A DNA stretch of 64,000 nt, taken from positions 90,713-154,712 of IMG/VR virus record IMGVR_UViG_3300030102_006934; one strand, 5' to 3'. Below are positions 1 through 64,000 of the stretch, piece after piece. The notes below the pieces were generated by a model, which did no database searches, was not told where the DNA came from, and saw only the letters and a list, made by a program, of their open reading frames with translations. Each line of letters begins with the position of its first letter. The first letter of the stretch is position 1. This DNA comes from a virus. Made by a program: the position numbers and the translations under genes.

Positions 1-81
1 AACTACTTTATTACATCTTTTAATAGAGACAGTAAGAAAGGTAAACGATATTTGGAACTACGTAGTGAATATGTTTTATAA
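1..81 (+). CDS. C-terminal end of a gene cut by the window edge
   Basis: An open frame enters from the left edge and ends at TAA 79-81, giving 26 residues (ending ELRSEYVL). It lies on the same strand as the following gene and stops 9 nt before the first copy of the repeated start cassette, so it is probably the previous member of the small-gene operon. Too little is visible to name a family. Confidence 0.5.
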   Translation, partial: NYFITSFNRDSKKGKRYLELRSEYVL

Positions 82-104
82 ACACAATATAAACCAAAAC
101 AAAA

Positions 105-401
105 ATGACTAAACAATATAATGTAAAGTATGAAGTAGGACAAGATGTCTATGTATTAAGAGATAAAAAGATAAGTAAAAATAGGGTATACAAGATTAGA
201 GTTACCGAACAACAACCTTATACTAAGGGTAATTCAGATGGAACTCTTACTGAAATGTCGGGTATTGAAATAGATTATCTTATAGAAACAAAAAGAGATT
301 TCATACATCCACATACAAAAAGCACCCAAAGTTCATACGATTGGTACAATGAAGAAGATGTCTTTACTAATAAGGATGAATTGATTGCACAAATTGTATA
401 A
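105..401 (+). CDS. Small hypothetical phage protein, possible SH3/KOW-like fold
   Basis: 98 residues, family not recognised. The N-terminal half (VGQDVYVLRDKKISKNRVYK) has the short alternating beta pattern of SH3/KOW-like domains. The C-terminal half is acidic. The start ATG is fixed by the start cassette at 91-108. It is the first complete member of a tightly packed run of seven plus-strand genes whose small size and host-like leaders suggest early takeover or regulatory functions. That role is inference from context. Confidence 0.75.
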   Translation: MTKQYNVKYEVGQDVYVLRDKKISKNRVYKIRVTEQQPYTKGNSDGTLTEMSGIEIDYLIETKRDFIHPHTKSTQSSYDWYNEEDVFTNKDELIAQIV

Positions 402-413
402 ACCAAAACAAAG

Positions 414-542
414 ATGAGAAGAATTGATATTGGATTAATACTTAAATTGGTTTTTCTTATTACCATTATATGGTTCTTGTTTTACATTGGAAAAGACAAA
501 AATGTGAATTACAAAGGCAAAGGTTATTATGAAACTAGATAA
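414..542 (+). CDS. Single-pass membrane micropeptide
   Basis: 42 residues, read directly from ATG 414 to TAA 540-542. Residues 6-25 (IGLILKLVFLITIIWFLFYI) form one hydrophobic segment after a basic N-terminus (MRRID), followed by a short polar tail ending YYETR. The start sits in a perfect start-cassette copy, and the stop abuts the next copy, which supports real translation despite the small size. Function unknown; it may sit in the inner membrane. Confidence 0.7.
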   Translation: MRRIDIGLILKLVFLITIIWFLFYIGKDKNVNYKGKGYYETR

Positions 543-554
543 ACCAAAACAAAG

Positions 555-797
555 ATGAGTAACAAAACAATAGCAATTATATACTTCAATCAATATGATG
601 GTAAGTATAATACTAAGTCTTATATGTATTTTGAAACTAAACTACATGCTGAAAGATACTTGATGGTAAACGGTTATCAGCCCGATGATATTTTTGAATG
701 GAAAAAGGATTACCTTTATTCAGCTAAAATCCATATGGAAACATTACATCTAGGTGATGGTGAGCATATTATTGATACTAAACAAAAACAAAGATGA
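555..797 (+). CDS. Small hypothetical protein
   Basis: 80 residues, no recognised family. It is rich in Tyr/Asp, with a plausible alpha/beta pattern (KTIAIIYFNQYDGKYNTKSY at the N-terminus). Its last codons (QKQR-stop) are the next copy of the start cassette, so it overlaps the following gene by 4 nt (ATGA), indicating translational coupling. Confidence 0.75.
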   Translation: MSNKTIAIIYFNQYDGKYNTKSYMYFETKLHAERYLMVNGYQPDDIFEWKKDYLYSAKIHMETLHLGDGEHIIDTKQKQR

Positions 798-1291
798 GTA
801 AAAAGAAATTCATAGAAAGAAGACCAAATTATTTTTCAGGGTTTGAAGATAGTGAGTATGAGGTAGACAACTTCAATCAAGTTTTAGAAATACCCTTCGT
901 AAAAAAGTTTTCAGAAGCCCCAAAATTTCATTCTTATGCGGTCTCTGTCAATATTAATGATGACTTACCTAGAGATGATGAGAATTACTATAAGATGGAA
1001 TTAATGGCTATGTATGATTGGGACGATGAATATAATGGTTGTAAACAATGGTGGGTAATAGGCCATCTTCCAGGATTTATTATGTATGAAACCAAATTAA
1101 AAGGATGGGAAGATATTAAAGCATCACACAAACCCAACTGTTGGAGTAGAAAATACAGCGGATGTAAAGACCTATTAGGTGTGGATAGAGATAAAGAAAC
1201 CAAAATGAAAGTATTAAAGGAACTTGGTTGGGAACGAGATGATATGGTAGGTATTGTCGGTCATTGTGATTGTGGATGGAAAAATAATTAA
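794..1291 (+). CDS. Hypothetical phage protein with Cys-rich C-terminus
   Basis: 165 residues. The N-terminal part is acidic. The middle is Trp/Tyr-rich (YDWDDEYNGCKQWWVIGHLP) and the C-terminus carries HCDCGWKNN, so the Cys/His residues could bind a metal, but there is no complete zinc-finger pattern. It overlaps the upstream gene by 4 nt, and a cassette begins at its stop codon. Family not recognised. Confidence 0.75.
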   Translation: MSKKKFIERRPNYFSGFEDSEYEVDNFNQVLEIPFVKKFSEAPKFHSYAVSVNINDDLPRDDENYYKMELMAMYDWDDEYNGCKQWWVIGHLPGFIMYETKLKGWEDIKASHKPNCWSRKYSGCKDLLGVDRDKETKMKVLKELGWERDDMVGIVGHCDCGWKNN

Positions 1292-1303
1292 ACCAAAACA
1301 AAG

Positions 1304-1456
1304 ATGAGAGAAGTAAATTACAAATGGGTTCCTAAAAAGGGATGGGTGGTTGAATCTGAAGATGAAACACTAAAAATGGTGGTGGAAGAAACACTAAAAG
1401 AAGTTGATAGAACAATAAATTTTCAAGAATACTTAAACCAAAACAAAAATGAGTAA
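1304..1456 (+). CDS. Small acidic hypothetical protein
   Basis: 50 residues read from ATG 1304 (in cassette 1290-1307) to TAA 1454-1456. It begins MREVNYKWVPKKGWVVESED. The last residues (LNQNKNE) are encoded by the next cassette, so its end overlaps the following start (ATG 1449) by 8 nt. The overlap and the cassette at both ends support it as a genuine coupled gene. Confidence 0.65.
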   Translation: MREVNYKWVPKKGWVVESEDETLKMVVEETLKEVDRTINFQEYLNQNKNE

Positions 1457-1619
1457 AGAAGAAAAAAGATTTGAGTTATGGGTTAATAAATTCAGAAATG
1501 AATTAGCAGAAGGTCAAATAGAAGTTTTACAAGATAGTTTATCTAATTTTGAATGGCCTGATGAATATAAAGAAATACTTCAGGATAGGATAAAGGAACT
1601 TAAACCAAAACAAAGATGA
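1449..1619 (+). CDS. Small hypothetical protein
   Basis: 56 residues from ATG 1449 to TGA 1617-1619. It is mostly charged and predicted helical (KEEKRFELWVNKFRNELAEG). The C-terminal KPKQR is a translated start cassette. It overlaps both neighbours (8 nt upstream, 4 nt downstream). Function unknown. Confidence 0.65.
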   Translation: MSKEEKRFELWVNKFRNELAEGQIEVLQDSLSNFEWPDEYKEILQDRIKELKPKQR

Positions 1620-1975
1620 GTAAGAAAAAGAAAGAAAATAAAAAGATTAGGGATAAGAATACTACGACTCTAAAAGAAATGGAAGAAAATGGTATTGTCC
1701 CAGAGAACTTTCATTTATACGATAGTGTTGACATGAAAGAATATAATAACCAATTTGACGGTTATAAGGAATGGGAAGAAAAACAAAACCGAAAAACAAA
1801 GATAAGTAAAAAAGAATTAGATAAAGCATACGATAAGATAGTAGAAGACCTAAGAGGTAATCTAACATCAGAAGAATATAAAGAACTAATCACCCTTGAG
1901 CTTGCCCTAAGTCAAGGGTATGATGTTAATGGCGATGAAGAAAGATATAAAGAATTAAGTAATAAACGAAATTAA
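1616..1975 (+). CDS. Highly charged hypothetical protein
   Basis: 119 residues, Lys/Glu-rich and probably helical to coiled-coil. The N-terminus is strongly basic (MSKKKKENKKIRDKN) and the rest acidic. It is the last gene of the cassette-linked operon: a degraded cassette follows the stop, then a host-type promoter starts a new unit. No family recognised. Confidence 0.75.
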   Translation: MSKKKKENKKIRDKNTTTLKEMEENGIVPENFHLYDSVDMKEYNNQFDGYKEWEEKQNRKTKISKKELDKAYDKIVEDLRGNLTSEEYKELITLELALSQGYDVNGDEERYKELSNKRN

Positions 1976-1987
1976 ACCAAAATAAAT

Positions 1988-2018
1988 TTGGCCAACCAAA
2001 ATAAAAGCTGTATGTTTA
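1988..2018 (+). promoter_or_regulatory. Host-type (Bacteroidota) promoter TTG-N20-TATGTTTA
   Basis: TTTG ends at 1990 and TATGTTTA spans 2011-2018, with 20 nt between. The block downstream (TATTAACTATTTAAAACAGTA) is nearly identical to that at the second promoter at 6106-6136, and both share TTTGGCCA at the -33 box. This fits the Bacteroidota primary-sigma consensus (TTTG ... TAnnTTTG). Confidence 0.75.
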
Positions 2019-2042
2019 TATTAACTATTTAAAACAGTAAAG

Positions 2043-2219
2043 ATGAATAAAGAAGAACATAAAAAAATTTTAGTTGAGACTATCATTGATTTTATTGAAA
2101 AAGGCACTCAAAACTTAACAGAGACTTTTGGTATGGTTGAAGATGAGTATGAAAAAGAAGATATTTTAAATGTCTTAAATGAAGTAAATCAATCTTTTAA
2201 AAATTCAACCAGAACATAA
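2043..2219 (+). CDS. Small acidic helical hypothetical protein
   Basis: 58 residues from ATG 2043 to TAA 2217-2219, mostly Glu/Lys/Ile helical sequence. It is the first gene after the host-type promoter at 1988-2018 and sits 1 nt upstream of the next gene's ATG, so the two are likely co-transcribed. Function unknown. Confidence 0.6.
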   Translation: MNKEEHKKILVETIIDFIEKGTQNLTETFGMVEDEYEKEDILNVLNEVNQSFKNSTRT

Positions 2220-2220
2220 A

Positions 2221-2433
2221 ATGGCTGAAAGCAATTCAAAATCAGGTGGAATCGGACTAGGAGGAGGAATATTCCTAGTATTTTTATTTTTAAAATTAGC
2301 TGGAATAGGCCAAGTAGCAAACTGGTCTTGGTGGTGGGTAACAAGTCCACTATGGATAACTCTTCTTCTTGCATTAACAGTGCTTGCTGTAGCAGGAATT
2401 ATAGCAATAATCGTATTATACAGGGACAGATAG
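2221..2433 (+). CDS. Small membrane protein with two transmembrane segments
   Basis: 70 residues. After a polar Gly/Ser N-terminus there are two hydrophobic stretches (about residues 12-33 and 41-66), separated by a Trp-rich turn (NWSWWW). The short charged tail is RDR. The size and topology resemble phage holin-like or inner-membrane proteins, but nothing specific identifies a holin. It follows the 58-residue gene directly. Confidence 0.7.
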   Translation: MAESNSKSGGIGLGGGIFLVFLFLKLAGIGQVANWSWWWVTSPLWITLLLALTVLAVAGIIAIIVLYRDR

Positions 2434-2442
2434 AATAAATAA

Positions 2443-2466
2443 CTTATAGAGATATAGGGGGTTTTT
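2443..2466 (+). terminator. Weak hairpin-T terminator
   Basis: A short stem with a GAGA loop (CTTATA-GAGA-TATAGG, with G-U pairs) is followed by a T-run after a few G residues. It is very similar to the stronger element at 3222-3246 (both followed by ATGCC), so it seems to be a duplicated end-of-transcript element. Confidence 0.45.
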
Positions 2467-2478
2467 TATGCCAAGATA

Positions 2479-2486
2479 ATATTTAT
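2479..2486 (+). promoter_or_regulatory. ATATTTAT late-type promoter motif
   Basis: ATATTTAT ends 4 nt before the GTG start at 2491. It is the same motif and spacing found before many structural and tagged genes in the window. Confidence 0.55.
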
Positions 2487-2490
2487 TAGT

Positions 2491-2760
2491 GTGGAAAATC
2501 TTATTAGAAAAATCATAAGGGAAGAAATGGATGGCTTTGATTGGGCTAGAGATATAGCCAAACCATTTATTATTACTACAACTGATACAAACAATAGATA
2601 TTGGGTGTCTAAAGGAAGACCAATAAAGGTTGGAGATTTTGTTGTTTATAAAACCGCTTCAGGTATATGGAGAGAATATGGTATAATGAATCCAGAGAAA
2701 GTAGATGATGCTAATAATTATGAGGGTTATTATAGTGTTATAGATAAAATATTAGATTAA
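2491..2760 (+). CDS. Tagged internal-head-protein candidate (89 aa)
   Basis: 89 residues with a GTG start chosen because ATATTTAT lies 4 nt upstream. The N-terminus MENLIRKIIREE-MDGFDWARDI is the shared tag: a basic amphipathic helix, an I-R-E cleavage-like site, then the FDW motif. The remaining ~75 residues form one compact module with an SH3-like pattern (RPIKVGDFVVYKTASGIWRE). By analogy with T4 internal proteins I infer capsid targeting and N-terminal trimming by the prohead protease. Confidence 0.7.
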   Translation: MENLIRKIIREEMDGFDWARDIAKPFIITTTDTNNRYWVSKGRPIKVGDFVVYKTASGIWREYGIMNPEKVDDANNYEGYYSVIDKILD

Positions 2761-2805
2761 TAACCACTTCGTTAACCAATATTACCCCATAGAGATATAA
2801 GGACC

Positions 2806-2813
2806 ATATTTAT
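2806..2813 (+). promoter_or_regulatory. ATATTTAT late-type promoter motif
   Basis: ATATTTAT ends 5 nt before ATG 2819. Confidence 0.55.
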
Positions 2814-2818
2814 AATAT

Positions 2819-3211
2819 ATGAATATCAGAAAAATCATAAGAGAAGAAATAGTTTTATTAAAAGAAGATTTAGAAACTTATAGTCTAATGGGATATAAGA
2901 AATTACCCAATGAAGAAAAAAAGATAATAGACCAAATAGTAGATAAACTAATAAGTAAAACTAAATTATATAAAAGAAAGGGAGAGATTAAATTCCCTTT
3001 TTATAGTGAACCTATGAGATGGGATTTGAACTATTGGAAGAGATATGGCTTTGGTCAGTCATTCTTTAATTTTATAGACAGTTATCTGGAAGATAATAAT
3101 ATAGAATTTAAAAGTCCTATATTAAATAACATGGTGAATTTAAACTTTATGGGCCCAAGACAATTAACACCCCATGAGATGGTAAAGTATATATATCTAA
3201 ACAAAATATAA
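2819..3211 (+). CDS. Tagged internal-head-protein candidate (130 aa)
   Basis: 130 residues. It begins MNIRKIIREEIVLLKEDLET: the shared basic tag with two candidate sites (I-R-E and L-K-E) but no FDW motif. The body is basic and Tyr/Phe-rich with no recognised domain. A late-type promoter motif sits just upstream and a strong terminator follows at 3222-3246, so it is probably transcribed alone. Confidence 0.7.
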   Translation: MNIRKIIREEIVLLKEDLETYSLMGYKKLPNEEKKIIDQIVDKLISKTKLYKRKGEIKFPFYSEPMRWDLNYWKRYGFGQSFFNFIDSYLEDNNIEFKSPILNNMVNLNFMGPRQLTPHEMVKYIYLNKI

Positions 3212-3221
3212 TATTTAAATC

Positions 3222-3246
3222 CCTTATAGAAATATAAGGTTTTTTT
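3222..3246 (+). terminator. Rho-independent terminator
   Basis: Perfect 7-bp stem CCTTATA/TATAAGG closed by a GAAA tetraloop and followed by seven T residues. Confidence 0.85.
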
Positions 3247-3305
3247 ATGCCTTCTATAAGAAGAATAGAACGTCTCTCCGGACATATAAACCCATAGGGT
3301 ATACA

Positions 3306-3598
3306 AGTATATATAAATTAATTTAAATGTCCTTATAACCCCCGAAAAACGCCTACCTTAATTTAACGTTTATGTGGATGTTGTGTCTGGGGGTAGTAAA
3401 GAAAAGCATTGCCTAAGTGTATTATTGTGGGAAAGAGTGGTAAAAGGTGGTCATTTTACGCTAACATTTTATTTAGGAGTCAGAGCTCTCCGTTTAGTCC
3501 TCTCAAAAAATCCTTAAAATTTGTTAAAAAATACCACTTTCAGAATTCACAGAGTTAATTTACCACTGTTAGAAAGCCGTACCATAATTATACCACTG
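3306..3598. other. Non-coding stretch with repeated ACCACTGTTAGA boxes
   Basis: No convincing gene is seen over about 290 nt between converging units. It contains three related boxes, one degenerate (TACCACTTTCAGA) near 3531 and two identical (TACCACTGTTAGA) near 3560 and 3590, plus a possible long-range CCCCC/GGGGG pairing (3340s with 3390s). The boxes could be iteron-like protein-binding sites. That is only a suggestion. Confidence 0.4.
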
Positions 3599-4057
3599 TT
3601 AGATGGGCCTCAAAGTATTTTTCAACCACTTCGAAGGCATCTTTTTAGGTGGGGGTTTTTTATAACCATACCTATCAAAATAATAGCCTTTAGGTGGACT
3701 CCTTCTGAGTGGGGGTTTTCTATAATCACCACTAGATTTAAAATTAGATGCCACCAGTTTAGGCCTAACCTCATCAAATTTAAATTCTTTAATTTTCATC
3801 TTAGGTTTAATATCACCAACAAGAACTATCTCCAATACTTTTGTGAACACCTCTACTGAGGGGTACTTATGATTTAAGGTATCATGATATCTAGATATAG
3901 TATATAAGTCTGCCTCTCTAAATTTTTCATTAAGAAAATGAAGTTTACGCCATGAGGGTCTATCGAATTTAATCTGAAGAGATTGATTACTAGAACTAGA
4001 CTCACCATAACATGTTACATGCCTAGCTATCTCAAGAAGTTTATGTCCTCTATACAT
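3599..4057 (-). CDS. Hypothetical protein with Pro/Lys-rich tail
   Basis: 152 residues. Residues 1-100 look globular. Residues ~105-150 are Pro/Lys/Arg/Tyr-rich (PPLRRSPPKGYYFDRYGYKK) and probably disordered and nucleic-acid-binding. It starts 2 nt after the stop of the upstream 79-residue gene, so the two form a minus-strand operon driven by the promoter at 4304-4334. No family recognised. Confidence 0.7.
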   Translation of the reverse strand: MYRGHKLLEIARHVTCYGESSSSNQSLQIKFDRPSWRKLHFLNEKFREADLYTISRYHDTLNHKYPSVEVFTKVLEIVLVGDIKPKMKIKEFKFDEVRPKLVASNFKSSGDYRKPPLRRSPPKGYYFDRYGYKKPPPKKMPSKWLKNTLRPI

Positions 4058-4059
4058 AA

Positions 4060-4299
4060 TTAAACAAATTTAAAACTACCCTTATTATACTTTTTAACTA
4101 GACTAACAGTTGGTTCTTCACAAACCTCATCAATCATGTCCTTACAAATATCATCCAAAATCTGTTCATAATATTCATAATCATAATCATCATTAGACCA
4201 AAACCTTTTGATTGCTCCGTATGATGAATTCAGTGCATTCGCTAATACATTACTTTGTAACGCCAACCTTAATCTTCTTTCTTCTGCCGTTTCCCCCAT
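4060..4299 (-). CDS. Small acidic hypothetical protein
   Basis: 79 residues. The N-terminal part is helical and charged (MGETAEERRLRLALQSNVL), followed by an acidic stretch (SNDDYDYEYYEQILDD). It is the first gene of a two-gene minus-strand operon, with a textbook host-type promoter whose -7 box ends 4 nt before the ATG. Function unknown; the promoter class suggests early expression. Confidence 0.7.
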   Translation of the reverse strand: MGETAEERRLRLALQSNVLANALNSSYGAIKRFWSNDDYDYEYYEQILDDICKDMIDEVCEEPTVSLVKKYNKGSFKFV

Positions 4300-4303
4300 A
4301 TAA

Positions 4304-4334
4304 CAAATATAAGAATAATACTTTAGATAAACAA
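4304..4334 (-). promoter_or_regulatory. Host-type promoter TTG-N20-TATATTTG
   Basis: On the minus strand TTG (4334-4332), 20 nt, TATATTTG (4311-4304), then 4 nt (TTAT) to the ATG. A transcript starting at the usual distance would be leaderless. Confidence 0.8.
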
Positions 4335-4345
4335 ATTATTGAGCA

Positions 4346-4380
4346 TAAAAAAACCTCCCTAAGATTAATCCTAGAGAGGT
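4346..4380 (-). terminator. Rho-independent terminator
   Basis: On the minus strand, ACCTCTCTA pairs with TAGGGAGGT (one G-U) around a short loop, followed by a run of seven T. It lies just downstream of the 60-residue minus-strand gene. Confidence 0.8.
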
Positions 4381-4408
4381 CTTATTTAAAACAGTCGTAA
4401 GTTAATAC

Positions 4409-4591
4409 TTACGCTTTTTCACCCAACCATTTCACTACTGAGTTCAATCCATAAATCTCTTGGATTTTTTGGACAAATCTTTTAGGGTTTTTTCTAATGT
4501 ACGTCAAACTCTGAGTTGGTACGTTGGTTGATGCTGGTCCGAACAAAGACTTAAGCTCTTGTTCTCTTGTTGATTTTACACTTTGTGCCAT
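4409..4591 (-). CDS. Small basic hypothetical protein
   Basis: 60 residues, MAQSVKSTREQELKSLFGPA at the N-terminus and a Lys/Arg-rich middle. It could be a small structural or nucleic-acid-binding protein; no family recognised. It is monocistronic: a host-type promoter at 4632-4662 and a strong terminator at 4346-4380 flank it. Confidence 0.7.
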   Translation of the reverse strand: MAQSVKSTREQELKSLFGPASTNVPTQSLTYIRKNPKRFVQKIQEIYGLNSVVKWLGEKA

Positions 4592-4631
4592 TTTACTAAA
4601 TTTTTAAAACTTTATTATTTCATTAACATTA

Positions 4632-4662
4632 TAAGTATAGGTATTATATTCTTAGCAGACAA
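4632..4662 (-). promoter_or_regulatory. Host-type promoter TTG-N20-TATACTTA
   Basis: Minus strand TTG (4662-4660), 20 nt, TATACTTA (4639-4632), then about 40 nt of A-rich leader to the ATG at 4591. Confidence 0.7.
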
Positions 4663-4668
4663 GCCTTT

Positions 4669-4953
4669 TTAAAAAGTTTTTGGCGGTTTTGTTTTAAAGT
4701 GTGGGCTGGGATTTAATTGGTCGTGTAGTTTATACTTCTCACAGATGGTTCCCCAATACTCGGTCCCTTCTTTTGTAATAGCCCAATCAAAAGAAGATTC
4801 AATAAAGTCACAGAAGTTATGATACTTAATAGCAAACAAAATACTAGCAGGAATGTGCAATCCCAGCTGCTGGGAATGTTTAATAACATTACGCATCCAT
4901 CGCCGTTGTTCTAGTTCAGACATTGCTTTATAACATTCTTCTCCACTTATCAT
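4669..4953 (-). CDS. Hypothetical protein
   Basis: 94 residues with several Trp/His/Cys and a basic, Pro-rich tail (HFKTKPPKTF). It has a mostly helical globular pattern (EECYKAMSELEQRRWMRNVI) and no recognised family. TATATTTA lies 5 nt before the ATG, but I see no clear -33 box, so regulation is uncertain. Confidence 0.65.
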   Translation of the reverse strand: MISGEECYKAMSELEQRRWMRNVIKHSQQLGLHIPASILFAIKYHNFCDFIESSFDWAITKEGTEYWGTICEKYKLHDQLNPSPHFKTKPPKTF

Positions 4954-5142
4954 AGCCTTAAATATAATAAAGAAAAATGAAAAATAACTTGTTTATATGA
5001 AAAAAATTTTTTATCTTTATAGGGTCATTAGCTAAGACGCACAGGTATAGACTCCAGCATACCACCTGCCTTATAAAAAAAATAAAGCAACAGACTAGAG
5101 CATCAACACTAAGATACTAATAATATTTTATATGGCAATAGG

Positions 5143-5150
5143 ATATTTAT
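5143..5150 (+). promoter_or_regulatory. ATATTTAT late-type promoter motif
   Basis: ATATTTAT ends 6 nt before ATG 5157. No TTG is found at the -33 distance. Confidence 0.6.
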
Positions 5151-5156
5151 AAAAAG

Positions 5157-5537
5157 ATGCGTAAATTAATAAAAAAGATATTAAAAGAGAATGAATGGGA
5201 CTGGGTTAAAAAAACGAAAATCTCAATTCCCTTTGACTATGTTGAAATAGGCACTGCGTATACAATAGATTTTATGGATCCCATGAGATTTATTAAGGAG
5301 ACAGAAAAATGTGGTGTTGCTAATGCAGAAGATATAGCATATAAGACTTATTATGCAATACCTAGGGAAAGAGCTTATCTTGAATCTGGAGCCCTGTACT
5401 GTGGAGATGGTAATACAGAACATTTTAAAGGCAGTAAAACTTCTTTGTCACTAAGCTTTTATGACAATCAAAATAAATTAATACATTCATACTACTGGAT
5501 AGCCGAAGAAGAAGGGGTAGAACTAAGACCTTATTAA
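5157..5537 (+). CDS. Tagged internal-head-protein candidate (126 aa)
   Basis: 126 residues. It starts MRKLIKKILKE-NEWDWVKKTK: shared basic tag, L-K-E boundary, then the WDWVKK variant of the FDWV motif. The remaining ~110 residues form one module of the size seen in the large polyproteins. No known domain. Late-type promoter motif immediately upstream. I infer packaging into the head with N-terminal trimming. Confidence 0.7.
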   Translation: MRKLIKKILKENEWDWVKKTKISIPFDYVEIGTAYTIDFMDPMRFIKETEKCGVANAEDIAYKTYYAIPRERAYLESGALYCGDGNTEHFKGSKTSLSLSFYDNQNKLIHSYYWIAEEEGVELRPY

Positions 5538-5638
5538 AAAAAAAGCAGGAGCAATGCTTCGGTCCTTCCATCCAATCTATAATACAAAGATACGAATAAT
5601 TTTTGACATGGCCAAATAATTCTTAAACTTTTTACCTG

Positions 5639-5669
5639 TTGTCTCTGTAAAATAAATTTACTATAGTTA
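5639..5669 (+). promoter_or_regulatory. Host-type promoter TTG-N20-TATAGTTA
   Basis: TTG 5639-5641, 20 nt, TATAGTTA 5662-5669, then 4 nt (TTGT) to ATG 5674: the same spacing and 4-nt leader as the minus-strand host-type promoters. Confidence 0.65.
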
Positions 5670-5673
5670 TTGT

Positions 5674-6096
5674 ATGAATGAATTAGAATTAATGTTAGTC
5701 TGCAGTATAATAGTAGGTGCCTTTTACTTGGGAGTATACTTAAGCCATAAACGGTCTATAAAGAGAATTAAAGAAAAGTTATCCCAACCAACAATTGATT
5801 TGGACGAGGGACTTACAGGAGACACAATTCCTGTAATCTCCGTTGTTGTAAATGCAAGACCATTCCAAATACCCATAGAGAAAAAGGAAGACTTTATTCC
5901 CAAGAAAAGAATGAGAGCACATAAACTAGAGAAAATGGGCCCATTAACTAAGTCTGGTAGACCTGATATGAGGTATAGTGTTAACAGAGGTGATAGAGGC
6001 AACATAGCAGATGGTTTCATGGAAGATGAAGAATATGTCGGTGCTCCTTTCTGTAATGATTGTTATGACACCACTGATTATGAATTCCCATTTTAA
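5674..6096 (+). CDS. Membrane-anchored hypothetical protein
   Basis: 140 residues. One N-terminal transmembrane segment (about residues 5-24, LMLVCSIIVGAFYLGVYL) is followed by a basic stop-transfer (SHKRSIKRIKEK) and a soluble domain ending in an acidic, Cys/Tyr-rich tail. Topology suggests an inner-membrane anchor with a cytoplasmic domain. No family recognised. Confidence 0.7.
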   Translation: MNELELMLVCSIIVGAFYLGVYLSHKRSIKRIKEKLSQPTIDLDEGLTGDTIPVISVVVNARPFQIPIEKKEDFIPKKRMRAHKLEKMGPLTKSGRPDMRYSVNRGDRGNIADGFMEDEEYVGAPFCNDCYDTTDYEFPF

Positions 6097-6105
6097 GCAT
6101 TTTAT

Positions 6106-6136
6106 TTGGCCATCTATAATAAAATCCGTATATTTG
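6106..6136 (+). promoter_or_regulatory. Host-type promoter TTTG-N20-TATATTTG
   Basis: TTTG ends at 6108, 20 nt follow, and a perfect TATATTTG spans 6129-6136. The downstream leader TATTAACTATTTAAAACAGTA also occurs at the 2043 gene, a duplicated promoter-leader cassette. Confidence 0.85.
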
Positions 6137-6163
6137 TATTAACTATTTAAAACAGTATTATAC

Positions 6164-6694
6164 ATGGCAGGATTTAAAGATATCGATGAGGTTGAAGCAT
6201 ACGCGAAGGAACTATTACATAGAGAATATAGAATAGAGGCTAATGGAAAGGTTCACTGGTTAACACCTAGTAAAATAGGCTATCGTTTTAAGTTTGATAA
6301 TGCTAAGAGACGTTTTGGCCAATGTTCTTATAGAGATAAAAGAATAAGTCTATCAAAGCCACTGTGTGAGTATAACCTAAATAACTTTTTTCAGATTAAT
6401 GATACCATACTACATGAGATAGCACACGCACTGTCTTATAAGATACATGGTAGAAGGGGGATGGGCCATTGTAAGAGATGGGTTCATGTGGCCAAATCTA
6501 TTGGATGTAATGGTATTAGATGCTATGATAGTACTCAGGTTAATAATATAGAACATAAGTATACTTTGGTCTGTGATACATGTGGTGGTGAGAATCCAAG
6601 ACATAGAAGACCTAGACAAGATTATTCATGTGCTAAGTGTGAACCTAAGAAGTTTGATGAGAGATACCTATTAAGAGTAGTACAAAATTTTTAA
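6164..6694 (+). CDS. SprT-like zinc metallopeptidase
   Basis: 176 residues. The HExxH motif is at 84-88 (HEIAH), with a third likely ligand His102 in RRGMGHCKRW. A C-terminal zinc ribbon follows: CDTC (137-140) and CAKC (156-159). This order (HExxH, GHG-like His, zinc ribbon) is that of SprT-family proteins, which in cells cut DNA-protein crosslinks. It is slightly longer than bacterial SprT but complete. Expressed from a perfect host-type promoter, it may act early, for example in clearing proteins from DNA. The substrate is unknown. Confidence 0.85.
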   Translation: MAGFKDIDEVEAYAKELLHREYRIEANGKVHWLTPSKIGYRFKFDNAKRRFGQCSYRDKRISLSKPLCEYNLNNFFQINDTILHEIAHALSYKIHGRRGMGHCKRWVHVAKSIGCNGIRCYDSTQVNNIEHKYTLVCDTCGGENPRHRRPRQDYSCAKCEPKKFDERYLLRVVQNF

Positions 6695-6695
6695 G

Positions 6696-6953
6696 ATGGG
6701 TTTTATAGAGGTTTCAGTAATAACATTTGTGGCAATACTAATCTTTTTTATCATTTCTATTGTAATATCACAAAGGAAATTTACAAGAGAACTAAAGGCA
6801 CAGATGGAAGAGATAGATAGAAGGCAGATGGAGAGGATGAGAGTATATAGGGAGAATTTAATTATTGGTAGGGGTTATACTAGAACCGCCAATCTTGATG
6901 ACGAAAGAAGCCTTAAACCAGCCAAACATATAAAACGCCATAGTATAAGATGA
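6696..6953 (+). CDS. Single-pass membrane protein with basic cytoplasmic tail
   Basis: 85 residues. The hydrophobic segment at about residues 5-25 (VSVITFVAILIFFIISIVIS) is followed by a basic, helical tail (QRKFTRELKAQMEEIDRRQ). It sits 1 nt after the SprT-like gene and overlaps the next micropeptide gene (ATGA), so the three form an operon. Function unknown. Confidence 0.65.
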   Translation: MGFIEVSVITFVAILIFFIISIVISQRKFTRELKAQMEEIDRRQMERMRVYRENLIIGRGYTRTANLDDERSLKPAKHIKRHSIR

Positions 6954-7033
6954 GTGATACAGTAATAGAGATAATGATAGTGGTGGGGGTGGTACTAATA
7001 CCTGTATTGTTCTCTGGGGGCCTAGACGATTAA
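6950..7033 (+). CDS. Hydrophobic micropeptide (27 aa)
   Basis: Read from ATG 6950 (overlapping the upstream TGA by 4 nt) to TAA 7031-7033: MSDTVIEIMIVVGVVLIPVL, then FSGGLDD. One membrane-spanning helix. The 4-nt overlap argues for translation, but the size leaves doubt. Confidence 0.4.
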   Translation: MSDTVIEIMIVVGVVLIPVLFSGGLDD

Positions 7034-7235
7034 GGGCTGGGGAGTTGGTTAGTACTAGCTGGAGAGCCTACAGAACTTAGACTGGGGACCCACAGAAGAA
7101 GGGGTGTAGAGCCCCCTATTTAGCCTAGGCGGGGAGCCAAGGGGGTAGGCTGGGGAGAGCCCCCTGGGGTAGGCGTATCCCCCCTCCCTGATCTACGGGT
7201 AGGCCGTACCAGGGGGTCGGTTCCGTTTATATTGT
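7034..7235. ncRNA. GC-rich non-coding island, candidate structured RNA
   Basis: About 200 nt strikingly richer in G+C than the AT-rich surroundings and without an open frame of useful length. It holds consecutive possible hairpins: GGGG...CCCC around 7109-7120, 7141-7164 and 7166-7184, and GGTA-GGCCG-TACC near 7198-7210. The octamer GGGTAGGC is repeated at 7143-7150, 7167-7174 and 7197-7204. The strand is not determined. It could be a structured RNA, a protein-binding array or an origin element; no known family recognised. Confidence 0.4.
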
Positions 7236-7299
7236 AAAACCCTAAAAGGTCCAGAAAATATGATCAAAAATTTTTTCTGAAAAAAAGGTCTTAGTATAT

Positions 7300-7536
7300 A
7301 TGAAAGAAGATATAAATAAAGAATTAATTAAGTGGTATCAAAGTAGATACCTAAACCCAAATTGTTATAGTCTTAAGGATGACCCCAAGATAATGAGAAC
7401 ATCTGGTATCTATTTTATTTTAGAAAGGACTAGAAATCGTAAACCAATGGAACCTAAAAGAGTAATGAATAAAGTCCGTATATGGGATGGAACTCCGACT
7501 CAAAAGTTTTTCGGTAAGAAAAAAGTAGAAAGTTAA
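7300..7536 (+). CDS. Small basic hypothetical protein
   Basis: 78 residues, very basic (RTRNRKPMEPKRVMNKVRIW), probably nucleic-acid-binding. Related AT-rich blocks ending GAAAAAAAGGTCT / GAAAAAAGGTCT flank it (around 7262-7290 and 7540-7573), as if the gene sits between copies of one element. No family recognised. Confidence 0.65.
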   Translation: MKEDINKELIKWYQSRYLNPNCYSLKDDPKIMRTSGIYFILERTRNRKPMEPKRVMNKVRIWDGTPTQKFFGKKKVES

Positions 7537-7576
7537 AAAATTTTTGGGCAGTATTTTTTTCCGAAAAAAGGTCTGA

Positions 7577-8485
7577 CTAACTTAGTAAGTCTGTACGACC
7601 ATCTATATAAGTTATATGTCCGTAATTACCACTCATTAGAATATCCTTGTACTCACCCCAATCTTTTGTTGTTCTATATAGGGTTGCGTTTCTTACAATA
7701 TAACCCTTATTAGTAAAAGTACTACAGTAATGTTTCCATACTTCACCATGACCCTCTTTCCAATCAATACCCATGTCTATTAATGTTTGTTGTACCTCAC
7801 ACGCTTCATCATCATCCAACTGACTTATATCAATATAATATTCACCATTGTAAAAATCATAGTTAGGTATTTCATCAACCCAACCGAAGTCATTTTTAGA
7901 CTCGTTGATATCGGTTAGTTTTGGTTGTAAAACATATACACCTCTGTTAAATTTTCCAGCAACTGTAGAACTAAATTGTGGAGCACAATCTTTAGCGTAG
8001 AAATCTTTTTTACTATGTTGGTGTGTGCAAACCTTAACTTCAGCTGAATTAATCCCAGGTTCTAACCAATATATTGTAGGTATTCCTTGAGAGGAAACCC
8101 ATTTACTTTTTTCAAGGGGACTATACCAATAAAATGGTTTGTTGTATAAAATATCAATAGTTTCTTCATCTACCTTAGAATCAATATCCTTAATCCAATC
8201 AAAGTCATTAGATTCTTTAATTGATTTAGGGTTAACTTTTTCGGCTGAATGCCACCATCCTTGATGTTTCTCTGACCATCTATATCCTAGACTTGTCGCT
8301 AGATTAAATAGTAAGTCTTCATCTATATCGTCTACATCGTCTACAAAGTTCTTTATAATATAACGCATTTTATCATCGTCTCTAAAAGATATATAAGGTG
8401 AAATTGTTAATTCATCAGCTTCTATATCCTTAATCCATTGAAGGTCATTATTAATTTCTTCTCTGATAACTTTTTTCAGACTCAT
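7577..8485 (-). CDS. Three-module polyprotein with capsid-targeting-like tag
   Basis: 302 residues. Tag MSLKKVIREE-INNDLQWIKDI, then internal junctions I-K-E91|S (NDFDWIKDI) and I-N-E195|S (KNDFGWVDEI). The modules span 1-91, 92-195 and 196-302. Module 2 (ETIDILYNKPFYW...PTIYWLEPG) is clearly paralogous to the N-terminal module of the lysozyme protein at 22866 (ETLELIYNKPFHF...PTVYWVDRR). No catalytic motif seen. I infer a head-packaged precursor cut by the prohead protease. Confidence 0.75.
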   Translation of the reverse strand: MSLKKVIREEINNDLQWIKDIEADELTISPYISFRDDDKMRYIIKNFVDDVDDIDEDLLFNLATSLGYRWSEKHQGWWHSAEKVNPKSIKESNDFDWIKDIDSKVDEETIDILYNKPFYWYSPLEKSKWVSSQGIPTIYWLEPGINSAEVKVCTHQHSKKDFYAKDCAPQFSSTVAGKFNRGVYVLQPKLTDINESKNDFGWVDEIPNYDFYNGEYYIDISQLDDDEACEVQQTLIDMGIDWKEGHGEVWKHYCSTFTNKGYIVRNATLYRTTKDWGEYKDILMSGNYGHITYIDGRTDLLS

Positions 8486-8489
8486 ACTA

Positions 8490-8497
8490 ATAAATAT
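8490..8497 (-). promoter_or_regulatory. ATATTTAT late-type promoter motif
   Basis: On the minus strand ATATTTAT ends 4 nt (TAGT) before the ATG at 8485, the same spacer as at 2487-2490. Confidence 0.6.
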
Positions 8498-8536
8498 TCT
8501 CTTTATTAATTAAATTAAATTTACTATACTTTAACC

Positions 8537-8824
8537 ATGGATAATTTAGAACAAAGCAAAGATTGGTGTCATTATTCTGGTATGCCTTCGCCTAGTGCGT
8601 ATGTTGAATCAGATAAAAGGTTAGAATTATATAATGTATGGAAGCATCGTGATGTAGAAGATGGTATTAGTTTTTATGGGTGGTTACGTGTAATACTATG
8701 CAATGCCTCTGTATGGTCAGAAGTTTCTGTTGAGGGCCAATTTCGTAGGTCTGATGCTCTAGATATAATGTTAGACCATGCCTCAGGTAAGATAAATTGT
8801 AATAGTCCTTATCCTTGGGAATAA
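8537..8824 (+). CDS. Hypothetical protein
   Basis: 95 residues, Trp/Cys-containing, globular-looking (MDNLEQSKDWCHYSGMPSPS at the N-terminus). No family recognised. TATACTTT lies 4 nt before the ATG, a degenerate -7-like box. A GGCGG/CCCCCC repeat element follows it. Confidence 0.65.
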   Translation: MDNLEQSKDWCHYSGMPSPSAYVESDKRLELYNVWKHRDVEDGISFYGWLRVILCNASVWSEVSVEGQFRRSDALDIMLDHASGKINCNSPYPWE

Positions 8825-8826
8825 GT

Positions 8827-8880
8827 GTGGAAAAGAAAAAAATTGGCGGCTTAAGTCGAATCCCCCCTTACCCCCCTTTA
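8827..8880 (+). repeat. Intergenic repeat copy 1 (ATTGGCGGCT ... CCCCCCTTACCCCCC)
   Basis: GTGGAAAAGAAAA, then ATTGGCGGCT, then two CCCCCC tracts. It has the same layout as 9488-9540, each placed right after a plus-strand gene. No hairpin explains it. Confidence 0.6.
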
Positions 8881-8911
8881 TTTTTTAAATTATTATTATT
8901 ATACTTTTTAT

Positions 8912-9214
8912 ATGAATTATTATAATGTAGGTGATATTTTTACACGTCACTCATTTAAGGATATGGTTGGGGGAGAAAAGGATTTGTTATGTGTAATAGA
9001 TAGTATTGAAACTACACCTAATTATTTTTTGGATACTAATGGACCCATGTATAATATTAGATTTAAAGTTTACAAATTTGTTGATGGTGTTAGTTGTTAT
9101 ATCGGCAATTCTAATTATAATGTTAGAAGTTTAGATTATAGGCAAGATGATTTATATATTAAAGGTGATTGGGCTTTTAAAAATAAAAAATTAAAAAAAC
9201 TTTCTTTTGTATAA
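8912..9214 (+). CDS. Hypothetical beta-rich protein
   Basis: 100 residues. The pattern starting VGDIFTRHSFKDM and the Lys-rich end (KNKKLKKLSFV) suggest a small beta-barrel similar to the next gene, but no family is recognised. TATACTTT ends 4 nt before the ATG. Its TAA shares one base with the next gene's ATG (TAATG), so translation is coupled. Confidence 0.65.
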   Translation: MNYYNVGDIFTRHSFKDMVGGEKDLLCVIDSIETTPNYFLDTNGPMYNIRFKVYKFVDGVSCYIGNSNYNVRSLDYRQDDLYIKGDWAFKNKKLKKLSFV

Positions 9215-9447
9215 TGGATGGTATGTATTATCTTGATGATAGCGACCACATGGTTAAAGTGGTAAGATATAGGTCTTTGCTGGGTATAAACAATTTATAT
9301 CAGATTATATGGGAACCACACTTTTACAATGTGGTTGAGGATAAAACATTTTACTTTGGGTGGGAACTTGAAAACAAGATAAACCTTGGTTTACTTAGGC
9401 CTGTAAGTTTTATTAAACATAACATGACTAAACATTCTTTTTCTTAA
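9214..9447 (+). CDS. Small hypothetical protein
   Basis: 77 residues, Tyr/Trp-rich, with possible SH3-like strands (YYLDDSDHMVKVVRYRSLLG). It is the second gene of a coupled pair with the gene at 8912. No recognised family. Confidence 0.6.
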   Translation: MDGMYYLDDSDHMVKVVRYRSLLGINNLYQIIWEPHFYNVVEDKTFYFGWELENKINLGLLRPVSFIKHNMTKHSFS

Positions 9448-9487
9448 TATATGAACCGAGATTTGGCCTCGGCATAAGTTTGTAAAT

Positions 9488-9540
9488 GTGGATAAGTAAA
9501 AAATTGGCGGCTAAACACAAACCCCCCTACCCCCCTTTTT
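9488..9540 (+). repeat. Intergenic repeat copy 2 (ATTGGCGGCT ... CCCCCCTACCCCCC)
   Basis: GTGGATAAGTAAAA, ATTGGCGGCT, then two C-tracts. It matches 8827-8880 in order and spacing. Confidence 0.6.
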
Positions 9541-9722
9541 TATTTTTGGTTCCACTTGTTAATGAATAGAGTGTTATATTTCTTTATCCATGATAATTTT
9601 TCCCCTCCGTATGTTGTATTGATTTTCTCTGTGATTTCTGCCTTTAGTTCAATATTCCTATTTAAAGTTTTTCTTATTTGTTCTAAGAATATGCTTCTTG
9701 GTGTTAAATGATTTATTATCAT
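9540..9722 (-). CDS. Small basic hypothetical protein
   Basis: 60 residues from ATG 9722 (an in-frame TTG at 9728 is the alternative). Lys/Asn-rich and helical (MIINHLTPRSIFLEQIRKTL). Stop close to the C-tract repeat. No family recognised; coding is plausible but not certain. Confidence 0.45.
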   Translation of the reverse strand: MIINHLTPRSIFLEQIRKTLNRNIELKAEITEKINTTYGGEKLSWIKKYNTLFINKWNQK

Positions 9723-9790
9723 ATACAATATGTTGGTGTGGAATAGAAAAATTTTGACCTAAAGTTTTGACCCTTGGACTATTCTTAATT

Positions 9791-10234
9791 TTATTCTTTT
9801 GGTTTGACGGTGCTTAGTTCAGTATCCCTATGATTGTCAAAATAGTCTCTACAACGTTCTATTACCTCGTCTTTATCCTCTTGGGATTCTGGATACCAAG
9901 CCATCATCGATACAATTATAGATTTTTTATTATAGGCAGTTCCAGGTGGGTAAATATCAAAATAAAGTGAGTTAGGATATCCACTATCATCTTTTATCCC
10001 ATCACGAATACTATATACTGAACTACTAGTGTGTAAATCATCATTACTCTCTATTACACCAATTATATGATCTAATATCATTAATTGTTGTTCTTTTGGT
10101 ATATTACCTAACCATACCTTATAATCACCTGGTGGGTATTTATCGATATTTAATATTTCATTTGGGATGAGTTTGATTTCTTTTACCCAATCAAAATCAT
10201 TAATTTCTTCTCTTATAATATTCCTAAGACTCAT
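9791..10234 (-). CDS. Tagged internal-head-protein candidate (147 aa)
   Basis: 147 residues. It begins MSLRNIIREE-INDFDWVKEI, the complete tag plus FDWV motif, followed by a single ~125-residue module with no known fold. The late-type motif at 10240-10247 sits 5 nt before the ATG. Inferred to be a packaged, N-terminally trimmed head protein. Confidence 0.7.
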   Translation of the reverse strand: MSLRNIIREEINDFDWVKEIKLIPNEILNIDKYPPGDYKVWLGNIPKEQQLMILDHIIGVIESNDDLHTSSSVYSIRDGIKDDSGYPNSLYFDIYPPGTAYNKKSIIVSMMAWYPESQEDKDEVIERCRDYFDNHRDTELSTVKPKE

Positions 10235-10239
10235 ATTTA

Positions 10240-10247
10240 TTAAATAT
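10240..10247 (-). promoter_or_regulatory. Late-type promoter motif (ATATTTAA variant)
   Basis: On the minus strand ATATTTAA ends 5 nt before ATG 10234; one mismatch to ATATTTAT. Confidence 0.45.
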
Positions 10248-10292
10248 CTGGTTAAAAGTATTAAATCAGGACACTGTTACTAAAATTAAGAT

Positions 10293-10300
10293 ATATTTAT
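10293..10300 (+). promoter_or_regulatory. ATATTTAT late-type promoter motif
   Basis: Lies 15 nt before ATG 10316, at the head of the tail-fibre operon. Confidence 0.55.
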
Positions 10301-10315
10301 TAAATAAAAAAAGGT

Positions 10316-10555
10316 ATGACCAACCAAAAACATACGTCCCCAGGTGTTTATACATCTGAGAAAGACTTAAGCTTTAGAAAAAATGGTAGTGGTAACAATA
10401 TATTAGAAGTAGCTGGTGGGGGTGGTACCAACAATAACCCAATACCAGTAGTAAAACCTATTTTTTGGATACTGCGTTGTGGTATTTGGGAAGATGAGGG
10501 TACTTGGTTAAGTTACGCTAAATGGGAAGATAGTCCAATTTGGCCTTGTAAATAA
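10316..10555 (+). CDS. Short tail protein with tail-sheath-like N-terminus
   Basis: 79 residues. The start MTNQKHTSPGVYTSEKDLSF resembles the SPGVY.xE.D N-termini of contractile-tail sheath proteins, but the protein is far too short to be a sheath. After a Gly/Asn linker come two Trp-rich segments (IFWILRCGIWEDEGTWLSYA; KWEDSPIWPC). It may be a small tail or fibre accessory protein that reuses the sheath contact arm. It leads the fibre operon. Confidence 0.55.
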   Translation: MTNQKHTSPGVYTSEKDLSFRKNGSGNNILEVAGGGGTNNNPIPVVKPIFWILRCGIWEDEGTWLSYAKWEDSPIWPCK

Positions 10556-10564
10556 TTTAATAAA

Positions 10565-10966
10565 ATGGCGATAGGTAATATTAATAATAAAGAAAGTGGG
10601 GCTTCGGTTAGGAATAAACTTAACCAGCTCATAAATGAGGTTAATACGTTAGCTTCTCAAATAAACTCAGGTGGCACTACTGGTGCGACTTTAGAAAATA
10701 ATATTATTTCTTTTGATACAACATTACAACAAGATGCTTATAGTGTTGATATAAGTGGAGCAGGTCCTTTTACTAGTATTTCTGATTATGGATTTACAGT
10801 AATATCACCATCCGCAACAACAGCAACAACAATAAATACAAACATAACACTAAGTTATCCTAGCGGAACAACGGTAACCTATCCCAGCCCTTTAATTATT
10901 GGTGAGGATGGTGGTATTGTAGTACCTGATGGGGTAACTTTAATAATAACAAGTGGAACAACTTAA
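10565..10966 (+). CDS. Short tail-fibre-like protein
   Basis: 133 residues. Residues 3-33 (GNINNKESGASVRNKLNQLI and following) are identical to the N-terminus of the 1585-residue fibre at 12668, and the DNA is identical over about 94 nt. This is the typical virion-attachment helix of modular fibres. The C-terminal half is a Ser/Thr/Gly-rich beta structure. It may be an alternative or chaperone-like short fibre, or a remnant of duplication. Confidence 0.75.
   Translation: MAIGNINNKESGASVRNKLNQLINEVNTLASQINSGGTTGATLENNIISFDTTLQQDAYSVDISGAGPFTSISDYGFTVISPSATTATTINTNITLSYPSGTTVTYPSPLIIGEDGGIVVPDGVTLIITSGTT
10571..10664 (+). repeat. 94-nt direct repeat, copy 1 (fibre N-terminal module)
   Basis: Identical in nucleotide sequence to 12674-12767. 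It encodes the shared attachment segment of two fibre genes and is a possible recombination site. Confidence 0.85.
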
Positions 10967-10992
10967 ATAATAATAAAATAAAAAAATAAATT

Positions 10993-12648
10993 ATGTCTTA
11001 TATTAACGTAAATAATATTTTTTCATATACAAACCCTTATGGTGGTGCTCCAGGGCCAAATCCTCCATTCCCAGGTAAAATTAAAATCCTTTACTCCCCA
11101 TTACTCCATGGTTTCATGTGTGATGCTATACATGGTGGTTCTCACGCAGAAGGAGAAAGGTCTAAAGCTTATGGTAGTCCTTCTCACGCGGAAGGTTATA
11201 AAACTGAAGCTTTTGGTGCTTATTCTCATTCTGAGGGTTATGAAACACAAGCTCACGCTGAGGGTTCTCACGCTGAGGGTTATAGAACCGAGGTTGTGAG
11301 TGGTACTTCCGTTACTGGACATTATGCTCATGCTGAAGGTGGTTACACCAATGCTCATGGGCAATATTCACACGCTGAAGGTAGTAGTACAAATGCTATT
11401 GGTAATACCTCACATGCTGAAGGAAAACATACAACATCTACTGGTATTAACTCACACGCTGAGGGTTTATTTTCTGAATCTATTGGTAATGCTTCGCACG
11501 CAGAAGGACAAGGTACAATTGCTAGTGGTGATTTTTCCCATTCAGAAGGTTTTTTCACCCAATCTAATGGGGAGGGTTCTCACGCTGAGGGTTATAGGAC
11601 AACGGCGAATGGTGATTATTCTCATTCTCAGGGGTATTGGACTACTACAGACGCTAACTACCAAACCGTAGTGGGTAAATATAATTCTCCGAGTGGTACT
11701 CAAGGGGCTTTTATTGTCGGTAATGGTGTCGCTAATAACGTACTAAACAATTTATTGGTTGCTGCTGGTAACGAAGTAGAAGTATTTGGTAACACAAAAA
11801 CTGAGACTATACAAGTAACGGATGGAGCGACAGCAGGATATGTATTAACTTCTGACGCTTCAGGTAATGGTACTTGGCAATCAGTCGCTGGATTAACAGA
11901 CACATTTGTAACAGGAGCTTCTTTAGCTGGTACTGATTTAGAAATAAATAGAAATAATGGTGAACCACAAATAGTTGTTGATTTATCACCACTTAGTGGT
12001 GTTGATATCTTTACAACAGGTGCTACATACGATAATGGGACATCAACTGCCACATTTAATAGAAATGATGGTAATTCATATACTTTAGATTTGTCCACTA
12101 TGGATGTTAATGACACATTTGTTACAAGTTCCTCTTTAAGTGGTACAACCTTATTAATAGATAGAAACCAAGGAGAACCACAAATTAGTGTAGATTTAAG
12201 TTCATTGGCAGACGACACTATTGTAAATGGTTTTACTTATTCAAATAATAACTTAACAATTAGTCAAAATGGTCAATCTGATTTAACAACTAACATAAGT
12301 GTTATGACAGGGGTAACTGTTAATGGTGTCGCTGACTTTACTGATGAGATTTTAATTAATTCTACAACCTTATTTGGACAAACTACATGGAACCCAGCGG
12401 GTGTAAGTAGAGCAACCCATAGAATAGATGGTATAGTCACACCAACATTAGCAGATGGTACTGATGGGCAGTTATTACACATCTTCGTAGCAGATGTTTT
12501 AAGTGTTGGTAGCTCAACTGTAACAGTTACTACTAGTTTAGGTTTCAATACGATAGCCTTTAACGCACTTGGTGATTCCGTGACTTTAATGTTTAATCAA
12601 CCTTTTGGTTGGACAATCGTTGGTAGTTATAATGTGGTAATTAGTTAA
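10993..12648 (+). CDS. Tail fibre/adhesin with SHAEG (YadA-head-like) repeats
   Basis: 551 residues. Residues ~48-215 hold about 13 repeats of S-H-A/S-E-G spaced 10-16 residues apart, the signature of Hep/Hag-type head repeats in trimeric adhesins (YadA family), which form left-handed beta-rolls. Then come three DTFVT(G/S)..L.GT.L.I.RN.GEPQI repeats that are shared with the other fibres, and a C-terminal beta domain. It probably assembles as a trimer at the tail tip and binds the host surface. Confidence 0.85.
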   Translation: MSYINVNNIFSYTNPYGGAPGPNPPFPGKIKILYSPLLHGFMCDAIHGGSHAEGERSKAYGSPSHAEGYKTEAFGAYSHSEGYETQAHAEGSHAEGYRTEVVSGTSVTGHYAHAEGGYTNAHGQYSHAEGSSTNAIGNTSHAEGKHTTSTGINSHAEGLFSESIGNASHAEGQGTIASGDFSHSEGFFTQSNGEGSHAEGYRTTANGDYSHSQGYWTTTDANYQTVVGKYNSPSGTQGAFIVGNGVANNVLNNLLVAAGNEVEVFGNTKTETIQVTDGATAGYVLTSDASGNGTWQSVAGLTDTFVTGASLAGTDLEINRNNGEPQIVVDLSPLSGVDIFTTGATYDNGTSTATFNRNDGNSYTLDLSTMDVNDTFVTSSSLSGTTLLIDRNQGEPQISVDLSSLADDTIVNGFTYSNNNLTISQNGQSDLTTNISVMTGVTVNGVADFTDEILINSTTLFGQTTWNPAGVSRATHRIDGIVTPTLADGTDGQLLHIFVADVLSVGSSTVTVTTSLGFNTIAFNALGDSVTLMFNQPFGWTIVGSYNVVIS

Positions 12649-12667
12649 TATAAAAAAATAAAAAAAA

Positions 12668-15600
12668 ATGACAATAGGTAATATTAATAATAAAGAAAGT
12701 GGGGCTTCGGTTAGGAATAAACTTAACCAGCTCATAAATGAGGTTAATACGTTAGCTTCTCAAATAAGTTCGGGTGATACCAATACTTTTGTTACTGGTG
12801 CGACTTTGGTTAGTACTATTTTAGATATTGAAAGAAACGATGGTGTAGATATTAGTGTAGACCTATCTTCAATTAATAGTAATGTTTTTGTTGATAGTGG
12901 TAATGCGAACCCTATTACACAACAACTAACTTTTACAAACACTAGTGGTGGTACTTTTAATGTTACCAACGCTGCAGCCCTATTTAGTGGTAACGATGTG
13001 AATGTTACGGGTGGAACATATAACCCAACCAATGGTTGTGTTACATTTAGTACAAATAGTGCATCAACTTTCGATGTCTGTGGATTTTTAACTGGGCTAA
13101 CTGATACTTTTATTAGTGGGACCACATTAGTGGGGACAAGTTTTACTTTAAATAGAACAGATGGTGTTAATTTAACAACTGATTTTAGTAGTATTGTTGA
13201 TGACAAATTAGATATAACCACTTTTGATTCTTATACCGCTAATACCACTGATAATGTGGTGACTGGAGCAACTTTAGTAGGAACGACTTTAGAATTAGAA
13301 AGAAATAATGGATTATCTGATGTAACAGTAGATTTAAGTCCCCTGAGTGGTTCAAGTGTAGACACTTTTGTTACAGGTAGTACTCTAATAGGTACATCCT
13401 TTACTTTAAAAAGAAATGATGGGGTAGACATAACAACCGACTTGAATCCCATAGTAAATAATAAATTAGATATAACCACCTTTGATTCTTATACCGCAAA
13501 CACTACAGATAATGTGGTGACTGGAGCAACTTTAGTTGGACCTATATTAGAATTAGAAAGAAATAATGGATTATCTGATGTAACAGTAGATTTAAGTTCA
13601 TTAACTGGGTCGGTAGATACAAATACGTTTGTCACAGGTAGTACTCTAGTGGGTACAACTTTGAATTTGGAAAGGAACGATGGTGTTACTGTTAGTGTTA
13701 ATTTAAACTCACTGACTGGTTCTACTGATACAAATACTTTTGTAACAGGGACAACATTAAATGGTAATGATTTGATAATTGAGAGGAATGATGGTGTTGA
13801 AATAACCACTAATTTAAACCCTATTTTAAGTGGTAAGTTAGATACCACCTTATTTAATTCTTATACCGCTAATACCACTGATAATGTGGTGACTGGAGCA
13901 ACTTTAGTAGGAACGACTTTAGAGTTAGGGAGAAATAATGGATTAAGTGATGTAACCGTAGATTTAAGTTCCATAGATAATAATGTTTTCGTTAATAGTG
14001 GTAAAGCAAATGCTGCGACTCAAAGATTATCATTTACCAACACAACTGGGGGTACTTTTACCGTCACAGATTCAGCAGCACTATTTAGTGATAACGATGT
14101 AAACGTAACTGGCGGAACATATAACCCAACCAATGGTTGTGTTACATTTAACACAAATAGTGGAACTACTTTTGATGTTTGTGGTTTTGTAACTGGATTG
14201 ACTGATACATTTATCACAGGTACCACTTTAGTTGGTACAAATTTTACTTTAAATAGAACAGATGGTGTTAATTTAACGACAGACTTTAACCCTATCCTTA
14301 GTGGTAAATTAGATATAACCACTTTTGATTCTTATACCGCAAACACTACAGATAATTTTGTTACAGGTGCTACCTTAGTGGGTAGTACTTATACTATAAA
14401 AAGAAATGATGGGGTAAATATATCTACTAATTTAAACCCTATTTTAAGTGGTACGGTGGATACCACATTATTTAATTCTTATACCGCTAATACACAAACT
14501 GAAATTAATAATAAGTTAAACATCACCACTTTTGATTCTTATACCGCAAACACTACAGATAATGTAGTGACTGGAGCGACTTTAGTGGACACATCATTAG
14601 GGTTAGAAAGAAATAATGGATTATCTGATGTAACAGTAGATTTATCACCATTAAGTGATATAAATACTGGTAATATTTTATGGGTAGACTCAATTTTTGG
14701 TGACGACTCAACTGCGGTTACTAATAGACAAGACAAACCTTATTTAACCATAGAACAGGCGTTAAGTGCTTCAACAGTTGGGGATACATTAGTTGTAAGA
14801 CCAGGTATCTATGATGAGGAAGGATTAGTTGTCTCAAAAGGAGTTTCTTTAGTTAGTGAAGGTGGTTGGGAAGTAACTACTATTGGTAAATCTTCCGCAA
14901 CTGCATCTAGAGATATATTGGAATTAAATGAAAATTCATTTATAGATGGATTTAGTGTAAATGTACCAGAAGGAAACTTTAATGGTATAATAGCTTCAAA
15001 TAGTGGTGGAACATCTACCGCAAATAATATTACATTCTACGGTAATGGAGGAACAGGAAGTACTGGTACTGGTTTATTTAAAACAGGTGGTGGTAAATTA
15101 ATCGGTTTCTCAATTAGAGTAGAAGGTGGTGGTATGGGTAACTGCTTGAAGGTTGATTCGGGTACTTTAGCATTAGAGGGTGTACATGTACCACAATCAA
15201 ATGGTGAGATTAAAAATGTATTATTGGTAACTACTTCGGGTGGTACTAACGCGGGTATAGCACAAATGGTAGGGTTTAATTCTGGAAACAGTAATGTATC
15301 TAACGCTATTAGAACCCAAGGTGGTAGTTCGGGTGTTATACCAGTGGTCAAAATATTTACACCTAACATATTTGGTTCGACTAACGCATTAAGTGCCTCG
15401 GGAGATTATGAAGATATTAATTTATTGGGGGGTTCACTAGAGAATGTAACTTATTCAGTAAAAGTGGATTTAACTGGTACTGGTGTAGGTGCCTCTTATA
15501 GAATAACCTCTAACCACCAACCAAATTATATTTACCCACCAGCAGTAGCCTATACAGCAGACTTTGGTTTAGATTTTACACAAGAATCTACTGATGAATT

Positions 15601-17425
15601 TAAGTCAAGTAAAAATTTGTTCGGTTTATCTCAAATGAGTTTAGGTTTCGCAGAGAAAGGAACGGAATTAAACGCTGGTAGGGGAGCACCCTCTACTGTG
15701 GGTATGAAAGTATTTACTACAGATAATACCGCGTCTAGTGTTAGTGATGGTGGAAATATAACTGATGTTACAGATGAAGCAAAATCTAAGGCAGGTAGTA
15801 CGGTTACTTTCCAAACGGGAGGTACTAATACCACAATATTATTTACCACACAAAGAGTTTCTCCAGATTTTTCCACACCATTAAAATATTATGGGTTGGA
15901 TTTAAATGTCTTACAGAAAAAAGTGGGTGGTGATTATACCTTTGAATATTGGGACGGTTCGGAATGGGTTGAGGATTTGGTTCATATTCATTCTGCTGAT
16001 TTAGGTTATAGTTATGGTAATGAATTGTTTTTGAGAAGTCAAAGTGATGAAAATTTAATTTTTGATTTAAGTAAAGATTCTTGGTCAGTTAAAACTATAA
16101 ATGGTGTAGATGGTTATTGGATGAGGTGTAGAATGACCAGTACTGGTACGACTCAACCTACAATAGAACAATCTAAAATAATTTATGATAGTAGTACCAT
16201 AAGTAAAGATGGTGTACTTTCTTTTAATGGTAAATCTCTTTATAAGGAGGTAACAAATTTATATAATGGAACATGGGGTTATCCAGTCTCTACCTTATCT
16301 GATTATAACGTTACTGTGGGGTCAGGTACAGGCTCAGAAACTTGGACACATGAATTTTTAGATTCTCAGTTTGCCAATAATGAAGCAGCAACTTTTGTAC
16401 TAAAAATACCACAAGGTGCTAGTACATCACAAAAAGTTAATGTTAACGCTACTTACACATTAAACGGTACAGCAGCAGACACAACGGCAGCTCAATTAGA
16501 GTTTTCCTTTTTACCAGTGGAAGTCGCAAACATTAGAGTCGCTGATGGAGAAGGTAGTAAAGAACCAATCCCTAGAATTGTTTCCGCAACAACAGAATTT
16601 AACGTAGATGCGGCTCAAACAACAAAACCTTTAACTGAAATAGGGGAAAATAAAATATTTCAATCTCCTTTAGGTAGTTTCGACATCTCAAATTATTATG
16701 AAGGTGATATAGTACTTATGAGGTTAGAAAAAGAGAGTGGTACTAACGTTAATTTTAATTTAATATCTTTAGACTTCGAAGTTTCTAAATGGAGTTTAGG
16801 TAAACAGTCAGAAGGGTTAAAAATAGCCACTGAAACAATATTTAGTGAGGATTGGTCTGACTTTGGTGTTAGTAATGGTTGGCAATATGAACAAGATTCT
16901 GGGGAGGACAACTTATGGGTAGTTAGTAGTGGTACCTCTAGAACGGGAGACAACTCAGCATATATAACTAATGATAGTGGAGGTACTAATGTATATGAAT
17001 ATAATGTTAGTAATACTAATAACGGAACACATTTATATGTCGATTTCTCAATTCCAGCAAAAGCAAGTAGTTTAACTGTTAATTTCTATTGGACAGCGAA
17101 AGGTGAAAACGGTGGAGGATCGACCTCTTGGGATTACGGTAGGGTTGGTTTATTACCAACTAGTACAACACCAAGTGCTGGTAGTGAATTTTCTAGTACT
17201 TTTAGAATAGGAGCAGATTCTAACTCAAATAAATTTAATTTAGGGTATAACGGAGGTGCTTTCGAAGATGATTGGCAATTAGAAACAATACCAATTTCAA
17301 ATAGTTTATGGACTGCTGGTGAAGATAGAAGACTATGTTTAACTTGGAAAAACGATTTCGGTGCGGGTACACAACCACCATTCGCGGTAACAGATATAAC
17401 AATTGATATACAGTATTTAGAATAG
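12668..17425 (+). CDS. Giant tail fibre with tandem repeats and beta-helix
   Basis: 1585 residues, the longest gene here. Residues 3-33 are the shared attachment segment. Residues ~37-665 consist of many repeats of the type TFVTGATLVGTTLELERNNG followed by S-DVTVDLS, several nearly identical in DNA. At ~671 a pectate-lyase/DUF1565-like right-handed beta-helix begins (WVDSIFGDDS, then KPYLTIEQALSASTVGDTLV), and the C-terminal ~500 residues look like receptor-binding beta domains (jelly-roll/carbohydrate-binding type). Likely the main long fibre. Repeat identity makes length variation by recombination likely. Confidence 0.85.
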   Translation: MTIGNINNKESGASVRNKLNQLINEVNTLASQISSGDTNTFVTGATLVSTILDIERNDGVDISVDLSSINSNVFVDSGNANPITQQLTFTNTSGGTFNVTNAAALFSGNDVNVTGGTYNPTNGCVTFSTNSASTFDVCGFLTGLTDTFISGTTLVGTSFTLNRTDGVNLTTDFSSIVDDKLDITTFDSYTANTTDNVVTGATLVGTTLELERNNGLSDVTVDLSPLSGSSVDTFVTGSTLIGTSFTLKRNDGVDITTDLNPIVNNKLDITTFDSYTANTTDNVVTGATLVGPILELERNNGLSDVTVDLSSLTGSVDTNTFVTGSTLVGTTLNLERNDGVTVSVNLNSLTGSTDTNTFVTGTTLNGNDLIIERNDGVEITTNLNPILSGKLDTTLFNSYTANTTDNVVTGATLVGTTLELGRNNGLSDVTVDLSSIDNNVFVNSGKANAATQRLSFTNTTGGTFTVTDSAALFSDNDVNVTGGTYNPTNGCVTFNTNSGTTFDVCGFVTGLTDTFITGTTLVGTNFTLNRTDGVNLTTDFNPILSGKLDITTFDSYTANTTDNFVTGATLVGSTYTIKRNDGVNISTNLNPILSGTVDTTLFNSYTANTQTEINNKLNITTFDSYTANTTDNVVTGATLVDTSLGLERNNGLSDVTVDLSPLSDINTGNILWVDSIFGDDSTAVTNRQDKPYLTIEQALSASTVGDTLVVRPGIYDEEGLVVSKGVSLVSEGGWEVTTIGKSSATASRDILELNENSFIDGFSVNVPEGNFNGIIASNSGGTSTANNITFYGNGGTGSTGTGLFKTGGGKLIGFSIRVEGGGMGNCLKVDSGTLALEGVHVPQSNGEIKNVLLVTTSGGTNAGIAQMVGFNSGNSNVSNAIRTQGGSSGVIPVVKIFTPNIFGSTNALSASGDYEDINLLGGSLENVTYSVKVDLTGTGVGASYRITSNHQPNYIYPPAVAYTADFGLDFTQESTDEFKSSKNLFGLSQMSLGFAEKGTELNAGRGAPSTVGMKVFTTDNTASSVSDGGNITDVTDEAKSKAGSTVTFQTGGTNTTILFTTQRVSPDFSTPLKYYGLDLNVLQKKVGGDYTFEYWDGSEWVEDLVHIHSADLGYSYGNELFLRSQSDENLIFDLSKDSWSVKTINGVDGYWMRCRMTSTGTTQPTIEQSKIIYDSSTISKDGVLSFNGKSLYKEVTNLYNGTWGYPVSTLSDYNVTVGSGTGSETWTHEFLDSQFANNEAATFVLKIPQGASTSQKVNVNATYTLNGTAADTTAAQLEFSFLPVEVANIRVADGEGSKEPIPRIVSATTEFNVDAAQTTKPLTEIGENKIFQSPLGSFDISNYYEGDIVLMRLEKESGTNVNFNLISLDFEVSKWSLGKQSEGLKIATETIFSEDWSDFGVSNGWQYEQDSGEDNLWVVSSGTSRTGDNSAYITNDSGGTNVYEYNVSNTNNGTHLYVDFSIPAKASSLTVNFYWTAKGENGGGSTSWDYGRVGLLPTSTTPSAGSEFSSTFRIGADSNSNKFNLGYNGGAFEDDWQLETIPISNSLWTAGEDRRLCLTWKNDFGAGTQPPFAVTDITIDIQYLE
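12674..12767 (+). repeat. 94-nt direct repeat, copy 2 (fibre N-terminal module)
   Basis: Second copy of 10571-10664, about 2.1 kb apart and in direct orientation. Confidence 0.85.
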
Positions 17426-17518
17426 GTAGTGAAGTTTATTTAGGACGTTAGACAACTTTTGAATTAGATTAATCTCTTTTTCTTAATATTATCACTAGTA
17501 GTACCACCAAGAAGCAGA

Positions 17519-17560
17519 AAACGAATCTTTCAAATTCTTCCATGTCTTTTAGATTCGTTT
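17519..17560 (+). terminator. Inverted repeat after the fibre operon
   Basis: AAACGAATCT at 17519-17528 pairs perfectly with AGATTCGTTT at 17551-17560 around a 22-nt loop. The stem ends in only three T, so terminator function is plausible but not certain. Confidence 0.5.
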
Positions 17561-17613
17561 ATAAATATAGTAACATGTATCAAAGTATAGTATTTATTTT
17601 TAACCTTTAATCG

Positions 17614-17621
17614 ATATTTAT
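17614..17621 (+). promoter_or_regulatory. ATATTTAT late-type promoter motif
   Basis: Ends 6 nt before ATG 17628 and drives the polyprotein operon 17628-24080. Confidence 0.65.
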
Positions 17622-17627
17622 TAATAT

Positions 17628-19097
17628 ATGAGTATCAAAAAATACATAAAAGAAGAGATGGATAGTTTTGACTGGATTAAGGACGTAAAAACTAATGATA
17701 CTATCGCTAAAGAAATTTATGATACTCTAAAATGGCATAAGGTTCCCAATGTAACAACAGATTTTGTGAAAGTACCGTGGGTTGACATTGTTTTTGCGGT
17801 AAGAAAAAGAAACTTAAGTGACTCCAAAATACCTTTAATCACCCCAAGTACATTTTACAAAGGTTTTACAAAATACGTAAAAGAATATTACAATATTTTT
17901 GATCCTCAAACTGGTGTGTTAGAAATTTACAATAAAGTTAGGGCATTAATGGGGGATAAAATTCATGGAACTATTACTGAGTCTAATGACTTTGGTTGGA
18001 CAAATAGTTCTAAACTCATATACCCTCAAGACTTAGTCGGTTATTATTTTACTTACACTGAAAAAGAATATACAATAACTAAGGTGGATGAAATGTATTT
18101 AAGTGATGATCCAGAAGATGAAAAACTCACCGTTTATTATAAGTATCGAGCTTATGAGGGGTTACGTAAAAACAAAATGGATGTGGATACTTTGATTTAT
18201 AGAATCAAAGGTGGTGACTACGGTCTATATGACTTGGAGGGTAATCCTGTTAATCCAGATGATTTGGTATATAGTGATGGTAAGTTGGAAGATGTTGATT
18301 CTGTTAATGAAAATTCTGATTTTGATTGGGTGAGTGATGTTACCCCTTATATTGATAAGGTTACTGACCTACAAATTGGTGAGTATTATGAAATAAAGGA
18401 CATAGACACAAAACTTTTCACCATGTTGGTTGATTGTGGGTGGCACTATGAGTCTGAATTAATTAGAGATTTATATGATAAAGGTGAAATACTTACCGTT
18501 AAAATTAGTGAAACGGTACCAAACGCTATATTAAATTACTATGTTTATTGTGATGGGCGTACAACATCATGGAAACCTAATAATACCGTTTCAAAGAGGG
18601 GTCCTGTAGCGGGAATAGAACTTTATAGTGAAATGGATACCTCACATCACCCAAGACATGATTGGATACCTTTCCACTCTTTTTATATTACAGATGGTAT
18701 GATAACATTTTACAGAGATAATAAGGATTTGAATGAGTCCGCAGAATTTGGTTGGATAGAAGATGTAAAACCAAATGTGTTGAAGGCTTTGGCTGATGCG
18801 AGTACGGGTGATGAGAGAATTAATTTTATTTATAGTGATGAAAATAAATATTTCACCTCCATTGAGGATGAAAAAGGTTTTAACTACTTTACTAGAGTAT
18901 CTCTTATTTCATACTTAAGAAAAGTTAGGCAGGATTGGGATACCATGCCTGAGGTAATACTTAATAGTATGACCGTTGATGAGATGTTGGGTTTTATAGA
19001 AAAATTTTTAAAAGATAACTTCCCTGACCAACAACCAGTTGCTATATATGAGGACTATTTATATTTATATGAATTTATTAAACGTGGATTAAAATAA
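17628..19097 (+). CDS. Four-module polyprotein of internal-head type
   Basis: 489 residues. Tag MSIKKYIKEE-MDSFDWIKDV, then junctions I-T-E118|S (NDFGW), V-N-E228|N (SDFDWVSDV) and L-N-E370|S (AEFGWIEDV). The four modules are 118, 110, 142 and 119 residues and have little sequence similarity to one another apart from the junction. No enzyme motif recognised. It is followed 1 nt later by the ten-junction polyprotein. Inferred: a head-packaged precursor cut by the prohead protease into separate small proteins. Confidence 0.75.
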   Translation: MSIKKYIKEEMDSFDWIKDVKTNDTIAKEIYDTLKWHKVPNVTTDFVKVPWVDIVFAVRKRNLSDSKIPLITPSTFYKGFTKYVKEYYNIFDPQTGVLEIYNKVRALMGDKIHGTITESNDFGWTNSSKLIYPQDLVGYYFTYTEKEYTITKVDEMYLSDDPEDEKLTVYYKYRAYEGLRKNKMDVDTLIYRIKGGDYGLYDLEGNPVNPDDLVYSDGKLEDVDSVNENSDFDWVSDVTPYIDKVTDLQIGEYYEIKDIDTKLFTMLVDCGWHYESELIRDLYDKGEILTVKISETVPNAILNYYVYCDGRTTSWKPNNTVSKRGPVAGIELYSEMDTSHHPRHDWIPFHSFYITDGMITFYRDNKDLNESAEFGWIEDVKPNVLKALADASTGDERINFIYSDENKYFTSIEDEKGFNYFTRVSLISYLRKVRQDWDTMPEVILNSMTVDEMLGFIEKFLKDNFPDQQPVAIYEDYLYLYEFIKRGLK

Positions 19098-19098
19098 A

Positions 19099-22000
19099 AT
19101 GGGGGATAAAAAGGAAGAATTTAATTGGGTTAATGATATCTCAAGTGATTACTGGGACTACCATAACGTTTTAGTGTTTAATGATGCCATTAGTTATGAA
19201 GAGTTCGATGATTTAATCTCTCACGCTTTATATTCCAAGTCACCTAAAAATTCACACCAATGGGGAGACGATGGGAAAAAAGAGGCTTGGAATTATTTAA
19301 CCCACCTTGTAAAAAGTTATAGTGTGGGTTATCTTATTTGGGATAAACCATATTTATCCGTTTCAGCTCAACACAAGCTGAAACAAGGAGACCCAAAATT
19401 AGTAAATTATAAGGATATAGTTAATCAAAAACCAAAGTTAGATGAGTCTGATGAATTTAGTTGGGTTAGAGATGAGGTTGATAGTCCGATTAGGTTTAGT
19501 GTAGGTGATAAAATAAGGGTTATTAATGTGGGTGATGTACAAACTTTCATCGATTTTTTGGGTACTGCTGGTGTATATTATCGTAAAGGTCTACTTGGAA
19601 CTAATATTGAGGGTGAGATTATAGATGGTGGTAATGAATATTTATTCCCCTTAAGGGAGAAAAATAGGGGTAAAATAATTTTTTTACCATGGTTAGACAT
19701 GGTAGATTATTGGGCTGACTCCTACCCTGATTTGGATGTTAGGTATGAATTTATAGATGATGACTTAAACGAATCTAGTGATTTAGATTGGATTAGAGAT
19801 GTTGAACCGCCTAATTTAGATTTTAGTTTTGATGGTAAGGAACATTGGGTTGACGTTTCACAAATAGATAGAGAAGGTAGGAAAAAAATTGTAAATTATA
19901 TTAAAAAAACTGTTCCAAATTACGAAGAATTTGAAAGTGATCTGTTCGGTCATATATCTAGAGGTAATTATAAAGGAATTATTATTCATTGTGGTTCTGA
20001 TAGGACCTATTATGAACCTGAAGAAGGTTTATTATGTAGTGCAAATAGTAGTTACGAAGATGATTATAAAATAGACAACCCATACTCAGATATGCTAAAA
20101 TCTGTTTATCTTGATGGCCAAGAAATATTAGATTATATTACTGTGACTGATGATGTTGATGAAGAATTAGATGAATCTTTGGAGTGGTCAGACAAGGACG
20201 CACCTTTTGATGAAAAAGATAAAAGTTTTGAATCAGACCCTAGTTGGAAGAATGATGAAGATTGGTCATTAAACCCCGAAAGGTCTTATTGGAAACAAGG
20301 GGATACTGGGGGTTCTGGTGGTGGTGACGTGAATGAGTCCAATGAGTTAGAATGGATTTATGATATAAGACCCACATTAAAAGACGTTTTTGATGAAAAT
20401 TTGATTGGGGTTGGGGATATTTTAACACTTTATGGGACATTGGAAGATGAAAATGGTTTGGAAGAACAACAGGTAGATGATTTTAAAGTAAAGATAGAGA
20501 CTGTCTCAAATTCAGAAAGACCTCGATTAGTCTCTACTTACTTCAAACCATTACAAAAAAAATATTGGGGTTTCTTGGGTTATGATGGTACGGGAGATAT
20601 AAGGTTCACTAAAAAAGATGGTAACTTACAGTTGGTGGATAGAATTAGTGGTAAAGGTTTGGTAGAAGGGTCTAATGACTGGGATTGGGTGGAAGATATA
20701 CCAGGAACAAAAGAATTTGACCAAAAATATAGATATTTTGAAATTTTGGCTTGTTATGGTGTTGATTATGAATCTGAAGAGTGTGATGATGAATATTCAC
20801 ATTATGTTAGAATACCCAAATATGAGGCTGATGAAATATGGGACCATTCGGTTGATTATTTCGCTGGAATTGCTGATGGTGATTCTTATGATGTTATTAT
20901 GTACGCAATACAAAATAGACTAATATCACACTTTGAAATCAACGAAATTGTTATGTTTGAGGGTGTTAGAGAGTTGGATAAAAATACTTATGATAAACTA
21001 ACAGATTATAGAGATGACTTGCTTACAAATGAATCATATTTTATCAATGAAAAAAGTGATGACTTTGACTGGGTTAAGGATATAAAACCCAATTGGGGTA
21101 CTTATTATGGTGGTATAATAATGAAGGACATTGAGGGTCTACCTAAAAAATTAGAAGATGTAACAAGTGAAATGTTACTACCTATTTGGATGAAAATAGA
21201 AACTATTAATAGACAAATATTAACTAGAAAAAACAGAGATGATAAACATGGTGTGAGTGAGACGTTAATTGATTCTATGGATCAAATCGAGTGGCTGTTT
21301 GGTAGAATAATGGCTTTGGTTGATGGTGAAACCGATAGTTTAGTATCTTCCAGAATGGAACCACAGGAGTATTACAATTCAAGAAAACTAACTATAATTA
21401 GTTACATAAAAGGCATGGCTCAACAATTAGAACTACTCGGTGAATCTAATGACTTTGGTTGGGTAGAAGATGTAACACCAAGGATGGACGCTACCCTATT
21501 AAAACCTGGACAAAAATTCTATGACAAATGGGGTGGCGTTATAAGAGTGTTAGAGTACTTGGGTAGGGATGATTCTGAAGGTGAAGTTTGTTATGAACCC
21601 CCTTGTAGTTTATTAAGATTTAGGAAAATAAAAGACCCAAGTGGTTACATACCAATTCCTGGATTACCAGCTGATGACCCACAAAACACAGATATGGTAA
21701 TGAACCCAAACGATTTCGATAGTTACATTGAATCTGGTAAATTAAAGTTAGTTAGTAAACGTACAATGTATGAATCAAAAGATTTTGATTGGGTTAGGGA
21801 TGTTGAAACCGATAGAACTGACTCTAAGTATTATATAATAGATAGAAGAAGTTTCTCTGGGGTTCCTGAAAAACAAAAAGATGAGTGGTTTATGATAGAA
21901 ATATTAGAAAATGACAAGTATGGCATTCATTGGAGACCTTACGCATGGAATTTGGTGAATGTTCATACTTGGAATCCAACCCATCGAGTTGGAAAAATGT

Positions 22001-22863
22001 CAAACGATGAATTTAAAAATTTATTAGGTTTAGGTTCAAAGGATAAACCTTACTGGTACCCTCATGATGGGGATTTGACTGACCTACCCAAAAATTACGA
22101 CCATGGGTTGTTGTCTCAACTAAATACCCCCAAAAATCTTAGGGAGTCTGATGATGTTAGCCATTTTAATTGGGTTAAAAAGATCTCAAGTGACGACTAT
22201 GAACCCCGTACTGGTGACCACATTGAAATTGTTAATCAAGGAAAACCACATTTATTTAAAAATTGGTTATCCCCCACTATTTGGATGGATTATAACATGG
22301 GTAAAATAACTAACACAGATGGTAATATAGAGGGTGTAGTACAAAATGATTACCCAACTCAAAACGCTCAAGATAATTTTGTCGTCAAAATAAAAGGTAC
22401 CAAAAATGAATATATTTTTCTACCTAAGAGATATAAAATAAAACAAATTAAAGAAAAAACTAGGGACCCTGAATGGCACGGTTTAGACATTATATATAGA
22501 CCTATTGAATTAAGATCAGAATTAAAAGAGGATTCTAGTGACACCTCTGATTGGGACTGGGCTAAAAAGATTGAACCAAAATATACAAAAATAGCACCAA
22601 ATATATATCAATATGGTAGTGGGAGTTTACCAAGGATAAAGGTTGTATTTAAAAGGGTAGTGGATGGTGAAATAAAAACCACCGCAATAGAGTTTGACGA
22701 TTATGAGTTTTTAGATAGTGAAGAATACATGAATAGGCATTTCATTTTAATGGGTGTTGATGATGAGGATAATGATTGGATAGTTGATGGTATAGCTTAT
22801 CTTATTGGTGGGGGTGAGTATGAGTGGGATGTTAATTGGGATTCTATAGAAAATAATGGTTAG
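19099..22863 (+). CDS. Giant polyprotein with ten predicted cleavage junctions
   Basis: 1254 residues. Starts MGDKKEEFNWVNDI without a full basic tag. Junctions, each (I/L/V/M)-x-E and mostly followed by S-x-D-F-D-W-V-x-D: E116, E225, E359, E413, E523, E651, E782, E892, E1016, E1144. Module lengths are 109-134 residues, plus one 54-residue linker (360-413) that is acidic and Gly-rich. The modules are Asp/Tyr/Trp-rich and mutually divergent, unlike a simple tandem repeat. No known domains. Lying between the 489-residue polyprotein and the lysozyme polyprotein with 1-2 nt gaps, it belongs to one operon of packaged precursors. Confidence 0.75.
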   Translation: MGDKKEEFNWVNDISSDYWDYHNVLVFNDAISYEEFDDLISHALYSKSPKNSHQWGDDGKKEAWNYLTHLVKSYSVGYLIWDKPYLSVSAQHKLKQGDPKLVNYKDIVNQKPKLDESDEFSWVRDEVDSPIRFSVGDKIRVINVGDVQTFIDFLGTAGVYYRKGLLGTNIEGEIIDGGNEYLFPLREKNRGKIIFLPWLDMVDYWADSYPDLDVRYEFIDDDLNESSDLDWIRDVEPPNLDFSFDGKEHWVDVSQIDREGRKKIVNYIKKTVPNYEEFESDLFGHISRGNYKGIIIHCGSDRTYYEPEEGLLCSANSSYEDDYKIDNPYSDMLKSVYLDGQEILDYITVTDDVDEELDESLEWSDKDAPFDEKDKSFESDPSWKNDEDWSLNPERSYWKQGDTGGSGGGDVNESNELEWIYDIRPTLKDVFDENLIGVGDILTLYGTLEDENGLEEQQVDDFKVKIETVSNSERPRLVSTYFKPLQKKYWGFLGYDGTGDIRFTKKDGNLQLVDRISGKGLVEGSNDWDWVEDIPGTKEFDQKYRYFEILACYGVDYESEECDDEYSHYVRIPKYEADEIWDHSVDYFAGIADGDSYDVIMYAIQNRLISHFEINEIVMFEGVRELDKNTYDKLTDYRDDLLTNESYFINEKSDDFDWVKDIKPNWGTYYGGIIMKDIEGLPKKLEDVTSEMLLPIWMKIETINRQILTRKNRDDKHGVSETLIDSMDQIEWLFGRIMALVDGETDSLVSSRMEPQEYYNSRKLTIISYIKGMAQQLELLGESNDFGWVEDVTPRMDATLLKPGQKFYDKWGGVIRVLEYLGRDDSEGEVCYEPPCSLLRFRKIKDPSGYIPIPGLPADDPQNTDMVMNPNDFDSYIESGKLKLVSKRTMYESKDFDWVRDVETDRTDSKYYIIDRRSFSGVPEKQKDEWFMIEILENDKYGIHWRPYAWNLVNVHTWNPTHRVGKMSNDEFKNLLGLGSKDKPYWYPHDGDLTDLPKNYDHGLLSQLNTPKNLRESDDVSHFNWVKKISSDDYEPRTGDHIEIVNQGKPHLFKNWLSPTIWMDYNMGKITNTDGNIEGVVQNDYPTQNAQDNFVVKIKGTKNEYIFLPKRYKIKQIKEKTRDPEWHGLDIIYRPIELRSELKEDSSDTSDWDWAKKIEPKYTKIAPNIYQYGSGSLPRIKVVFKRVVDGEIKTTAIEFDDYEFLDSEEYMNRHFILMGVDDEDNDWIVDGIAYLIGGGEYEWDVNWDSIENNG

Positions 22864-22865
22864 TT

Positions 22866-24080
22866 ATGGAGATAAGAAAAATAATAAGGGAAGAATTAAA
22901 TGATTTCGATTGGGTTAGGGATGTTGAACCTGAATTAACGCCAGAAACATTAGAATTAATCTATAATAAGCCATTTCACTTTCACCGTACAGAAGATAGT
23001 GGACCAAATATGAAGAATGGTAAACCAACAGTCTACTGGGTGGATAGGAGGTTGAGTGAGTTAAAAAATACTAATAAGTCTTCTAAGAACCCTATTGCGG
23101 ATGATAGAGAGTTTTTTTTATGTTATAAAGAACCCCAAGGACCACACACACTTCACCAATGTAGTGAAATGTATGCTAAAACAATAATCAGTTATATCAA
23201 AAGAAAACAACTTGTTCAACAGAAAGAATTATCAGATATTAAAGAATCTGAAATTTATTTAAATAAAATACTTAATAGGTTATCCTTAATTAAAGAAGAT
23301 GGTAAAAAACCAGACATGGAGTGGGATTTTACTAAGACTAATTTAGATAAATCTAAAAAATGGGTTAAAACAAAAGAAGATGTTAAAAAATATCTTTCAC
23401 TCTTATTTGATAAATTAAAAAATTTACCTAGAAAAACTAAAATTAAAATAATTAAGTATGTTTTAACTTCTTTTATTGGTTTATTAACAATAAGCCAATT
23501 ACAAGATATTGTGGATGAGACCTCACCAGAGAAGATAGAAATTAAGAAACCAATAAAACAAGAACTTCCAACAGACAAGGATTCAACCAAAGTTATGAAC
23601 ACTCAAATAAATAAAATTAGAAAACCTAGTGAAGAGTTAACTACTTTTCTAAAAAAAGAAGAGGGGTACGTTGATAAAGGTTATAAGATTGGTGATGGTA
23701 AAATAACGATTGGTTGGGGTCATGCTGAGGATATTGATGGTTCTAAATATACATTGGGTCAACAGATTGACACAACAGAAGCCGAAACATTATTAAGACA
23801 AGATATTAAAGAATCTTCAGATGCTTTAAACAGAATTTTAGATGATTGGGAAAGTAAGGGTATCAAGGTTGATATTACACAAGATATGTATAATGTGATG
23901 ACATCTATGGTTTTTAATATGGGTATCGGTAACTTTAGAAATTCTGATTTTATCCAATTAGTTAAGGGTAATGAGTTGAGTAGAGCTAAGGAAAAAATAA
24001 AAACAACAAGTTCACACTTATTTGGTAAATTTCCAGGTCTTAAAAAAAGAAGAAAATTAGAATCAGATTTATTTAATTAA
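22866..24080 (+). CDS. Tagged membrane-associated lysozyme (GH24-type)
   Basis: 404 residues. Tag MEIRKIIREE-LNDFDWVRDV and a module to ~120, paralogous to module 2 of the protein at 7577. Two candidate cut sites follow (I-K-E127|S and I-K-E144|D), then a hydrophobic segment (~195-212, IIKYVLTSFIGLLTISQL). A phage-lysozyme domain spans 255-404: E266 in KKEEGY is the probable catalytic acid, and ITIGWGHA (280-287) is the GH24 core. The usual central Asp is not at the standard spacing. It cleaves peptidoglycan; the tag suggests a head-packaged lysozyme released by processing, not a classical endolysin. It could still serve lysis. Confidence 0.8.
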   Translation: MEIRKIIREELNDFDWVRDVEPELTPETLELIYNKPFHFHRTEDSGPNMKNGKPTVYWVDRRLSELKNTNKSSKNPIADDREFFLCYKEPQGPHTLHQCSEMYAKTIISYIKRKQLVQQKELSDIKESEIYLNKILNRLSLIKEDGKKPDMEWDFTKTNLDKSKKWVKTKEDVKKYLSLLFDKLKNLPRKTKIKIIKYVLTSFIGLLTISQLQDIVDETSPEKIEIKKPIKQELPTDKDSTKVMNTQINKIRKPSEELTTFLKKEEGYVDKGYKIGDGKITIGWGHAEDIDGSKYTLGQQIDTTEAETLLRQDIKESSDALNRILDDWESKGIKVDITQDMYNVMTSMVFNMGIGNFRNSDFIQLVKGNELSRAKEKIKTTSSHLFGKFPGLKKRRKLESDLFN

Positions 24081-24298
24081 AAATCGAAAGGTTTTATAAA
24101 TTTTGGTGGGTTTATGTTACCAGCAAAGCTATTGAATTTGATATTACCTGCCGCTATACCACTTATTAATTTAGATTTTTTAATAATGAACCTACTACCA
24201 TCAGATAAATCTAAGTCAATATCATCATTATTTATATCTGTTATAATAGCGTGATAACCATTATTATAACCTAAAACGTCACCTATTTTGAAAATCAT
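24077..24298 (-). CDS. Small SH3-like hypothetical protein
   Basis: 73 residues starting MIFKIGDVLGYNNGYHAIIT, a pattern of small SH3-like barrels, with an Asp-rich turn (NNDDIDLDLSDGS). It converges with the lysozyme gene (4-nt overlap of ends). It is the last gene of a minus-strand unit headed by the lipoprotein gene. Function unknown. Confidence 0.65.
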   Translation of the reverse strand: MIFKIGDVLGYNNGYHAIITDINNDDIDLDLSDGSRFIIKKSKLISGIAAGNIKFNSFAGNINPPKFIKPFDF

Positions 24299-24301
24299 GA
24301 T

Positions 24302-24508
24302 TTATTTTAATATGTGTTTATCTAAAGAAAAAACTACTTTATCATCTAAATAAACCTTGTAACCATCCTTCACTAGGTCCCAACCAAATTCCATCATCAA
24401 ATATTTTACTTGTCTATCTAATTCTTTAGAAGCTTCAACCTCTTTTTCAAAAAAAGAAACATAGTTAGGACATTCACCAGTTTTATCCAATAAACAATAT
24501 ATATCCAT
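24302..24508 (-). CDS. Hypothetical protein
   Basis: 68 residues when started at ATG 24508 (MDIYCLLDKTGECPNYVSFF). A longer frame from 24559 would overlap the lipoprotein gene by 47 nt, so I prefer the internal start 4 nt after that gene's stop. Helical, charged; no family recognised. Confidence 0.6.
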   Translation of the reverse strand: MDIYCLLDKTGECPNYVSFFEKEVEASKELDRQVKYLMMEFGWDLVKDGYKVYLDDKVVFSLDKHILK

Positions 24509-24512
24509 TACT

Positions 24513-24974
24513 TTATTCGTTGAAAAAAAATGATATCGCTGGGAAATTACTCTCCTCATCGTTATTTAAACCACTCTGAGATATTGTTTCTGTTGCGTAG
24601 TATGTTTGACTAGACGTGACTACCTCTCTAGTAGATACTAATACATCGTCAACGTATACCTCCATAATAAACCAATAGTAGAGTTGCGGGTTAACAATAA
24701 ACTTAACCTCATCACCACTTTTTAGTTGCCAAAATTCGTAATCCCACTCATAACCAGGTGTTATGTAGTCTTTGTAAATTCTAGGTGGATCATTGTCGTA
24801 GTTAGGTGAACAACTAACCTCAATAAAATCTGAAGACCCTACTGGTGGAACTTCCATAAATGTTAGATGAAATCTAACTCTGTGAAAATTATTGTCGTGT
24901 TTATCACAAGAAGAAGTGATTAAACTTAAGATTAATAATAGAAAGAGAAATAATTTGTTAAATAAAGTTTTCAT
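24513..24974 (-). CDS. Phage-encoded lipoprotein
   Basis: 153 residues. Lys-containing N-terminus, hydrophobic core (LFLFLLLILSLIT), and a lipobox-like ending LITSSC with Cys23 as lipidation site: a type II signal peptide. After the Cys comes DKHDNN, possibly the charged segment that in Bacteroidota can direct lipoproteins to the surface. The mature part is beta-rich. It has its own host-type promoter, so it may be made early, for example in superinfection exclusion by masking a receptor. That role is inference. Confidence 0.75.
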   Translation of the reverse strand: MKTLFNKLFLFLLLILSLITSSCDKHDNNFHRVRFHLTFMEVPPVGSSDFIEVSCSPNYDNDPPRIYKDYITPGYEWDYEFWQLKSGDEVKFIVNPQLYYWFIMEVYVDDVLVSTREVVTSSQTYYATETISQSGLNNDEESNFPAISFFFNE

Positions 24975-24997
24975 TGTTTTTTGTTTTTTTCTATATA

Positions 24998-25028
24998 CAA
25001 ATATAGTGAATTATCATTAAGCCACCAA
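24998..25028 (-). promoter_or_regulatory. Host-type promoter TTG-N20-TATATTTG
   Basis: Minus strand TTTG ending at 25026, 20 nt, TATATTTG (25005-24998), then 23 nt of A-rich leader to the lipoprotein ATG at 24974. Confidence 0.8.
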
Positions 25029-25035
25029 ATCTAAA

Positions 25036-25239
25036 TTAAATATTTTTATCATGATAACCTTCGAATACTTCATTTATTTTTTCAGTGGATATACCCCCAT
25101 CTGTTATAGGTGTATCTAAAAGAATTTTCATAGTCTGAAAAGCCATTCCGAATTTACCCTCTTTCAACATATCACCCATCACTTTAAGTTTAAAATCTTC
25201 TGGTAAACCTAAAAACCATTGTTTTTCTTTAAATGTCAT
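25036..25239 (-). CDS. Small hypothetical protein
   Basis: 67 residues, helical (MTFKEKQWFLGLPEDFKLKV at the start). No family recognised. It lies between the terminator at 25266-25306 and the promoter of the lipoprotein, so it must have its own start signal; a TATATTTA box is present upstream. Confidence 0.6.
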   Translation of the reverse strand: MTFKEKQWFLGLPEDFKLKVMGDMLKEGKFGMAFQTMKILLDTPITDGGISTEKINEVFEGYHDKNI

Positions 25240-25265
25240 ATCCTATATTTTTATATAAATATAAA

Positions 25266-25306
25266 TAAAAAAACTCATTCTCCAAAAGAAAATGAGTTTT
25301 TTTTTT
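25266..25306 (-). terminator. Strong terminator (works on both strands)
   Basis: AAACTCATT (25271-25279) pairs with AATGAGTTT (25291-25299), with an A-run on one side and a T-run on the other. On the minus strand it directly follows the candidate structured RNA. Confidence 0.85.
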
Positions 25307-25307
25307 A

Positions 25308-25441
25308 CTTGGGGGAGGGTATCTAACCCTCCACAGCTTCTCTTCGTGATTAATACTTCTAAAAAGATCTTCAATATTAACCCTTATTACCCGAAACCAA
25401 CCTACTCGTCAGTAGGTCGCATATACTTTTCGCCACCCAAG
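25308..25441 (-). ncRNA. Candidate structured RNA closed by CTTGGG/CCCAAG
   Basis: A 134-nt non-coding segment with nested pairings. The closing stem is 25308-25313 with 25436-25441. Internal hairpins are GGAGGGT/ACCCTCC (25314-25320 with 25326-25332), GATTAATA/TATTAACC (25348-25355 with 25375-25382, one G-U) and CCTACT/AGTAGG (25401-25406 with 25411-25416). On the minus strand it ends at a strong terminator, which favours that strand and possible processing from the 3' end of the 25485-25868 transcript. Not a recognisable tRNA, tmRNA or known riboswitch. Confidence 0.5.
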
Positions 25442-25448
25442 ATTACTT

Positions 25449-25468
25449 AATAATAATAATAATAATAA
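25449..25468. repeat. (TAA)n microsatellite
   Basis: Seven tandem TAA/ATA triplets between the structured-RNA candidate and the 127-residue gene. Low-complexity spacer. Confidence 0.7.
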
Positions 25469-25484
25469 AACTATTAGTCAACAC

Positions 25485-25868
25485 TTACTCACTAAAATTA
25501 AATTTCTTTAGACATTTACCATTTAAAGATAATCCTATCATTTGGTTCTTTAAATTTTCCGTCTCTTCTAAGACAGCCTTTTTTGTCCATACTTCACGTG
25601 TATCCATTAAATGACGAGTATCGAAACCAATTACCCACCCCCCTTTTAACTCTTCATTAGTAAAGTTACCTTCATTTATGTTGGGTCTCAAATCGAAAAA
25701 TATCTCGTAAGTTCTACTAAAGGTTAATCCACCATGGACGTAAACTGGTATTTCATCGTATTCCACACCCCACATTGGATGGTCTTTAAAAATGATTACG
25801 TACCCATTACCCCATCCTTGTTTATTCCAATCGTTTTCTAAGACAAATGATAAAATTTTAATTTTCAT
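25485..25868 (-). CDS. Conserved-looking phage hypothetical protein
   Basis: 127 residues, Trp-rich (WNKQGWGNGYVIIFKDHPMW) with GGWVIGFDTRHLMD, a pattern I associate with an uncharacterised phage family. No catalytic signature. Driven by a perfect host-type promoter placed 4 nt before the ATG, so likely early. Function unknown. Confidence 0.7.
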   Translation of the reverse strand: MKIKILSFVLENDWNKQGWGNGYVIIFKDHPMWGVEYDEIPVYVHGGLTFSRTYEIFFDLRPNINEGNFTNEELKGGWVIGFDTRHLMDTREVWTKKAVLEETENLKNQMIGLSLNGKCLKKFNFSE

Positions 25869-25872
25869 AATA

Positions 25873-25903
25873 CAAATATACTACAATTTTTTATGTAAAA
25901 CAA
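25873..25903 (-). promoter_or_regulatory. Host-type promoter TTG-N20-TATATTTG
   Basis: Minus strand TTG (25903-25901), 20 nt, TATATTTG (25880-25873), then 4 nt (TATT) to the ATG. It sits back-to-back with the late-type motif at 25905-25912. Confidence 0.85.
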
Positions 25904-25904
25904 G

Positions 25905-25912
25905 ATATTTAT
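25905..25912 (+). promoter_or_regulatory. ATATTTAT late-type promoter motif
   Basis: Lies 18 nt before ATG 25931, divergent from the host-type promoter at 25873-25903. Confidence 0.6.
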
Positions 25913-25930
25913 GAATATATAAAACATGGG

Positions 25931-28636
25931 ATGTTAAAAAAAGTTACTTTACCTAAAAATATTAATTTTTTAAAGGAGTCGGAATTTGATTTTGTTGACG
26001 ATAAAACCAACAACCCTTTAGATGGTGTTAAGTTTACTATGAATAAATCACCAATAAAAGGTGACGAGAAAAACATTTACTATATAATAGATGACGGTGG
26101 CTTATTTGTTAAAATAAAATGGTACGGTGGTGGTTATTTAAAAAGAACCTTTAAGAGAGATAGGGTAATGGATTTATTTAAAAGAGGGGTTTGGGAACCT
26201 TATTTTGAACCTACTAAGAACATTAATGAATCAGAAAATGGTGACTTTGATTGGATAAAAGATACTACCCCAAAAGAGATAGACAACTATTATAAAGTTG
26301 TTTTGGATTTTTTTGATTGGAGTAGGAAATATAAAGGTTACAGTTATAGTGCAAATGATGTAGGTGTTGTAGAGTGGTACATACCAATAGTTGATTTTCC
26401 ATATCCGTTTCATGACTATTATTTTTACGCAACCCCTTATTGGGAGGGTAATGGTGTTATGAATGTTACCGCTGTGGATGAACAAGGCCACGAAATAGAG
26501 TTACACACAATACCATTACCTAAATTTAAATACGAAGAACAACTAAAAGAATGGTTAACGTCAGAGTACCCAAAAATAGTTTACGAAGAAATAAAACATT
26601 TTGAAGACACTCGGCAATATAGTGGTGATACTTTAACCGAAACCAAAGATTTACAGTGGATAAAAGATGTGGGTACCAATAGAATCGATTTGGTTAAAAA
26701 AATAAAAGAGACGTTATCTAATCATGGTGTTGAGGTAGAATGGGAAAGGGACCACTTGGCTTATAACCAAGAAGACACAGATGGTACTAGGGGTGAGGTT
26801 TTTGCTAAATTTTTCTATGATGCTGGTGATAGACAGTTTTTTATTGAACTTATAGAATCGGAAAATGATTTATATGGTTTTTATGTTTATGAATATAATG
26901 AACAATATGACACTTATTATGTAAACGCTAATTATAATTCCCTTGGTATACCTAGGGAATCAGATGAAACTTGGCGTCATGTGTGTTGGACGGTTCTAAA
27001 TCAAATGGATGCTTTTCCAAAAAAAGATAAGGTTGGTGATTTAGCAGATTATTTAAAAGAATCTGATGATTTCGAATGGGTTAGAGATTACAAAGATGTT
27101 TTTGATAAAAACAAAAACTACGCTCTATACGTGGGTAAAATTAATATTGATGACATGACTTTACCGCCAAGGGAAAATCCGAATAACAAATCAATATACA
27201 TTCATAAATTAAATAAACAGGTGAAGTTTATTCTTAGTTTAATACATCAGTTTGAAGATATGGGTTATGATATAAGGGAGTTAGATAGAGAGATTGCCAT
27301 CCCCTCAAACCAAAGAGTTTCTTGGATATACATAAACGGTAAAGAAAGTAAATCTGGAAAACCAATGTCGTTAGAGTTTGATGACATACCCCCTGGAGAC
27401 CCAACCTATGATGGTCAATATGAGATTATTGATAATTTTAAAGACTTTTATTTTTTAATTACTAATGAAGTTATTAAAGAGTCCGATAATTTGGATTGGA
27501 TTAGGGATATTAAATCACAAGGTTTTGAAAAAAGTAAAAGTTATGTTGTTGATGTTAGTAACTTAATGGTAGATACACCAATGTCTGTTTCCCCTACTTC
27601 TGAGGAATACACTAAATTAACAAGAGCAGATGTTCTAGACAAATTTAAAGCGTTAGGTTATAATGTTGATGATATTTCTGTTGCTGACGCTGATTATCTA
27701 TATATTGAACCTAACGATGAAGCTGGTTATTGGGATGATACTGTTTGGGTTAAGCAAACTCATTGGGTAGACTATGATATGGAACACAACACACCCGACC
27801 CAACTTATAATGGCAAGTACGAAATGATAGATGTTAATGACCTTATGTTTTTACTTGATAATAAATTTATTAGTGAATCTAAATCAATAACTGAAGTAGC
27901 GGGTATTTCATTTGAATCAAGGGAATGGGCTAAAATAATAAATGACAAAATATTAAAAAACCCAAATGAAAAAGAGAGGTTGATTATTGATGGTTACGAT
28001 TATCCAGAAGCCTTTAAGAGTTTCCCAATAGACTATATTGTGATTGATTTTTACGATAAGTTAACTGGTTATGCTCAAGAACACTCTGGTTATGATAAAG
28101 ATGGTAACTATGTTGTACTATTATATATACAACCTAAAGTAATTAGTGGTACTGGTGGGTTTAACCTAAGAACAGTACTTAATCATGAAATGAAACACGC
28201 ATGGGACGATTATAACAGGCTTTCTAAAGGCCAACCTAGTATTGATAAGAATAAGGAAAACAGGGAGTTGTATAACAAAGATTTTATATTAATGTTATCA
28301 GATAAAAATGTTCGTGGACCCATAAAAGAAATCTTAAAATATTATTATTATTTATCTGAACTAGAGAAGACGGCTTACCTAGAAAATGTTTATGATGGTA
28401 ATTTAAATTACGAAAAAATAATAAGGGATATATCTAGTAAAGACTTCGAACCTTTTAAAGAAAGATTTGATTTGGATATTAATTGGCATTTAATGAATAC
28501 GGCTTACGATATACCATTCTTGAAGAAATTTAAATCCCCAATAGAATTTATTGATTATAGTTCTGAGGAATTAAGGTCAAAAGCGGTTGATATGATTAAG
28601 AAAATCAACAAAATGAAATATATTCATAATAAATAA
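25931..28636 (+). CDS. Six-module polyprotein ending in an HExxH metallopeptidase
   Basis: 901 residues. Junctions: L-K-E16|S, I-N-E100|S, L-T-E237|T, L-K-E377|S, I-K-E517|S, I-S-E649|S. The modules span 17-100, 101-237, 238-377, 378-517, 518-649 and 650-901. Module 101-237 (FYATPYWEG ... LPKFKYEEQL) is paralogous to one in the protein at 47656; modules 4 and 5 share DPTY.G.YE.ID. The last domain has HEMKH at 752-756 followed by AWDDY, a zinc-peptidase helix. The first junction leaves a 16-residue leader like T4 capsid-targeting peptides. Inferred: a packaged precursor delivering a protease. Confidence 0.8.
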   Translation: MLKKVTLPKNINFLKESEFDFVDDKTNNPLDGVKFTMNKSPIKGDEKNIYYIIDDGGLFVKIKWYGGGYLKRTFKRDRVMDLFKRGVWEPYFEPTKNINESENGDFDWIKDTTPKEIDNYYKVVLDFFDWSRKYKGYSYSANDVGVVEWYIPIVDFPYPFHDYYFYATPYWEGNGVMNVTAVDEQGHEIELHTIPLPKFKYEEQLKEWLTSEYPKIVYEEIKHFEDTRQYSGDTLTETKDLQWIKDVGTNRIDLVKKIKETLSNHGVEVEWERDHLAYNQEDTDGTRGEVFAKFFYDAGDRQFFIELIESENDLYGFYVYEYNEQYDTYYVNANYNSLGIPRESDETWRHVCWTVLNQMDAFPKKDKVGDLADYLKESDDFEWVRDYKDVFDKNKNYALYVGKINIDDMTLPPRENPNNKSIYIHKLNKQVKFILSLIHQFEDMGYDIRELDREIAIPSNQRVSWIYINGKESKSGKPMSLEFDDIPPGDPTYDGQYEIIDNFKDFYFLITNEVIKESDNLDWIRDIKSQGFEKSKSYVVDVSNLMVDTPMSVSPTSEEYTKLTRADVLDKFKALGYNVDDISVADADYLYIEPNDEAGYWDDTVWVKQTHWVDYDMEHNTPDPTYNGKYEMIDVNDLMFLLDNKFISESKSITEVAGISFESREWAKIINDKILKNPNEKERLIIDGYDYPEAFKSFPIDYIVIDFYDKLTGYAQEHSGYDKDGNYVVLLYIQPKVISGTGGFNLRTVLNHEMKHAWDDYNRLSKGQPSIDKNKENRELYNKDFILMLSDKNVRGPIKEILKYYYYLSELEKTAYLENVYDGNLNYEKIIRDISSKDFEPFKERFDLDINWHLMNTAYDIPFLKKFKSPIEFIDYSSEELRSKAVDMIKKINKMKYIHNK

Positions 28637-28647
28637 AATAACCCCAC

Positions 28648-28737
28648 TTATTTTACTATAAAATGTAGTGTAGCAGCTACAGATAAAGCTATTAAACAAA
28701 ATAGTAGGGTTCTTAATATTTCTTTAACAATTTCCAT
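28648..28737 (-). CDS. Membrane micropeptide (29 aa)
   Basis: Read from ATG 28737 to TAA 28650-28648: MEIVKEILRTLLFCLIALSV then AATLHFIVK. A single transmembrane helix. It starts 2 nt after the stop of the outer-membrane-type protein, so it is the last gene of that operon. Confidence 0.5.
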   Translation of the reverse strand: MEIVKEILRTLLFCLIALSVAATLHFIVK

Positions 28738-28739
28738 AG

Positions 28740-29228
28740 TTACATACCACCCTTGATTGGGTATCTAAGACCGAAATTAAACATACTCCTAGTACCTAAA
28801 GAAATATCTCCCCCCGTACCTATTTCACCACAAACTACAAAGTGTAAACCAGTGTTAGGTCTAATATTTAATTGAGCGTATCCCATTAATGGATAAGGTC
28901 TAACACCTAATACAATAGCTATTTGTTCCCTTTTACCATAATAAGAACCCACACCCACCTTACCAGTTAATATATATGGGTAAGATAAACCAATTTGTAT
29001 ATCTATCAAACTATAATCCCCCATAGGTATGTTAGTACCTATCGATAATGAACCCATAAATCTATCGTTATTTTCATAGGTTACACTCATGTCTACAATA
29101 TCTACAACTTCATCTTCGTAATTTACTGTGGTACTTACACCAGCATTGGCTTCTACATAAAATAACTTGTTCTGTGAGTATAATAACTTAGGTATTAATA
29201 AAATTAGTAATAGTATTTTTTTCATCAT
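28740..29228 (-). CDS. Secreted outer-membrane beta-barrel-type protein
   Basis: 162 residues. Signal peptide (MMKKILLLILLIPKLLYSQ, cleavage expected near residue 19), then alternating amphipathic strands with Gly/Tyr turns (VEANAGVSTTVNYED; NTGLHFVVCGEIGTGGDISL) and an aromatic-rich end FNFGLRYP. This is typical of small Bacteroidota outer-membrane barrels, and somewhat short for an 8-stranded one. Upstream TAGATTTG resembles a host -7 box. A phage copy could change the cell surface during infection; that is inference. Confidence 0.65.
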   Translation of the reverse strand: MMKKILLLILLIPKLLYSQNKLFYVEANAGVSTTVNYEDEVVDIVDMSVTYENNDRFMGSLSIGTNIPMGDYSLIDIQIGLSYPYILTGKVGVGSYYGKREQIAIVLGVRPYPLMGYAQLNIRPNTGLHFVVCGEIGTGGDISLGTRSMFNFGLRYPIKGGM

Positions 29229-29282
29229 TTTTTTTTTAATTCAAATCTAATCAAAAATTATAAAATCGTAAATAGAAAACAA

Positions 29283-30023
29283 TTATTTAGTTGTAGCCTT
29301 TAAATACTCTCTATTCATCCTAGCAATATTTTCTAATGAAATACCCTTTGGGCATTCTACCTCACATGCACCCGTATTAGTACAATTACCAAACCCTTCT
29401 TTATCCATCTGATTAACCATGTTGATAACCCTTTCTTTGGACTCAACCTTACCTTGAGGTAACAGTGAAAACTGAGACACCTTAGCCCCAACAAATAACA
29501 TAGCCGAACTATTCTTACAACTAGCAACACAAGCTCCACAACCTATACAAGTTGCTGCCTCAAAAGCCTTATCCGCATCTTCCTTTCTAATGGGTATTGT
29601 ATTAGCATCTATTAAACTACCCGTGTTTATTGATACGTAACCACCAGATTGTTGAATTCTATCGAAAGCACTTCTATCTACCATTAAATCTTTGATTATT
29701 GGGAAAGCTTTTGCCCTAAATGGCTCAACGTAGATGGTATCACCGTCATTGAAACTTCTCATGTGTAGTTGGCAAGTTGTAACGCCTTTATCTGGACCGT
29801 GAGGTTCACCGTTTATATACATTGAACACATACCACATATACCTTCTCTACAATCATGGTCGAAAGCTACTGGTTCTAACCCCTCACTGACTAGGTTACC
29901 ATTTAAAACATCCATCATTTCTAGAAAAGACATATCACCAGAAATATTATTTATTTCATAGGTAACTATCTTTCCTTTAGATTTATAGTTTTTTTGACGC
30001 CAAACTTTTAAAATTAAATTCAC
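29283..30023 (-). CDS. sdhB: Succinate dehydrogenase/fumarate reductase iron-sulfur subunit
   Basis: 246 residues, full length for the family. N-terminal ferredoxin-like domain with the [2Fe-2S] ligands C58, C63, C66 and C84 (CREGICGMC...C), then the C-terminal domain with C159, C162, C165, C169 ([11 protein letters not shown]) and C214, C220, C224 ([14 protein letters not shown]). All eleven Cys for the [2Fe-2S], [4Fe-4S] and [3Fe-4S] clusters are present. The motif variants match the Bacteroidota type. It normally carries electrons from the SdhA flavin to the membrane subunit. No sdhA or sdhC is in the window, so it would have to work with host subunits. An unusual auxiliary metabolic gene for a phage. 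Confidence 0.93.
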
Positions 30024-30075
30024 TACTATTTGGTTAACTCTTTTAAGGTAAATATAAATATGTTTTCAGATTGAT

Positions 30076-30306
30076 TTATTTTTGATTTTTAGATTTAAAT
30101 CTAGTACTTAAACTGTTTGTTTTGTGTTTAGTTTTTCTACTCTTAACTCTTTTTCTCCACATTATAAAAGAACTTTTCTTCATATACTTTCTCATCAGCT
30201 TTCTAACATCATTTTCTTTTATCCCAAACTGATATTCTATGGCTTCGAAAGGAGTTCTGTCCTCCCATGCCATCTCTATGATTCTATCTATGTCTTCTTT
30301 TGTCAA
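30076..30306 (-). CDS. DUF2805 / TIGR03643 family protein
   Basis: 76 residues. The signature MAWEDRTPFEAIEYQFGIKE then NDVRKLMRKYMKKSSFIMWR and TKH is that of the TIGR03643/DUF2805 family of small bacterial proteins, with a helix-turn-helix-like centre and a basic tail. Function unknown; DNA binding is possible. It overlaps the end of thyA by 4 nt, so it is co-translated. Probably acquired from a bacterial host. Confidence 0.85.
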   Translation of the reverse strand: MTKEDIDRIIEMAWEDRTPFEAIEYQFGIKENDVRKLMRKYMKKSSFIMWRKRVKSRKTKHKTNSLSTRFKSKNQK

Positions 30307-31364
30307 TTGGATATAGGTGCTTTAATTGGGGTGTCCGATTGATAATCAACTAATTCAAAATCAGTTATATCATACCCATCCAATACACCATTATTAATTA
30401 ATACCTTCGGTAATCTTTTAGGTTCTCTGGTTAGTTGTTCTTTCGCCTGTTCAATGTGATTCTTATACAAATGAACATCACCTAAATTACCAACCAATTC
30501 ATCAGGAACCATATTAACTTCTTTAGCGATGATTTCAAGTAGTAAACCATATGATGCTATGTTGAATGGTAAACCTAAGAATGTATCTACTGAACGTTGA
30601 TTCCACATTAGAGAGATTGCTCGTTTAGGTATTCCTGCTTTATCATATTGTTCTTCTCTAGACCATTGATTCATTCTAAATTCATAACCCTTTTCCTCAA
30701 AGATTTTATATCTTTCATCCTCACTCAACTCTCTTGTGTAAACCTGAAATCCATAATGACAAGGTGGAAGTGTCATTTGGTCTAACTCACCTACATTCCA
30801 AGCGTTAACCATTAATCTTCTAGAATCTGGATTTGTTTTGAGTTGTTCTATTAGGTTTGAGATTTGGTCATCTCTATTGAGTACTTTGTAAATAGGTATA
30901 GCATCTTCACCCTCTCCTACCCACTCACTCACATTGTTATCATAAATTATTTTCCAACTTCTCCATTGTTTACCATAGATGGGACCTAATTCACCCCACT
31001 TCTTTGCGAACTCATCATCTGTTTTGATTAGACGAATAAATTCTTCTTTTGTGTAATAGGGTCCAAAGTATTGTGAGTCCCTGTTTTTGAGATATGATTG
31101 GTAAGCGTCCCCATCCCAAATATGACAATCATTATCAACAAGGTATTTGATGTTTGTGTCACCACGTAAGAACCATAACAATTCTGTTACAATTCCTTTC
31201 CAATACATTTTCTTTGTTGTTAGTAGAGGGAACCCTTGATTCATTTTGTGTCTGATTTGTCTACCAAACACAGAGATTGTACCCGTACCAGTACGGTCTT
31301 GTTTTTCTTTTCCGTTGTTTAAAATATCTTTTAATAATCTTAGGTAATCGTGTTCTATATTCAT
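30303..31364 (-). CDS. thyA: Thymidylate synthase (ThyA type)
   Basis: 353 residues. Folate-dependent dUMP to dTMP methylation. Motifs in order: DRTGTGT (23-29), PLLTTKK, GPIYGKQWR (127-135), catalytic Cys202 in LPPCHYGFQ, RSVDTFLGLPFNIASYG, and DVHLYKNH. It is longer than E. coli ThyA (264) because of insertions near 90-125, 138-165 and 211-250. It supplies dTMP for phage DNA synthesis. It sits in a minus-strand run 31889 to 30076 with small gaps. Confidence 0.95.
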   Translation of the reverse strand: MNIEHDYLRLLKDILNNGKEKQDRTGTGTISVFGRQIRHKMNQGFPLLTTKKMYWKGIVTELLWFLRGDTNIKYLVDNDCHIWDGDAYQSYLKNRDSQYFGPYYTKEEFIRLIKTDDEFAKKWGELGPIYGKQWRSWKIIYDNNVSEWVGEGEDAIPIYKVLNRDDQISNLIEQLKTNPDSRRLMVNAWNVGELDQMTLPPCHYGFQVYTRELSEDERYKIFEEKGYEFRMNQWSREEQYDKAGIPKRAISLMWNQRSVDTFLGLPFNIASYGLLLEIIAKEVNMVPDELVGNLGDVHLYKNHIEQAKEQLTREPKRLPKVLINNGVLDGYDITDFELVDYQSDTPIKAPISN

Positions 31365-31367
31365 TAA

Positions 31368-31640
31368 TTATTTTTTACCCCTCCTATTATTTCTCTTTTT
31401 TAACTCATTTTTAAGTTTCCAATAATTACTTCTTATAAATTCTTGGTTTTTTTCATTTTCTTCTTTAACCATAACTCTAGTTAATGAGATTAAAAAAGAA
31501 CATGTAATAACCATAATAATACTGTCGTATCTAACTTCCTGACTTGTTAAGTAAGATAACAAGGTATACATGATTATAAAAATAGTGAATACAATTAAAA
31601 ATTGTTTTGTTAAGTTTTTTAGTTTTTCAAAATATATCAT
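31368..31640 (-). CDS. Small membrane protein (two transmembrane segments)
   Basis: 90 residues. Hydrophobic segments at about 14-31 (FLIVFTIFIIMYTLLSYL) and 40-55 (IIMVITCSFLISLT), then a very basic C-terminal tail (KLKNELKKRNNRRGKK). 3 nt upstream of thyA. A holin-like or anchor function is possible but unproven. Confidence 0.6.
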   Translation of the reverse strand: MIYFEKLKNLTKQFLIVFTIFIIMYTLLSYLTSQEVRYDSIIMVITCSFLISLTRVMVKEENEKNQEFIRSNYWKLKNELKKRNNRRGKK

Positions 31641-31658
31641 AATTACTTTTTATTTTTT

Positions 31659-31889
31659 TTATTCTTTATCCCCCCAACCGTTATTAAGTTCCATCTTTTT
31701 ACCCAGTATCGCATTGGATAGTACGTCTAAAAAGTTTTCTTCTTGCCCATACTTTTGTTTGAACAATTCTACATAACTTTCAGCTATCTTCAGTTGTTCT
31801 AAGTTATTACAACTCTCAATTACTCTAATAACCTTGTCATAATCACCCGCTAAATCGGTTATAGGTGATTCAGGATTAAATTCTTCCAT
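31659..31889 (-). CDS. Small acidic hypothetical protein
   Basis: 76 residues, helical (DYDKVIRVIESCNNLEQLKI) and acidic. No recognised family. First gene of the cluster running into thyA, 31 nt downstream of the UV endonuclease gene, so probably read from the promoter at 32831-32861. Confidence 0.6.
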   Translation of the reverse strand: MEEFNPESPITDLAGDYDKVIRVIESCNNLEQLKIAESYVELFKQKYGQEENFLDVLSNAILGKKMELNNGWGDKE

Positions 31890-31920
31890 ACTTTTTTATT
31901 TTAAATAAAGTTAAATAAAA

Positions 31921-32826
31921 CTAACTTATCAATAGCCCACCATATTTTTTATTATACTCCAAAACGGATAACTCTTTGGCTTTAGCTTCCATCATGATAT
32001 CTATGTTGTGTCCATAATTGTTAACTCTACTTCTAACATAGTCGTGATGAGCTCTGAACATTTTTTCATCTCTTGGTTCTGATACATGTACGGCTGGTAC
32101 AATATTTTTAGGCCAAGTAGAGATAGCTATTTCTAAAGCTTCTTGGTGTGTCATACCACCATTGTGACAAGTATGGTGATGGTAATCAAATACTATTGGG
32201 ATTCCAGTGTTCTCATGAATAAACATAAGGTCACGTACTGTGTACGCTGATTGTTTATCATCGTTTTCAATGGTTAAACGAGACTTTGTACCTTCATCTA
32301 GTGACTTGAAGTTATCTACCCATCTTTGTAAGGCTGAAGTTTTATCACCATATACACCACCAACATGTATGTTTATTTTATTGTAGGGTGTTCTAGATAG
32401 ACCCATTAGGTCCATTATCTGTGAGTGTTTATTCAATTCTACTATTGTTTTTTTAACAACATTATCACTGGGGGATGCTAAAACATTAAATGGTCCTGGA
32501 TGAAAACTCAAACGTTGGCCGTACTTGTTAGCCAAATTACCAATACCTGATAATAACACACTTATTTTTTTATAATCTGGTAAATCAACAAATTCATATT
32601 CTGACATCCATGGAAACATATCCGAAGACATACGATAAAAGTTGATACCGTTTTTTTCATTCCATTTAATCACCTCGATTAAGTCTCTAATGTTTTGTAA
32701 AGCTAATTCTGATACATAAGAAATACCTTTCTCATCAAAAGTTTTACGAATCATTCCTCTGTTAGTGGTTATTTTGGGTTTTTGTGACCCCAAAGTCATG
32801 TTAATACAAGCATATCCAATATTCAT
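31921..32826 (-). CDS. uvsE: UV damage endonuclease (UVDE/UvsE family)
   Basis: 301 residues, full length. The TIM-barrel signatures of UVDE are visible: MNIGYACINMTLG at the start, FYRMSSDMFPW, LSFHPGPFNVLASP, INIHVGGVYGDK, LTIENDD and FDYHHHTCH. These supply the His/Glu/Asp metal ligands. It nicks DNA 5' to UV photoproducts. The host-type promoter ends 4 nt before the ATG. It likely protects the phage genome in sunlit habitats. Confidence 0.93.
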   Translation of the reverse strand: MNIGYACINMTLGSQKPKITTNRGMIRKTFDEKGISYVSELALQNIRDLIEVIKWNEKNGINFYRMSSDMFPWMSEYEFVDLPDYKKISVLLSGIGNLANKYGQRLSFHPGPFNVLASPSDNVVKKTIVELNKHSQIMDLMGLSRTPYNKINIHVGGVYGDKTSALQRWVDNFKSLDEGTKSRLTIENDDKQSAYTVRDLMFIHENTGIPIVFDYHHHTCHNGGMTHQEALEIAISTWPKNIVPAVHVSEPRDEKMFRAHHDYVRSRVNNYGHNIDIMMEAKAKELSVLEYNKKYGGLLIS

Positions 32827-32830
32827 ACTA

Positions 32831-32861
32831 CAAATATAATAAATTTTTTACAACTAAACAA
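32831..32861 (-). promoter_or_regulatory. Host-type promoter TTG-N20-TATATTTG
   Basis: Minus strand TTG (32861-32859), 20 nt, TATATTTG (32838-32831), then 4 nt (TAGT) to the ATG of the UV endonuclease gene. Confidence 0.85.
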
Positions 32862-32870
32862 GTGTGTTAG

Positions 32871-32878
32871 ATATTTAT
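32871..32878 (+). promoter_or_regulatory. ATATTTAT late-type promoter motif
   Basis: 14 nt before the TTG start at 32893; divergent from the host-type promoter just to the left. Confidence 0.55.
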
Positions 32879-32892
32879 TTAAAAAAGATATT

Positions 32893-33135
32893 TTGGAAGA
32901 TCCTAGTAAAATTTATTTAATACTTGACTCATTGAAGGAGTCTAGGTATGACTATATAGCTGTTGTTAATCCTAAAAATGGGGAAAAATTAATGAGTTTG
33001 AAGGTTAAGTTAAATAGTGAACGCTTTATGGACCTTTTAGACACTTTTTTCGATTCTGGTTTTAAAGTTGTTAAGATTAGTAAGGAAGAATTTAACTCTT
33101 TAGAAACAGAGGACGTTTTAAGATTTAAAATTTAA
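32893..33135 (+). CDS. Small hypothetical protein
   Basis: 80 residues with a TTG start (MEDPSKIYLILDSLKESRYD), alpha/beta pattern, no recognised family. First gene of a three-gene plus-strand unit (32893-34632). The start is the first possible codon after the late-type motif. Confidence 0.6.
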   Translation: MEDPSKIYLILDSLKESRYDYIAVVNPKNGEKLMSLKVKLNSERFMDLLDTFFDSGFKVVKISKEEFNSLETEDVLRFKI

Positions 33136-33142
33136 TTGAGTG

Positions 33143-33499
33143 ATGAGTAGAATGAATAAAAAAATAAACAAAGAACCTTTACTATCTGAGAAAAAAATAG
33201 ATAAAATTATAAAGAAGTATCTATTAGAGAGGGAAGAAGTAAATGATGACTATAGTGAAGAGTTAGAAGATTTTAGTGAAGATACTAAAGAAGTTTTTAG
33301 TGGTATGATAGAAGGTTTGGGAGAAGTTTTGGTAGATTTAGACTTTATAAAAAATAAAGAAGGTGATGTAAAAATCTATAAAAAATATAATAAACATCTA
33401 TATGCCGATAATCATTTAAATACTTTAATTAACAAATTAGAAGATGTTATCAATGAATTAAGTTTCTTAGTAGAGGGTGAAGATACTGAAGATGTTTAA
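33143..33499 (+). CDS. Acidic hypothetical protein
   Basis: 118 residues from ATG 33143 (an in-frame GTG precedes it at 33140). Acidic and helical (REEVNDDYSEELEDFSEDTK), with an EPLLSEKKIDKIIKKYLLE stretch that is reminiscent of, but not the same as, the packaging tag. Unknown function. Confidence 0.65.
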   Translation: MSRMNKKINKEPLLSEKKIDKIIKKYLLEREEVNDDYSEELEDFSEDTKEVFSGMIEGLGEVLVDLDFIKNKEGDVKIYKKYNKHLYADNHLNTLINKLEDVINELSFLVEGEDTEDV

Positions 33500-33510
33500 C
33501 ATTACTTATA

Positions 33511-34632
33511 TTGAGTAAAATACATAAATTAAATAAAAATAATAACCAAGAACTACTATTGTGGTTAAACTCTTTGTGCGAACCCAACGATAGTGTTTTT
33601 TGTAAACCAAATAAGGGTTTAATATTCTTATCTGAAAACTTACCCAGAAACTACCCACTAAATAATTTTATAAAAGACATAAAAATCATATACAAAGAAC
33701 TTAAACCATATGGTAATAACAATATGGTTATTTTTAGGGGTTTAATAGAGAATATAATAAACCTAGATACACCAATAAACACCATAAAAATAATATCTGA
33801 ATACGTTAAAAGAGCTGACAATAGTGAAGATATAAAATCAAAGTTAAGGAAATTTAAAGAAGGTGATTGGTCACCCACTAGTTTGGATGATTTTATTAAA
33901 AGAACAAAACACCAAACCTACAATGAGTATGAAAATTCTTTTAATGGTGATAATTTTGAATCACATAGAACTAGATTAATTTTAAATTTCAAAAAAGAGG
34001 AAGGAATTAACAACGTAGAGACTATTAAAAAAATATTAAAAGAAGATAAAAATAATACACCTAAAATAGCGAAAGACTTATATAAAAATATTATAGATAA
34101 TTTTGTGGGTGATTTAGTAAAGTCTGACCTTAAATGTGTTAAAAATATTTTAGACACTGAAGGTAACCTTGTGATAGAAAAGGGTGACTTAGTCGAGGTT
34201 AAGAAAATAGATTATGAAGCCGATAGTTATTTGTCAGAATTTTTTAGTGTTTATAAGAGTAGTGTGGATAAATTGCCAAGTTACGCGAAAAAAAGAGGTT
34301 TTAAGGATAATTATAATGATTTAATTGATAGTGTCTATAATTTACTTTTAAAAAACGATGGTGGTATAATAAATTCGGTGAAAGATAGTTTCGTGGGTAT
34401 TATTTACGATGAAAATATCTTTATAAAAAAAGAAAATTTAGAGTTATACTGGAGTAACAAAGGCAGGTCTAGTTGTGAGTCAGACCACAGATTATCTATT
34501 AGGTATAGGGTTGTTAAAAAAGGTAATAAACCAATATATGGTTATGTCTACAAAGAAGGTGAACCATTACAGAAAGTAAAGTTAAATATTCCCAACATAA
34601 ACAAACAAAAAGTTTATTGTAAATGTAATTAA
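33511..34632 (+). CDS. Hypothetical protein (373 aa)
   Basis: TTG start (MSKIHKLNKNNNQELLLWLN). Mixed alpha/beta, Lys/Asn/Asp-rich. The C-terminal ~60 residues hold Cys pairs (SSCESDH; VYCKCN) that could bind metal. No recognised family. Last gene of the 32893 unit. Confidence 0.65.
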   Translation: MSKIHKLNKNNNQELLLWLNSLCEPNDSVFCKPNKGLIFLSENLPRNYPLNNFIKDIKIIYKELKPYGNNNMVIFRGLIENIINLDTPINTIKIISEYVKRADNSEDIKSKLRKFKEGDWSPTSLDDFIKRTKHQTYNEYENSFNGDNFESHRTRLILNFKKEEGINNVETIKKILKEDKNNTPKIAKDLYKNIIDNFVGDLVKSDLKCVKNILDTEGNLVIEKGDLVEVKKIDYEADSYLSEFFSVYKSSVDKLPSYAKKRGFKDNYNDLIDSVYNLLLKNDGGIINSVKDSFVGIIYDENIFIKKENLELYWSNKGRSSCESDHRLSIRYRVVKKGNKPIYGYVYKEGEPLQKVKLNIPNINKQKVYCKCN

Positions 34633-34650
34633 ATTATATGTAATTTATAG

Positions 34651-34658
34651 ATATTTAT
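34651..34658 (+). promoter_or_regulatory. ATATTTAT late-type promoter motif
   Basis: Ends 9 nt before ATG 34668. Confidence 0.6.
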
Positions 34659-34667
34659 TTATAAGTT

Positions 34668-36212
34668 ATGAAAAATATAATAAAAGAAGAGTTATTAGTT
34701 AAAGTCTTATTAGAGGGTAGATTAGAAGACGTTGTTAACAAATATGCCGATAATCAAGATGATGTTGATGACATACTCTATTTTTCAAAAAACGATCCAT
34801 CTGGTAATAATAAATATTTAAAATGGATGGCGAACCAATGGTTAAAACCAGTACCAACTGGTGGAGCCAATAATAAAGGGGATATAGTTTTAGTTGTTAA
34901 ATCTTTCCACGAAAATCTACAAAGAATAAATAATAAAGATATTAATAGTTACAAAACTTTTGGTGAATTAAAAAAAGTAACCGATGAGGCTGAAGAAAAG
35001 AAAAAAGAGGCTGAAGAAAAGAAAGCGGTTAAAAATCAAAAAGTTGTAATTTATAATGACGATGATTGGTTGGTCGTGTCCCCATTATCGTGGGAAGCTT
35101 CTTGTTACTACGGTGCTGGAACAAAGTGGTGTGTGGCCTCAAAACAAACTGACACCCATTGGAAAGGTTACAATAAAAGATCTACCTTTTTTTATGTGAT
35201 AGATAAAAATAAAAATCAAAAAGACCCACTTTATAAAGTCGCTTACAGAATGTTAAAGGATAATAGAAGGGAGTTTTGGGATGCTGAGGATTTAGAGTTT
35301 AGTAAACAAGAAAGGGGTGAGACATGGTTCGAAAGATTACCCAAAAGAATGATAGATAATCTTAATCAATATCACATGGATAATTATCCAACACGTCCCA
35401 CTGATACTGAATGGATCGATGATGATAATCGAGCACAGGCTTTAGAAAATTTACTTGGACACAGTAATATCACTCCAGTCGAAAATGATTTATGGTACAA
35501 ATTAAGAATTTATTTAGATGAAAATGATAATCAGTACTATGCTGTTGGTGATGAAGATGATATAGAAGAATCTATACAAGAATATTACGAAATGATGGAT
35601 GAAAGTGAGATATTTCAAATAATGGATCCAAGTAGTTTAGAAAGTCATATATCAATGGACGATTCAAGAGGTTACGCGGAGGAAGAAGCTACATATATGT
35701 TAGATGGCTTTGATGACCGTGAAATATGTGTAGAAAAGGGTAGAGGTTTAGACTATGATAATCTACAATCTGAAATCGAAGATTTAGATAGTGATATAGA
35801 TAGCCTTGAGTCAGACCAAAGACAATACGCAGAAACCGAAGAAGAGATAGAAGAAATAGATGAACAAATAACTGATTTGGAGATGCAGAGAGATGATAAA
35901 GAAGGTGAATTCGAACAGTTAATTGAAGACTGTAAAACAGACTATGTGGATGATAAAGCAGATGAAATAGAGTATCAAATAGACACTTATGGTCCTGTAG
36001 ATTATTTCATCAATGAACTAGGTCATTTTAAGGGTATAGCTCAAATGATGGGGGTAGGTGGTTTTTCGTTTGATCGGGATGATTGGATTTCTAATGAGAT
36101 TTTAGTATATACAACAGGTGATATGGCTTATACTATTTTTGAGGACGACTTTACCACTGAAGATGATGACGAAGGTGGCGAACATTACCTAGGTAAAATA
36201 AGTTACCAATAA
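34668..36212 (+). CDS. Tagged protein with YGAGTKWC motif and coiled coil
   Basis: 514 residues. Begins MKNIIKEELLVKVLLEG, a tag-like basic helix with I-K-E. Around residues 140-190 is WEASCYYGAGTKWCVASK...HW, a motif of an uncharacterised phage family in which Trp-Cys and His could be functional. Residues ~365-425 form an acidic coiled coil (EIEDLDSDIDSLESDQRQYA). The C-terminus is acidic. Inferred virion protein because of the tag and late-type promoter; activity unknown. Confidence 0.65.
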   Translation: MKNIIKEELLVKVLLEGRLEDVVNKYADNQDDVDDILYFSKNDPSGNNKYLKWMANQWLKPVPTGGANNKGDIVLVVKSFHENLQRINNKDINSYKTFGELKKVTDEAEEKKKEAEEKKAVKNQKVVIYNDDDWLVVSPLSWEASCYYGAGTKWCVASKQTDTHWKGYNKRSTFFYVIDKNKNQKDPLYKVAYRMLKDNRREFWDAEDLEFSKQERGETWFERLPKRMIDNLNQYHMDNYPTRPTDTEWIDDDNRAQALENLLGHSNITPVENDLWYKLRIYLDENDNQYYAVGDEDDIEESIQEYYEMMDESEIFQIMDPSSLESHISMDDSRGYAEEEATYMLDGFDDREICVEKGRGLDYDNLQSEIEDLDSDIDSLESDQRQYAETEEEIEEIDEQITDLEMQRDDKEGEFEQLIEDCKTDYVDDKADEIEYQIDTYGPVDYFINELGHFKGIAQMMGVGGFSFDRDDWISNEILVYTTGDMAYTIFEDDFTTEDDDEGGEHYLGKISYQ

Positions 36213-36229
36213 TCTTTCTGATTGATTAG

Positions 36230-36237
36230 ATATTTAT
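36230..36237 (+). promoter_or_regulatory. ATATTTAT late-type promoter motif
   Basis: 16 nt before ATG 36254, heading the second fibre cluster. Confidence 0.6.
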
Positions 36238-36253
36238 AAATAAAAAAAAGAAA

Positions 36254-39200
36254 ATGCCAATAAATTGCCCATTAGTATTAAGAACAATTAAAGGTAGTAA
36301 ATTAACTTTTAACGAATTAGACGGAAATTTTTTAAATCTTAGAAGTTGTTTATACCAATTAGAAAGTCAAATAACAACACAAGATAATTTTGTAACAGGA
36401 GGTACTTATAATTCAACCACAGCATCCTTAGATTTTGATGGTACCGTTGGATTTACACCTTTCTCTGTGGATGTATCTTCATTAGATTCAGATAATAATG
36501 TTTTTGTTAATAGTGGAAACGCAAACGTTGCCACACAACAATTAACATTCACAAATACCACGGGAGGTACATTTAATGTTACCAATGCTGCAGCACTTTA
36601 CAGTGATAACGATATTAATGTAACTGGTGGGACATATAACCCAACCAATGGTTGTGTCACATTTAGTACAAATAGTGGGTCAACTTTTGATATTTGTGGT
36701 TTTGTAACTGGGTTAACCGATACATTTATTACAGGTGCTACTTTAGTGGGAACTGTATTAGAATTAGAAAGAAATAATGGTTTGTCAGATGTTACCGTAG
36801 ATTTATCACCGTTAAGTGGGATAAGTGAAAATAACTTTGTAACTGGAGGTACATTTAATTCTGGTTCTGGAACACTATCATTATTTAATAATAATGGTGA
36901 TACTTTTAATGTCACTGGTTTTACTTCTGGTGGGGGTTCGGGTGGTGTTATAACTACTAAAAATATTTTACATGGTTTAATCACAAATTTTGCGAGTGGT
37001 TCTAACCCCGAATTTGTAGATTGGTCAGGTACTTTGAGTCCGAGTGGGACTCATAATTCGTCATTACCCATTCCGTTTGATTTAACAATAAAGCGGATAA
37101 TGTTAAAATATTTAGATACTACATCAGCAAGTGTGGACGCCACTTTTAATTATGAAGTAAGTATTGGGAGGTTGTCTTCTAATACGGATTCATCTGAAGA
37201 TGTTAATTATGTAGATTATGTGGGAGGTTCAAATGTTGTAACCTTAACAAATGCAAATATAAATGGGACACATTTTTATAGTGATACAGGTGGTTTAAGT
37301 ATTGATGTAAGTGCAGGAGATGTACTTGTGGTTAAAGGTGATAAGACTGCTGGTAATAATACAGGGGGATCTAACGAAGAGGTAATGGTTTCCATCGAAT
37401 ATGAAAAAACATATACAGGTACTGGTGGTGGAGCAGATACTTTCGTTACAGGAGCAACCCTAAATGGTACAGATCTAGAGATAGATAGAAATCATGGAGA
37501 ACCACAAATTATAGTAGATTTATCACCGTTAAGTGCAAGTACAGTATATTGGGTTAAAGAAAATGATGGTTTGATAAGTGACTTTGCTAATGAAGGTGCT
37601 TTCTTGAGTTCATCTCCAGGTTCTGTAATAATGGGTGGTACACTTAATAGTAACTTCATAGATGACAGTAATAACTCAGTGATTCTTGGTTCTGTGGGTT
37701 CTAATGAAATAATTTCTGGTTCTTCTTCTACTATTATGTCTTCATTTGGTTCAGAAATAATAAACGAATCATACGCAGTAATAGTTGGTGGTACTATGAA
37801 TAGTGTGAGTCGTACTAACCCTGGTGCGAATTCTACTTCCGAAGTTATCTTAGGTTCTAGTAATAGTGAAATAATAAACACTAATGGTGCTGCTATTATT
37901 GGTTTGGGTGGGGGGTTAATAGATGAGTCTTTTACGTCTAGTCTAATCGGTGGTTTTCAAAATGTCATAGATTCATCTAGTAGTTCGGTTATAGTTGGTG
38001 GTGTTATGAATAAACTAGATGGTATTAGTAGGTCAGTAATTTTAGGTGGTAATAATATTACTGGTACTACTAACGATACGGTTTATGTCCCTAATTTAAA
38101 CATTGGAACTATTGGTAGTGGTACTCCATTGATAAATTTAGGATTAGATACTAATGGATTTGTTGTTACTGGAACTACGGGTAGTAGTAGTGGTGGAACA
38201 GATACTTTCGTTACAGGAGCCACCCTAAATGGTACGGATTTAGAGATAGATAGGAACAACGGACAATCTCAAATCACAGTAGACTTAAGTTCATTAGCTT
38301 CAGATAATAACGTTTTTGTTAATAGTGGAAACGCAGATTTTGCCACCCAACAATTAACATTCACAAACACTACAGGAGGTACTTTTAACGTTACTAACGC
38401 AGCAGCACTTTACAGTGATAACGATATTAATGTAACAGGTGGTACTTATGATTTAACTACTGGGTGTGTTACATTTGGTACAAACAGTGGAACCACTTTT
38501 GATGTCTGTGGTTTCATAAGTGGTTTTACAGATACATTTACTACAGGTGGTACTTACGATAACACTACTGGTGAAATCACCTTTACTAAATCAGATAGTT
38601 CTACTTATGAGGTTGATTTGGGGGTTGTGTCTAATGTTACAGGATTTACATATTTAAATAATAATTTTACAATAAGTCAAAATAGTGGTTTACCAGATTT
38701 AGTATCAAACATTAGTGTTATGACAGGTTTAACTGTTAATGGTCAAACAACTATGTCAGGGGATAATCAAAATTTATTAAGTATAATAGGTTCTGGAGGT
38801 ACGGAACCATTGTTAACAGTAGAAGGGTCCAATGGGGAACTATTTAGTATAAGTGATAATTTAACGGGTTCTTTATTTTCAGTTAGTGATATATCTGGAT
38901 TACCGATATTAGAGGTTTACGATGATGACACTGTCCATATAGGTAACTATCAAGCACCTTGTCTCAACACCACAGTAAAAACTAGTTATAGTAGTGGACC
39001 CGCAGTAAAAACTATTTATTCCGTTCCTATAAGTGCTTACACTGGAGCTTTCTTTGATTACACAGTTTCTCACCCATTGGGTGTTAGAGCTGGTACTATA
39101 ATGTCTATTTGGAGTGGTTCTACTGTTGAGTATAGGGAAAACGTTACAAACGATATAGGTTCCACAACACCATTAACACTTAGTGTCACCTCTGATGGTT

Positions 39201-39277
39201 CAGAAGCTTCATTAATAGGAACATTAACTGGTACTACTGCAGGTTGGGTGGTTAAGACAATTGTAAGAAGTATATAA
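36254..39277 (+). CDS. Tail fibre protein with shared fibre repeats and beta-roll
   Basis: 1007 residues. N-terminus with GSKLTFNELDGNFLNLR, typical of phage fibre attachment segments. Repeats of the TFVTGATLNGTDLEIDRN type match those in the fibres at 10993 and 12668, including nearly identical stretches (VTGGTYNPTNGCVTFSTNSG). Residues ~450-620 hold SVI-x-GG/GS repeats (SSSVIVGGVMNKLDG), similar in layout to the SHAEG beta-roll. C-terminal beta domain. It is followed after 2 nt by two LamG proteins, likely parts of the same fibre complex. Confidence 0.85.
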   Translation: MPINCPLVLRTIKGSKLTFNELDGNFLNLRSCLYQLESQITTQDNFVTGGTYNSTTASLDFDGTVGFTPFSVDVSSLDSDNNVFVNSGNANVATQQLTFTNTTGGTFNVTNAAALYSDNDINVTGGTYNPTNGCVTFSTNSGSTFDICGFVTGLTDTFITGATLVGTVLELERNNGLSDVTVDLSPLSGISENNFVTGGTFNSGSGTLSLFNNNGDTFNVTGFTSGGGSGGVITTKNILHGLITNFASGSNPEFVDWSGTLSPSGTHNSSLPIPFDLTIKRIMLKYLDTTSASVDATFNYEVSIGRLSSNTDSSEDVNYVDYVGGSNVVTLTNANINGTHFYSDTGGLSIDVSAGDVLVVKGDKTAGNNTGGSNEEVMVSIEYEKTYTGTGGGADTFVTGATLNGTDLEIDRNHGEPQIIVDLSPLSASTVYWVKENDGLISDFANEGAFLSSSPGSVIMGGTLNSNFIDDSNNSVILGSVGSNEIISGSSSTIMSSFGSEIINESYAVIVGGTMNSVSRTNPGANSTSEVILGSSNSEIINTNGAAIIGLGGGLIDESFTSSLIGGFQNVIDSSSSSVIVGGVMNKLDGISRSVILGGNNITGTTNDTVYVPNLNIGTIGSGTPLINLGLDTNGFVVTGTTGSSSGGTDTFVTGATLNGTDLEIDRNNGQSQITVDLSSLASDNNVFVNSGNADFATQQLTFTNTTGGTFNVTNAAALYSDNDINVTGGTYDLTTGCVTFGTNSGTTFDVCGFISGFTDTFTTGGTYDNTTGEITFTKSDSSTYEVDLGVVSNVTGFTYLNNNFTISQNSGLPDLVSNISVMTGLTVNGQTTMSGDNQNLLSIIGSGGTEPLLTVEGSNGELFSISDNLTGSLFSVSDISGLPILEVYDDDTVHIGNYQAPCLNTTVKTSYSSGPAVKTIYSVPISAYTGAFFDYTVSHPLGVRAGTIMSIWSGSTVEYRENVTNDIGSTTPLTLSVTSDGSEASLIGTLTGTTAGWVVKTIVRSI

Positions 39278-39279
39278 TT

Positions 39280-40365
39280 ATGGCTATTATAGTAGAAGGT
39301 AAAAACGTACAAATATCACCTAAAGTTATAACAGATGGTTTAGTTTTTTATGTGGACCCATTTAACTTTAAATCTAGAGATAGAGATTTAGGTTTAACTG
39401 GTGGTACTATTTTTGACTTAACAAGTTCTTACCCCATGACTGGTACATTTGAGAATGAACCTACAATATCTAGTGATTTTAAATATATAACTTTCGATGG
39501 CACTGATGATTTTATTCTATTTACTTCTAATTCTCTCGAATACCTTCAGTTACAACAACCATTTTATAGATACAAACCAAAAACATATACTATGTCAGCT
39601 TGGATTAAATCGGGTACAACAGGTCCTGGTGGTGTTATGTTTTGGGGTGGTGGTAATGATTATTTCCTAAAAACACCAGCATTAACCGCTAGTACGACAT
39701 ATACACCAGGAACTTACACGGGTGTTGTTGGTGAGAATTGGAGTGGAAAAACGGTTACACAGTCTAATAGAGATCTCCCCTCGTTTGAGGTTACGATAGA
39801 TGGTAGTGGCTCAATAAGTAAAGTTGTTGCTGAAAGTATTAGAAGTATAGATGGTGGTGGTACGCCAGATAACCTAGGGGTTATTGTTAAATTATCTGGT
39901 GACACTATAGGTGGCACTACACCAGCAGATGACGCATACTTACTTTATAGGTCAGGTACATCTAGTCGTATGAGATGGGGGTTTTCTATAGGGGTTAATT
40001 ATGCTATGACGATAACAGACTCAATTAATAGAGTTACTTTTACTACAAATAGAGTGAGTAATGAACCGAATGAATGGAATTTAATTACTATTACAGATAC
40101 GGGAATATTAGAACCAAATAATTTAAAATGTTATGTTAATGGGGAATTGGTTAATCAAGCTGCCTCTACATTCTTAAATGGTTCACAAATGAGACCTGGA
40201 ACTATTAATTCAGGACAACTACATATTGGTAAGGGTGCTGCTTCTCTTTTTAGTAGTTTCTTGAAGGGTAGTTTAGGTGCTTGTATGGTATATGATAGAG
40301 CTTTAACTGGTGAAGAAATATTGAGGAATTATAATACAATAAAAAGTAGATTCGATTTATCATGA
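39280..40365 (+). CDS. LamG/concanavalin-like tail protein
   Basis: 361 residues. After VITDGLVFYVDPFN, the sequence shows the laminin-G-like/concanavalin fold pattern: FDGTDDFILF, YTMSAWIKSG, WNLITITDTG, LKCYVNGELV and GSLGACMVYDRALTGEEILRN. Such domains bind carbohydrate, so this may be a receptor-binding or fibre-decorating protein. It overlaps the next gene by 4 nt. Confidence 0.85.
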   Translation: MAIIVEGKNVQISPKVITDGLVFYVDPFNFKSRDRDLGLTGGTIFDLTSSYPMTGTFENEPTISSDFKYITFDGTDDFILFTSNSLEYLQLQQPFYRYKPKTYTMSAWIKSGTTGPGGVMFWGGGNDYFLKTPALTASTTYTPGTYTGVVGENWSGKTVTQSNRDLPSFEVTIDGSGSISKVVAESIRSIDGGGTPDNLGVIVKLSGDTIGGTTPADDAYLLYRSGTSSRMRWGFSIGVNYAMTITDSINRVTFTTNRVSNEPNEWNLITITDTGILEPNNLKCYVNGELVNQAASTFLNGSQMRPGTINSGQLHIGKGAASLFSSFLKGSLGACMVYDRALTGEEILRNYNTIKSRFDLS

Positions 40366-41162
40366 GTGTTTCAATTTCAAACAAATTAGTGACTAGGGGG
40401 CTGGAATTATACTTAGATTCGGCAAACCCTAAATCTTTCGTCCCTGGTAACACGTCTTTCGGTGGTCTACCTTTGTGGAATAGTATAGGTACCACAAATC
40501 AAGTTAACTTAGAAGGTGGTAATAGTTTTAATAATGATTTTGCTGGAGTAATAAATTTTGATGGGGTAGATGGTACCACTAGCCGGAGTAGATTTTTCTA
40601 CCCCTCAATAAGAAATGGTGATGAGGTGGGTGAGACCGTTATCAAAGACTTTGAGTTAACTTTTGAAATGGTTTTTAGATTACTAGAGACTGTACCTAGT
40701 GGTACCCCAACTAATCTTTTTAGGACCACAGCCTCATCGAGTGGTGTACAAATGCTACCATTATATAGAACAACAGCACCAGCTGATAATAATTTTATTT
40801 CATCTGCTGGATATAAGAATGTTGGTGGGACTAAACAAACCCTATTTTCAATAAATGAATATGAAATAAATAAGTGGTACCATGTGACTATGTCTATGAG
40901 GAAGACATCTCCCACAACGGGTGAGTGGTTACTATTAATAAATGGTAATGTAATAGAACATAGTACTTTGAATGATATCGATTTTTGGGGTAATTATAGT
41001 GAACTTAACATAAATGAATTAGGTAATCAAATAGAATCTATGCCTAACACAAACTATTTTTCCCATGATAAAGCAATTATTAGAGTTTACAGGAAAGGAT
41101 TGACATTAGATGAGTGTTTACAAAATTATAGGGTACTTAAAAAAAGATTTAAATTAAATTAA
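40362..41162 (+). CDS. LamG/concanavalin-like tail protein
   Basis: 266 residues, paralogous to the upstream protein: LVTRGLELYLDSANPKSF at the start, FELTFEMVFRLL, WYHVTMSMRK, WLLLINGNVI and the final YRKGLTLDECLQNYRVLKKRF. One LamG domain. Expected to sit in the fibre or baseplate and bind surface glycans. Confidence 0.83.
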   Translation: MSVSISNKLVTRGLELYLDSANPKSFVPGNTSFGGLPLWNSIGTTNQVNLEGGNSFNNDFAGVINFDGVDGTTSRSRFFYPSIRNGDEVGETVIKDFELTFEMVFRLLETVPSGTPTNLFRTTASSSGVQMLPLYRTTAPADNNFISSAGYKNVGGTKQTLFSINEYEINKWYHVTMSMRKTSPTTGEWLLLINGNVIEHSTLNDIDFWGNYSELNINELGNQIESMPNTNYFSHDKAIIRVYRKGLTLDECLQNYRVLKKRFKLN

Positions 41163-41164
41163 TT

Positions 41165-41431
41165 ATGTTGGATGCTGTTACTAAAAATTCAGTTGATTTT
41201 ACTAAAAGAAATTTTATGATTTTAGATGTGTCGGAAATTGGTTCTCTAAATTTTGGTGATATAATGGAGACCTCACCAGAAAGTCTTAGAAAATCTGTTA
41301 ATGAAACAAAAACATTTGTTAAATGGAAAGGTGAAAAAATACCGAACTCAGTGAATAACTTAAAAACAAAAGTTGGTCCTTATTCTTATGATGATATGAT
41401 TAAAATATTGTCTACTCCCGAGTGGTCTTAA
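41165..41431 (+). CDS. Small hypothetical protein of the fibre operon
   Basis: 88 residues, 2 nt after the second LamG gene. Helical/beta mix (NSVDFTKRNFMILDVSEIGS), C-terminal Trp. It may be a fibre chaperone or small baseplate piece given its position, but nothing in the sequence proves that. Its end overlaps a minus-strand gene by 20 nt. Confidence 0.65.
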   Translation: MLDAVTKNSVDFTKRNFMILDVSEIGSLNFGDIMETSPESLRKSVNETKTFVKWKGEKIPNSVNNLKTKVGPYSYDDMIKILSTPEWS

Positions 41432-41573
41432 CCTCTAATACCCTTAAATAAAGTTCCATATTTATAAAGGAGTTTTCTCTACTCCAATAATCAATAATAT
41501 CTATCATATTAACCCTAGTATAAGGTCTGTCGTTTCTTTTTGGTGGGATAGAAGTTGATTTTATTTTTACCAT
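41412..41573 (-). CDS. Small basic hypothetical protein (53 aa)
   Basis: Read from ATG 41573 to TAG 41414-41412: MVKIKSTSIPPKRNDRPYTR then a helical segment (VNMIDIIDYWSRENSFINM). TATATTTG (minus strand, 41602-41595) lies upstream but with a poor -33 box. Converges with the fibre operon. Coding supported mainly by the promoter-like box and composition. Confidence 0.5.
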   Translation of the reverse strand: MVKIKSTSIPPKRNDRPYTRVNMIDIIDYWSRENSFINMELYLRVLEVKTTRE

Positions 41574-41631
41574 GTTTTAAAATTTACTATTTAACACAAA
41601 TATAGTAAATTTATTTAAAATAAAGAAAAAT

Positions 41632-41844
41632 ATGGCAAAAAAAGATAAAGAAAGGGTTATACACCCTAATCATTATAATAGAGGTATAGAAATGTGGGAT
41701 TATGCTCATTCACACAAACTAGACTTTTTCGAAGGTAACATTGTGAAATATGTTACTAGGTGGAAAGATAAAAATGGTTTAGAAGATTTAAAAAAAGCCA
41801 AACAATATTTAGACAAACTCATATCCTTAGAGAGTGGAGAATAA
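41632..41844 (+). CDS. DUF3310 protein
   Basis: 70 residues. VIHPNHYNRGIEMWDYAHSH...FFEGNIVKYVTRWKDKNGLE..KKAKQYLDKLI is the DUF3310 signature found in many phages, often near nucleotide-metabolism genes; biochemical role not established. Complete domain. Confidence 0.9.
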   Translation: MAKKDKERVIHPNHYNRGIEMWDYAHSHKLDFFEGNIVKYVTRWKDKNGLEDLKKAKQYLDKLISLESGE

Positions 41845-41873
41845 CATATAACCAATTGTTATTAAATGACGAC

Positions 41874-41881
41874 ATATTTAT
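41874..41881 (+). promoter_or_regulatory. ATATTTAT late-type promoter motif
   Basis: 33 nt before ATG 41915; the distance is longer than usual. Confidence 0.4.
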
Positions 41882-41914
41882 AGTAGAGTTTGATGACTAA
41901 AAATTGATAATTAA

Positions 41915-43318
41915 ATGGGTGGTATTAGAAATATAAAAAATTTAGCTAAAAGGTACAAGAAAGCCAAAATATATTTTCACCAAGATTTAGATGGTGTTAC
42001 CACCGCTCTAGCTATGAAAGATTATTTAAAAAATAATGGCATAGATGTCGTTGACTCTGAAGTGATACAATATGGTGATAGGGAGTTTGCCGTTAAAAAA
42101 CCTTCCGCCACTGGTGATGTGATGCCTGTTTTGGTTGATTTTTCTCACGGTAAACCGATGTTCATAATACATACAGACCACCACGATAGACAAATTGGGG
42201 CAGAAGATAATACATCTAAATCTTTTAGACAAGCTCGTTCAAACGTTGAAACTATATCACAAATTGTTTCCGATAAAGAGATATTCCCCTCAGATGATAT
42301 TAAAATGATTTCTACTGTAGATAGCGCTGATTTCGCTAAACTAGGAATAAAACCAGAACAACTAATGAATTATATTTTTAAGTATAACAATGAAAAAGAC
42401 CTACTTAAAAATAAAATAGCTATGGCATTAGTAACAAATAAATTACTTTTAGCTTACAAAAACAAACCTAAGTTTTTAGAGTATTTAGTTATGAACTCAA
42501 CCCCAAGTATTAAAAATATTTATCTAAATATAGTTAAAATGGCTAAAGAAGATGGTTATGTATCTCCAGAAGTAATGAAGTTGAATTTACAAAATTATAT
42601 TGAGTCTCAAAGTAAAAGTGATAAGGTAAACTATGATGAGGAATTCGGTATAATATCTCAATACGGTGGTGGAGCTTTATTCAAACCAGGTTCTTATGAT
42701 AGGTATGTACCCTTTAAATTGTACCCAAAAGCCAATTTTTTAGTTATAGCTTGGCCTCTAGGATTATTACAAGCTTCTTGTAACCCATTTAAAAAAGATA
42801 GAGAACTTAAAGGTGTTAATTTAGGGGAAATAGCTGATATAGTTTTAGAAAAATTTAAAGGAGAGTTAAAAGAAAAGAAAATAACAATAGATAGTATAAA
42901 ATATTTTGCTGAAAAAAGTAAGTACTTCAATGAGGATTCAGTGGGTTTTAATTTTAAAGATATGATATCTATGTTTGATGGTTCTGATGATGGTATTATT
43001 GGTTTAGGTCAACCACCTGAAGGTACTTCAGAAGATTACACAACAGAAAGGTGGGTAGAAGCGATAAAAAAGGTTATGTCTAAACCATATGACTCCTTAT
43101 CAAAAAGAGAATTAAAAGCTTTAAAAATGTTATCTGTTACGGGTTGGGATATGATTAAAGCCAACAGCGGTGGTCATAAATGTATTACCAACATATCTGG
43201 ATTAACTTACTTTGGTAAGGATGGTAAGGAGTTTTTGAAAAAATTTCAATCAGAGTTTGTTGATGAACTTAAAAGTAGGATTAGAAATAGTAAATTAAAA
43301 GAGGGAATACATACCTAG
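41915..43318 (+). CDS. DHH-family phosphoesterase (RecJ/NrnA-like)
   Basis: 467 residues. Motif I FHQDLDGVTTA (D24, D26) and the DHH motif in HTDHHDR (88-90) identify the DHH superfamily of Mn-dependent phosphoesterases. A C-terminal Gly/His motif (SGGHKCITN) resembles the GGGH of DHHA1 domains. It could be a single-strand exonuclease, an oligoribonuclease/nanoRNase or a cyclic-dinucleotide phosphodiesterase. The length is closer to RecJ-like phage proteins than to NrnA. A role in DNA/RNA turnover or in degrading host signalling nucleotides is possible. Confidence 0.85.
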   Translation: MGGIRNIKNLAKRYKKAKIYFHQDLDGVTTALAMKDYLKNNGIDVVDSEVIQYGDREFAVKKPSATGDVMPVLVDFSHGKPMFIIHTDHHDRQIGAEDNTSKSFRQARSNVETISQIVSDKEIFPSDDIKMISTVDSADFAKLGIKPEQLMNYIFKYNNEKDLLKNKIAMALVTNKLLLAYKNKPKFLEYLVMNSTPSIKNIYLNIVKMAKEDGYVSPEVMKLNLQNYIESQSKSDKVNYDEEFGIISQYGGGALFKPGSYDRYVPFKLYPKANFLVIAWPLGLLQASCNPFKKDRELKGVNLGEIADIVLEKFKGELKEKKITIDSIKYFAEKSKYFNEDSVGFNFKDMISMFDGSDDGIIGLGQPPEGTSEDYTTERWVEAIKKVMSKPYDSLSKRELKALKMLSVTGWDMIKANSGGHKCITNISGLTYFGKDGKEFLKKFQSEFVDELKSRIRNSKLKEGIHT

Positions 43319-43382
43319 AATCTTTGTAAGAAGAAAACTAGGATAATAACACTAAAATTTATTTAGTGAAAAATAATCTCTA

Positions 43383-43607
43383 ATGAGATATAAAAAAAAA
43401 ACGATTATGAATTGGAAAAATTTAAGAAAAGACTCTATACACATATTACAAATATTGTTTGGGTTGGTTATGTGTGTACTATACCCTTTTTGGTGGTATA
43501 ATGGTTACTTAGATACTCTTTATCTGAAAATAGCTGTAGGTGTTGCTGCCTATGGTGGTTTTTTAGGTTCTTTGGTTTGGTATATAAGACATAAAAAAAA
43601 TAATTAA
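43383..43607 (+). CDS. Small membrane protein (two transmembrane segments)
   Basis: 74 residues, or 66 from the inner ATG at 43407. Hydrophobic segments LQILFGLVMCVLYPFWWY and LKIAVGVAAYGGFLGSLVWY, basic ends. Holin-like size and topology, but no direct support. Followed by a bidirectional terminator. Confidence 0.6.
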   Translation: MRYKKKTIMNWKNLRKDSIHILQILFGLVMCVLYPFWWYNGYLDTLYLKIAVGVAAYGGFLGSLVWYIRHKKNN

Positions 43608-43611
43608 AAGA

Positions 43612-43633
43612 TAACCCCCATAAAGGGGGGTTA
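43612..43633. terminator. Bidirectional hairpin between convergent genes
   Basis: TAACCCCC pairs with GGGGGTTA around a short loop, with an A-rich 5' and a T-containing 3' flank. It lies between the 43383 gene and the minus-strand clpC. Confidence 0.7.
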
Positions 43634-43646
43634 TTTAAATAACTAA

Positions 43647-46112
43647 CTACTTAACGGTGACTACAATATCATCTTTAGAGACACCAACTTTTATGGTAGA
43701 ACCCTGTTTCAATGTGCCTTCTAACATTTTTTCAGCTATTGGATCTTCTACATATTTTTGTATAGCCCTATTCAAAGGTCTAGCCCCATACTTTTCATCA
43801 TAACCTTTCTCCACTAAGAAATCTTTTAGTTTTGATGATACGTTTAATTTATAACCCATTTCAGACATCCTATCAATTAGTTCATTTAATGGTAAGTCTA
43901 TTATTTTCTTAATATCTGATTTATCTAAAGACTTAAAAACTATGATATCATCTAATCTGTTTAAGAATTCTGGTGAGAAGGCTTTTTTAACAGAATCATT
44001 AATAACACCATCTCTTATATCTTCAAGATTATCTATTTTAGCCTTGGTACCAAAACCTACACCTGTACCAAAGTCTTGTAGTTTTCTAGCCCCTACGTTT
44101 GATGTCATTATTATTAGGGTGTTTTTAAAATTTATCTTCCTACCTAAACTATCTGTTAGAAACCCTTCATCTAATACTTGTAGTAAAATATTAAATACAT
44201 CTGTGTGAGCTTTCTCAATTTCATCTAATAGTATAACAGAATAAGGTTTTCTACGTACCTTTTCAGTGAGTTGTCCACCCTCTTCATACCCAACGTATCC
44301 TGGAGGAGCACCAATTAACTTAGAAGTACTATGTTTCTCCATATACTCAGACATGTCAACCCTAATTATAGAATCTTCCGAACCAAATATATTTTTGGCT
44401 AAAGTTTTAGCTAAATGAGTTTTACCAACACCAGTTGGGCCTAGAAACATAAAAGACCCAATTGGTTTATCTTCTGATTTTATACCCATTCTATTTCTTC
44501 TGATAGCTTTGGTTACTTGTTCAACAGCATCATCCTGACCAATAACTAAACCTTTCAAATCTTTAGACATACTTTTCAGTTTTTCTAAATCTGATTGATT
44601 TATTTTGTTGACGGGTATACCAGTTATTTTTGACACTACTTCGGCAACATTCTCTGATGTTACTACCCTTCTTTCGGTGTTTATAGATTCTAACCACTCG
44701 GCCGTTTTGTTCTCTAACTCTTGTTTTAACTTTCTTTCCTCATCTCTCAAATTAGCAGCATCTTCATATTTTTGAGCTTTTATCACCTTTTTCTTTTTCT
44801 CATCTATTTTTAAGATATTTTCTTCTAAAGTGATTATCTCTTTAGGTGCTTCTATTTTAGTTTGACTTCTAGCTCCAACCTCATCTAAAATATCTATAGA
44901 TTTATCTGGTTGTTCTCTATCCGTAATGTATCTACCAGCTAGTTTAACACAAGATTTTATAGAATCCTCTGTGTATGATACTTTATGATGGTCTTCATAA
45001 CGGTCTTTTATGTTATTTAATATAGTTAAAGTGTCTTCATTCGATGGTGGGTCTATAAGTACTGTTTGAAACCTTCTAGTCAATGCTCCATCCTTTTCAA
45101 AGTTTTCCCTAAACTCATCTAAAGTTGTGGCTCCTATACATTGAATTTCACCTCTAGCCAAAGCAGGTTTTAATATATTGGAAGCGTCTAAGGAGCCAGA
45201 CGAATTACCAGCACCAACCATTGTATGTATTTCATCAATGAATAATATAACATCAAAAGTTTTCTCCAATTCATCCATAATACCTTTAAGTCTTTCTTCA
45301 AATTGGCCTCTGTATTTGGTTCCAGCCACTAGTAAAGCTAAGTCTAATGAGACCACTCTTTTATCAAAAAGTACTCTTGGGCATTTTTTCTCAATTATTT
45401 TCAAAGCTAAACCTTCTACTATTGCGGTTTTACCCACCCCAGGTTCACCAATTAAAAGGGGGTTATTTTTTTTCCTCCTAGATAAAACTTGTGTGACCCT
45501 CTCTATTTCATCATTACGACCTATTATTGGGTCTATTTTACCTTGTTCAGCCAACTTTGTTATATCTCTGCCAAAATTATCTAAAATAGGTGTGTCTGTT
45601 TTTTCCCCTTTTGGTTTTTTGTAGTAACTACTTTTACCATCATTAAAATCATCAGCTATTCCACTCATATTTACTTCTTTTTTTATTTGTTTTAATTTTT
45701 CTTTAAATGTCTTATAGGTTATGTTCCTATTTGTTAAAACTTGGGTACATCCAAGTTCTTTTATTCTTAATATAGATAACATTAAGTGTTCAACACCCAC
45801 ATAGGGGTCACCTAATTTATCTGATTCTAACTCACAACTGTTTATTATTAAATTAGATTCACTGCTCAAATATAGTAATTTTTTCTTTAAACTAGGGTTT
45901 TTTACTTGTAATCTTTGGTATCCTTCTAATCTAGATATTAAATCTTCGATATCAAAACCCATGGCCTCAAGGGTTTCTATGACAATATTACCCTCATCAC
46001 TGATTATAGAAATTAATATGTGTACTGGTTCTATCATGTTAGAACCAGAATTAAGTGACTCGGTATAAGACCTTTTAATTATAGATTTTATTTCTTTATT
46101 CATGTTTTTCAT
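43647..46112 (-). CDS. clpC: ClpC-type AAA+ unfoldase
   Basis: 821 residues, full length. Clp N-domain (1-145), AAA1 with Walker A GEPGVGKT (222-229) and Walker B FIDEIH (291-296), a UVR-type motif (~443-470, KAQKYEDAANLRDEERKLKQ), AAA2 with Walker A GPTGVGKT (558-565) and Walker B LLDEIEKAH, then a ClpB-type small C-domain. The loop FGTGVGFGTK (681-690) holds VGF, the tripeptide by which ClpC docks on ClpP. No clpP is in the window, so it would use host ClpP or act alone. A phage copy could redirect host proteolysis or help capsid assembly. Confidence 0.93.
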   Translation of the reverse strand: MKNMNKEIKSIIKRSYTESLNSGSNMIEPVHILISIISDEGNIVIETLEAMGFDIEDLISRLEGYQRLQVKNPSLKKKLLYLSSESNLIINSCELESDKLGDPYVGVEHLMLSILRIKELGCTQVLTNRNITYKTFKEKLKQIKKEVNMSGIADDFNDGKSSYYKKPKGEKTDTPILDNFGRDITKLAEQGKIDPIIGRNDEIERVTQVLSRRKKNNPLLIGEPGVGKTAIVEGLALKIIEKKCPRVLFDKRVVSLDLALLVAGTKYRGQFEERLKGIMDELEKTFDVILFIDEIHTMVGAGNSSGSLDASNILKPALARGEIQCIGATTLDEFRENFEKDGALTRRFQTVLIDPPSNEDTLTILNNIKDRYEDHHKVSYTEDSIKSCVKLAGRYITDREQPDKSIDILDEVGARSQTKIEAPKEIITLEENILKIDEKKKKVIKAQKYEDAANLRDEERKLKQELENKTAEWLESINTERRVVTSENVAEVVSKITGIPVNKINQSDLEKLKSMSKDLKGLVIGQDDAVEQVTKAIRRNRMGIKSEDKPIGSFMFLGPTGVGKTHLAKTLAKNIFGSEDSIIRVDMSEYMEKHSTSKLIGAPPGYVGYEEGGQLTEKVRRKPYSVILLDEIEKAHTDVFNILLQVLDEGFLTDSLGRKINFKNTLIIMTSNVGARKLQDFGTGVGFGTKAKIDNLEDIRDGVINDSVKKAFSPEFLNRLDDIIVFKSLDKSDIKKIIDLPLNELIDRMSEMGYKLNVSSKLKDFLVEKGYDEKYGARPLNRAIQKYVEDPIAEKMLEGTLKQGSTIKVGVSKDDIVVTVK

Positions 46113-46153
46113 TATTACAATAATAGGTTAAATATTTAAAATTAACAAGCTGT

Positions 46154-46183
46154 TTGATTTTTTGTTTATTATAACTATATTTG
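46154..46183 (+). promoter_or_regulatory. Host-type promoter TTTG-N19-TATATTTG
   Basis: TTTG ending at 46156, 19 nt, TATATTTG 46176-46183. Followed by a 37-nt A/T-rich leader to ATG 46221. Divergent from clpC. Confidence 0.8.
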
Positions 46184-46220
46184 TTGTGTTTAAAAATAAT
46201 AAAATTTTAATAATAAATAA

Positions 46221-46445
46221 ATGATAAACATCCAAGATAAAAAACTTTTTAATATAACACTAGTTATTAAAAACGATCCAAACGATGAAGATGGTTTTGA
46301 TAGTGGTACATATACTGTTGACTTTAAAAACTCTTTTATGTCTATTAATGGTAATAGTATGATTATAGAGACAAAAAATGAAGATAGTATAATTGGGAAG
46401 GTATTTAATTTAAGGAGCGTTGAATCCTATAAGATATGGCAGTAA
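46221..46445 (+). CDS. Small hypothetical protein
   Basis: 74 residues, beta-rich (MINIQDKKLFNITLVIKNDP; YTVDFKNSFMSINGNSMIIE). Overlaps the KTSC gene by 10 nt, so the two are coupled. No family recognised. Confidence 0.65.
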   Translation: MINIQDKKLFNITLVIKNDPNDEDGFDSGTYTVDFKNSFMSINGNSMIIETKNEDSIIGKVFNLRSVESYKIWQ

Positions 46446-46735
46446 TAAAAAAAACAGAAAAAGACGGTATTGTTGAGTGTTTAATAGATTCTAGTAATAT
46501 ATTACATTCCGAGTATGATAAATCTAAAAATACTTTAAAGTTAACTTTTAAGTCTGGAACTAGGTACGTCTATAAAAATATTATTAATAGAGATTACGTT
46601 AGATTTGAGGTATCTGAAAGCCAAGGTTCAGTTTTTAATAAAACAATGACTAAATACGATTATAATAAGTTAATCTCTTTAACTGAAGAGGATTTATTGG
46701 TTTTAAAAGAAGAGATTATTAACCATAAAGATTAA
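46436..46735 (+). CDS. KTSC-domain protein
   Basis: 99 residues. SSNILHSEYDKSKNTLKLTF..SGTRYVYKNI...YVRFEVSESQGSVFNKTM is the KTSC pattern (short domain named after its Lys-Thr-Ser-Cys-like residues; here the Ser-Asn variant). These domains are common in phages and next to RNA/DNA enzymes; role unknown. Ends meet those of the minus-strand gene at 46736. Confidence 0.75.
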   Translation: MAVIKKTEKDGIVECLIDSSNILHSEYDKSKNTLKLTFKSGTRYVYKNIINRDYVRFEVSESQGSVFNKTMTKYDYNKLISLTEEDLLVLKEEIINHKD

Positions 46736-47065
46736 TTAAGTTCTTAAGTATGGTATAACACTAAGAACTTCCATACAAGGTGGTGATACTTTGGAGTTAC
46801 TAATAGTTTCTACCACAAAAATAGGCCCTTCTGTATGGACTATGTAATTTAATAATTTATTACTTTCACCATAATTTAGGAATTTGACAGTAACGTCTTT
46901 GAACCCATACTCTAACAATTTTTTAGATATTAAACTTTTAACACTCTGACCCGTACAAGGTATAGTTTCTAATACTTTAGCTACTTCGGCTGCGGTTACC
47001 TCATTTATTCTAACTTCAGTTAATTTAGCCATTTGTGACTCAGTTAATCTTATAATTTTTTTCAT
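46736..47065 (-). CDS. Tagged internal-head-protein candidate (109 aa)
   Basis: 109 residues. Begins MKKIIRLTE-SQMAKLTEVRINEV: basic tag with L-T-E|S, and two further candidate sites (L-T-E|V, I-N-E|V). The ~85-residue body has two Cys (IPCTG; PPCME). No known domain. The two genes on this strand (47623 and 47065) are 6 nt apart and both tagged. Confidence 0.65.
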   Translation of the reverse strand: MKKIIRLTESQMAKLTEVRINEVTAAEVAKVLETIPCTGQSVKSLISKKLLEYGFKDVTVKFLNYGESNKLLNYIVHTEGPIFVVETISNSKVSPPCMEVLSVIPYLRT

Positions 47066-47071
47066 TTTTAA

Positions 47072-47623
47072 TTAATTTTCGTATTCAAAGTCTAATCCAC
47101 TTTGTCTTTTTTCATATTCTTCGGAATCTAAACCAGCCTCATACATCCTACCTTCTTCGAAACCTTTATTATATACAATTTCCTTTATTTCATTAAATTC
47201 TTTTTCGGCTTGGTCTTTACCTTCTTCTTCTCCTTCTTTAAGTCCATCAGCGTAACCTTCATCGTATCCTTCATCGTGAGCGTTGAGTTTCGCATCAAGC
47301 ATATCATCTTCACAGTCATCCTTTCCTTCTCTAAAACCTTCATTGTAACCCTCTCTATGACCTTCTCCCCAAGCCAACTGTTTACCATCTTCTTGTGAGG
47401 TTTCTGCCACTTGTTTTATTATATCGGTCAATAGATTCAGTTCTTTATTTAATAAACCTAATCCATGTACTTTTTTGGCGATATGATTTAAAAACCAATT
47501 GCTGGCCCCATAGTCAGTTATAACATCAATCTTATCCTCTATTTGTTCTACACTAATAGGTTCAACATCTTTAGTCCAATCAAAATCATTTTCTTTTAAT
47601 ATTTTCTTAATAGTATTTCTCAT
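47072..47623 (-). CDS. Tagged protein with GY-EG repeats
   Basis: 183 residues. Tag MRNTIKKILKE-NDFDWTKDVEPI. Residues ~80-165 contain repeated G-x-x-E-G units (GEGHREGYNEGFREGKDD; DEGYDEGYADGLKEGEEEGK), likely a long acidic helix. The late-type promoter at 47632-47639 lies upstream. Inferred to be packaged; the repeat resembles flexible scaffolds or linkers more than an enzyme. Confidence 0.7.
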   Translation of the reverse strand: MRNTIKKILKENDFDWTKDVEPISVEQIEDKIDVITDYGASNWFLNHIAKKVHGLGLLNKELNLLTDIIKQVAETSQEDGKQLAWGEGHREGYNEGFREGKDDCEDDMLDAKLNAHDEGYDEGYADGLKEGEEEGKDQAEKEFNEIKEIVYNKGFEEGRMYEAGLDSEEYEKRQSGLDFEYEN

Positions 47624-47631
47624 TACATTTA

Positions 47632-47639
47632 ATAAATAT
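47632..47639 (-). promoter_or_regulatory. ATATTTAT late-type promoter motif (divergent pair, left)
   Basis: Minus-strand ATATTTAT, 8 nt before ATG 47623. Only 4 nt separate it from the plus-strand copy at 47644-47651. Confidence 0.65.
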
Positions 47640-47643
47640 TGTG

Positions 47644-47651
47644 ATATTTAT
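47644..47651 (+). promoter_or_regulatory. ATATTTAT late-type promoter motif (divergent pair, right)
   Basis: Ends 4 nt before ATG 47656. It overlaps an alternative ATG at 47650, which is why I choose 47656 as the start. Confidence 0.65.
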
Positions 47652-47655
47652 GAAT

Positions 47656-49530
47656 ATGGAGGTAAATGAGAAAGAAATTGAAAAATCTGATAGATCTATA
47701 GATTTATCTGGTTTTAAAGTGCAGGATGAACTTAATCCTAAAATATGGGATGAAGATCAAAAAATGAAATCTGACGTTAGAAAAACTTTGTTAAAGATTG
47801 CTGACGATTATTTTGAGTCTTTGGAATTACCTAAAGTTGATATTGAGGACGTAACCATGACTGGTTCTTTGGCTAATTATAATTGGTCTAAGTACTCCGA
47901 TGTTGATTTACATATTGTGGTGGATTATGATGATATTCCAGTAGATGAGGAGTTGGTACAGGACTTTCTTAAATCTAAAAGTTCTAATTGGAATAAAGAA
48001 CATGACGTTACCATTTATGGTTATGATGTGGAATTGTATGTACAAGATATAAACGAACCACATCACTCTACTGGTGTTTATTCCATATTAAAAGATGAGT
48101 GGGTGACTAAACCCAAAAAACAAAAAATATCATTTAATGACAAATCTGTGAAAGAAAAATCTAACCGTTTAATGGATAGGGTGGAAGAGATTTATGATGA
48201 AATGGATGAGGTAGATAATGAGGTCACAATTAAACGTGTTGATAAATTAACTGAAAAAATAAAAAAAATGCGTCAGTCTGGTCTAGAGTCTGGTGGTGAG
48301 TTTTCTGTTGAAAATATTGTTTTTAAAGTTTTAAGGCGTAATGGTATGTTAGATAGGTTGTATGATATTAAAACTGTGGCCTATGATAATTCAGTAACAC
48401 TAGAATCGACTAAATTAAATACCTTGATAGAGTCAATGTTAGATGATTCTTTGGATTGGATAAGGGATGTCACACCTAAAACTCCTATAAAAAAAGAATG
48501 TTGTACTGCGTATCAGGGTCATTTTAACATTGTTATGGATTATTTCAATGCTATAACAAGCAAATTAAAATATGGTGATTGGCAGTATTCAATAGATGGT
48601 CACAGTGGATCGGTTCTTTGGGAATCACCTACCATACCTGACTATGTTTTTTACGCAACACCTTATTGGGAGGGTGTTTCCAATGAATTACCTATTGATT
48701 ATTCGGGAGATATGGGAGACTACGATACTTTAGAAGATGTAGAATTACCAAAGTTCAATTATGAGGAGGATTTAATTAATTGGTTAAACTCTGAATACCC
48801 AAAGTTGGTTTCTAATAAGTTGAACCACCATGTAACCAATTTTTCAACATATAATGTTGAACACAGGATAAAAAAGGGTAAGTTACTAGAATTATTTAGT
48901 AAAAAAAATATGAGTAAGGGCGAATTAAAAAAAAAATTCAATAATTTTCTTTCTAAAGTAAAACAAGAAGGTGGTGAAACTAAAGAAGCGTATAAAATTT
49001 TAGTAAACTCAATAAAAAGTGGTCAAAACTTATCTAAAGAAGAAAGAGACAAGGTAACCGAACAACTCAAAGATATACTTAAGTTGGCTGGGTTTACTGT
49101 AGCTTCTATATTACCAGGTGGTATCTTATATTTAATGTTATCTAAAGTTGATAAATTTAAAAAGCATTTATTACCATCTTCTTTTCTTGAAGAAACAAAA
49201 GATTTTGATTGGGTAAAGGACGTTAAAGAAACTGATTCATGGAAAAGAATTGATTTTGTGGTGTTTAAGGATGGGGGTTATATTGGTACCCCCACTATTC
49301 TAAGACAAGATTTTTTTGAAAGGGAGAAAAAAATTGGTAATAGTATTTGGGTTGAAGATGATTATGAAATAGTTGATGAATTTCACGTTTTATACCCACC
49401 TAATAATTTTAGTGGTTCAGCTGTCTCAAACCTTTTGGATGAGTGTTACCATCATTTAAAGTTGGGTGTTATGCCTTCCGATTCTTACGTATACAATGAA
49501 GAACTTAATAAATTCGAACCTAACACATAA
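47656..49530 (+). CDS. Nucleotidyltransferase polyprotein with LETM1-like segment
   Basis: 624 residues from ATG 47656 (47650 and GTG 47641 are in-frame alternatives). Residues ~66-130 hold a Pol-beta-type nucleotidyltransferase core: TGSLANYNWSKYSDVDLHIV with GS at 70-71, D82/D84 and E126 in VELYV. Junction L-I-E259|S (LDWIRDV) begins a module paralogous to module 101-237 of the 25931 protein (VFYATPYWEG). Residues ~400-500 resemble a LETM1-like phage segment (KLAGFTVASILPGGILYLML). Junction L-E-E513|T (KDFDWVKDV) starts the last module. Inferred: a packaged precursor that releases a nucleotidyltransferase; its target (tRNA, protein or nucleotide) is unknown. Confidence 0.78.
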   Translation: MEVNEKEIEKSDRSIDLSGFKVQDELNPKIWDEDQKMKSDVRKTLLKIADDYFESLELPKVDIEDVTMTGSLANYNWSKYSDVDLHIVVDYDDIPVDEELVQDFLKSKSSNWNKEHDVTIYGYDVELYVQDINEPHHSTGVYSILKDEWVTKPKKQKISFNDKSVKEKSNRLMDRVEEIYDEMDEVDNEVTIKRVDKLTEKIKKMRQSGLESGGEFSVENIVFKVLRRNGMLDRLYDIKTVAYDNSVTLESTKLNTLIESMLDDSLDWIRDVTPKTPIKKECCTAYQGHFNIVMDYFNAITSKLKYGDWQYSIDGHSGSVLWESPTIPDYVFYATPYWEGVSNELPIDYSGDMGDYDTLEDVELPKFNYEEDLINWLNSEYPKLVSNKLNHHVTNFSTYNVEHRIKKGKLLELFSKKNMSKGELKKKFNNFLSKVKQEGGETKEAYKILVNSIKSGQNLSKEERDKVTEQLKDILKLAGFTVASILPGGILYLMLSKVDKFKKHLLPSSFLEETKDFDWVKDVKETDSWKRIDFVVFKDGGYIGTPTILRQDFFEREKKIGNSIWVEDDYEIVDEFHVLYPPNNFSGSAVSNLLDECYHHLKLGVMPSDSYVYNEELNKFEPNT

Positions 49531-49548
49531 ATTTAAACAATAATAAAC

Positions 49549-49556
49549 ATATTTAT
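49549..49556 (+). promoter_or_regulatory. ATATTTAT late-type promoter motif
   Basis: 16 nt before ATG 49573; heads the structural unit 49573-54268. Confidence 0.6.
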
Positions 49557-49572
49557 ATAAAAAGACAAAATT

Positions 49573-49869
49573 ATGACACTACATTCAGTTATGCATTTAA
49601 GTACAGAGGCTAATTATTCAGCATATACTTATACCGCTTTTATAATTATAGATAACGCAACTGGTTCACCATTTACAATTAATGGAACAACCTTCTCCCC
49701 ACCCAACAATTGGGATGGTAAAGTCATACCACTGACAATAGACCCTAGTGGTACGCCTAGTAACGCTCAATTAATGTTTTTGGGTAACCCTAAACCTGAG
49801 TTTTTCAGACCAGGACCTCCAGGACAAGGTGGTGTTACTACCGATGGTTTTAACAACATAAAAGGTTAA
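49573..49869 (+). CDS. Small beta-rich structural-type protein
   Basis: 98 residues. beta-sandwich-like composition with few charges (MTLHSVMHLSTEANYSAYTY) and a Pro/Gly-rich loop FRPGPPGQGG. Could be a head-decoration or tail protein given its place at the start of the structural block. Family not recognised. Confidence 0.65.
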   Translation: MTLHSVMHLSTEANYSAYTYTAFIIIDNATGSPFTINGTTFSPPNNWDGKVIPLTIDPSGTPSNAQLMFLGNPKPEFFRPGPPGQGGVTTDGFNNIKG

Positions 49870-49880
49870 CATAAAAATAT

Positions 49881-51917
49881 ATGAAAATGAAAAAAAGTAC
49901 TTTAAATAAAATGTTAGATTTATCTAATATTAATCCAACAAAAGAAAGTGATGGTTTACCATCTTTTGACTTGGTTAAAGAATGTATTAATGGTAATACA
50001 TACGCTATTAGTAGAGAGAATAAAAAATATTATATAAAAGAAAGTAAGACTAAAGAAAAACTAAAAGAGTCCGATTTTGAATATGTAGGTGGTGTTGCTA
50101 ATAAAGGTAAAAACAATTTTAAATCTTTTAGTGAGGCGGCAAAACATTTAAATTTAATGTTTGAAGAAATTAATAATCATTTTGATGTTGGTAATGTTAA
50201 CATTTTAGAATCCGATTCTTTAAATGAAAAAAAATATGTCTTAAAACTAAACAAAAAAAAATCTAAAAAAGAAGAACCTAAAGAAGTTGAGTCTTCTGTA
50301 GAAGATGACTTCAGTTTTGGTGATGAAGAAGAGAAAGAAGGTGGTGAAGAATCTTTTGACTTTGAATCTGAAGAAGGTGATGAGTCTGGAGAGGAATCTT
50401 TTGACTTTGAGTCTGAAGAAGGTGATGAGTCTGGAGAGGAATCTTTTGACTTTGAGTCTGAAGAAGGTGATGAGTCTGGAGAAGGTGATGAGTCTGGGGA
50501 AGAGTCTTTTGACTTTGAGTCTGAAGAAGGTGATGAGTCTGGAGAAGAGTCTTTTGATGATACCGAAGATGAGATAAAAGACATACAAAGCACCACTGGT
50601 AAATTAGGTCAACAACTTAGGGACATTGAGGATATTTCTTCTGATATGCAGAAATGGGTTGCTAAATCCGTATTATCAGCTTTAGATTTAGATACTATGG
50701 ATTCTGAAGATAAAAAAGATATTATTAAAACTGTTAAAAGTTCCGAAGACAATGGTGATGAAACTGAAGAAGAAGTCCCATCTGAAGAAATGGAAATGGA
50801 GGAAAGTTATGACAACTATATGGATGACGAATTTGATGGTATGAGTCAATATAACTGGGAACCAATTGAATCAAATGATGAATATGATTCTTATATGGAT
50901 GAGGATACTAATATAGATGTTAGTGGAGCTAATAGGTACAACGGTGGGTTAACCAGAGCTTATGAATCAGAAGATAAAGAAGAAGATACTGAGATGGGTG
51001 GTGATGAAGAAGATAAAGTTGCTAAACCTGAAGATAAGAATGTTGAGGACAAATTACTATTGGATATTGAGGAAGACGAAATGGGTCCAGAGGAAATGGA
51101 AGCTCTTTACGGTCCTAAACCTAGTATGGTTGCTAAATATAAAAGATCACCATATAAAACAGCCTATAAACAAGCTGAAAAAGATATATCTAAACATTAC
51201 CACAAACAATCAGCACCAGGTTATGATTTAGACCCTGTTGAAAAATGGTCAAAACATAAATTACCTTATGATACAAAATTTATGGAAGAAGGTGATTATA
51301 TGACTGAAGACCACTTGAACGACCAAATGGAAACCTACGAACAAGAGAAAGCTTACGAAGATATTGAGAAGGTTATGAGAAGATATGGGATGGGTGTTGA
51401 ATTAAGAAAAAAAGAAACATCGGAAGACCCAGAAGAAAGTGTAATTTATTTAGATATCATCAATGGTGATGGTAAAAAAGTTCTTGTTTCTAGGGTTAAC
51501 TCTGTGGGTGATATTGAAGTTGGTGAAATGAAAGGTAATAACTTTTCGGGTGAACCTGTTGACAGTGTCGAAGATTTTATCGAAATTTTTGGAGAAGATT
51601 TAACTAAAAAAGAAAAACAAGAATTAGAGATAGATATGGTAGAAGATATAGAAATGAGTCCAGCACCACAGAGAACTCCAGATAAAAGACCTAGTCAACC
51701 AGATACAAAACCTGGTAAACCAGAAAGAAAGTCTCCAAGTGAGAGACCTTCAAGAAGACCATTTACACCACCACCTTCAATAGACCCTAATGACCCAGAC
51801 GCATTACCAAATCCAAAAGCGGCTGACGGGCAAGATAAGGTAGATAAAAATACAAGGTACGATAAGGATAATGAAAAGTGGAGTTGGGAAAAAGGAGATG
51901 AAGTAGAGTTTGAATAA
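49881..51917 (+). CDS. Large acidic repeat protein, scaffold/prohead-core candidate
   Basis: 678 residues. N-terminal globular part (~1-115) with several K-E-S sites, then acidic repeats GDESGEESFDFESEE (15 residues) at about 150-235. The rest is acidic, Asp/Glu/Met-rich, and ends in a Pro/Arg-rich segment (RTPDKRPSQPDTKPGKPERK) and an acidic tail. The composition and location just before the terminase/portal block suggest a capsid core or internal scaffold, but homology to T4 gp22/67/68 is not visible. Confidence 0.6.
   Translation: MKMKKSTLNKMLDLSNINPTKESDGLPSFDLVKECINGNTYAISRENKKYYIKESKTKEKLKESDFEYVGGVANKGKNNFKSFSEAAKHLNLMFEEINNHFDVGNVNILESDSLNEKKYVLKLNKKKSKKEEPKEVESSVEDDFSFGDEEEKEGGEESFDFESEEGDESGEESFDFESEEGDESGEESFDFESEEGDESGEGDESGEESFDFESEEGDESGEESFDDTEDEIKDIQSTTGKLGQQLRDIEDISSDMQKWVAKSVLSALDLDTMDSEDKKDIIKTVKSSEDNGDETEEEVPSEEMEMEESYDNYMDDEFDGMSQYNWEPIESNDEYDSYMDEDTNIDVSGANRYNGGLTRAYESEDKEEDTEMGGDEEDKVAKPEDKNVEDKLLLDIEEDEMGPEEMEALYGPKPSMVAKYKRSPYKTAYKQAEKDISKHYHKQSAPGYDLDPVEKWSKHKLPYDTKFMEEGDYMTEDHLNDQMETYEQEKAYEDIEKVMRRYGMGVELRKKETSEDPEESVIYLDIINGDGKKVLVSRVNSVGDIEVGEMKGNNFSGEPVDSVEDFIEIFGEDLTKKEKQELEIDMVEDIEMSPAPQRTPDKRPSQPDTKPGKPERKSPSERPSRRPFTPPPSIDPNDPDALPNPKAADGQDKVDKNTRYDKDNEKWSWEKGDEVEFE
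50341..50560 (+). repeat. 45-nt coding tandem repeat (acidic GDESGEESFDFESEE)
   Basis: About four and a half units of 45 nt with only a few substitutions, plus a partial unit at about 50476-50500. Prone to slippage, so copy number is likely variable. Confidence 0.8.
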
Positions 51918-52333
51918 TGTATTTAATTTATATCAATAGAATAGGGACAACATTTAAAGGGGAACACATTTTTGAGTTCCTCTTTTCGGATTCAATAGAT
52001 TGGGAGTGGGATGATGCTTGGTATGAGTCTTCTGTTATGACTGAGACTAGGGAGTTATCACCCGATGAAACCATCATTAAAACTGTTGGTACACTTAAAA
52101 CAAATCTATTCAACATGGAATTAGTTCAGGAAGATGGTGTTCGTGATATTTATAATGCGGTTGAGGGTATTATTGCCTTGGGTTGGGAGCAATTAGAGGA
52201 GGAGTATGACGAAATACCTAAGAAGCGTAGGGTTTTTAATTTTGGGGATACTAAAGAGTCTGTAGATGAACAACTTTATGAGTATGACCTAGTATTAAAA
52301 TACAAAGAAAATAAAATAACAAACGATTTTTAA
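51917..52333 (+). CDS. Hypothetical structural-block protein
   Basis: 138 residues, Tyr/Trp/Glu-rich (MYLIYINRIGTTFKGEHIFE), basic tail. Overlaps the preceding stop by one base (TAATG) and is followed 15 nt later by the 639-residue gene. No recognised family. Conserved position between acidic core and large structural proteins suggests assembly. Confidence 0.65.
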   Translation: MYLIYINRIGTTFKGEHIFEFLFSDSIDWEWDDAWYESSVMTETRELSPDETIIKTVGTLKTNLFNMELVQEDGVRDIYNAVEGIIALGWEQLEEEYDEIPKKRRVFNFGDTKESVDEQLYEYDLVLKYKENKITNDF

Positions 52334-52348
52334 TAAAAAAAATAAGAC

Positions 52349-54268
52349 ATGAAAATTTTCCACATTCTTGAAGCAAGAGATTCTGAAACTAGACATTTAG
52401 AACACCGTAGGGTATACACCACAGAAGAGCAGTACGAAAAAAGAGGTTTAAAACAAGTAGAAAAATTTAATAAGACATATAATGTAGTAGTAACCAAGTA
52501 TGTGTGTAATGAATCTATTGAAGTCTTAAACTTAAAACCCAATCAATATAATGACTTAGGTGAGAGTACAAAGAGTGAAAAACAAGCATATCTATTAAAT
52601 GATGAGGAATTATCTGAAGTAGAGGAAGTTACTAGAGAGGTACCAGCTAACAAATATGATATAGGTGTTAATGATAAGGGTGAATTTAATAATCCAGAAG
52701 ACTTCAATAAGTACAAAGAAAAAATAGAGAAAATGGAACCTAGGGATTCTAGTAAACTTAGAGTATCTAAAGATAACCAAACTGCTACAATAGATAAAGA
52801 TGAAACTTCAGAATCTATTAAAAAAACAGAAATAAATTTGTCTGAGTCAGAAATTATGAGTATTATTGCTGAAAGTAAACGTATTATAAAAAAATCTGAT
52901 TTAAGAAATCAAATAATTACTGAAGCAAATATGGAAGATAGTGTAAGAGATGGTTTTGAGAGTGGTAATAACGACTACCGAGATATTTTAAGTAGAGAAA
53001 TGACTAATCAATTGGCTCAAGAATCTTTTAGGGATATTGCTGATTCTATAAGAAGAAAAACTGGTAAAACAAACGTTAGTTTAATGGATGTTCAAAGATT
53101 ACTGATGAGTTCATTAGTTGAATCAGCTAGAGAAGAGTATCGTTTAGGTATTGAAAATTTAGAAAGAAAGGCTGTTGATATGATTAGAAAAGAATTTAAC
53201 ATCCCTGTTGACGCCGTTGAGTTTGATGCTAAAATAGTTGGTTTACCCCCACAAATGTTGATTGGTTCTGACGCATCCCCAGAACAAATAGAACAGCTGT
53301 CTAATCAAGTGGGTGTTAAGATTGGTACGATTAATAGACAAAACTTAAAAATGGAAAAGGGTAATACACCCCCACCACAAGATAAAACTTCTGACGAATT
53401 AAAACCAAAAGTGAAGAGACGTAGATTAACTAACGCGATGATTCATGGAGCGGCTAGAAAATCACAAAATCTACATCACATGGATGACGTTCTCAGACAA
53501 GAAAACCCACAGCTGGGTCAACACTACTCTAATGTTATGGCAGCCAATGATGCAAACTACTTTTTATTGGATAATCAATCTATAAAATCTGAAGGCGAGA
53601 GTGGTATTCACGCTGGTAACGTTAAATTAGATTTATCTAACCCACAGAAACCTAAAATAATAGCACAAGGAATGGTGTTCCCATTTCTATTACATGAATT
53701 AAGTAAGGGTGTATTAGAATTAATGTCTTTATGGGGTTTACCAAAAAATTCAGAAGAAAGAAAGTATGTCTTAGATAAAACAGATAATTTAGAATCAGAA
53801 ACTAATGATATTAGGTTAGGTGCTAAAATATGGGAGAAGTTTGTACAACAAATACCAGTAGATAACCAAGAGGTTCTTTCGTTAACTTGGAATATGTTAC
53901 AAGGTTTGGGGGATGATGAGTTTAACTCAACCATAGAAGGTTTAATATCTGGAAGTGGTGATGCACAAAATAAAGTTAGAAGATTAGCTGATGAAGCTTT
54001 AGAAGAGTTGAGACAAGAATCTTCGGATGAGGTTCTTGGTGGTTATGATGAAGAGGATGATGAAGAGGATGGTGATACACTAACACCACCAGAGGATGAT
54101 ACGTCTGATGTTGATATAAGTGATGTTATGTCTAGTGATGATGATGATGAGGAAACTAACTATGAAACAATGTCTAAAAGAGAGTTAGAACGTGAAATAG
54201 ATTTAGCTTTAGATTCTGGTGATATGGACTTAGTTAGACAATTAGGATCAATACTAAATAAGAAATAA
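52349..54268 (+). CDS. Large hypothetical structural protein
   Basis: 639 residues. N-terminal alpha/beta part (MKIFHILEARDSETRHLEHR), a helical middle containing NLSESEIMSIIAESKRIIKK and NQIITEANM (sites that fit the protease pattern), an Asp/Glu-rich segment near 560-610, and a helical C-terminus. Not recognised. Its location and potential processing sites suggest a head or core component. Followed by a strong terminator. Confidence 0.65.
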   Translation: MKIFHILEARDSETRHLEHRRVYTTEEQYEKRGLKQVEKFNKTYNVVVTKYVCNESIEVLNLKPNQYNDLGESTKSEKQAYLLNDEELSEVEEVTREVPANKYDIGVNDKGEFNNPEDFNKYKEKIEKMEPRDSSKLRVSKDNQTATIDKDETSESIKKTEINLSESEIMSIIAESKRIIKKSDLRNQIITEANMEDSVRDGFESGNNDYRDILSREMTNQLAQESFRDIADSIRRKTGKTNVSLMDVQRLLMSSLVESAREEYRLGIENLERKAVDMIRKEFNIPVDAVEFDAKIVGLPPQMLIGSDASPEQIEQLSNQVGVKIGTINRQNLKMEKGNTPPPQDKTSDELKPKVKRRRLTNAMIHGAARKSQNLHHMDDVLRQENPQLGQHYSNVMAANDANYFLLDNQSIKSEGESGIHAGNVKLDLSNPQKPKIIAQGMVFPFLLHELSKGVLELMSLWGLPKNSEERKYVLDKTDNLESETNDIRLGAKIWEKFVQQIPVDNQEVLSLTWNMLQGLGDDEFNSTIEGLISGSGDAQNKVRRLADEALEELRQESSDEVLGGYDEEDDEEDGDTLTPPEDDTSDVDISDVMSSDDDDEETNYETMSKRELEREIDLALDSGDMDLVRQLGSILNKK

Positions 54269-54301
54269 CAGATTAGGGCTGTTATGGTCTACGGACTACT
54301 A

Positions 54302-54337
54302 AACCCACTAAAGTTCGCTACTATAGTGGGTTTTTAA
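54302..54337 (+). terminator. Rho-independent terminator
   Basis: AACCCACTA (54302-54310) pairs with TAGTGGGTT (54324-54332), followed by TTT. Closes the 49573-54268 unit. Confidence 0.85.
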
Positions 54338-54348
54338 TTTCTAGTAGA

Positions 54349-54356
54349 ATATTTAT
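54349..54356 (+). promoter_or_regulatory. ATATTTAT late-type promoter motif
   Basis: 4 nt before ATG 54361. Confidence 0.65.
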
Positions 54357-54360
54357 ATGT

Positions 54361-54564
54361 ATGAAAAAAAATGTATACGTATTATCACAATCAGTAGAAA
54401 AAAAATATGTTTTATCAGTAGATGAGGATATAGTACTCTTCGAAATCAAGTCGATCGAGGGTGTAACCTCATACTTTATCAATAAAGAACCCTACAACCC
54501 TAAGAATAGTTATCATGAGTCAATTATAAATAACTGGCCATTTGGTTTTGATAGATATTTATAG
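54361..54564 (+). CDS. Small hypothetical protein upstream of terminase
   Basis: 67 residues, beta-rich (MKKNVYVLSQSVEKKYVLSV). No sign of the DNA-binding pattern expected for a small terminase, so I do not name it. It ends 2 nt before the terminase ATG. Confidence 0.6.
   Translation: MKKNVYVLSQSVEKKYVLSVDEDIVLFEIKSIEGVTSYFINKEPYNPKNSYHESIINNWPFGFDRYL
54555..54562 (+). promoter_or_regulatory. ATATTTAT late-type promoter motif inside gene end
   Basis: Overlaps the last codons of the 54361 gene and ends 4 nt before the terminase ATG at 54567; extra start for terminase. Confidence 0.55.
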
Positions 54565-54566
54565 TT

Positions 54567-56414
54567 ATGAGTCTAACTAAAACACAAATGTTATACGAGA
54601 TAGGTAAGTCAATCAAAGACCCTATCTATGCTATAGAATCTTACCTAGAAACTGAAGATAGGACTCAAGGAGGATTCGTACCATTCAAATTATTTCCAAG
54701 ACAAAAAGAATTAGTGGAAGCTTACCGTGTGAATGACCATAATATAGTTATGAAACCTAGACAAGCTGGTATATCCACAACGACTGCGGCGTATTTGGCT
54801 ATATTAACTGCTTTGGCTTCCGACAAAAGTACACAAAAGATATTGGTCGCGGCTAATAAACAAGAAACAGCTAAGGAATTTTTAAAAAAAATAAGGGACT
54901 TTACAACACAGTTACCTAGTTGGATGGATGTTTACAGACCTGCTGGTTCTGAGACTTGGTTTGACCCAGAGAAAAATTCTAGTTCACACTATAAGTTGTG
55001 GAATGGTTCAGAGGTAAAGGCGGTAGCATCTTCAAAAGATGCTCTTAGGGGATATACACCTTCTTGTATTGTTGTTGATGAAGCGGCCTTTATTGAGGGT
55101 AACAAGGGTGAAGAGTTTTATACGGCAGCACAACCATCCTTATCGACAGGTGGTAGGTCAATATTAATTTCAACACCAAACGGTCATGATCCACTTTACC
55201 ATAAAGCCTATACAACAGCTGAAAGAGGTAAAAATAATTTTAATATTGTTTCGATGAAATGGTATGAAGATCCACGTTATAATGGTAAAAACGATGGTTC
55301 GGGTATGTCTTGGATTTTACGTGACGAAAAAAGTGGTGATGTCGTTGAAGAAATAGTGGATCCTAAAAGTGGTTTTGGGGAAGATTCCACTGTACCTGAA
55401 AGCAGGTGGGATGAGATGATTAAAAATGGTTATACACCTAGGTCTAAGTGGTTTGATGATATGTGTGCTCAATTAAATCATAATACAAGATCTATAGCAC
55501 AAGAATTGTTATGTTCCTTTGTTGGTTCTGGTGATAACGTTATTGATGATAAATATAAAACCAGACAAGAGAGGGATAATGTTAGAGAACCAATTAGAAA
55601 AGAGTGGGTAGACGGTAATATGTGGATTTGGGAAGACCCTATAGAAGGTCATCAATATATACTGGCTGCTGACCCTTCTTCTGGTTCTTCAGATGATTTT
55701 GCTGGCCTCGTTATTTGGGATTTCACTACTGGCAATCAAGTTGCTGAGTATCACGGTAAAGTCGCTCCAGATGTACTAGGTGAAATATGTAAATACTACG
55801 GTGAATCTTATAACGCATTTATTGTGGTTGATATTACTGGTGGTTGGGGAGCTTCTGTTGTTTTAAAATTAATAGAACTAGGTTACCCCAAAAAGAATCT
55901 TTACTATGATGTTACTGTTGGTATAGACTCTGTTGAAAACAACAAAGCGTTACAAAAACACATGGATAGGGGTAAATTACCTGGTTTAAATTTTCAAAAA
56001 AACAGAAACACAATAGTCTCTAAATTAGAAGAAGCTATTAGGATGGACTCATTTAAGATTCGTTCTAAAAGAGCTTTAATGGAAATAGAAACTTTTGTCT
56101 TCATTGGGGGTAGAGCCGACCATATGAAAGGTTATCATGATGATTTATTAATGTCAATAGCTATGTGTTGTTTTGTTGCAGCAACTTCTTTTAAAGACCT
56201 AGAAAAATCTAAGGGTCAGGCTAAAGCTATGGTTAGTAGTTGGTCTGTTCATGTAGGTAATGCTGAAGATGATGATATCTTGAGTGAGGTTATAAATACT
56301 GGTTTTTATACTGACAATGAAAGTTTGAAAAAAAATAAACAAACACTAACACAAACACAAGAACATATGTGGTTATTTAGTGGTATGGCTGGATTTAAAA
56401 AAAATAGGAAATGA
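54567..56414 (+). CDS. Terminase large subunit (T4 gp17-like)
   Basis: 615 residues, close to T4 gp17 (610). ATPase domain with Walker A-like MKPRQAGIST (62-71), Walker B CIVVDEAAF (167-174; D171, E172) and the coupling motif LISTPNGHDP. The C-terminal RNase H-like nuclease begins at ADPSSGSSDDFA with its metal-binding Asp, and continues in FIVVDITGGWG and DDLLMSIAM. It packages DNA into the prohead and cuts concatemers. The best marker that this is a T4-like phage. Confidence 0.95.
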   Translation: MSLTKTQMLYEIGKSIKDPIYAIESYLETEDRTQGGFVPFKLFPRQKELVEAYRVNDHNIVMKPRQAGISTTTAAYLAILTALASDKSTQKILVAANKQETAKEFLKKIRDFTTQLPSWMDVYRPAGSETWFDPEKNSSSHYKLWNGSEVKAVASSKDALRGYTPSCIVVDEAAFIEGNKGEEFYTAAQPSLSTGGRSILISTPNGHDPLYHKAYTTAERGKNNFNIVSMKWYEDPRYNGKNDGSGMSWILRDEKSGDVVEEIVDPKSGFGEDSTVPESRWDEMIKNGYTPRSKWFDDMCAQLNHNTRSIAQELLCSFVGSGDNVIDDKYKTRQERDNVREPIRKEWVDGNMWIWEDPIEGHQYILAADPSSGSSDDFAGLVIWDFTTGNQVAEYHGKVAPDVLGEICKYYGESYNAFIVVDITGGWGASVVLKLIELGYPKKNLYYDVTVGIDSVENNKALQKHMDRGKLPGLNFQKNRNTIVSKLEEAIRMDSFKIRSKRALMEIETFVFIGGRADHMKGYHDDLLMSIAMCCFVAATSFKDLEKSKGQAKAMVSSWSVHVGNAEDDDILSEVINTGFYTDNESLKKNKQTLTQTQEHMWLFSGMAGFKKNRK

Positions 56415-56659
56415 GTAAACGATATTCTTCAAATAACCCATTTAAGGGTAGAGCAAATAATAGACCTGGTGCGGGTACTTTAAGATACACATGGAAGGTA
56501 CCAGCAAGGGAGAATGCGACTAATGGTATTAATAGTACTAAAAAATCAGAGTTTCGTGATTGTTATGGTCCTTATGATAATACTGTTGGTTACGCATTTG
56601 AGGTGGATACAACCAACGGAAACAATTTTGCGTATGTTGATTGTGACTACGTAAGTTAA
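56411..56659 (+). CDS. Small structural-block hypothetical protein
   Basis: 82 residues overlapping the terminase stop by 4 nt. Basic N-terminus (MSKRYSSNNPFKGRANNRPG) then Tyr/Asn-rich beta segments. No recognised family; could be a head or neck component given its position between terminase and portal. Confidence 0.65.
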   Translation: MSKRYSSNNPFKGRANNRPGAGTLRYTWKVPARENATNGINSTKKSEFRDCYGPYDNTVGYAFEVDTTNGNNFAYVDCDYVS

Positions 56660-56704
56660 CCACACTATTCACATTAACTTAGGATGTGTTTATATTTGAT
56701 TAGC

Positions 56705-56712
56705 ATATTTAT
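56705..56712 (+). promoter_or_regulatory. ATATTTAT late-type promoter motif
   Basis: 34 nt before the portal ATG at 56747. Confidence 0.5.
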
Positions 56713-56746
56713 ATGTAATAAATAAAATTTTTAAAATACCATTATA

Positions 56747-58630
56747 ATGGCAGATAAAAAAGATAATCTAACTATATATCAAAAGTTGTTCACAGTTTTT
56801 GGTCAAGGTGGTGGTACAATGAGGAGTGATACTAACCTTAACCCAAAGTATAATTTAACCGATAAAGATTTAATTGTTACTAAGTCCAGAGAGGATTTTG
56901 AAAAAACTAAATTACAACTACAACAACAGAGTTACTTAGATTCTCAATGGCAAAAAATTGAGAACGATATGTACCAAAAAGCTACATATTATGAAACTAC
57001 TAGATTAGCTTCCTATATGGATTATGAAGCTATGGAATTTACACCAGAGATAGCTGTTTCTCTTGAAACAATGGCTGAGGAAAGTTGTACTTTAAATGAA
57101 CAAGGACAAATAATGTCCATATATTCAGATTCTTCTAGAATTAAAAAGGTATTAGAAGATTTATTTTTCAATGTTTTAGACATTCACTCTAACCTACCCA
57201 TGTGGACTAGAAACACATGTAAATATGGTGATAATTTCGTACACTTAAAATTGAACTATAAGTATGGTGTGATTGGTGCTACACAGTTGACCAATATTGA
57301 AATAAGTAGAAGCGATTCTAATAATTTCGACTATAATGAAACAAATTCTACGACAAACGAAGATTCCAAAAAAGAGGTTAAGTTCGAATGGAAGTCAAAA
57401 AATATGAGTTTTAACGCTTGGGAAGTAGCTCATTTTAGATTATTAGGTGATGATAGAAAATTACCTTATGGTACATCTGTTTTAGATAAAGTTAGAAGAA
57501 CATGGAGACAATTATTATTAGCTGAAGATGCTATGTTAGTGTATCGTGTAACTAGAGCACCAGAAAGAAGGGTGTTTAAGGTATATGTAGGTAACATAGA
57601 CGATGAAGACGTGGAATCTTATGTTCAGAAGGTTGCTAATAAATTTAAAAGAACTCAGACAGCAGATAATAAAACAGGTCAACTAGACGTTAGGTATAAT
57701 ACTTTGGCTGTAGACCAAGATTATTTTGTACCCGTTAGAGACCCTAACGCACAGAGCCCTATAGAAACCTTACCTGGAGCGACAAATCTAGACCAAATAG
57801 CCGACATACAATTCATACAAAGAAAAATGGTAACAGCACTTAGAGTACCTAAAACGTTTTTAGGTTTTGAGGAACCTATTGGTGAGGGTAAGAATTTGGC
57901 TTTAATGGATATTAGATTTGCGAGAACTATCAATAGGATACAACAAGCTATGATACAAGAATTAAATAAGATAGCTATAGTACATCTATATATGTTAGGT
58001 TTCCATGAAGAACTTAGTAATTTCAAATTATCATTAAACAACCCATCTACACAAGGTGAAATGTTAAAAGTGGAACAATGGAAAGAAAAAGTATTGTTAT
58101 ATAAAGACCTAGTTGCTGCCACTGATGGTATAGCACCAACGTCACATACATGGGCTAAAAAGAATATATTTAATTGGTCTGAAGATGAAATTAAATTAGA
58201 TTTAGAACAACAAAGATTAGAGAAAGCTGCAGCAGCTGAATTAGAAAAAACACCTGAAGTTATAACTAAGACTGGATATTTCGATAAAGTAGATAAATTG
58301 TATGGAGATATAATGACTCAAAAAATGGGTGGTGATGAAAGTGGTGATACTGGAGATGATGCTGGAGGTGGATTCGGAGGTGACACTGGAGGTGGATTCG
58401 GAGATGATACTGGAGGTGGATTCGGAGATGATACTGGAGGTGGATTCGGAGATGATACTGGAGGTGGTGACACAGAAGGATTTGGTGAAGGGTTTAGAGG
58501 TGACGAAGGAGTGATCGATAATCTTTTATTAGAAGGTAAAAAGAAAAATGAGGATATTATCATGATGACTGATGGTATAGATAGGTTATTGAAAGAAGAA
58601 AATTTTGACGAAAGTGATATATTAACATAA
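56747..58630 (+). CDS. Portal protein (T4 gp20-like)
   Basis: 627 residues. T4-type portal signatures: RLASYMDYEAMEFTPEIAVSLETMAEESC near 85-115, RVTRAPERRVFKVYVGNI, PGATNLDQIADIQFIQRKMV and LRVPKTFLGFEEPIGEGKNL. Forms the dodecameric vertex channel for DNA and initiates head assembly. Unlike T4 it has a Gly/Asp-rich tail (residues ~530-590, repeated GGGFGDDT), then a short charged end. Confidence 0.93.
   Translation: MADKKDNLTIYQKLFTVFGQGGGTMRSDTNLNPKYNLTDKDLIVTKSREDFEKTKLQLQQQSYLDSQWQKIENDMYQKATYYETTRLASYMDYEAMEFTPEIAVSLETMAEESCTLNEQGQIMSIYSDSSRIKKVLEDLFFNVLDIHSNLPMWTRNTCKYGDNFVHLKLNYKYGVIGATQLTNIEISRSDSNNFDYNETNSTTNEDSKKEVKFEWKSKNMSFNAWEVAHFRLLGDDRKLPYGTSVLDKVRRTWRQLLLAEDAMLVYRVTRAPERRVFKVYVGNIDDEDVESYVQKVANKFKRTQTADNKTGQLDVRYNTLAVDQDYFVPVRDPNAQSPIETLPGATNLDQIADIQFIQRKMVTALRVPKTFLGFEEPIGEGKNLALMDIRFARTINRIQQAMIQELNKIAIVHLYMLGFHEELSNFKLSLNNPSTQGEMLKVEQWKEKVLLYKDLVAATDGIAPTSHTWAKKNIFNWSEDEIKLDLEQQRLEKAAAAELEKTPEVITKTGYFDKVDKLYGDIMTQKMGGDESGDTGDDAGGGFGGDTGGGFGDDTGGGFGDDTGGGFGDDTGGGDTEGFGEGFRGDEGVIDNLLLEGKKKNEDIIMMTDGIDRLLKEENFDESDILT
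58360..58470 (+). repeat. 24-nt tandem repeat in portal C-terminus
   Basis: Four or five units GGAGGTGGATTCGGAGATGA plus TACT encoding GGGFGDDT. Nearly exact copies; likely variable. Confidence 0.75.
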
Positions 58631-58636
58631 TTCTAT

Positions 58637-58644
58637 ATATTTAT
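58637..58644 (+). promoter_or_regulatory. ATATTTAT late-type promoter motif
   Basis: 16 nt before ATG 58661. Confidence 0.55.
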
Positions 58645-58660
58645 ATAATAAACAATTAAT

Positions 58661-59458
58661 ATGGATTTTGGTACGTTAAAAGATTTATTTACTGATAAGT
58701 TAATAGAGTCTTACTCCAATAAGAATGAAGAGGGGAAAGTATTATTTAAAAAATTTATGAAAACTTTAAAGGAAAGTGAGACTTTGAGAACAGCCTTTAT
58801 TGTTTATAAAAACATTGAGACTAATACAATAAAAAGTGAAATTAGGGCAAATGATTACCTAAAAGAATCCATATCTCTGTTTAATAAATTTACTAATGAT
58901 AAATCTTTAGTTTCTGAAAATAAGAAATTAATTTCTATTTTAAATGAACATGGTGTTAATTTAGATACTTTAACTAAAAAAGATTTACACAGTAATTTAG
59001 AAATAGTTTTATCAACAGATTTAAAAGCATCTACGTTAAATAAAATAGAAGAAAGTAAATCTAAGCTAATTGAGTGGTTGATGTCTGAAAAAAAACCTAC
59101 TATAGTGGATGATAGTAAGGATTATGTAAAAGAAGGTATCGATACCCAAAAGTTTTTGGAAATAGTTACTAATAAGTTTAATGAAAAATATTCTGACCTA
59201 ACAAAACAAGAGAAGAGTATTTTAAAAGTTTTACGTGAGAATAACACCCAAGAGGGAAAAGAGGTAATAAATACTTTAGTTAAAGAGACTATAAGTATTA
59301 TAAATACTAAAATAAACTCTCACAAAGACAACATTAATATAAAAGAAAAGTTACTTGAAACCAAAGATTTGATTTACTCCATGTTGGAAGATACTGAGAG
59401 TTTAAATAAAAATATATTAAAGTTGTATGATTTGAAAAATAATCTAAAAGATGAATAA
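58661..59458 (+). CDS. Helical structural-block protein
   Basis: 265 residues, almost entirely helical and Lys/Glu/Asn-rich (KLIESYSNKNEEGKVLFKKF), with probable coiled-coil segments. In T4 the genes between portal and protease (67, 68) encode core proteins; this occupies that place but is larger, and homology is not visible. Confidence 0.65.
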   Translation: MDFGTLKDLFTDKLIESYSNKNEEGKVLFKKFMKTLKESETLRTAFIVYKNIETNTIKSEIRANDYLKESISLFNKFTNDKSLVSENKKLISILNEHGVNLDTLTKKDLHSNLEIVLSTDLKASTLNKIEESKSKLIEWLMSEKKPTIVDDSKDYVKEGIDTQKFLEIVTNKFNEKYSDLTKQEKSILKVLRENNTQEGKEVINTLVKETISIINTKINSHKDNINIKEKLLETKDLIYSMLEDTESLNKNILKLYDLKNNLKDE

Positions 59459-59465
59459 TATTTAT
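59458..59465 (+). promoter_or_regulatory. ATATTTAT late-type promoter motif
   Basis: Starts at the last base of the previous stop codon, 19 nt before ATG 59485. Confidence 0.5.
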
Positions 59466-59484
59466 TTAAACAACAGAGTTAAAA

Positions 59485-60093
59485 ATGGAAAATATATTTA
59501 ATGTAGTAATTGCGTTTATTACTGGTGTAATGGGTCCAGTAATACTATTAATATTGAAAAGTAGACTAGAAAAAAAGAATAAACCAGACATGGTTACCGA
59601 AGCTTTAATGGTTAGTGAACTAGTCCAACATAAAATAGAAGAGATAAGAGAAGGCGTTAAAGCTGATAGAGTTTGGGTTACTCAATTTCATAATGGAGGC
59701 CACTTCTACCCAACAGGTAAATCAATAGCTAAATTTTCTGTAATGTATGAAACTGTCAACACAGGAGTTTCTTCAATACAACACAGTTTTCAAAACATAC
59801 CAGTAAATTTGTTCTCTAAATCTATGAACCGTTTAGTGGTTGCTGATACTATTGAAATACCTAATTTCAAAGATGAAAATATATTAACTTATGGGTTGAA
59901 ATATGTTGCGGAAGATAATGGGTGTAAATCTACTTATTTATTCGCTATTAAAACCATTGATGATAGGTTTATTGGTGTTTTAGGTATAGATTACACCAAG
60001 AAAAAAATTGTATTGGATGACGATGTTGTAAACAATGTTTTGGTACAAACCTCTACTCTGGGTGGTGTACTAATGAATCATCTTAGGGTGTGA
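59485..60093 (+). CDS. Membrane-anchored GAF-like domain protein
   Basis: 202 residues. N-terminal transmembrane segment (~5-24, FNVVIAFITGVMGPVILLIL), a short coiled region, then a GAF-like fold: ADRVWVTQFHNGGHFYPTGK, FSVMYETVNTG, GCKSTYLFAIKTIDDRFIGV. GAF domains bind small ligands, and this membrane-anchored form recurs in phages. A sensor or lysis-timing role is inference; it is odd inside the head block. Confidence 0.7.
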   Translation: MENIFNVVIAFITGVMGPVILLILKSRLEKKNKPDMVTEALMVSELVQHKIEEIREGVKADRVWVTQFHNGGHFYPTGKSIAKFSVMYETVNTGVSSIQHSFQNIPVNLFSKSMNRLVVADTIEIPNFKDENILTYGLKYVAEDNGCKSTYLFAIKTIDDRFIGVLGIDYTKKKIVLDDDVVNNVLVQTSTLGGVLMNHLRV

Positions 60094-60118
60094 TAACAAT
60101 TTTAATGTTTTTTTAATT

Positions 60119-60412
60119 ATGATTTTAGTGAGAAAGATTATGAAAATTTTTAAAGATATGTTAACAGAAAGGGGTAAATATTCTCAGGGTAGAGTTTACC
60201 TATTTTGGTCAGTTTTGGCTTACTACATAACACTAGGTATCTTGTTGTTTGCGGGAATGAATAAACACAGTAATGTAGATGTAGATAAATTTAAATTAAT
60301 TACTGAAGCTTTAGAATATGCTATGGTATTATTCGGTGGTTATGTGTTTGGTGGTAAGTTTTTAGACATGGTTAAAGTAGTGGGTACTAATAAGTCGGAA
60401 ACTAAGTCTTAA
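60119..60412 (+). CDS. Membrane protein, possible holin
   Basis: 97 residues. Two hydrophobic segments (~28-47, LFWSVLAYYITLGILLFAGM; ~68-85, YAMVLFGGYVFGGKFLDMV) and a basic N-terminus. The layout resembles small holins, and it pairs with the GAF-like membrane protein upstream. Terminator directly downstream at 60433. Not proven. Confidence 0.6.
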   Translation: MILVRKIMKIFKDMLTERGKYSQGRVYLFWSVLAYYITLGILLFAGMNKHSNVDVDKFKLITEALEYAMVLFGGYVFGGKFLDMVKVVGTNKSETKS

Positions 60413-60432
60413 CCAAAGAAATAAAAATATTA

Positions 60433-60464
60433 AAAGTCACCTAAATTTTAGGGGGCTTTTTTTT
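60433..60464 (+). terminator. Rho-independent terminator
   Basis: AGTCACCTAAA pairs with TTTAGGGGGCT (one mismatch, one G-U), followed by eight T. Confidence 0.8.
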
Positions 60465-60525
60465 GTGCTTTAAAATGTTTATAATTAACTAAAAATAACA
60501 ATGAATTACAATAAAATGACAAAAA

Positions 60526-60963
60526 ATGGGAAGAGGGAAAGAAATAAAATTAGATCTACCTTTTGGATATAATGTGGTTTCGGGTACTGTTGATAATAAG
60601 AATCCAAAATCAATATACATTCAAATATCAGCTTGGGGTAAACCCACTGATTACGTAGAATCTGGTTACGAACAAATAATGAAACAAAAAGCTAAAGGCA
60701 TTAAGAAAAAGTTATATAGTATAGTTAGAGATGATTTTTTCTATAAAAAAAAGAGTATAGTAGATTTTAATATGGCTTCTTCTGGTATAAAAAAAGATAA
60801 ACGTAGTTATATGTCAGTAGAGTTAACTTTATTTAAAAAAGAACCATTATTACCTTTAACATCTAAAAATTTAATACATGAGGTGGGGGATATATCTGAA
60901 AAGTTAATTACCGACTTTTTTGAAAGGGATAAAGATTTTAAATTTTTCAAAACTAAAGGTTAA
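60526..60963 (+). CDS. Hypothetical structural-block protein
   Basis: 145 residues, beta-rich N-terminus (IKLDLPFGYNVVSGTVDNKN) and a Lys-rich end. Sits between terminators at 60433 and 60971, so it is transcribed alone. No recognised family. Confidence 0.65.
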   Translation: MGRGKEIKLDLPFGYNVVSGTVDNKNPKSIYIQISAWGKPTDYVESGYEQIMKQKAKGIKKKLYSIVRDDFFYKKKSIVDFNMASSGIKKDKRSYMSVELTLFKKEPLLPLTSKNLIHEVGDISEKLITDFFERDKDFKFFKTKG

Positions 60964-60970
60964 TAAAAAA

Positions 60971-60993
60971 GAGACTTAGGTCTCTTTTTTTTT
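60971..60993 (+). terminator. Rho-independent terminator
   Basis: GAGAC-TTAG-GTCTC followed by nine T. Confidence 0.85.
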
Positions 60994-61011
60994 GCTTTAA
61001 ACCATAACAGC

Positions 61012-61019
61012 ATATTTAT
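61012..61019 (+). promoter_or_regulatory. ATATTTAT late-type promoter motif
   Basis: 15 nt before ATG 61035 of the prohead protease. Confidence 0.6.
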
Positions 61020-61034
61020 AGAGAAAGTATAAAT

Positions 61035-61766
61035 ATGAAAATATTAAAACCAGGAGAAGAAGGATATGGATATCTTGTAGAATATGATTCAGGGTTCATA
61101 TCTTCTGAACTAACTTGTCAAGATGGAGTTTGTTCTAACCATAACCTAATAAAAGAGTTTAAATCGGGATTAAGTTTAGGTCAAGATGGTACATTACCAG
61201 ATAAAATAGAAATTTATGCCGTACTACAAAAGTGGGGTGTAGAGAACAAGAATGGGAGGGTATACCCAGAAGAGATTTTGAAAAGAGAATCTAAGAGATA
61301 TCAAGAGTTTATAGATATGGGTACGTCTTTGGGGGAATTAAACCACCCAGAGTCTTCAATTATTGATGCTGACAGAGTTTCACATATGATTTCAGAGATT
61401 TGGTGGAACGGTAGAACACTTATGGGAAAAATGGAGTTAGATACAACACCAGGTTACCTTAAATCAGGTATTATCTCATCTGTAGGTGATAAAGTATTAA
61501 ATATGATTAGGAAGGGTTGGACCGTTGGTATTTCATCTAGAGGAGTAGGTTCTTTAAAGAATGAAAATGGTAAAAATATTGTACAGGAGGATTTCGAATT
61601 AATTTGTTGGGATATAGTTACTTCTCCATCAACACCAGGTTCTTGGATATCTACCTCGGAAAAAGATTTAAAACCTTTCATGGAGTCTACCAAAGGGGAT
61701 AAAACAAAATTAATAATAGAAGATGACTCTGACTTATTAGATAGTTTAGATAAATTTTTATTGTAA
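61035..61766 (+). CDS. Prohead core protease (T4 gp21-like)
   Basis: 243 residues (T4 gp21 is 212). Serine protease of the herpesvirus-assemblin-like type: His104 in GELNHPE and Ser167/168 in GISSRG, with acidic DFELICWDIV following. In T4 this enzyme removes core proteins and N-terminal targeting peptides in the prohead, cutting after (L/I)-x-E. Located between portal and scaffold as in T4. It is the expected enzyme for the many (I/L)-x-E junctions across this window. Confidence 0.92.
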   Translation: MKILKPGEEGYGYLVEYDSGFISSELTCQDGVCSNHNLIKEFKSGLSLGQDGTLPDKIEIYAVLQKWGVENKNGRVYPEEILKRESKRYQEFIDMGTSLGELNHPESSIIDADRVSHMISEIWWNGRTLMGKMELDTTPGYLKSGIISSVGDKVLNMIRKGWTVGISSRGVGSLKNENGKNIVQEDFELICWDIVTSPSTPGSWISTSEKDLKPFMESTKGDKTKLIIEDDSDLLDSLDKFLL

Positions 61767-61779
61767 TTAAAAAAAAATC

Positions 61780-61799
61780 AGATCTAATTTAGATCTTTT
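61780..61799 (+). terminator. Weak hairpin-T element
   Basis: AGATCT ... AGATCT inverted repeat with a 5-nt loop followed by TTTT; weak stem. Confidence 0.45.
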
Positions 61800-61837
61800 A
61801 ATATTAATATAATATTTAAATATATAAGTTGCGCAGC

Positions 61838-61867
61838 AAGCAGCTTAAGCAGTAAGCAGCTTAAGCA
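61838..61867 (+). repeat. Two direct repeats AAGCAGCTTAAGCA
   Basis: 61838-61851 and 61854-61867, each with the palindrome GCTTAAGC, placed just before the 61880 gene. Possible operator or leader structure. Confidence 0.7.
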
Positions 61868-61879
61868 AATTAAAAAAAA

Positions 61880-62203
61880 ATGAAAATGAAAAAAAGAATT
61901 GTAAAATTAAACGAATCTGACTTAGAGTTATTAGTCAAAAAAATTATTAGAGAAGAAGAAATGGATCCTAACTCATCTGATGAAGGTGGTGAAGAAGAGA
62001 CGGATAACCCAAAAGATGTTGAGATGTTCTTAGACGCTATGAAAAAGTATTTTATGGACAAATACCCAAGGTTCGCTAATAAAATAAATACTAGAAAAGA
62101 AAAAGCGATGTTGTTAGCTGCCTTAGCTGAAGAATTGGGTGTAGATACTAATTTGATTAATATGGCTAAAGGAGAATTGAAGAAAGCTGGTTTAGGCAAG
62201 TAA
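61880..62203 (+). CDS. Tagged acidic head-protein candidate (107 aa)
   Basis: 107 residues. Begins MKMKKRIVKLNESDLELLVK then KIIREE, with two candidate boundaries (L-N-E|S, I-R-E|E). Acidic linker (EEMDPNSSDEGGEEETD) and a helical C-terminal domain. Just after the protease gene, a typical place for a core protein. Inferred protease substrate. Confidence 0.7.
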   Translation: MKMKKRIVKLNESDLELLVKKIIREEEMDPNSSDEGGEEETDNPKDVEMFLDAMKKYFMDKYPRFANKINTRKEKAMLLAALAEELGVDTNLINMAKGELKKAGLGK

Positions 62204-62204
62204 T

Positions 62205-62726
62205 ATGAATATCCGTAAAATCATAAAAGAAGAACTCCTTAAAGAGGTTGGTGGTTATGATGATTTAAGTGTTATGGGTCAACATGCTGGAGCTAGTATG
62301 GGAGTATTAACTAGTAGTTACCAAATTTTAATAGATCTATTAACAGATATAGCAAACTCACTTTTAGATAGTGAAAAAGGTTATAGTAAATTCTCTTTAT
62401 CTAATTCAGTTATAGGTGATTTAGACAAAGTTACATCTGTAGTGATTAGTGATACTGAAAAAATTTTACAGGATTTTACGGAAGACGATGTTATAAAAGA
62501 AGGTAAAAGATTTATTGCCCACCTTAAATCATTAGTAAAAAGAATTAGGTTAATATCTAACATGGTTTCTACTTACACAAAATCTGAATACGAAGAAGAA
62601 CTAAGAAAATTAGTGATGGAGTTTTTACCTAAAGCTAAAAAATATGGTGATACTTTGATAAAAAGTAATAACATGTTTAAAGGTAGATTTTCTAGAGCAA
62701 CTGGAGGAAATACTTTTTTCAATTAA
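62205..62726 (+). CDS. Tagged head-protein candidate (173 aa)
   Basis: 173 residues. MNIRKIIKEELLKEVGGYDD: tag with I-K-E|E and L-K-E|V. The body is all-helical (VLTSSYQILIDLLTDIANSL; LKSLVKRIRLISNMVS). 1 nt after the previous gene. Likely a prohead core/internal protein trimmed by the protease. Confidence 0.7.
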   Translation: MNIRKIIKEELLKEVGGYDDLSVMGQHAGASMGVLTSSYQILIDLLTDIANSLLDSEKGYSKFSLSNSVIGDLDKVTSVVISDTEKILQDFTEDDVIKEGKRFIAHLKSLVKRIRLISNMVSTYTKSEYEEELRKLVMEFLPKAKKYGDTLIKSNNMFKGRFSRATGGNTFFN

Positions 62727-62798
62727 AACTATTCACAACTAAATTTATTTTCCATATTATTGAACTAATAATTATTAATTTTAAAAAAGTTTAAAAAA

Positions 62799-63032
62799 AT
62801 GGATGACCAAATTACAAATTACTTTTTAGTAAAAGTACAGTTTGAGACTATTAACGAATCAAACGGAAAAACAAAAAAAATAAAAACACAGTACTTGGTA
62901 GATTCGATGAGTTGTACTGAAGCAGAAACTAGGACACACCAATACTTAGAAGGTACTGTTTTAGATTATGAAATTGTATCAGCAGTTAAATCACCAATCG
63001 AGGATGTTATTAAAGTTGCTGTTCCAGCATAA
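62799..63032 (+). CDS. DUF4494-like protein
   Basis: 77 residues. NYFLVKVQFETINESNGKTK..TQYLVDSMSCTEAETR resembles DUF4494 (YLVDA.SFTEAE), a family I know from Bacteroidota genomes; here about half the usual length. Function unknown; it supports a Bacteroidota link. Confidence 0.65.
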   Translation: MDDQITNYFLVKVQFETINESNGKTKKIKTQYLVDSMSCTEAETRTHQYLEGTVLDYEIVSAVKSPIEDVIKVAVPA

Positions 63033-63056
63033 CAAATAAAAATCTTTAAACTATTA

Positions 63057-63083
63057 AAAGACTCAGAAATGGGTCTTTTTTTT
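63057..63083. terminator. Terminator between convergent genes
   Basis: AAAAGACTC pairs with GGGTCTTTT (one mismatch-like G-U), with a following T-run on the plus strand and an A-run on the other side. Confidence 0.75.
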
Positions 63084-63488
63084 TTAATCCCAATATTCTT
63101 TAGGTAAACCAATCTTCTCAGCTAATTTCTTAAATAAACCTTCATGTTCTTCTGATTTGGGTAAGTCCTTACCAACTGCAGCATGTATAAGTTCATGGGT
63201 TATAACCCATTTTAAGTATTCTACATCCTCTAAAGCTTTGGATTTAATACCCATTTTACCATTCTCACCATTTTTTGGGTGGTTAAATCCCGCTATCTTA
63301 CCATCTTTTATAGTATCATCTATTTTAATATCTATTGGTGGTAGTACTAGTTTATCACCTGTGACATCTAGGTAAACCCTTCCCAAATCGTCCACAACAT
63401 TATTTTTTATTTTAGATATCAAATAATTTGGGTTTTCAACACTTGGTACATCAGCTTCTCTCAGTACTTTTTTAATTAAACTTCTCAT
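63084..63488 (-). CDS. Tagged HExxH metallopeptidase
   Basis: 134 residues when started at ATG 63488, chosen because the late-type motif ends 7 nt upstream (an ATG at 63506 would lie on the far side of it). MRSLIKKVLRE|ADVP is an 11-residue leader ending L-R-E|A, very like T4 internal-protein leaders. HELIH at 98-102 and His115 (EEHEG) form a zinc site. Short peptidase domain, otherwise unnamed. Inferred to be packaged and freed by the prohead protease next door. Confidence 0.78.
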   Translation of the reverse strand: MRSLIKKVLREADVPSVENPNYLISKIKNNVVDDLGRVYLDVTGDKLVLPPIDIKIDDTIKDGKIAGFNHPKNGENGKMGIKSKALEDVEYLKWVITHELIHAAVGKDLPKSEEHEGLFKKLAEKIGLPKEYWD

Positions 63489-63495
63489 ACAAAAA

Positions 63496-63503
63496 ATAAA
63501 TAT
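63496..63503 (-). promoter_or_regulatory. ATATTTAT late-type promoter motif
   Basis: Minus strand, 7 nt before ATG 63488; decides the start of the metallopeptidase gene. Confidence 0.6.
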
Positions 63504-63556
63504 CACTCTTTTTTAACAAGAGAAATAAAAAAATAAAACTTTTCCACACTTTTAAC

Positions 63557-63564
63557 ATATTTAT
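63557..63564 (+). promoter_or_regulatory. ATATTTAT late-type promoter motif
   Basis: 61 nt before ATG 63626. The leader holds the inverted repeat CGCAAC/GTTGCG (63573-63588 area). Confidence 0.5.
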
Positions 63565-63625
63565 TGAGAAACACGCAACGAGTTGCGCTGTTTTAAATAA
63601 TAATTTTTTTAAAAAAAAATAAAAA

Positions 63626-64000
63626 ATGGCAAATGAAAGAAAGTCTATCATCGATGAAGCCCTTTTAGAAAGCGCTCAAATTGAGAAAGCTTTTGAAGCC
63701 AACGCAAAAGAAATACTGACTCGTACAATGAGTTCAGAAATTGAAGAAATGGTAAAGGAATCTTTAGAAGGTTCGATTGGTTTAACGGAGGATGAAGATG
63801 AAGAGAAAGATGAGTTAGAGTTAGATCTAGAATTAGGTGACTCTGATGAAATGGATGCCAGCGGTGCTGGTGAAGAAGTTGACCTAGAAATGGGTGAACT
63901 AGAAATGGATGATGAACCAATGGATGGTGAAATCGAAATGGATGATGTTGAAAGTATTGACTTAACAACAACAGAAATGCCTGAAGTAATTAACGTATTC
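63626..64000 (+). CDS. Prohead scaffold/core protein (gp22-like), cut by window end
   Basis: 125 residues visible from ATG 63626, open at the right edge. N-terminal helical part (MANERKSIIDEALLESAQIE; EEMVKESLEGSIGL) then a very acidic Glu/Asp/Met stretch. Composition and position right after the prohead protease match the T4 major scaffold gene 22; the major capsid gene should follow. Contains sites fitting (L/I)-x-E. Confidence 0.75.
   Translation, partial: MANERKSIIDEALLESAQIEKAFEANAKEILTRTMSSEIEEMVKESLEGSIGLTEDEDEEKDELELDLELGDSDEMDASGAGEEVDLEMGELEMDDEPMDGEIEMDDVESIDLTTTEMPEVINVF

Follow-up and report, generated by a model that had tools for sequence, protein, structure and literature searches.

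Three genes of a giant (jumbo) T4-like phage that infects bacteria encode long proteins in which modules are joined by a recurring boundary. Are these chains polyproteins that are cut by the prohead protease of the phage? The window analysed here is a stretch of 64,000 nucleotides and part of a 380-kb phage record (IMGVR_UViG_3300030102_006934, positions 90,713 to 154,712). Further arrays of modules lie outside the window in the same record, at 313-333 kb and 342-344 kb; since the genome was read as stretches, the number of arrays is at least the one given. The relevant genes are listed in Table 1.

Table 1. Array, tagged and head-maturation genes of the window. A slash marks the predicted cut, nt its nucleotide position; W motif, FDWVxDV-like motif.
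Position	Strand	Feature	N-terminus	Predicted cuts and further evidence
2491..2760	+	Single-module protein, tagged	MENLIRKIIRE/EMDGFDWARDI	
2819..3211	+	Tagged protein, no W motif	MNIRKIIRE/EIVLL	
5157..5537	+	Single-module protein, tagged	MRKLIKKILKE/NEWDWVKK	
7577..8485	-	Predicted array polyprotein, 302 aa, tag and 3 modules	MSLKKVIRE/	E9, E91, E195
9791..10234	-	Single-module protein, tagged	MSLRNIIRE/EINDFDWVKEI	
17628..19097	+	Predicted array polyprotein, 489 aa, tag then 4 modules	MSIKKYIKE/	E9, E118, E228, E370 (nt 17654, 17981, 18311, 18737)
19099..22863	+	Predicted array polyprotein, 1254 aa, 11 modules, untagged	MGDKKEEFNWVNDI	E116, 225, 359, 413, 523, 651, 782, 892, 1016, 1144 (nt 19446, 19773, 20175, 20337, 20667, 21051, 21444, 21774, 22146, 22530)
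22866..24080	+	Tagged module then phage lysozyme domain	MEIRKIIRE/ELNDFDWVRDV	Additional cuts IKE127/S, IKE144/D ahead of lysozyme part; PF00959 E 3.5e-20
25931..28636	+	Predicted array polyprotein, 901 aa, C-terminal HExxH metallopeptidase-like domain		With W motif E16, 100, 237, 377, 517 (nt 25978, 26230, 26641, 27061, 27481); extra sites ISE649/S, ITE655/V (nt 27877, 27895) ahead of last domain
34668..36212	+	Protein with tag-like N-terminus, no W motif	MKNIIKE/ELLVK	
47072..47623	-	Single-module protein, tagged	MRNTIKKILKE/NDFDWTKDV	
47641..49530	+	Nucleotidyltransferase-like domain then two modules		LIE264/S, LEE518/T; sub-threshold Pfam matches; alternative start at 47656
61035..61766	+	Prohead protease, T4 gp21 family (Peptidase_S77), predicted cutting enzyme		PF03420 E 3.1e-28; phrog_207 E 1.2e-41
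62205..62726	+	Tagged protein, no W motif, within head-gene cluster	MNIRKIIKE/ELLKEVGG	Conserved in close relatives
63626..64000	+	Probable scaffold gene, start		Runs on to G000:155576

Modules, junctions and tags

The original prediction had placed 3, 10 and 6 junctions in the proteins at 17628, 19099 and 25931, and both coordinates and counts were recovered, the six being accounted for by five junctions with the W motif and the ISE/ITE pair ahead of the last domain. All 19 junctions keep the P3 residue (L in 11, I in 5, V in 2 and M in 1) and the P1 Glu that had been ascribed to them. They are of the form [I/L/V/M]-x-E, which with one exception is followed by the W motif. The strict rule of T4 gp21-type proteases, L/I-x-E, which had been cited as the known specificity, applies to 16 of the 19, whereas the remaining three carry V or M at P3. 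The protein at 47656, which had been counted among the array members, does contain two junctions, but may start at 47641 with GTG.

This pattern is not due to chance. When only residues downstream of the cut were used to define the motif, it occurred 39 times in the 163 non-overlapping ORFs of the phage, and 37 of these occurrences had an [ILVM]xE at a distance of at most 8 residues on the upstream side, against a background of 15.5% (binomial P ~6e-28). Of the two exceptions, one belongs to a spurious ORF and one to the extreme N-terminus of the 19099 protein, where no cut is needed because the motif directly follows the initiator Met. The site is likewise absent at this position of array L127_10064. 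A collection-wide scan in which P1 to P3 were left free yielded 45 in-frame readings; the 23 with a site were all located in arrays or tagged proteins, and the 22 without were mostly isolated matches.

Residues are conserved on both sides of the predicted cut, including the downstream FDW-(V/I)-x-D-(V/I). This would also suit chains that stay uncut as beads on a string, with [ILV]xE-x(1-7)-FDWVxDV serving as one docking motif that tethers structural or effector copies to a partner. Such an arrangement is quite improbable, as Glu and motif are separated by a variable stretch of 0 to 7 residues, (I/L)xE tags occur without the motif (2819, 62205), the motif occurs without a site after an initiator Met, and motif-less junctions persist ahead of metallopeptidase and lysozyme parts. 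Moreover, P1 and P3 fit the published protease specificity and the capsid site described below. Because the motif is missing at some junctions and in some tags, it is not merely part of the protease recognition sequence. Inside modules, [ILVM]xE is found at background frequency; these off-junction occurrences are not depleted, so that folding, beyond sequence alone, must shield them.

Two features had been overlooked in the original prediction, namely N-terminal tags that resemble capsid targeting sequences and the shuffling of modules. Single-module proteins begin with a tag of 9-11 residues (MxIKKIIRE/), whose layout resembles that of MKTYQEFIAE/, the capsid targeting sequence with which IPII and IPIII of T4 begin; the residue patterns are similar, not identical. 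The consensus across 29 nonredundant tagged proteins is KKI(I/L)(K/R)E/, and in relatives the corresponding pattern matches 2.9% of gene starts versus 0.34% of random windows. In a distant phage, where one of the 25931 modules has a stand-alone homologue, there are also proteins that begin with MKTYKQFITE or MKTYKQFINE. It is these capsid-targeting-like tags that tie the system most strongly to the T4 internal proteins. As the 2819 protein is tagged without containing the W motif, tag and motif are separable. Tag and site of the 47072 protein are conserved in L032, L147, L150 and L152. For the 34668 protein no Pfam family was found.

In AlphaFold models both module ends are disordered, with pLDDT values <50, and the cores are globular. 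Foldseek comparison of two module models with the PDB gave no match, nor did Pfam searches of the 17628 and 19099 proteins or a PADLOC search. As the sequences show, the modules are small, fast-evolving globular units of ~85-140 residues, which are translated singly or in chains of up to 11.

Prohead protease, capsid protein and scaffold

The gp21-type protease that had been assigned to 61035-61766 was confirmed by profile matches (Table 1) and by alignment with T4 gp21, in which GELNHP, SSRG-x-GSL and the catalytic D region are aligned and the catalytic H, S and D are kept. The published T4 cleavage specificity is L/I-X-E (PMC9026906). The major capsid protein (G000:155604-157406), whose gene follows the scaffold gene, contains the site LISE/TTDAG; its LISE/T aligns exactly at the T4 gp23 cut SFLTE/A, and all 81 of the related capsid proteins have [ILM]xE at this site. 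Cleavage at the predicted junctions is very likely.

If the protease cuts the chains, the modules might still be scaffold-core material like T4 gp22, gp67 and gp68, which is consumed and not delivered. In T4, the protease indeed cuts core proteins at a large number of L/I-x-E sites, and tripeptides of this kind number 16 in gp22 and 11 in the scaffold of the studied phage. This interpretation is nevertheless unlikely: modules of ~85-140 residues that are diverse, shuffled and globular in their AlphaFold cores do not resemble degraded scaffold, several are fused to enzyme domains, and a separate scaffold candidate sits between the protease and capsid genes.

Module exchange among relatives

The 122 modules fall into 23 families with at least two members, and at least six families occur both as tagged proteins and within arrays. 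Modules as well as lysozyme, metallopeptidase and nucleotidyltransferase parts recur as tagged single proteins and within arrays, homology starting at the predicted cut. Junctions and module-swap boundaries coincide, which supports the cut-site logic. For example, an 848-aa array in L146 ends in the lysozyme of the 22866 protein and retains both sites, and the tagged module of 22866 is homologous to an internal module of the 7577 protein. The last domain of 25931 also terminates array L127:10064, and homology begins at ITE/. The last module of 17628 is homologous to the final module of array L038:17235, and homologues of six modules of 19099 were found as tagged single proteins or within other arrays. 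L158_8245 (MKSIKQIIRE/EINDFDWTSEIKPMKPEMEW) is homologous to the final module of L033 (PLNE/SNDFDWTSEIKPMKPEMEW). Orthologues of the 47641 protein in L032, L150 and L166 keep P3 and P1 and vary at P2; in L152 the nucleotidyltransferase-like enzyme stands at the front of an array and is followed by 6 junctions, as compared to 2 here.

Searches of 50,697 phage records by tblastn with the 19099 and L152 arrays gave no match, and scans of viral contigs with peptide patterns of 17628 and 19099 detected no relatives. Shuffled modules were compared in place of direct orthologues of these two proteins. In 34 cross-context homologous pairs, mean identity upstream of the cut is 12.5%, and all pairs keep the P1 Glu and a hydrophobic P3, a constancy that is partly by construction because the sites were hand-picked. 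The FDWV pattern had only 3 matches in 22 records (20 with related capsid proteins) and was absent from most relatives with ~60-65% identical capsid proteins, in the stretches searched. Judged from these scans, the FDWV-motif system is restricted to one lineage. None of the 5 matches of a bacterial genome scan was located in an array or tagged protein.

A predicted polyprotein route and its relation to known systems

The products of these genes are probably polyproteins that consist of internal (ejection) proteins of the T4 type and are cut in the prohead. A module is translated on its own or within a chain of up to 11. The first module usually bears a basic and hydrophobic tag of 9-11 residues ending in (I/L)-x-E, which may act like the T4 capsid targeting sequence and, judging from its form and position, bring the chain into the prohead's scaffold core. 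There, the active S77 protease of matching specificity would cut after the Glu of every [I/L/V/M]-x-E junction, stripping the tag and setting the modules free in the same manner in which the capsid protein is trimmed. By analogy with T4, the released modules, several of which are attached to lysozyme, metallopeptidase-like or nucleotidyltransferase-like domains, would remain in the head until they pass into the host together with the DNA. The FDWVxDV that each cut would leave at the N-terminus probably serves for docking, either to the core or in ejection; this is the least certain step. Since the modules have no recognised fold, it is the attached enzymes and the analogy with T4 that speak for an effector role. 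Of the polyprotein system originally proposed, the cut-site logic is well supported (S77 protease, capsid site, swap boundaries, tagged single proteins), and cleavage itself, presence in the virion and loading into the capsid for delivery are inferred. Features that fit less well are V or M at P3 in 3 of 19 junctions, the untagged 19099 protein, the off-junction [ILVM]xE and the restriction to one lineage.

On a broader scale, the balance tips slightly towards an exchangeable platform of this jumbo T4-like lineage, in which any small domain flanked by [I/L]-x-E junctions and FDWVxDV could be gained, dropped or rearranged, and would be packaged in the prohead, released by the maturation protease and injected among dozens of different early effectors per virion.

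T4 IPI-IPIII and Alt, which are matured by gp21, share the protease family, the L/I-x-E cut and a tag of ~10 residues ending at the cut; the T4 internal proteins are likewise small, diverse cargo that changes fast behind a conserved tag (PMC3012670, PMC9026906). In T4, however, each internal protein has its own gene and is cut at its ends only, whereas a chain of the studied phage holds up to 11 modules with a cut site at each boundary, and FDWVxDV follows most predicted cuts. The phage is therefore not a plain member of the T4 class of proteins with a capsid targeting sequence, which has one cargo per gene. In phiKZ, 201phi2-1 and SPN3US (MEROPS S80), a gp21 homologue also cuts many head or ejection proteins after Glu, at 29 sites in 19 proteins of 201phi2-1 and 14 sites in 9 proteins of SPN3US (PMC9026906, PMC10052503). 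These sites are S/A-x-E; in SPN3US 13 of the 14 cuts remove N-terminal propeptides and the other removes the C-terminal propeptide of the protease itself. Chained separate cargo modules are not described there. In line with the original statement that no described phage system with so many modules was known, no phage polyprotein cut by a prohead protease was found in the literature covered.

Polyvalent proteins of phages and conjugative elements (Iyer et al. 2017) similarly combine many domains in one late polypeptide that is proposed to be packaged, injected and processed. They carry metallopeptidase domains thought to be self-processing (PMC5512222), and an HExxH domain ends both 25931 and L127_10064. 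Chains of this kind, processed before or after injection by the HExxH metallopeptidase of 25931 or a host enzyme, are a very unlikely explanation, because the same junctions occur in most arrays, which are without this domain, the junctions fit S77 specificity and the capsid site, and the HExxH domain itself is predicted to be released at ITE/. Membership in this class is not indicated by the Pfam (17628, 19099) and PADLOC results, and the Pfam M91 match of 25931 is sub-threshold (E 0.02). Polyproteins of eukaryotic viruses also combine one long product, conserved sites and a virus-encoded protease, and conserved predicted protease sites were found here at every module boundary; the two are not homologous, and the phage chains consist of accessory, exchangeable cargo for which cutting within the prohead is predicted.

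If the prohead route is true, the maturation protease that trims the capsid doubles as a polyprotein protease, and few genes plus one enzyme could suffice to supply the head with dozens of different small proteins. The rules for tag, cut site and motif would form a sequence signature that predicts virion-delivered proteins of uncultured giant phages, which are otherwise almost impossible to recognise, and the first counter-defence wave of such phages would become searchable by sequence.

Two minor observations concern expression. The start codon of the untagged 19099 gene lies 1 nt past the stop of the tagged 17628 array; a programmed frameshift joining the two was rejected, as the 19099 frame is open for just two codons upstream of its ATG. 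The upstream element ATATTTAT was dropped as proof of late expression because it occurs before other genes and in control regions; it precedes several head genes, 12 of 27 array or tag genes and 24 of 114 others (p 0.025), and serves as a hint only.

Recurrent junctions and the probable specificity of the prohead protease

The phage, whose window covers bases 90,713-154,712 of a 380,343-bp uncultivated virus record, is T4-like to judge from the T4-type terminase, portal and S77 prohead protease encoded there; the gene of the major capsid protein follows 0.9 kb downstream of the window. The original prediction held that proteins starting at 17628, 19099 and 25931 are chains of modules that the prohead protease cuts and that are loaded into the capsid. 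All three are real open reading frames (489, 1254 and 901 residues), and our junction positions agree with those predicted. They have no recognised domains, except that the C-terminal end of the third gives a metallopeptidase-like match below the threshold.

Most junctions are followed by an FDWVxDV-like motif (W motif). This motif was defined by downstream residues only, as [FLWM][DENGQS]W[VIAT]x[DEKNS][VIETY], and [ILVM]xE was sought within eight residues upstream in 163 non-overlapping ORFs of this phage (37,283 residues). The site preceded 37 of 39 motif occurrences, compared to 15.5% of random positions (P ~6e-28). Of the two exceptions, one lies in a spurious ORF and the other at the start of the 19099 protein, where the motif directly follows the initiator Met and there is nothing to remove. 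L127_10064, a second untagged multi-module protein (array) from another phage, also carries the motif at its start and lacks the site. When 2.9 million viral contigs were scanned using patterns in which P1-P3 were left free, the readings fell into two groups: 23 have the site and belong to arrays or tagged proteins, and the 22 that lack it are for the most part isolated matches.

The 58 nonredundant internal junctions were preselected for Glu at P1 and I/L/V/M at P3, and are informative only for the split at P3 (L 28, I 23, V 4, M 3) and for the remaining positions: P2 is variable and P1' is Ser in 43 cases. The spacing between Glu and the aromatic motif is 1-7 residues in internal junctions and starts from 0 in tags. 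T4 gp21 cuts after L/I-X-E (PMC9026906), and the S77 protease of the phage can be aligned with it across the catalytic regions. In the capsid protein, LISE/TTDAG (slashes mark known or predicted cuts) stands exactly opposite SFLTE/AEIGG of T4, and this column reads [ILM]xE in 81 of 81 capsid proteins compared, which argues independently of the arrays for this cut specificity in the lineage.

AlphaFold2 models of two modules, based on shallow alignments of 5 and 4 sequences, have compact alpha/beta cores (mean pLDDT 70 and 72); Foldseek detected no similar solved fold in the PDB. Because pLDDT falls below 50 at the module ends (residues 1-14 and 132-137 in one; 1-4, 8-18 and most of 116-128 in the other), the models predict flexibility for the junction and for most of the W motif, as expected of a protease site.

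N-terminal tags and shuffling of modules at the predicted cut sites

A tag of the type MxIKKIIRE/ or MKxLIKKILKE/, which comprises 9-11 basic and hydrophobic residues and ends in (I/L)-x-E, stands at the start of single-module proteins and, in most arrays, of the first module (29 nonredundant examples). T4 IPII and IPIII, translated here, start with MKTYQEFIAE/, the published 10-residue capsid targeting sequence (PMC9026906, PMC10229621); hydrophobic residues at P3, P4 and P7 are common to both. Tag-like starts occur in 29 of 1000 genes from 80 related loci, versus 0.34% of random windows. Stand-alone homologues of a 25931 module exist in distant phages, and in one such locus (L167) neighbouring proteins start with MKTYKQFITE and MKTYKQFINE, nearly the T4 sequence. 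Tag and W motif are separable, since the motif is missing from tagged 2819 and 62205 and from several tagged genes that follow the capsid gene.

Two related proteins of ~300 residues (compared by eye) differ in this respect: the one at L033:5239-6123 has tag and W motif (MKNIIKKIIKEEINDFGWTKGV), and that at L038:784-1692, from this phage, has a tag-like start without the motif. The pair is a natural example of motif gain or loss. Tagged proteins of L185 and L186 (IMGVR_UViG_3300031601; MKNIKQIIKE/EINDFDWIEEHEF) have a leucine-rich-like repeat body of ITSLGNLxSVGGxLxL units, a further type of cargo behind this tag. The minus-strand SprT-like protein may be internal-protein cargo because of its tag-like start, MRSLIKKVLRE/A.

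With the motif removed, 122 modules of this phage and related contigs gave 23 families with at least two members. Families recur in differing contexts, at least six of them both as tagged proteins and within arrays. The tagged single protein L158_8245 (MKSIKQIIRE/EINDFDWTSEIKPMKPEMEWLKSNFDNLKP) is found again as the C-terminal module of array L033_6415 (PLNE/SNDFDWTSEIKPMKPEMEWLKSNFDNLKP), and tagged L038_19227 matches the internal module of L039_239 (44% over 238 residues, E 1.5e-61). In 7577 the middle module is homologous to the tagged module of 22866, and the lysozyme of 22866 recurs as the last module of an 848-residue array in L146; another array has a third module that matches the first one of 19099. 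Both 25931 and L127_10064 end in the HExxH domain, with homology starting at ITE/. The nucleotidyltransferase-like domain precedes 2 junctions in 47641 and 6 in L152. Among 34 homologous pairs from different contexts, P25-P4 averages 12.5% identity and P1 Glu and P3 I/L/V/M are kept in 34/34, a count that is partly by construction as the sites were located by hand; the unbiased test is that of the 163 ORFs.

Proposed processing and distribution

The sequence data show the architecture, the site rule, the protease family, the capsid site, the tags and shuffling at the sites. In the proposed mechanism, the S77 enzyme would cut the array junctions, cleavage would take place inside the prohead, and the released modules would stay there and be injected. 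Cleavage at the junctions by the prohead protease is very likely; the combination of this cleavage with packaging and delivery we consider probable. Untagged 19099 begins 1 nt past the stop of tagged 17628, and there is a 4-nt overlap between L127_10064 and the tagged gene next to it; untagged arrays may enter by co-translation with such a neighbour or via the W motif itself.

The internal proteins of T-even phages have been described as defence proteins of great diversity whose sole common feature is the targeting sequence (PMC3012670). The arrays follow the same pattern, chaining being the step added here. Enzymes, site rules and tags of this kind are known already; the literature searched contained no description of chains in which up to 11 modules can be released and the swap points coincide with the cut sites.

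No arrays were detected by tblastn with the 19099 and L152 arrays in 50,697 isolate phage records, and most relatives whose capsid proteins are 60-65% identical lack the pattern within the stretches examined. Further arrays lie outside the window in the same record (313-333 kb and 342-344 kb) and in other uncultivated contigs (L033, L136, L146, L152/L159, L127, L129, L144), some of which probably stem from one population; at least four to five lineages bear arrays.

Other genes and elements of the window

The 8-bp element ATATTTAT stands ~12 or ~24 nt 5' of many start codons, among them those of array, tagged and head genes (2491, 2819, 7577, 17628, 54567, 61035 and others) and is possibly a promoter of this phage. 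Further genes are listed in the table.

Additional genes in the window
Product	Position	Strand	Remark
SprT-like metallopeptidase	6164-6694	+	
SprT-like metallopeptidase	63084-63506	-	just under curated cut-off
UV endonuclease UvdE	31921-32826	-	
Thymidylate synthase	30303-31364	-	apparent ~85-residue insertion relative to Pfam model
ClpB/ClpA-type AAA ATPase	43647-46112	-	
Iron-sulfur protein, succinate dehydrogenase/fumarate reductase subunit B-like	29283-30023	-	Fer2_3 (E 1.5e-22) and 4Fe-4S domains; possible auxiliary metabolic gene
Long repetitive proteins	12668-17425, 10993-12648, 36254-39277		repeated units of the TGATLVGTTLELERNNGLSDVTVDLS type; probable tail fibres or adhesins

Follow-up and report, generated by a model that had tools for sequence, protein, structure and literature searches.

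A candidate head-packaged zinc metallopeptidase family in large T4-like phages

Introduction

Why should a T4-like myophage end a long modular protein with a putative zinc protease, and could such a domain be carried from the phage head into the host? The stretch of DNA analysed here (the window, 64,000 nucleotides) belongs to a 380,343-base virus record from such a phage, and its open reading frame at 25931–28636 on the plus strand encodes a modular polyprotein of 901 residues whose C-terminal domain bears HEMKH (residues 752–756) and AWDDY (757–761). Modules paralogous to those of this protein occur elsewhere in the same genome.

The T4 system offers a precedent for delivery, in that gp21 cleaves after L/I-X-E and a capsid-targeting sequence (CTS) of 10 residues is sufficient for the packaging and delivery of foreign proteins, enzymes included (PMC9026906). 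Host-targeting or processing roles have been proposed for phage zincins in two surveys (PMC5512222, PMC7824862), and the C1 domain of the N4 virion RNA polymerase, which bears an HExxH motif, is part of an ejected protein (PMC12633501).

Results

All features of the 901-residue protein given below lie on the plus strand. Its active-site signature, HExKHAxxD, does not vary across 16 aligned rows, in which identity falls as low as 26%; HExxH would be expected 0.02 times on average in a shuffled protein of equal composition. The residues invariant across these rows are H752, E753, K755, H756, A757, D760, E812 and E818 (positions 97, 98, 100, 101, 102, 105, 157 and 163 of the first row of the alignment). 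The putative zinc-binding and catalytic motif HEMKH (28184–28198) is placed by the AF2 model in a helix spanning residues 746–764, and the glutamate pair E812-x5-E818 (EKTAYLE; 28364–28384) within the next conserved helix or where it begins. E812, which lies 56–60 residues beyond the second histidine and is shared by the homologue L152 too, is the candidate third ligand of a gluzincin-type peptidase; the full model has it inside helix 155–166, whereas in the trimmed core model it shortly precedes the helix.

The AF2 model of residues 656–901 (the predicted mature metallopeptidase, 27896–28633), built from 11 sequences, reached a pLDDT of 92.4 and a pTM of 0.87, and orders its elements as an N-terminal helix, three strands, the HExxH helix (91–109) and a later helix (155–166) with both glutamates. 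The sequence-only reading had taken this domain for a metallopeptidase and had named the lack of a third metal ligand near the HExxH helix as evidence that would count against it; what the alignment and model give instead is a conserved candidate, E812, downstream of that helix. With an invariant active-site motif, this candidate ligand and a confident zincin-like model, the identity of residues 656–901 as a zinc metallopeptidase is well supported by conservation and by predicted structure.

Because the VIA rows for the whole model were taken up by C-terminal helices and were uninformative, the core was modelled alone (16 sequences, helical tail removed), with a pLDDT of 87.6 and the glutamate helix running from 158. 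The VIA rows for this core were mostly zincins of unrelated families, all at Z<5 (best Z 4.9, rmsd 3.4 over 80 residues, 2ejq_B), and included weak matches to TTHA0227, ACE2, lethal factor (M34), neurolysin, BlaR1, leukotriene A4 hydrolase, HtpX/BepA/Ste24, collagenase H, selecase and a DNA-protein crosslink protease. Foldseek returned no PDB match at E<=0.001 for the whole model and no significant one for the core, its PDB matches being weak (E>0.6), and a profile search of PDB sequences gave no match at E<=1. The modelled core appears, then, to resemble zincin peptidases weakly. That weakness could be read in favour of a zincin fold retained for a structural or binding role rather than for proteolysis; however, loss of at least some active-site residues would be expected of a dead enzyme, and here the histidine pair, E753 as general base and the glutamate that follows downstream persist in every one of the 16 rows, even at the lowest identity, which makes a non-proteolytic role very improbable in our view.

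No curated family reaches its cut-off for the peptidase domain, and PADLOC, NCBIfam and PHROGs hold no family for it. The best Pfam match, to the effector metallopeptidases of Peptidase_M91 (PF14891), was below cut-off at 17.9 bits against 25, was found in one of 11 members and covered the HExxH helix only, and the domain is accordingly not a member. SprT-like (PF10263) did not match the domain, unlike the window ORFs at 6164 and 63084, and the Pfam, PHROGs and NCBIfam scans, whose scope is the clades in those libraries, reported no polyvalent-protein metallopeptidase model. The peptidase appears to be an undescribed zinc-protease family.

The polyprotein that carries the peptidase opens with a capsid-targeting-like peptide, MLKKVTLPKNINFLKE16 (25931–25978), which ends in L-K-E and whose putative function follows the T4 CTS rule (PMC9026906). 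Candidate sites for an S77 prohead protease are then recognisable by motif at I-N-E100 (26222–26230, followed by SENGDFDW), L-T-E237 (26633–26641, followed by TKDLQW), L-K-E377 (27053–27061, followed by SDDFEW) and I-K-E517 (27473–27481, followed by SDNLDW). The first of these also adjoins a module shared with the 47641 ORF, homology to which sets in at residues 102–106. The longer junction motif [LI]xE[STAGV]..[DE][FLWD]xW is enriched in the 901-residue protein (3 seen, 0.003 expected) and the bare [L/I]-x-E is not (13 seen, 10.4 expected). Since the bare motif is common by chance and two copies (E800 and E810) are internal to the peptidase domain, the [LI]xE rule is insufficient alone.

The comparison with relatives moves the start of the last module. 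The open reading frame, its coordinates, HEMKH, AWDDY and the triplet I-S-E649 (27869–27877) are all present as first read, but I-S-E649 does not stand as the module boundary that it was proposed to be: it is unconserved in the nearest relatives, being V-N-E in L001 with nothing comparable in L002. BLASTP of the window protein against stand-alone short forms places the onset of similarity at residue 653, within I-T-E655 (27887–27895), so that the module would start six residues farther on, after I653-T-E655 and with V656 as its first residue. The same position is marked across the family, with [L/I]-x-E immediately before the conserved xxG[I/V]S start in 14 of the 16 distinct members, window included (ITE, ITE, ITE, LTE, LTE, LTE, ITE, LLE, INE, LLE, LNE, LVE, LSE and LKE); the chance of [LI]xE is ∼1.2% per position. 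The site ends a short capsid-targeting-like peptide in 11 of these 14 members (for example MNIKKIIKNILTE and MNNKKIIKKILLE in stand-alone proteins) and a polyprotein in the other three (window, L001 and L002). In the tree the fused copies are a single clade (100/99) nested in the stand-alone short forms, which suggests that the polyprotein fusion is derived and that the cut site was retained. As judged from the aligned sequences, the candidate cut site conserved at the junction across the 14 members is of the type that T4 uses for head-packed proteins.

A protease expected to cut these junctions is encoded in the window, a gp21-like S77 prohead protease at 61035–61766 on the plus strand (PF03420, E 3e-28; phrog_207 head maturation protease, E 1e-41), and it was also found in four relatives. 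Portal_T4 lies at 56747 (E 5e-72), with the portal most similar to those of a Microcystis phage and Flavobacterium phage immuto (both ∼39%), and a gp23-like capsid protein is encoded just past the window. At the position that we take to be the equivalent of the T4 gp23 cut, [LI]xE is kept in 80 of 81 related capsid proteins, from which we infer that the S77 protease of this lineage shares the specificity of its T4 counterpart. Together, the comparative cut-site evidence, the presence of an S77 protease and the like cut motif in a capsid protein make a good case for packaging of the peptidase, and lend support to the earlier proposal that it forms the last module of a packaged polyprotein.

It might instead be supposed that the peptidase is a cytoplasmic enzyme, made during infection and left unpackaged, next to which the [LI]xE peptides are incidental. 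Two divergent homologues, L016-like and L152, begin at M-LGIS with no targeting peptide, and the bare motif is frequent, as would suit such an enzyme. Yet 14 of 16 members have the site exactly where the module begins, whatever precedes it, be it a targeting peptide or unrelated modules, and we regard an unpackaged enzyme as quite unlikely. The groups that carry no targeting peptide show that the enzyme can be retained where packaging would not take place, consistent with the host cytoplasm as its site of action.

The 16 distinct members, a count that includes the window and leaves out almost identical duplicates (L063 and L066, for example), came from searches of viral contigs and of those phages' own records, and all are from metagenomic phages. 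The window protein is a short form, as are L001, L002, the second copy in L003, L010 and L013; long forms, with an insert after the N-terminal helix, are the first copy in L003, L005 (from the same genome as the window), L012, L015, L042, L043, L056 and L065. Both forms occur together in records G000, G002, G003, G004, G007 and G013. A tblastn search of the bacterial genome collection returned no relatives, and GenBank phages gave no match to the window domain or to the long form and, for the short form, only matches at E>=0.4; Flavobacterium phage immuto, uncultured phage LR756508 and Microcystis phage Mel-JY01 likewise gave no matches. Promoter and terminator scans performed no better than shuffles, and a DNA pattern for targeting peptides, scanned over the genome, was overly strict and of no use.

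The peptidase is absent from three records (229, 296 and 345 kb, possibly incomplete) whose capsid protein is 61–63% identical, which suggests an accessory function and not one at the core of assembly. This bears on whether it might be a second maturation or clearance protease that works inside the prohead, with scaffold, propeptides or the parent polyprotein as its substrate, and not a host effector. The peptidase would indeed be concentrated in the head, a function of this kind has been proposed for a conserved zincin of group 1 jumbo phages (PMC7824862), and autoprocessing has been proposed for polyvalent proteins (PMC5512222). However, S77-type sites already stand at the junctions, nor is there a polyprotein for the stand-alone copies to process. 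The enzyme is missing, too, from three large relatives whose capsid protein is similar, and two members have no targeting peptide. Its patchy occurrence, and the subgroups from which the targeting peptide is missing, speak against the enzyme being essential for head maturation, and we judge any such in-prohead function unlikely.

Other candidate packaged enzymes are encoded in the window. A SprT-like HELIH metallopeptidase at 63084–63506 on the minus strand (PF10263, 23 bits, just under cut-off; N-terminus MRSLIKKVLREAD) is a candidate second packaged zinc protease, and a phage lysozyme domain (E 3.5e-20) at 22866–24080 on the plus strand, behind the targeting-like N-terminus MEIRKIIREELNDFDW, is possibly head-packaged; the SprT-like HEIAH protein at 6164–6694 on the plus strand (PF10263, E 2e-12) is without a clear targeting peptide. 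Repeated [LI]xE..(D/E)FxW(I/V) junctions are also found in the window ORFs 7577–8485, 17628–19097, 19099–22863 (eight W-type junction motifs in 1254 residues) and 47641–49530 (an N-terminal nucleotidyltransferase domain; phrog_36119, E 2.5e-58). Given these other enzymes with like N-termini, packaged-enzyme arrays may be a general habit of these phages.

Farther off in the window's own genome, a HEIEH protein (L023:1110-1817; G000:C1 ∼347109-347816) has the N-terminus MNKKDILLE followed by MGRYDSLT, and a relative of it is a fused module, beginning GRYD after ..VMAE, in Flavobacterium phage immuto gp088, a nucleotidyltransferase/NMNAT/HExxH protein. A distant HELTH protein (L153:616-1725; N-terminus MKLIITQRQSNLLIKE followed by AMGVPKPIEFW) matches the peptidase profile weakly at 15 bits, and with the peptidase family it perhaps forms a wider superfamily of the same layout. 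An ORF at L003:697-1237 combines a targeting-like N-terminus with the short tandem peptide repeat LWETHKRKVSTA. The window also encodes a complete succinate dehydrogenase/fumarate reductase iron-sulfur subunit (29283–30023, minus strand; NF005746, E 3e-130), here in a phage genome and adjoining the thymidylate synthase-like 30303, and, at 10993–12648 on the plus strand, a protein with SHAEG motif repeats that is likely tail-fibre or adhesin-like.

Discussion

There is reason to think that this peptidase may be an enzyme that the phage head delivers. Residues 656–901 would be synthesised as the C-terminal module of the polyprotein and would constitute an active zincin-type zinc metallopeptidase, the polyprotein being recruited into the prohead during head assembly. 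The S77 protease would there cleave after I-T-E655 and at the other [LI]xE junctions to leave free peptidase within the head, and the peptidase, ejected along with the DNA, would cleave one host protein or several soon after infection begins. Taken as a whole, this course of events strikes us as an evenly balanced prospect: a host-cutting effector role is plausible and is favoured over a maturation role, while the host target itself is only presumed. Somewhat short of even, and so put forward tentatively, is the broader idea that large T4-like phages of this lineage fill their heads with several enzymes from prohead-protease-cut polyproteins, including a new family of zinc proteases that would hit specific host proteins at DNA entry.

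Phages have been proposed to deliver proteases from the head that strike the host at time zero, but the papers that we consulted describe no defined family with a clear delivery route. In the present family the sequences of 14 members spell out the route as a targeting-like peptide or polyprotein junction, an S77 site and a mature start, and thus packaging, release and host substrate are each directly testable. A rule is also gained for finding further packaged enzymes in giant T4-like phages.

The best predicted-structure matches are the BFVD phage proteins A0A6J5L9D6 and A0A6J5L930 (TM 0.6, E 4e-5 and 2e-4, ∼14% identity), which are uncharacterised and, unlike the window domain, ∼100 residues longer. 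A close parallel may be drawn with the zincin-like metallopeptidase (MPTase) domains of polyvalent proteins described by Iyer et al. 2017, as in the phage N4 virion RNA polymerase, and linked to the lethal factor fold (PMC5512222). The order of elements in our AF2 model (N-terminal helix, three strands, HExxH helix, glutamate helix) matches that description, those domains likewise sit in multidomain proteins proposed to enter with phage DNA, and the window genome's own polyprotein ORF 47641 also has a nucleotidyltransferase module. In contrast, the window domain is not recognisably related in sequence to any of the library models, its modules are smaller and divided by prohead-protease sites, and its family includes, in a T4-type phage, stand-alone copies with a targeting-like peptide of their own.

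The internal head proteins of T4 and Alt are directed by a CTS, cut by gp21 and ejected (PMC9026906). The window phage shares with that system a short N-terminal peptide ending in [LI]-x-E, an S77 protease and, as in Alt, an apparent enzyme cargo. To our knowledge T4 cargo includes no metallopeptidase, and unlike T4 the window phage strings several cargo modules in one chain.
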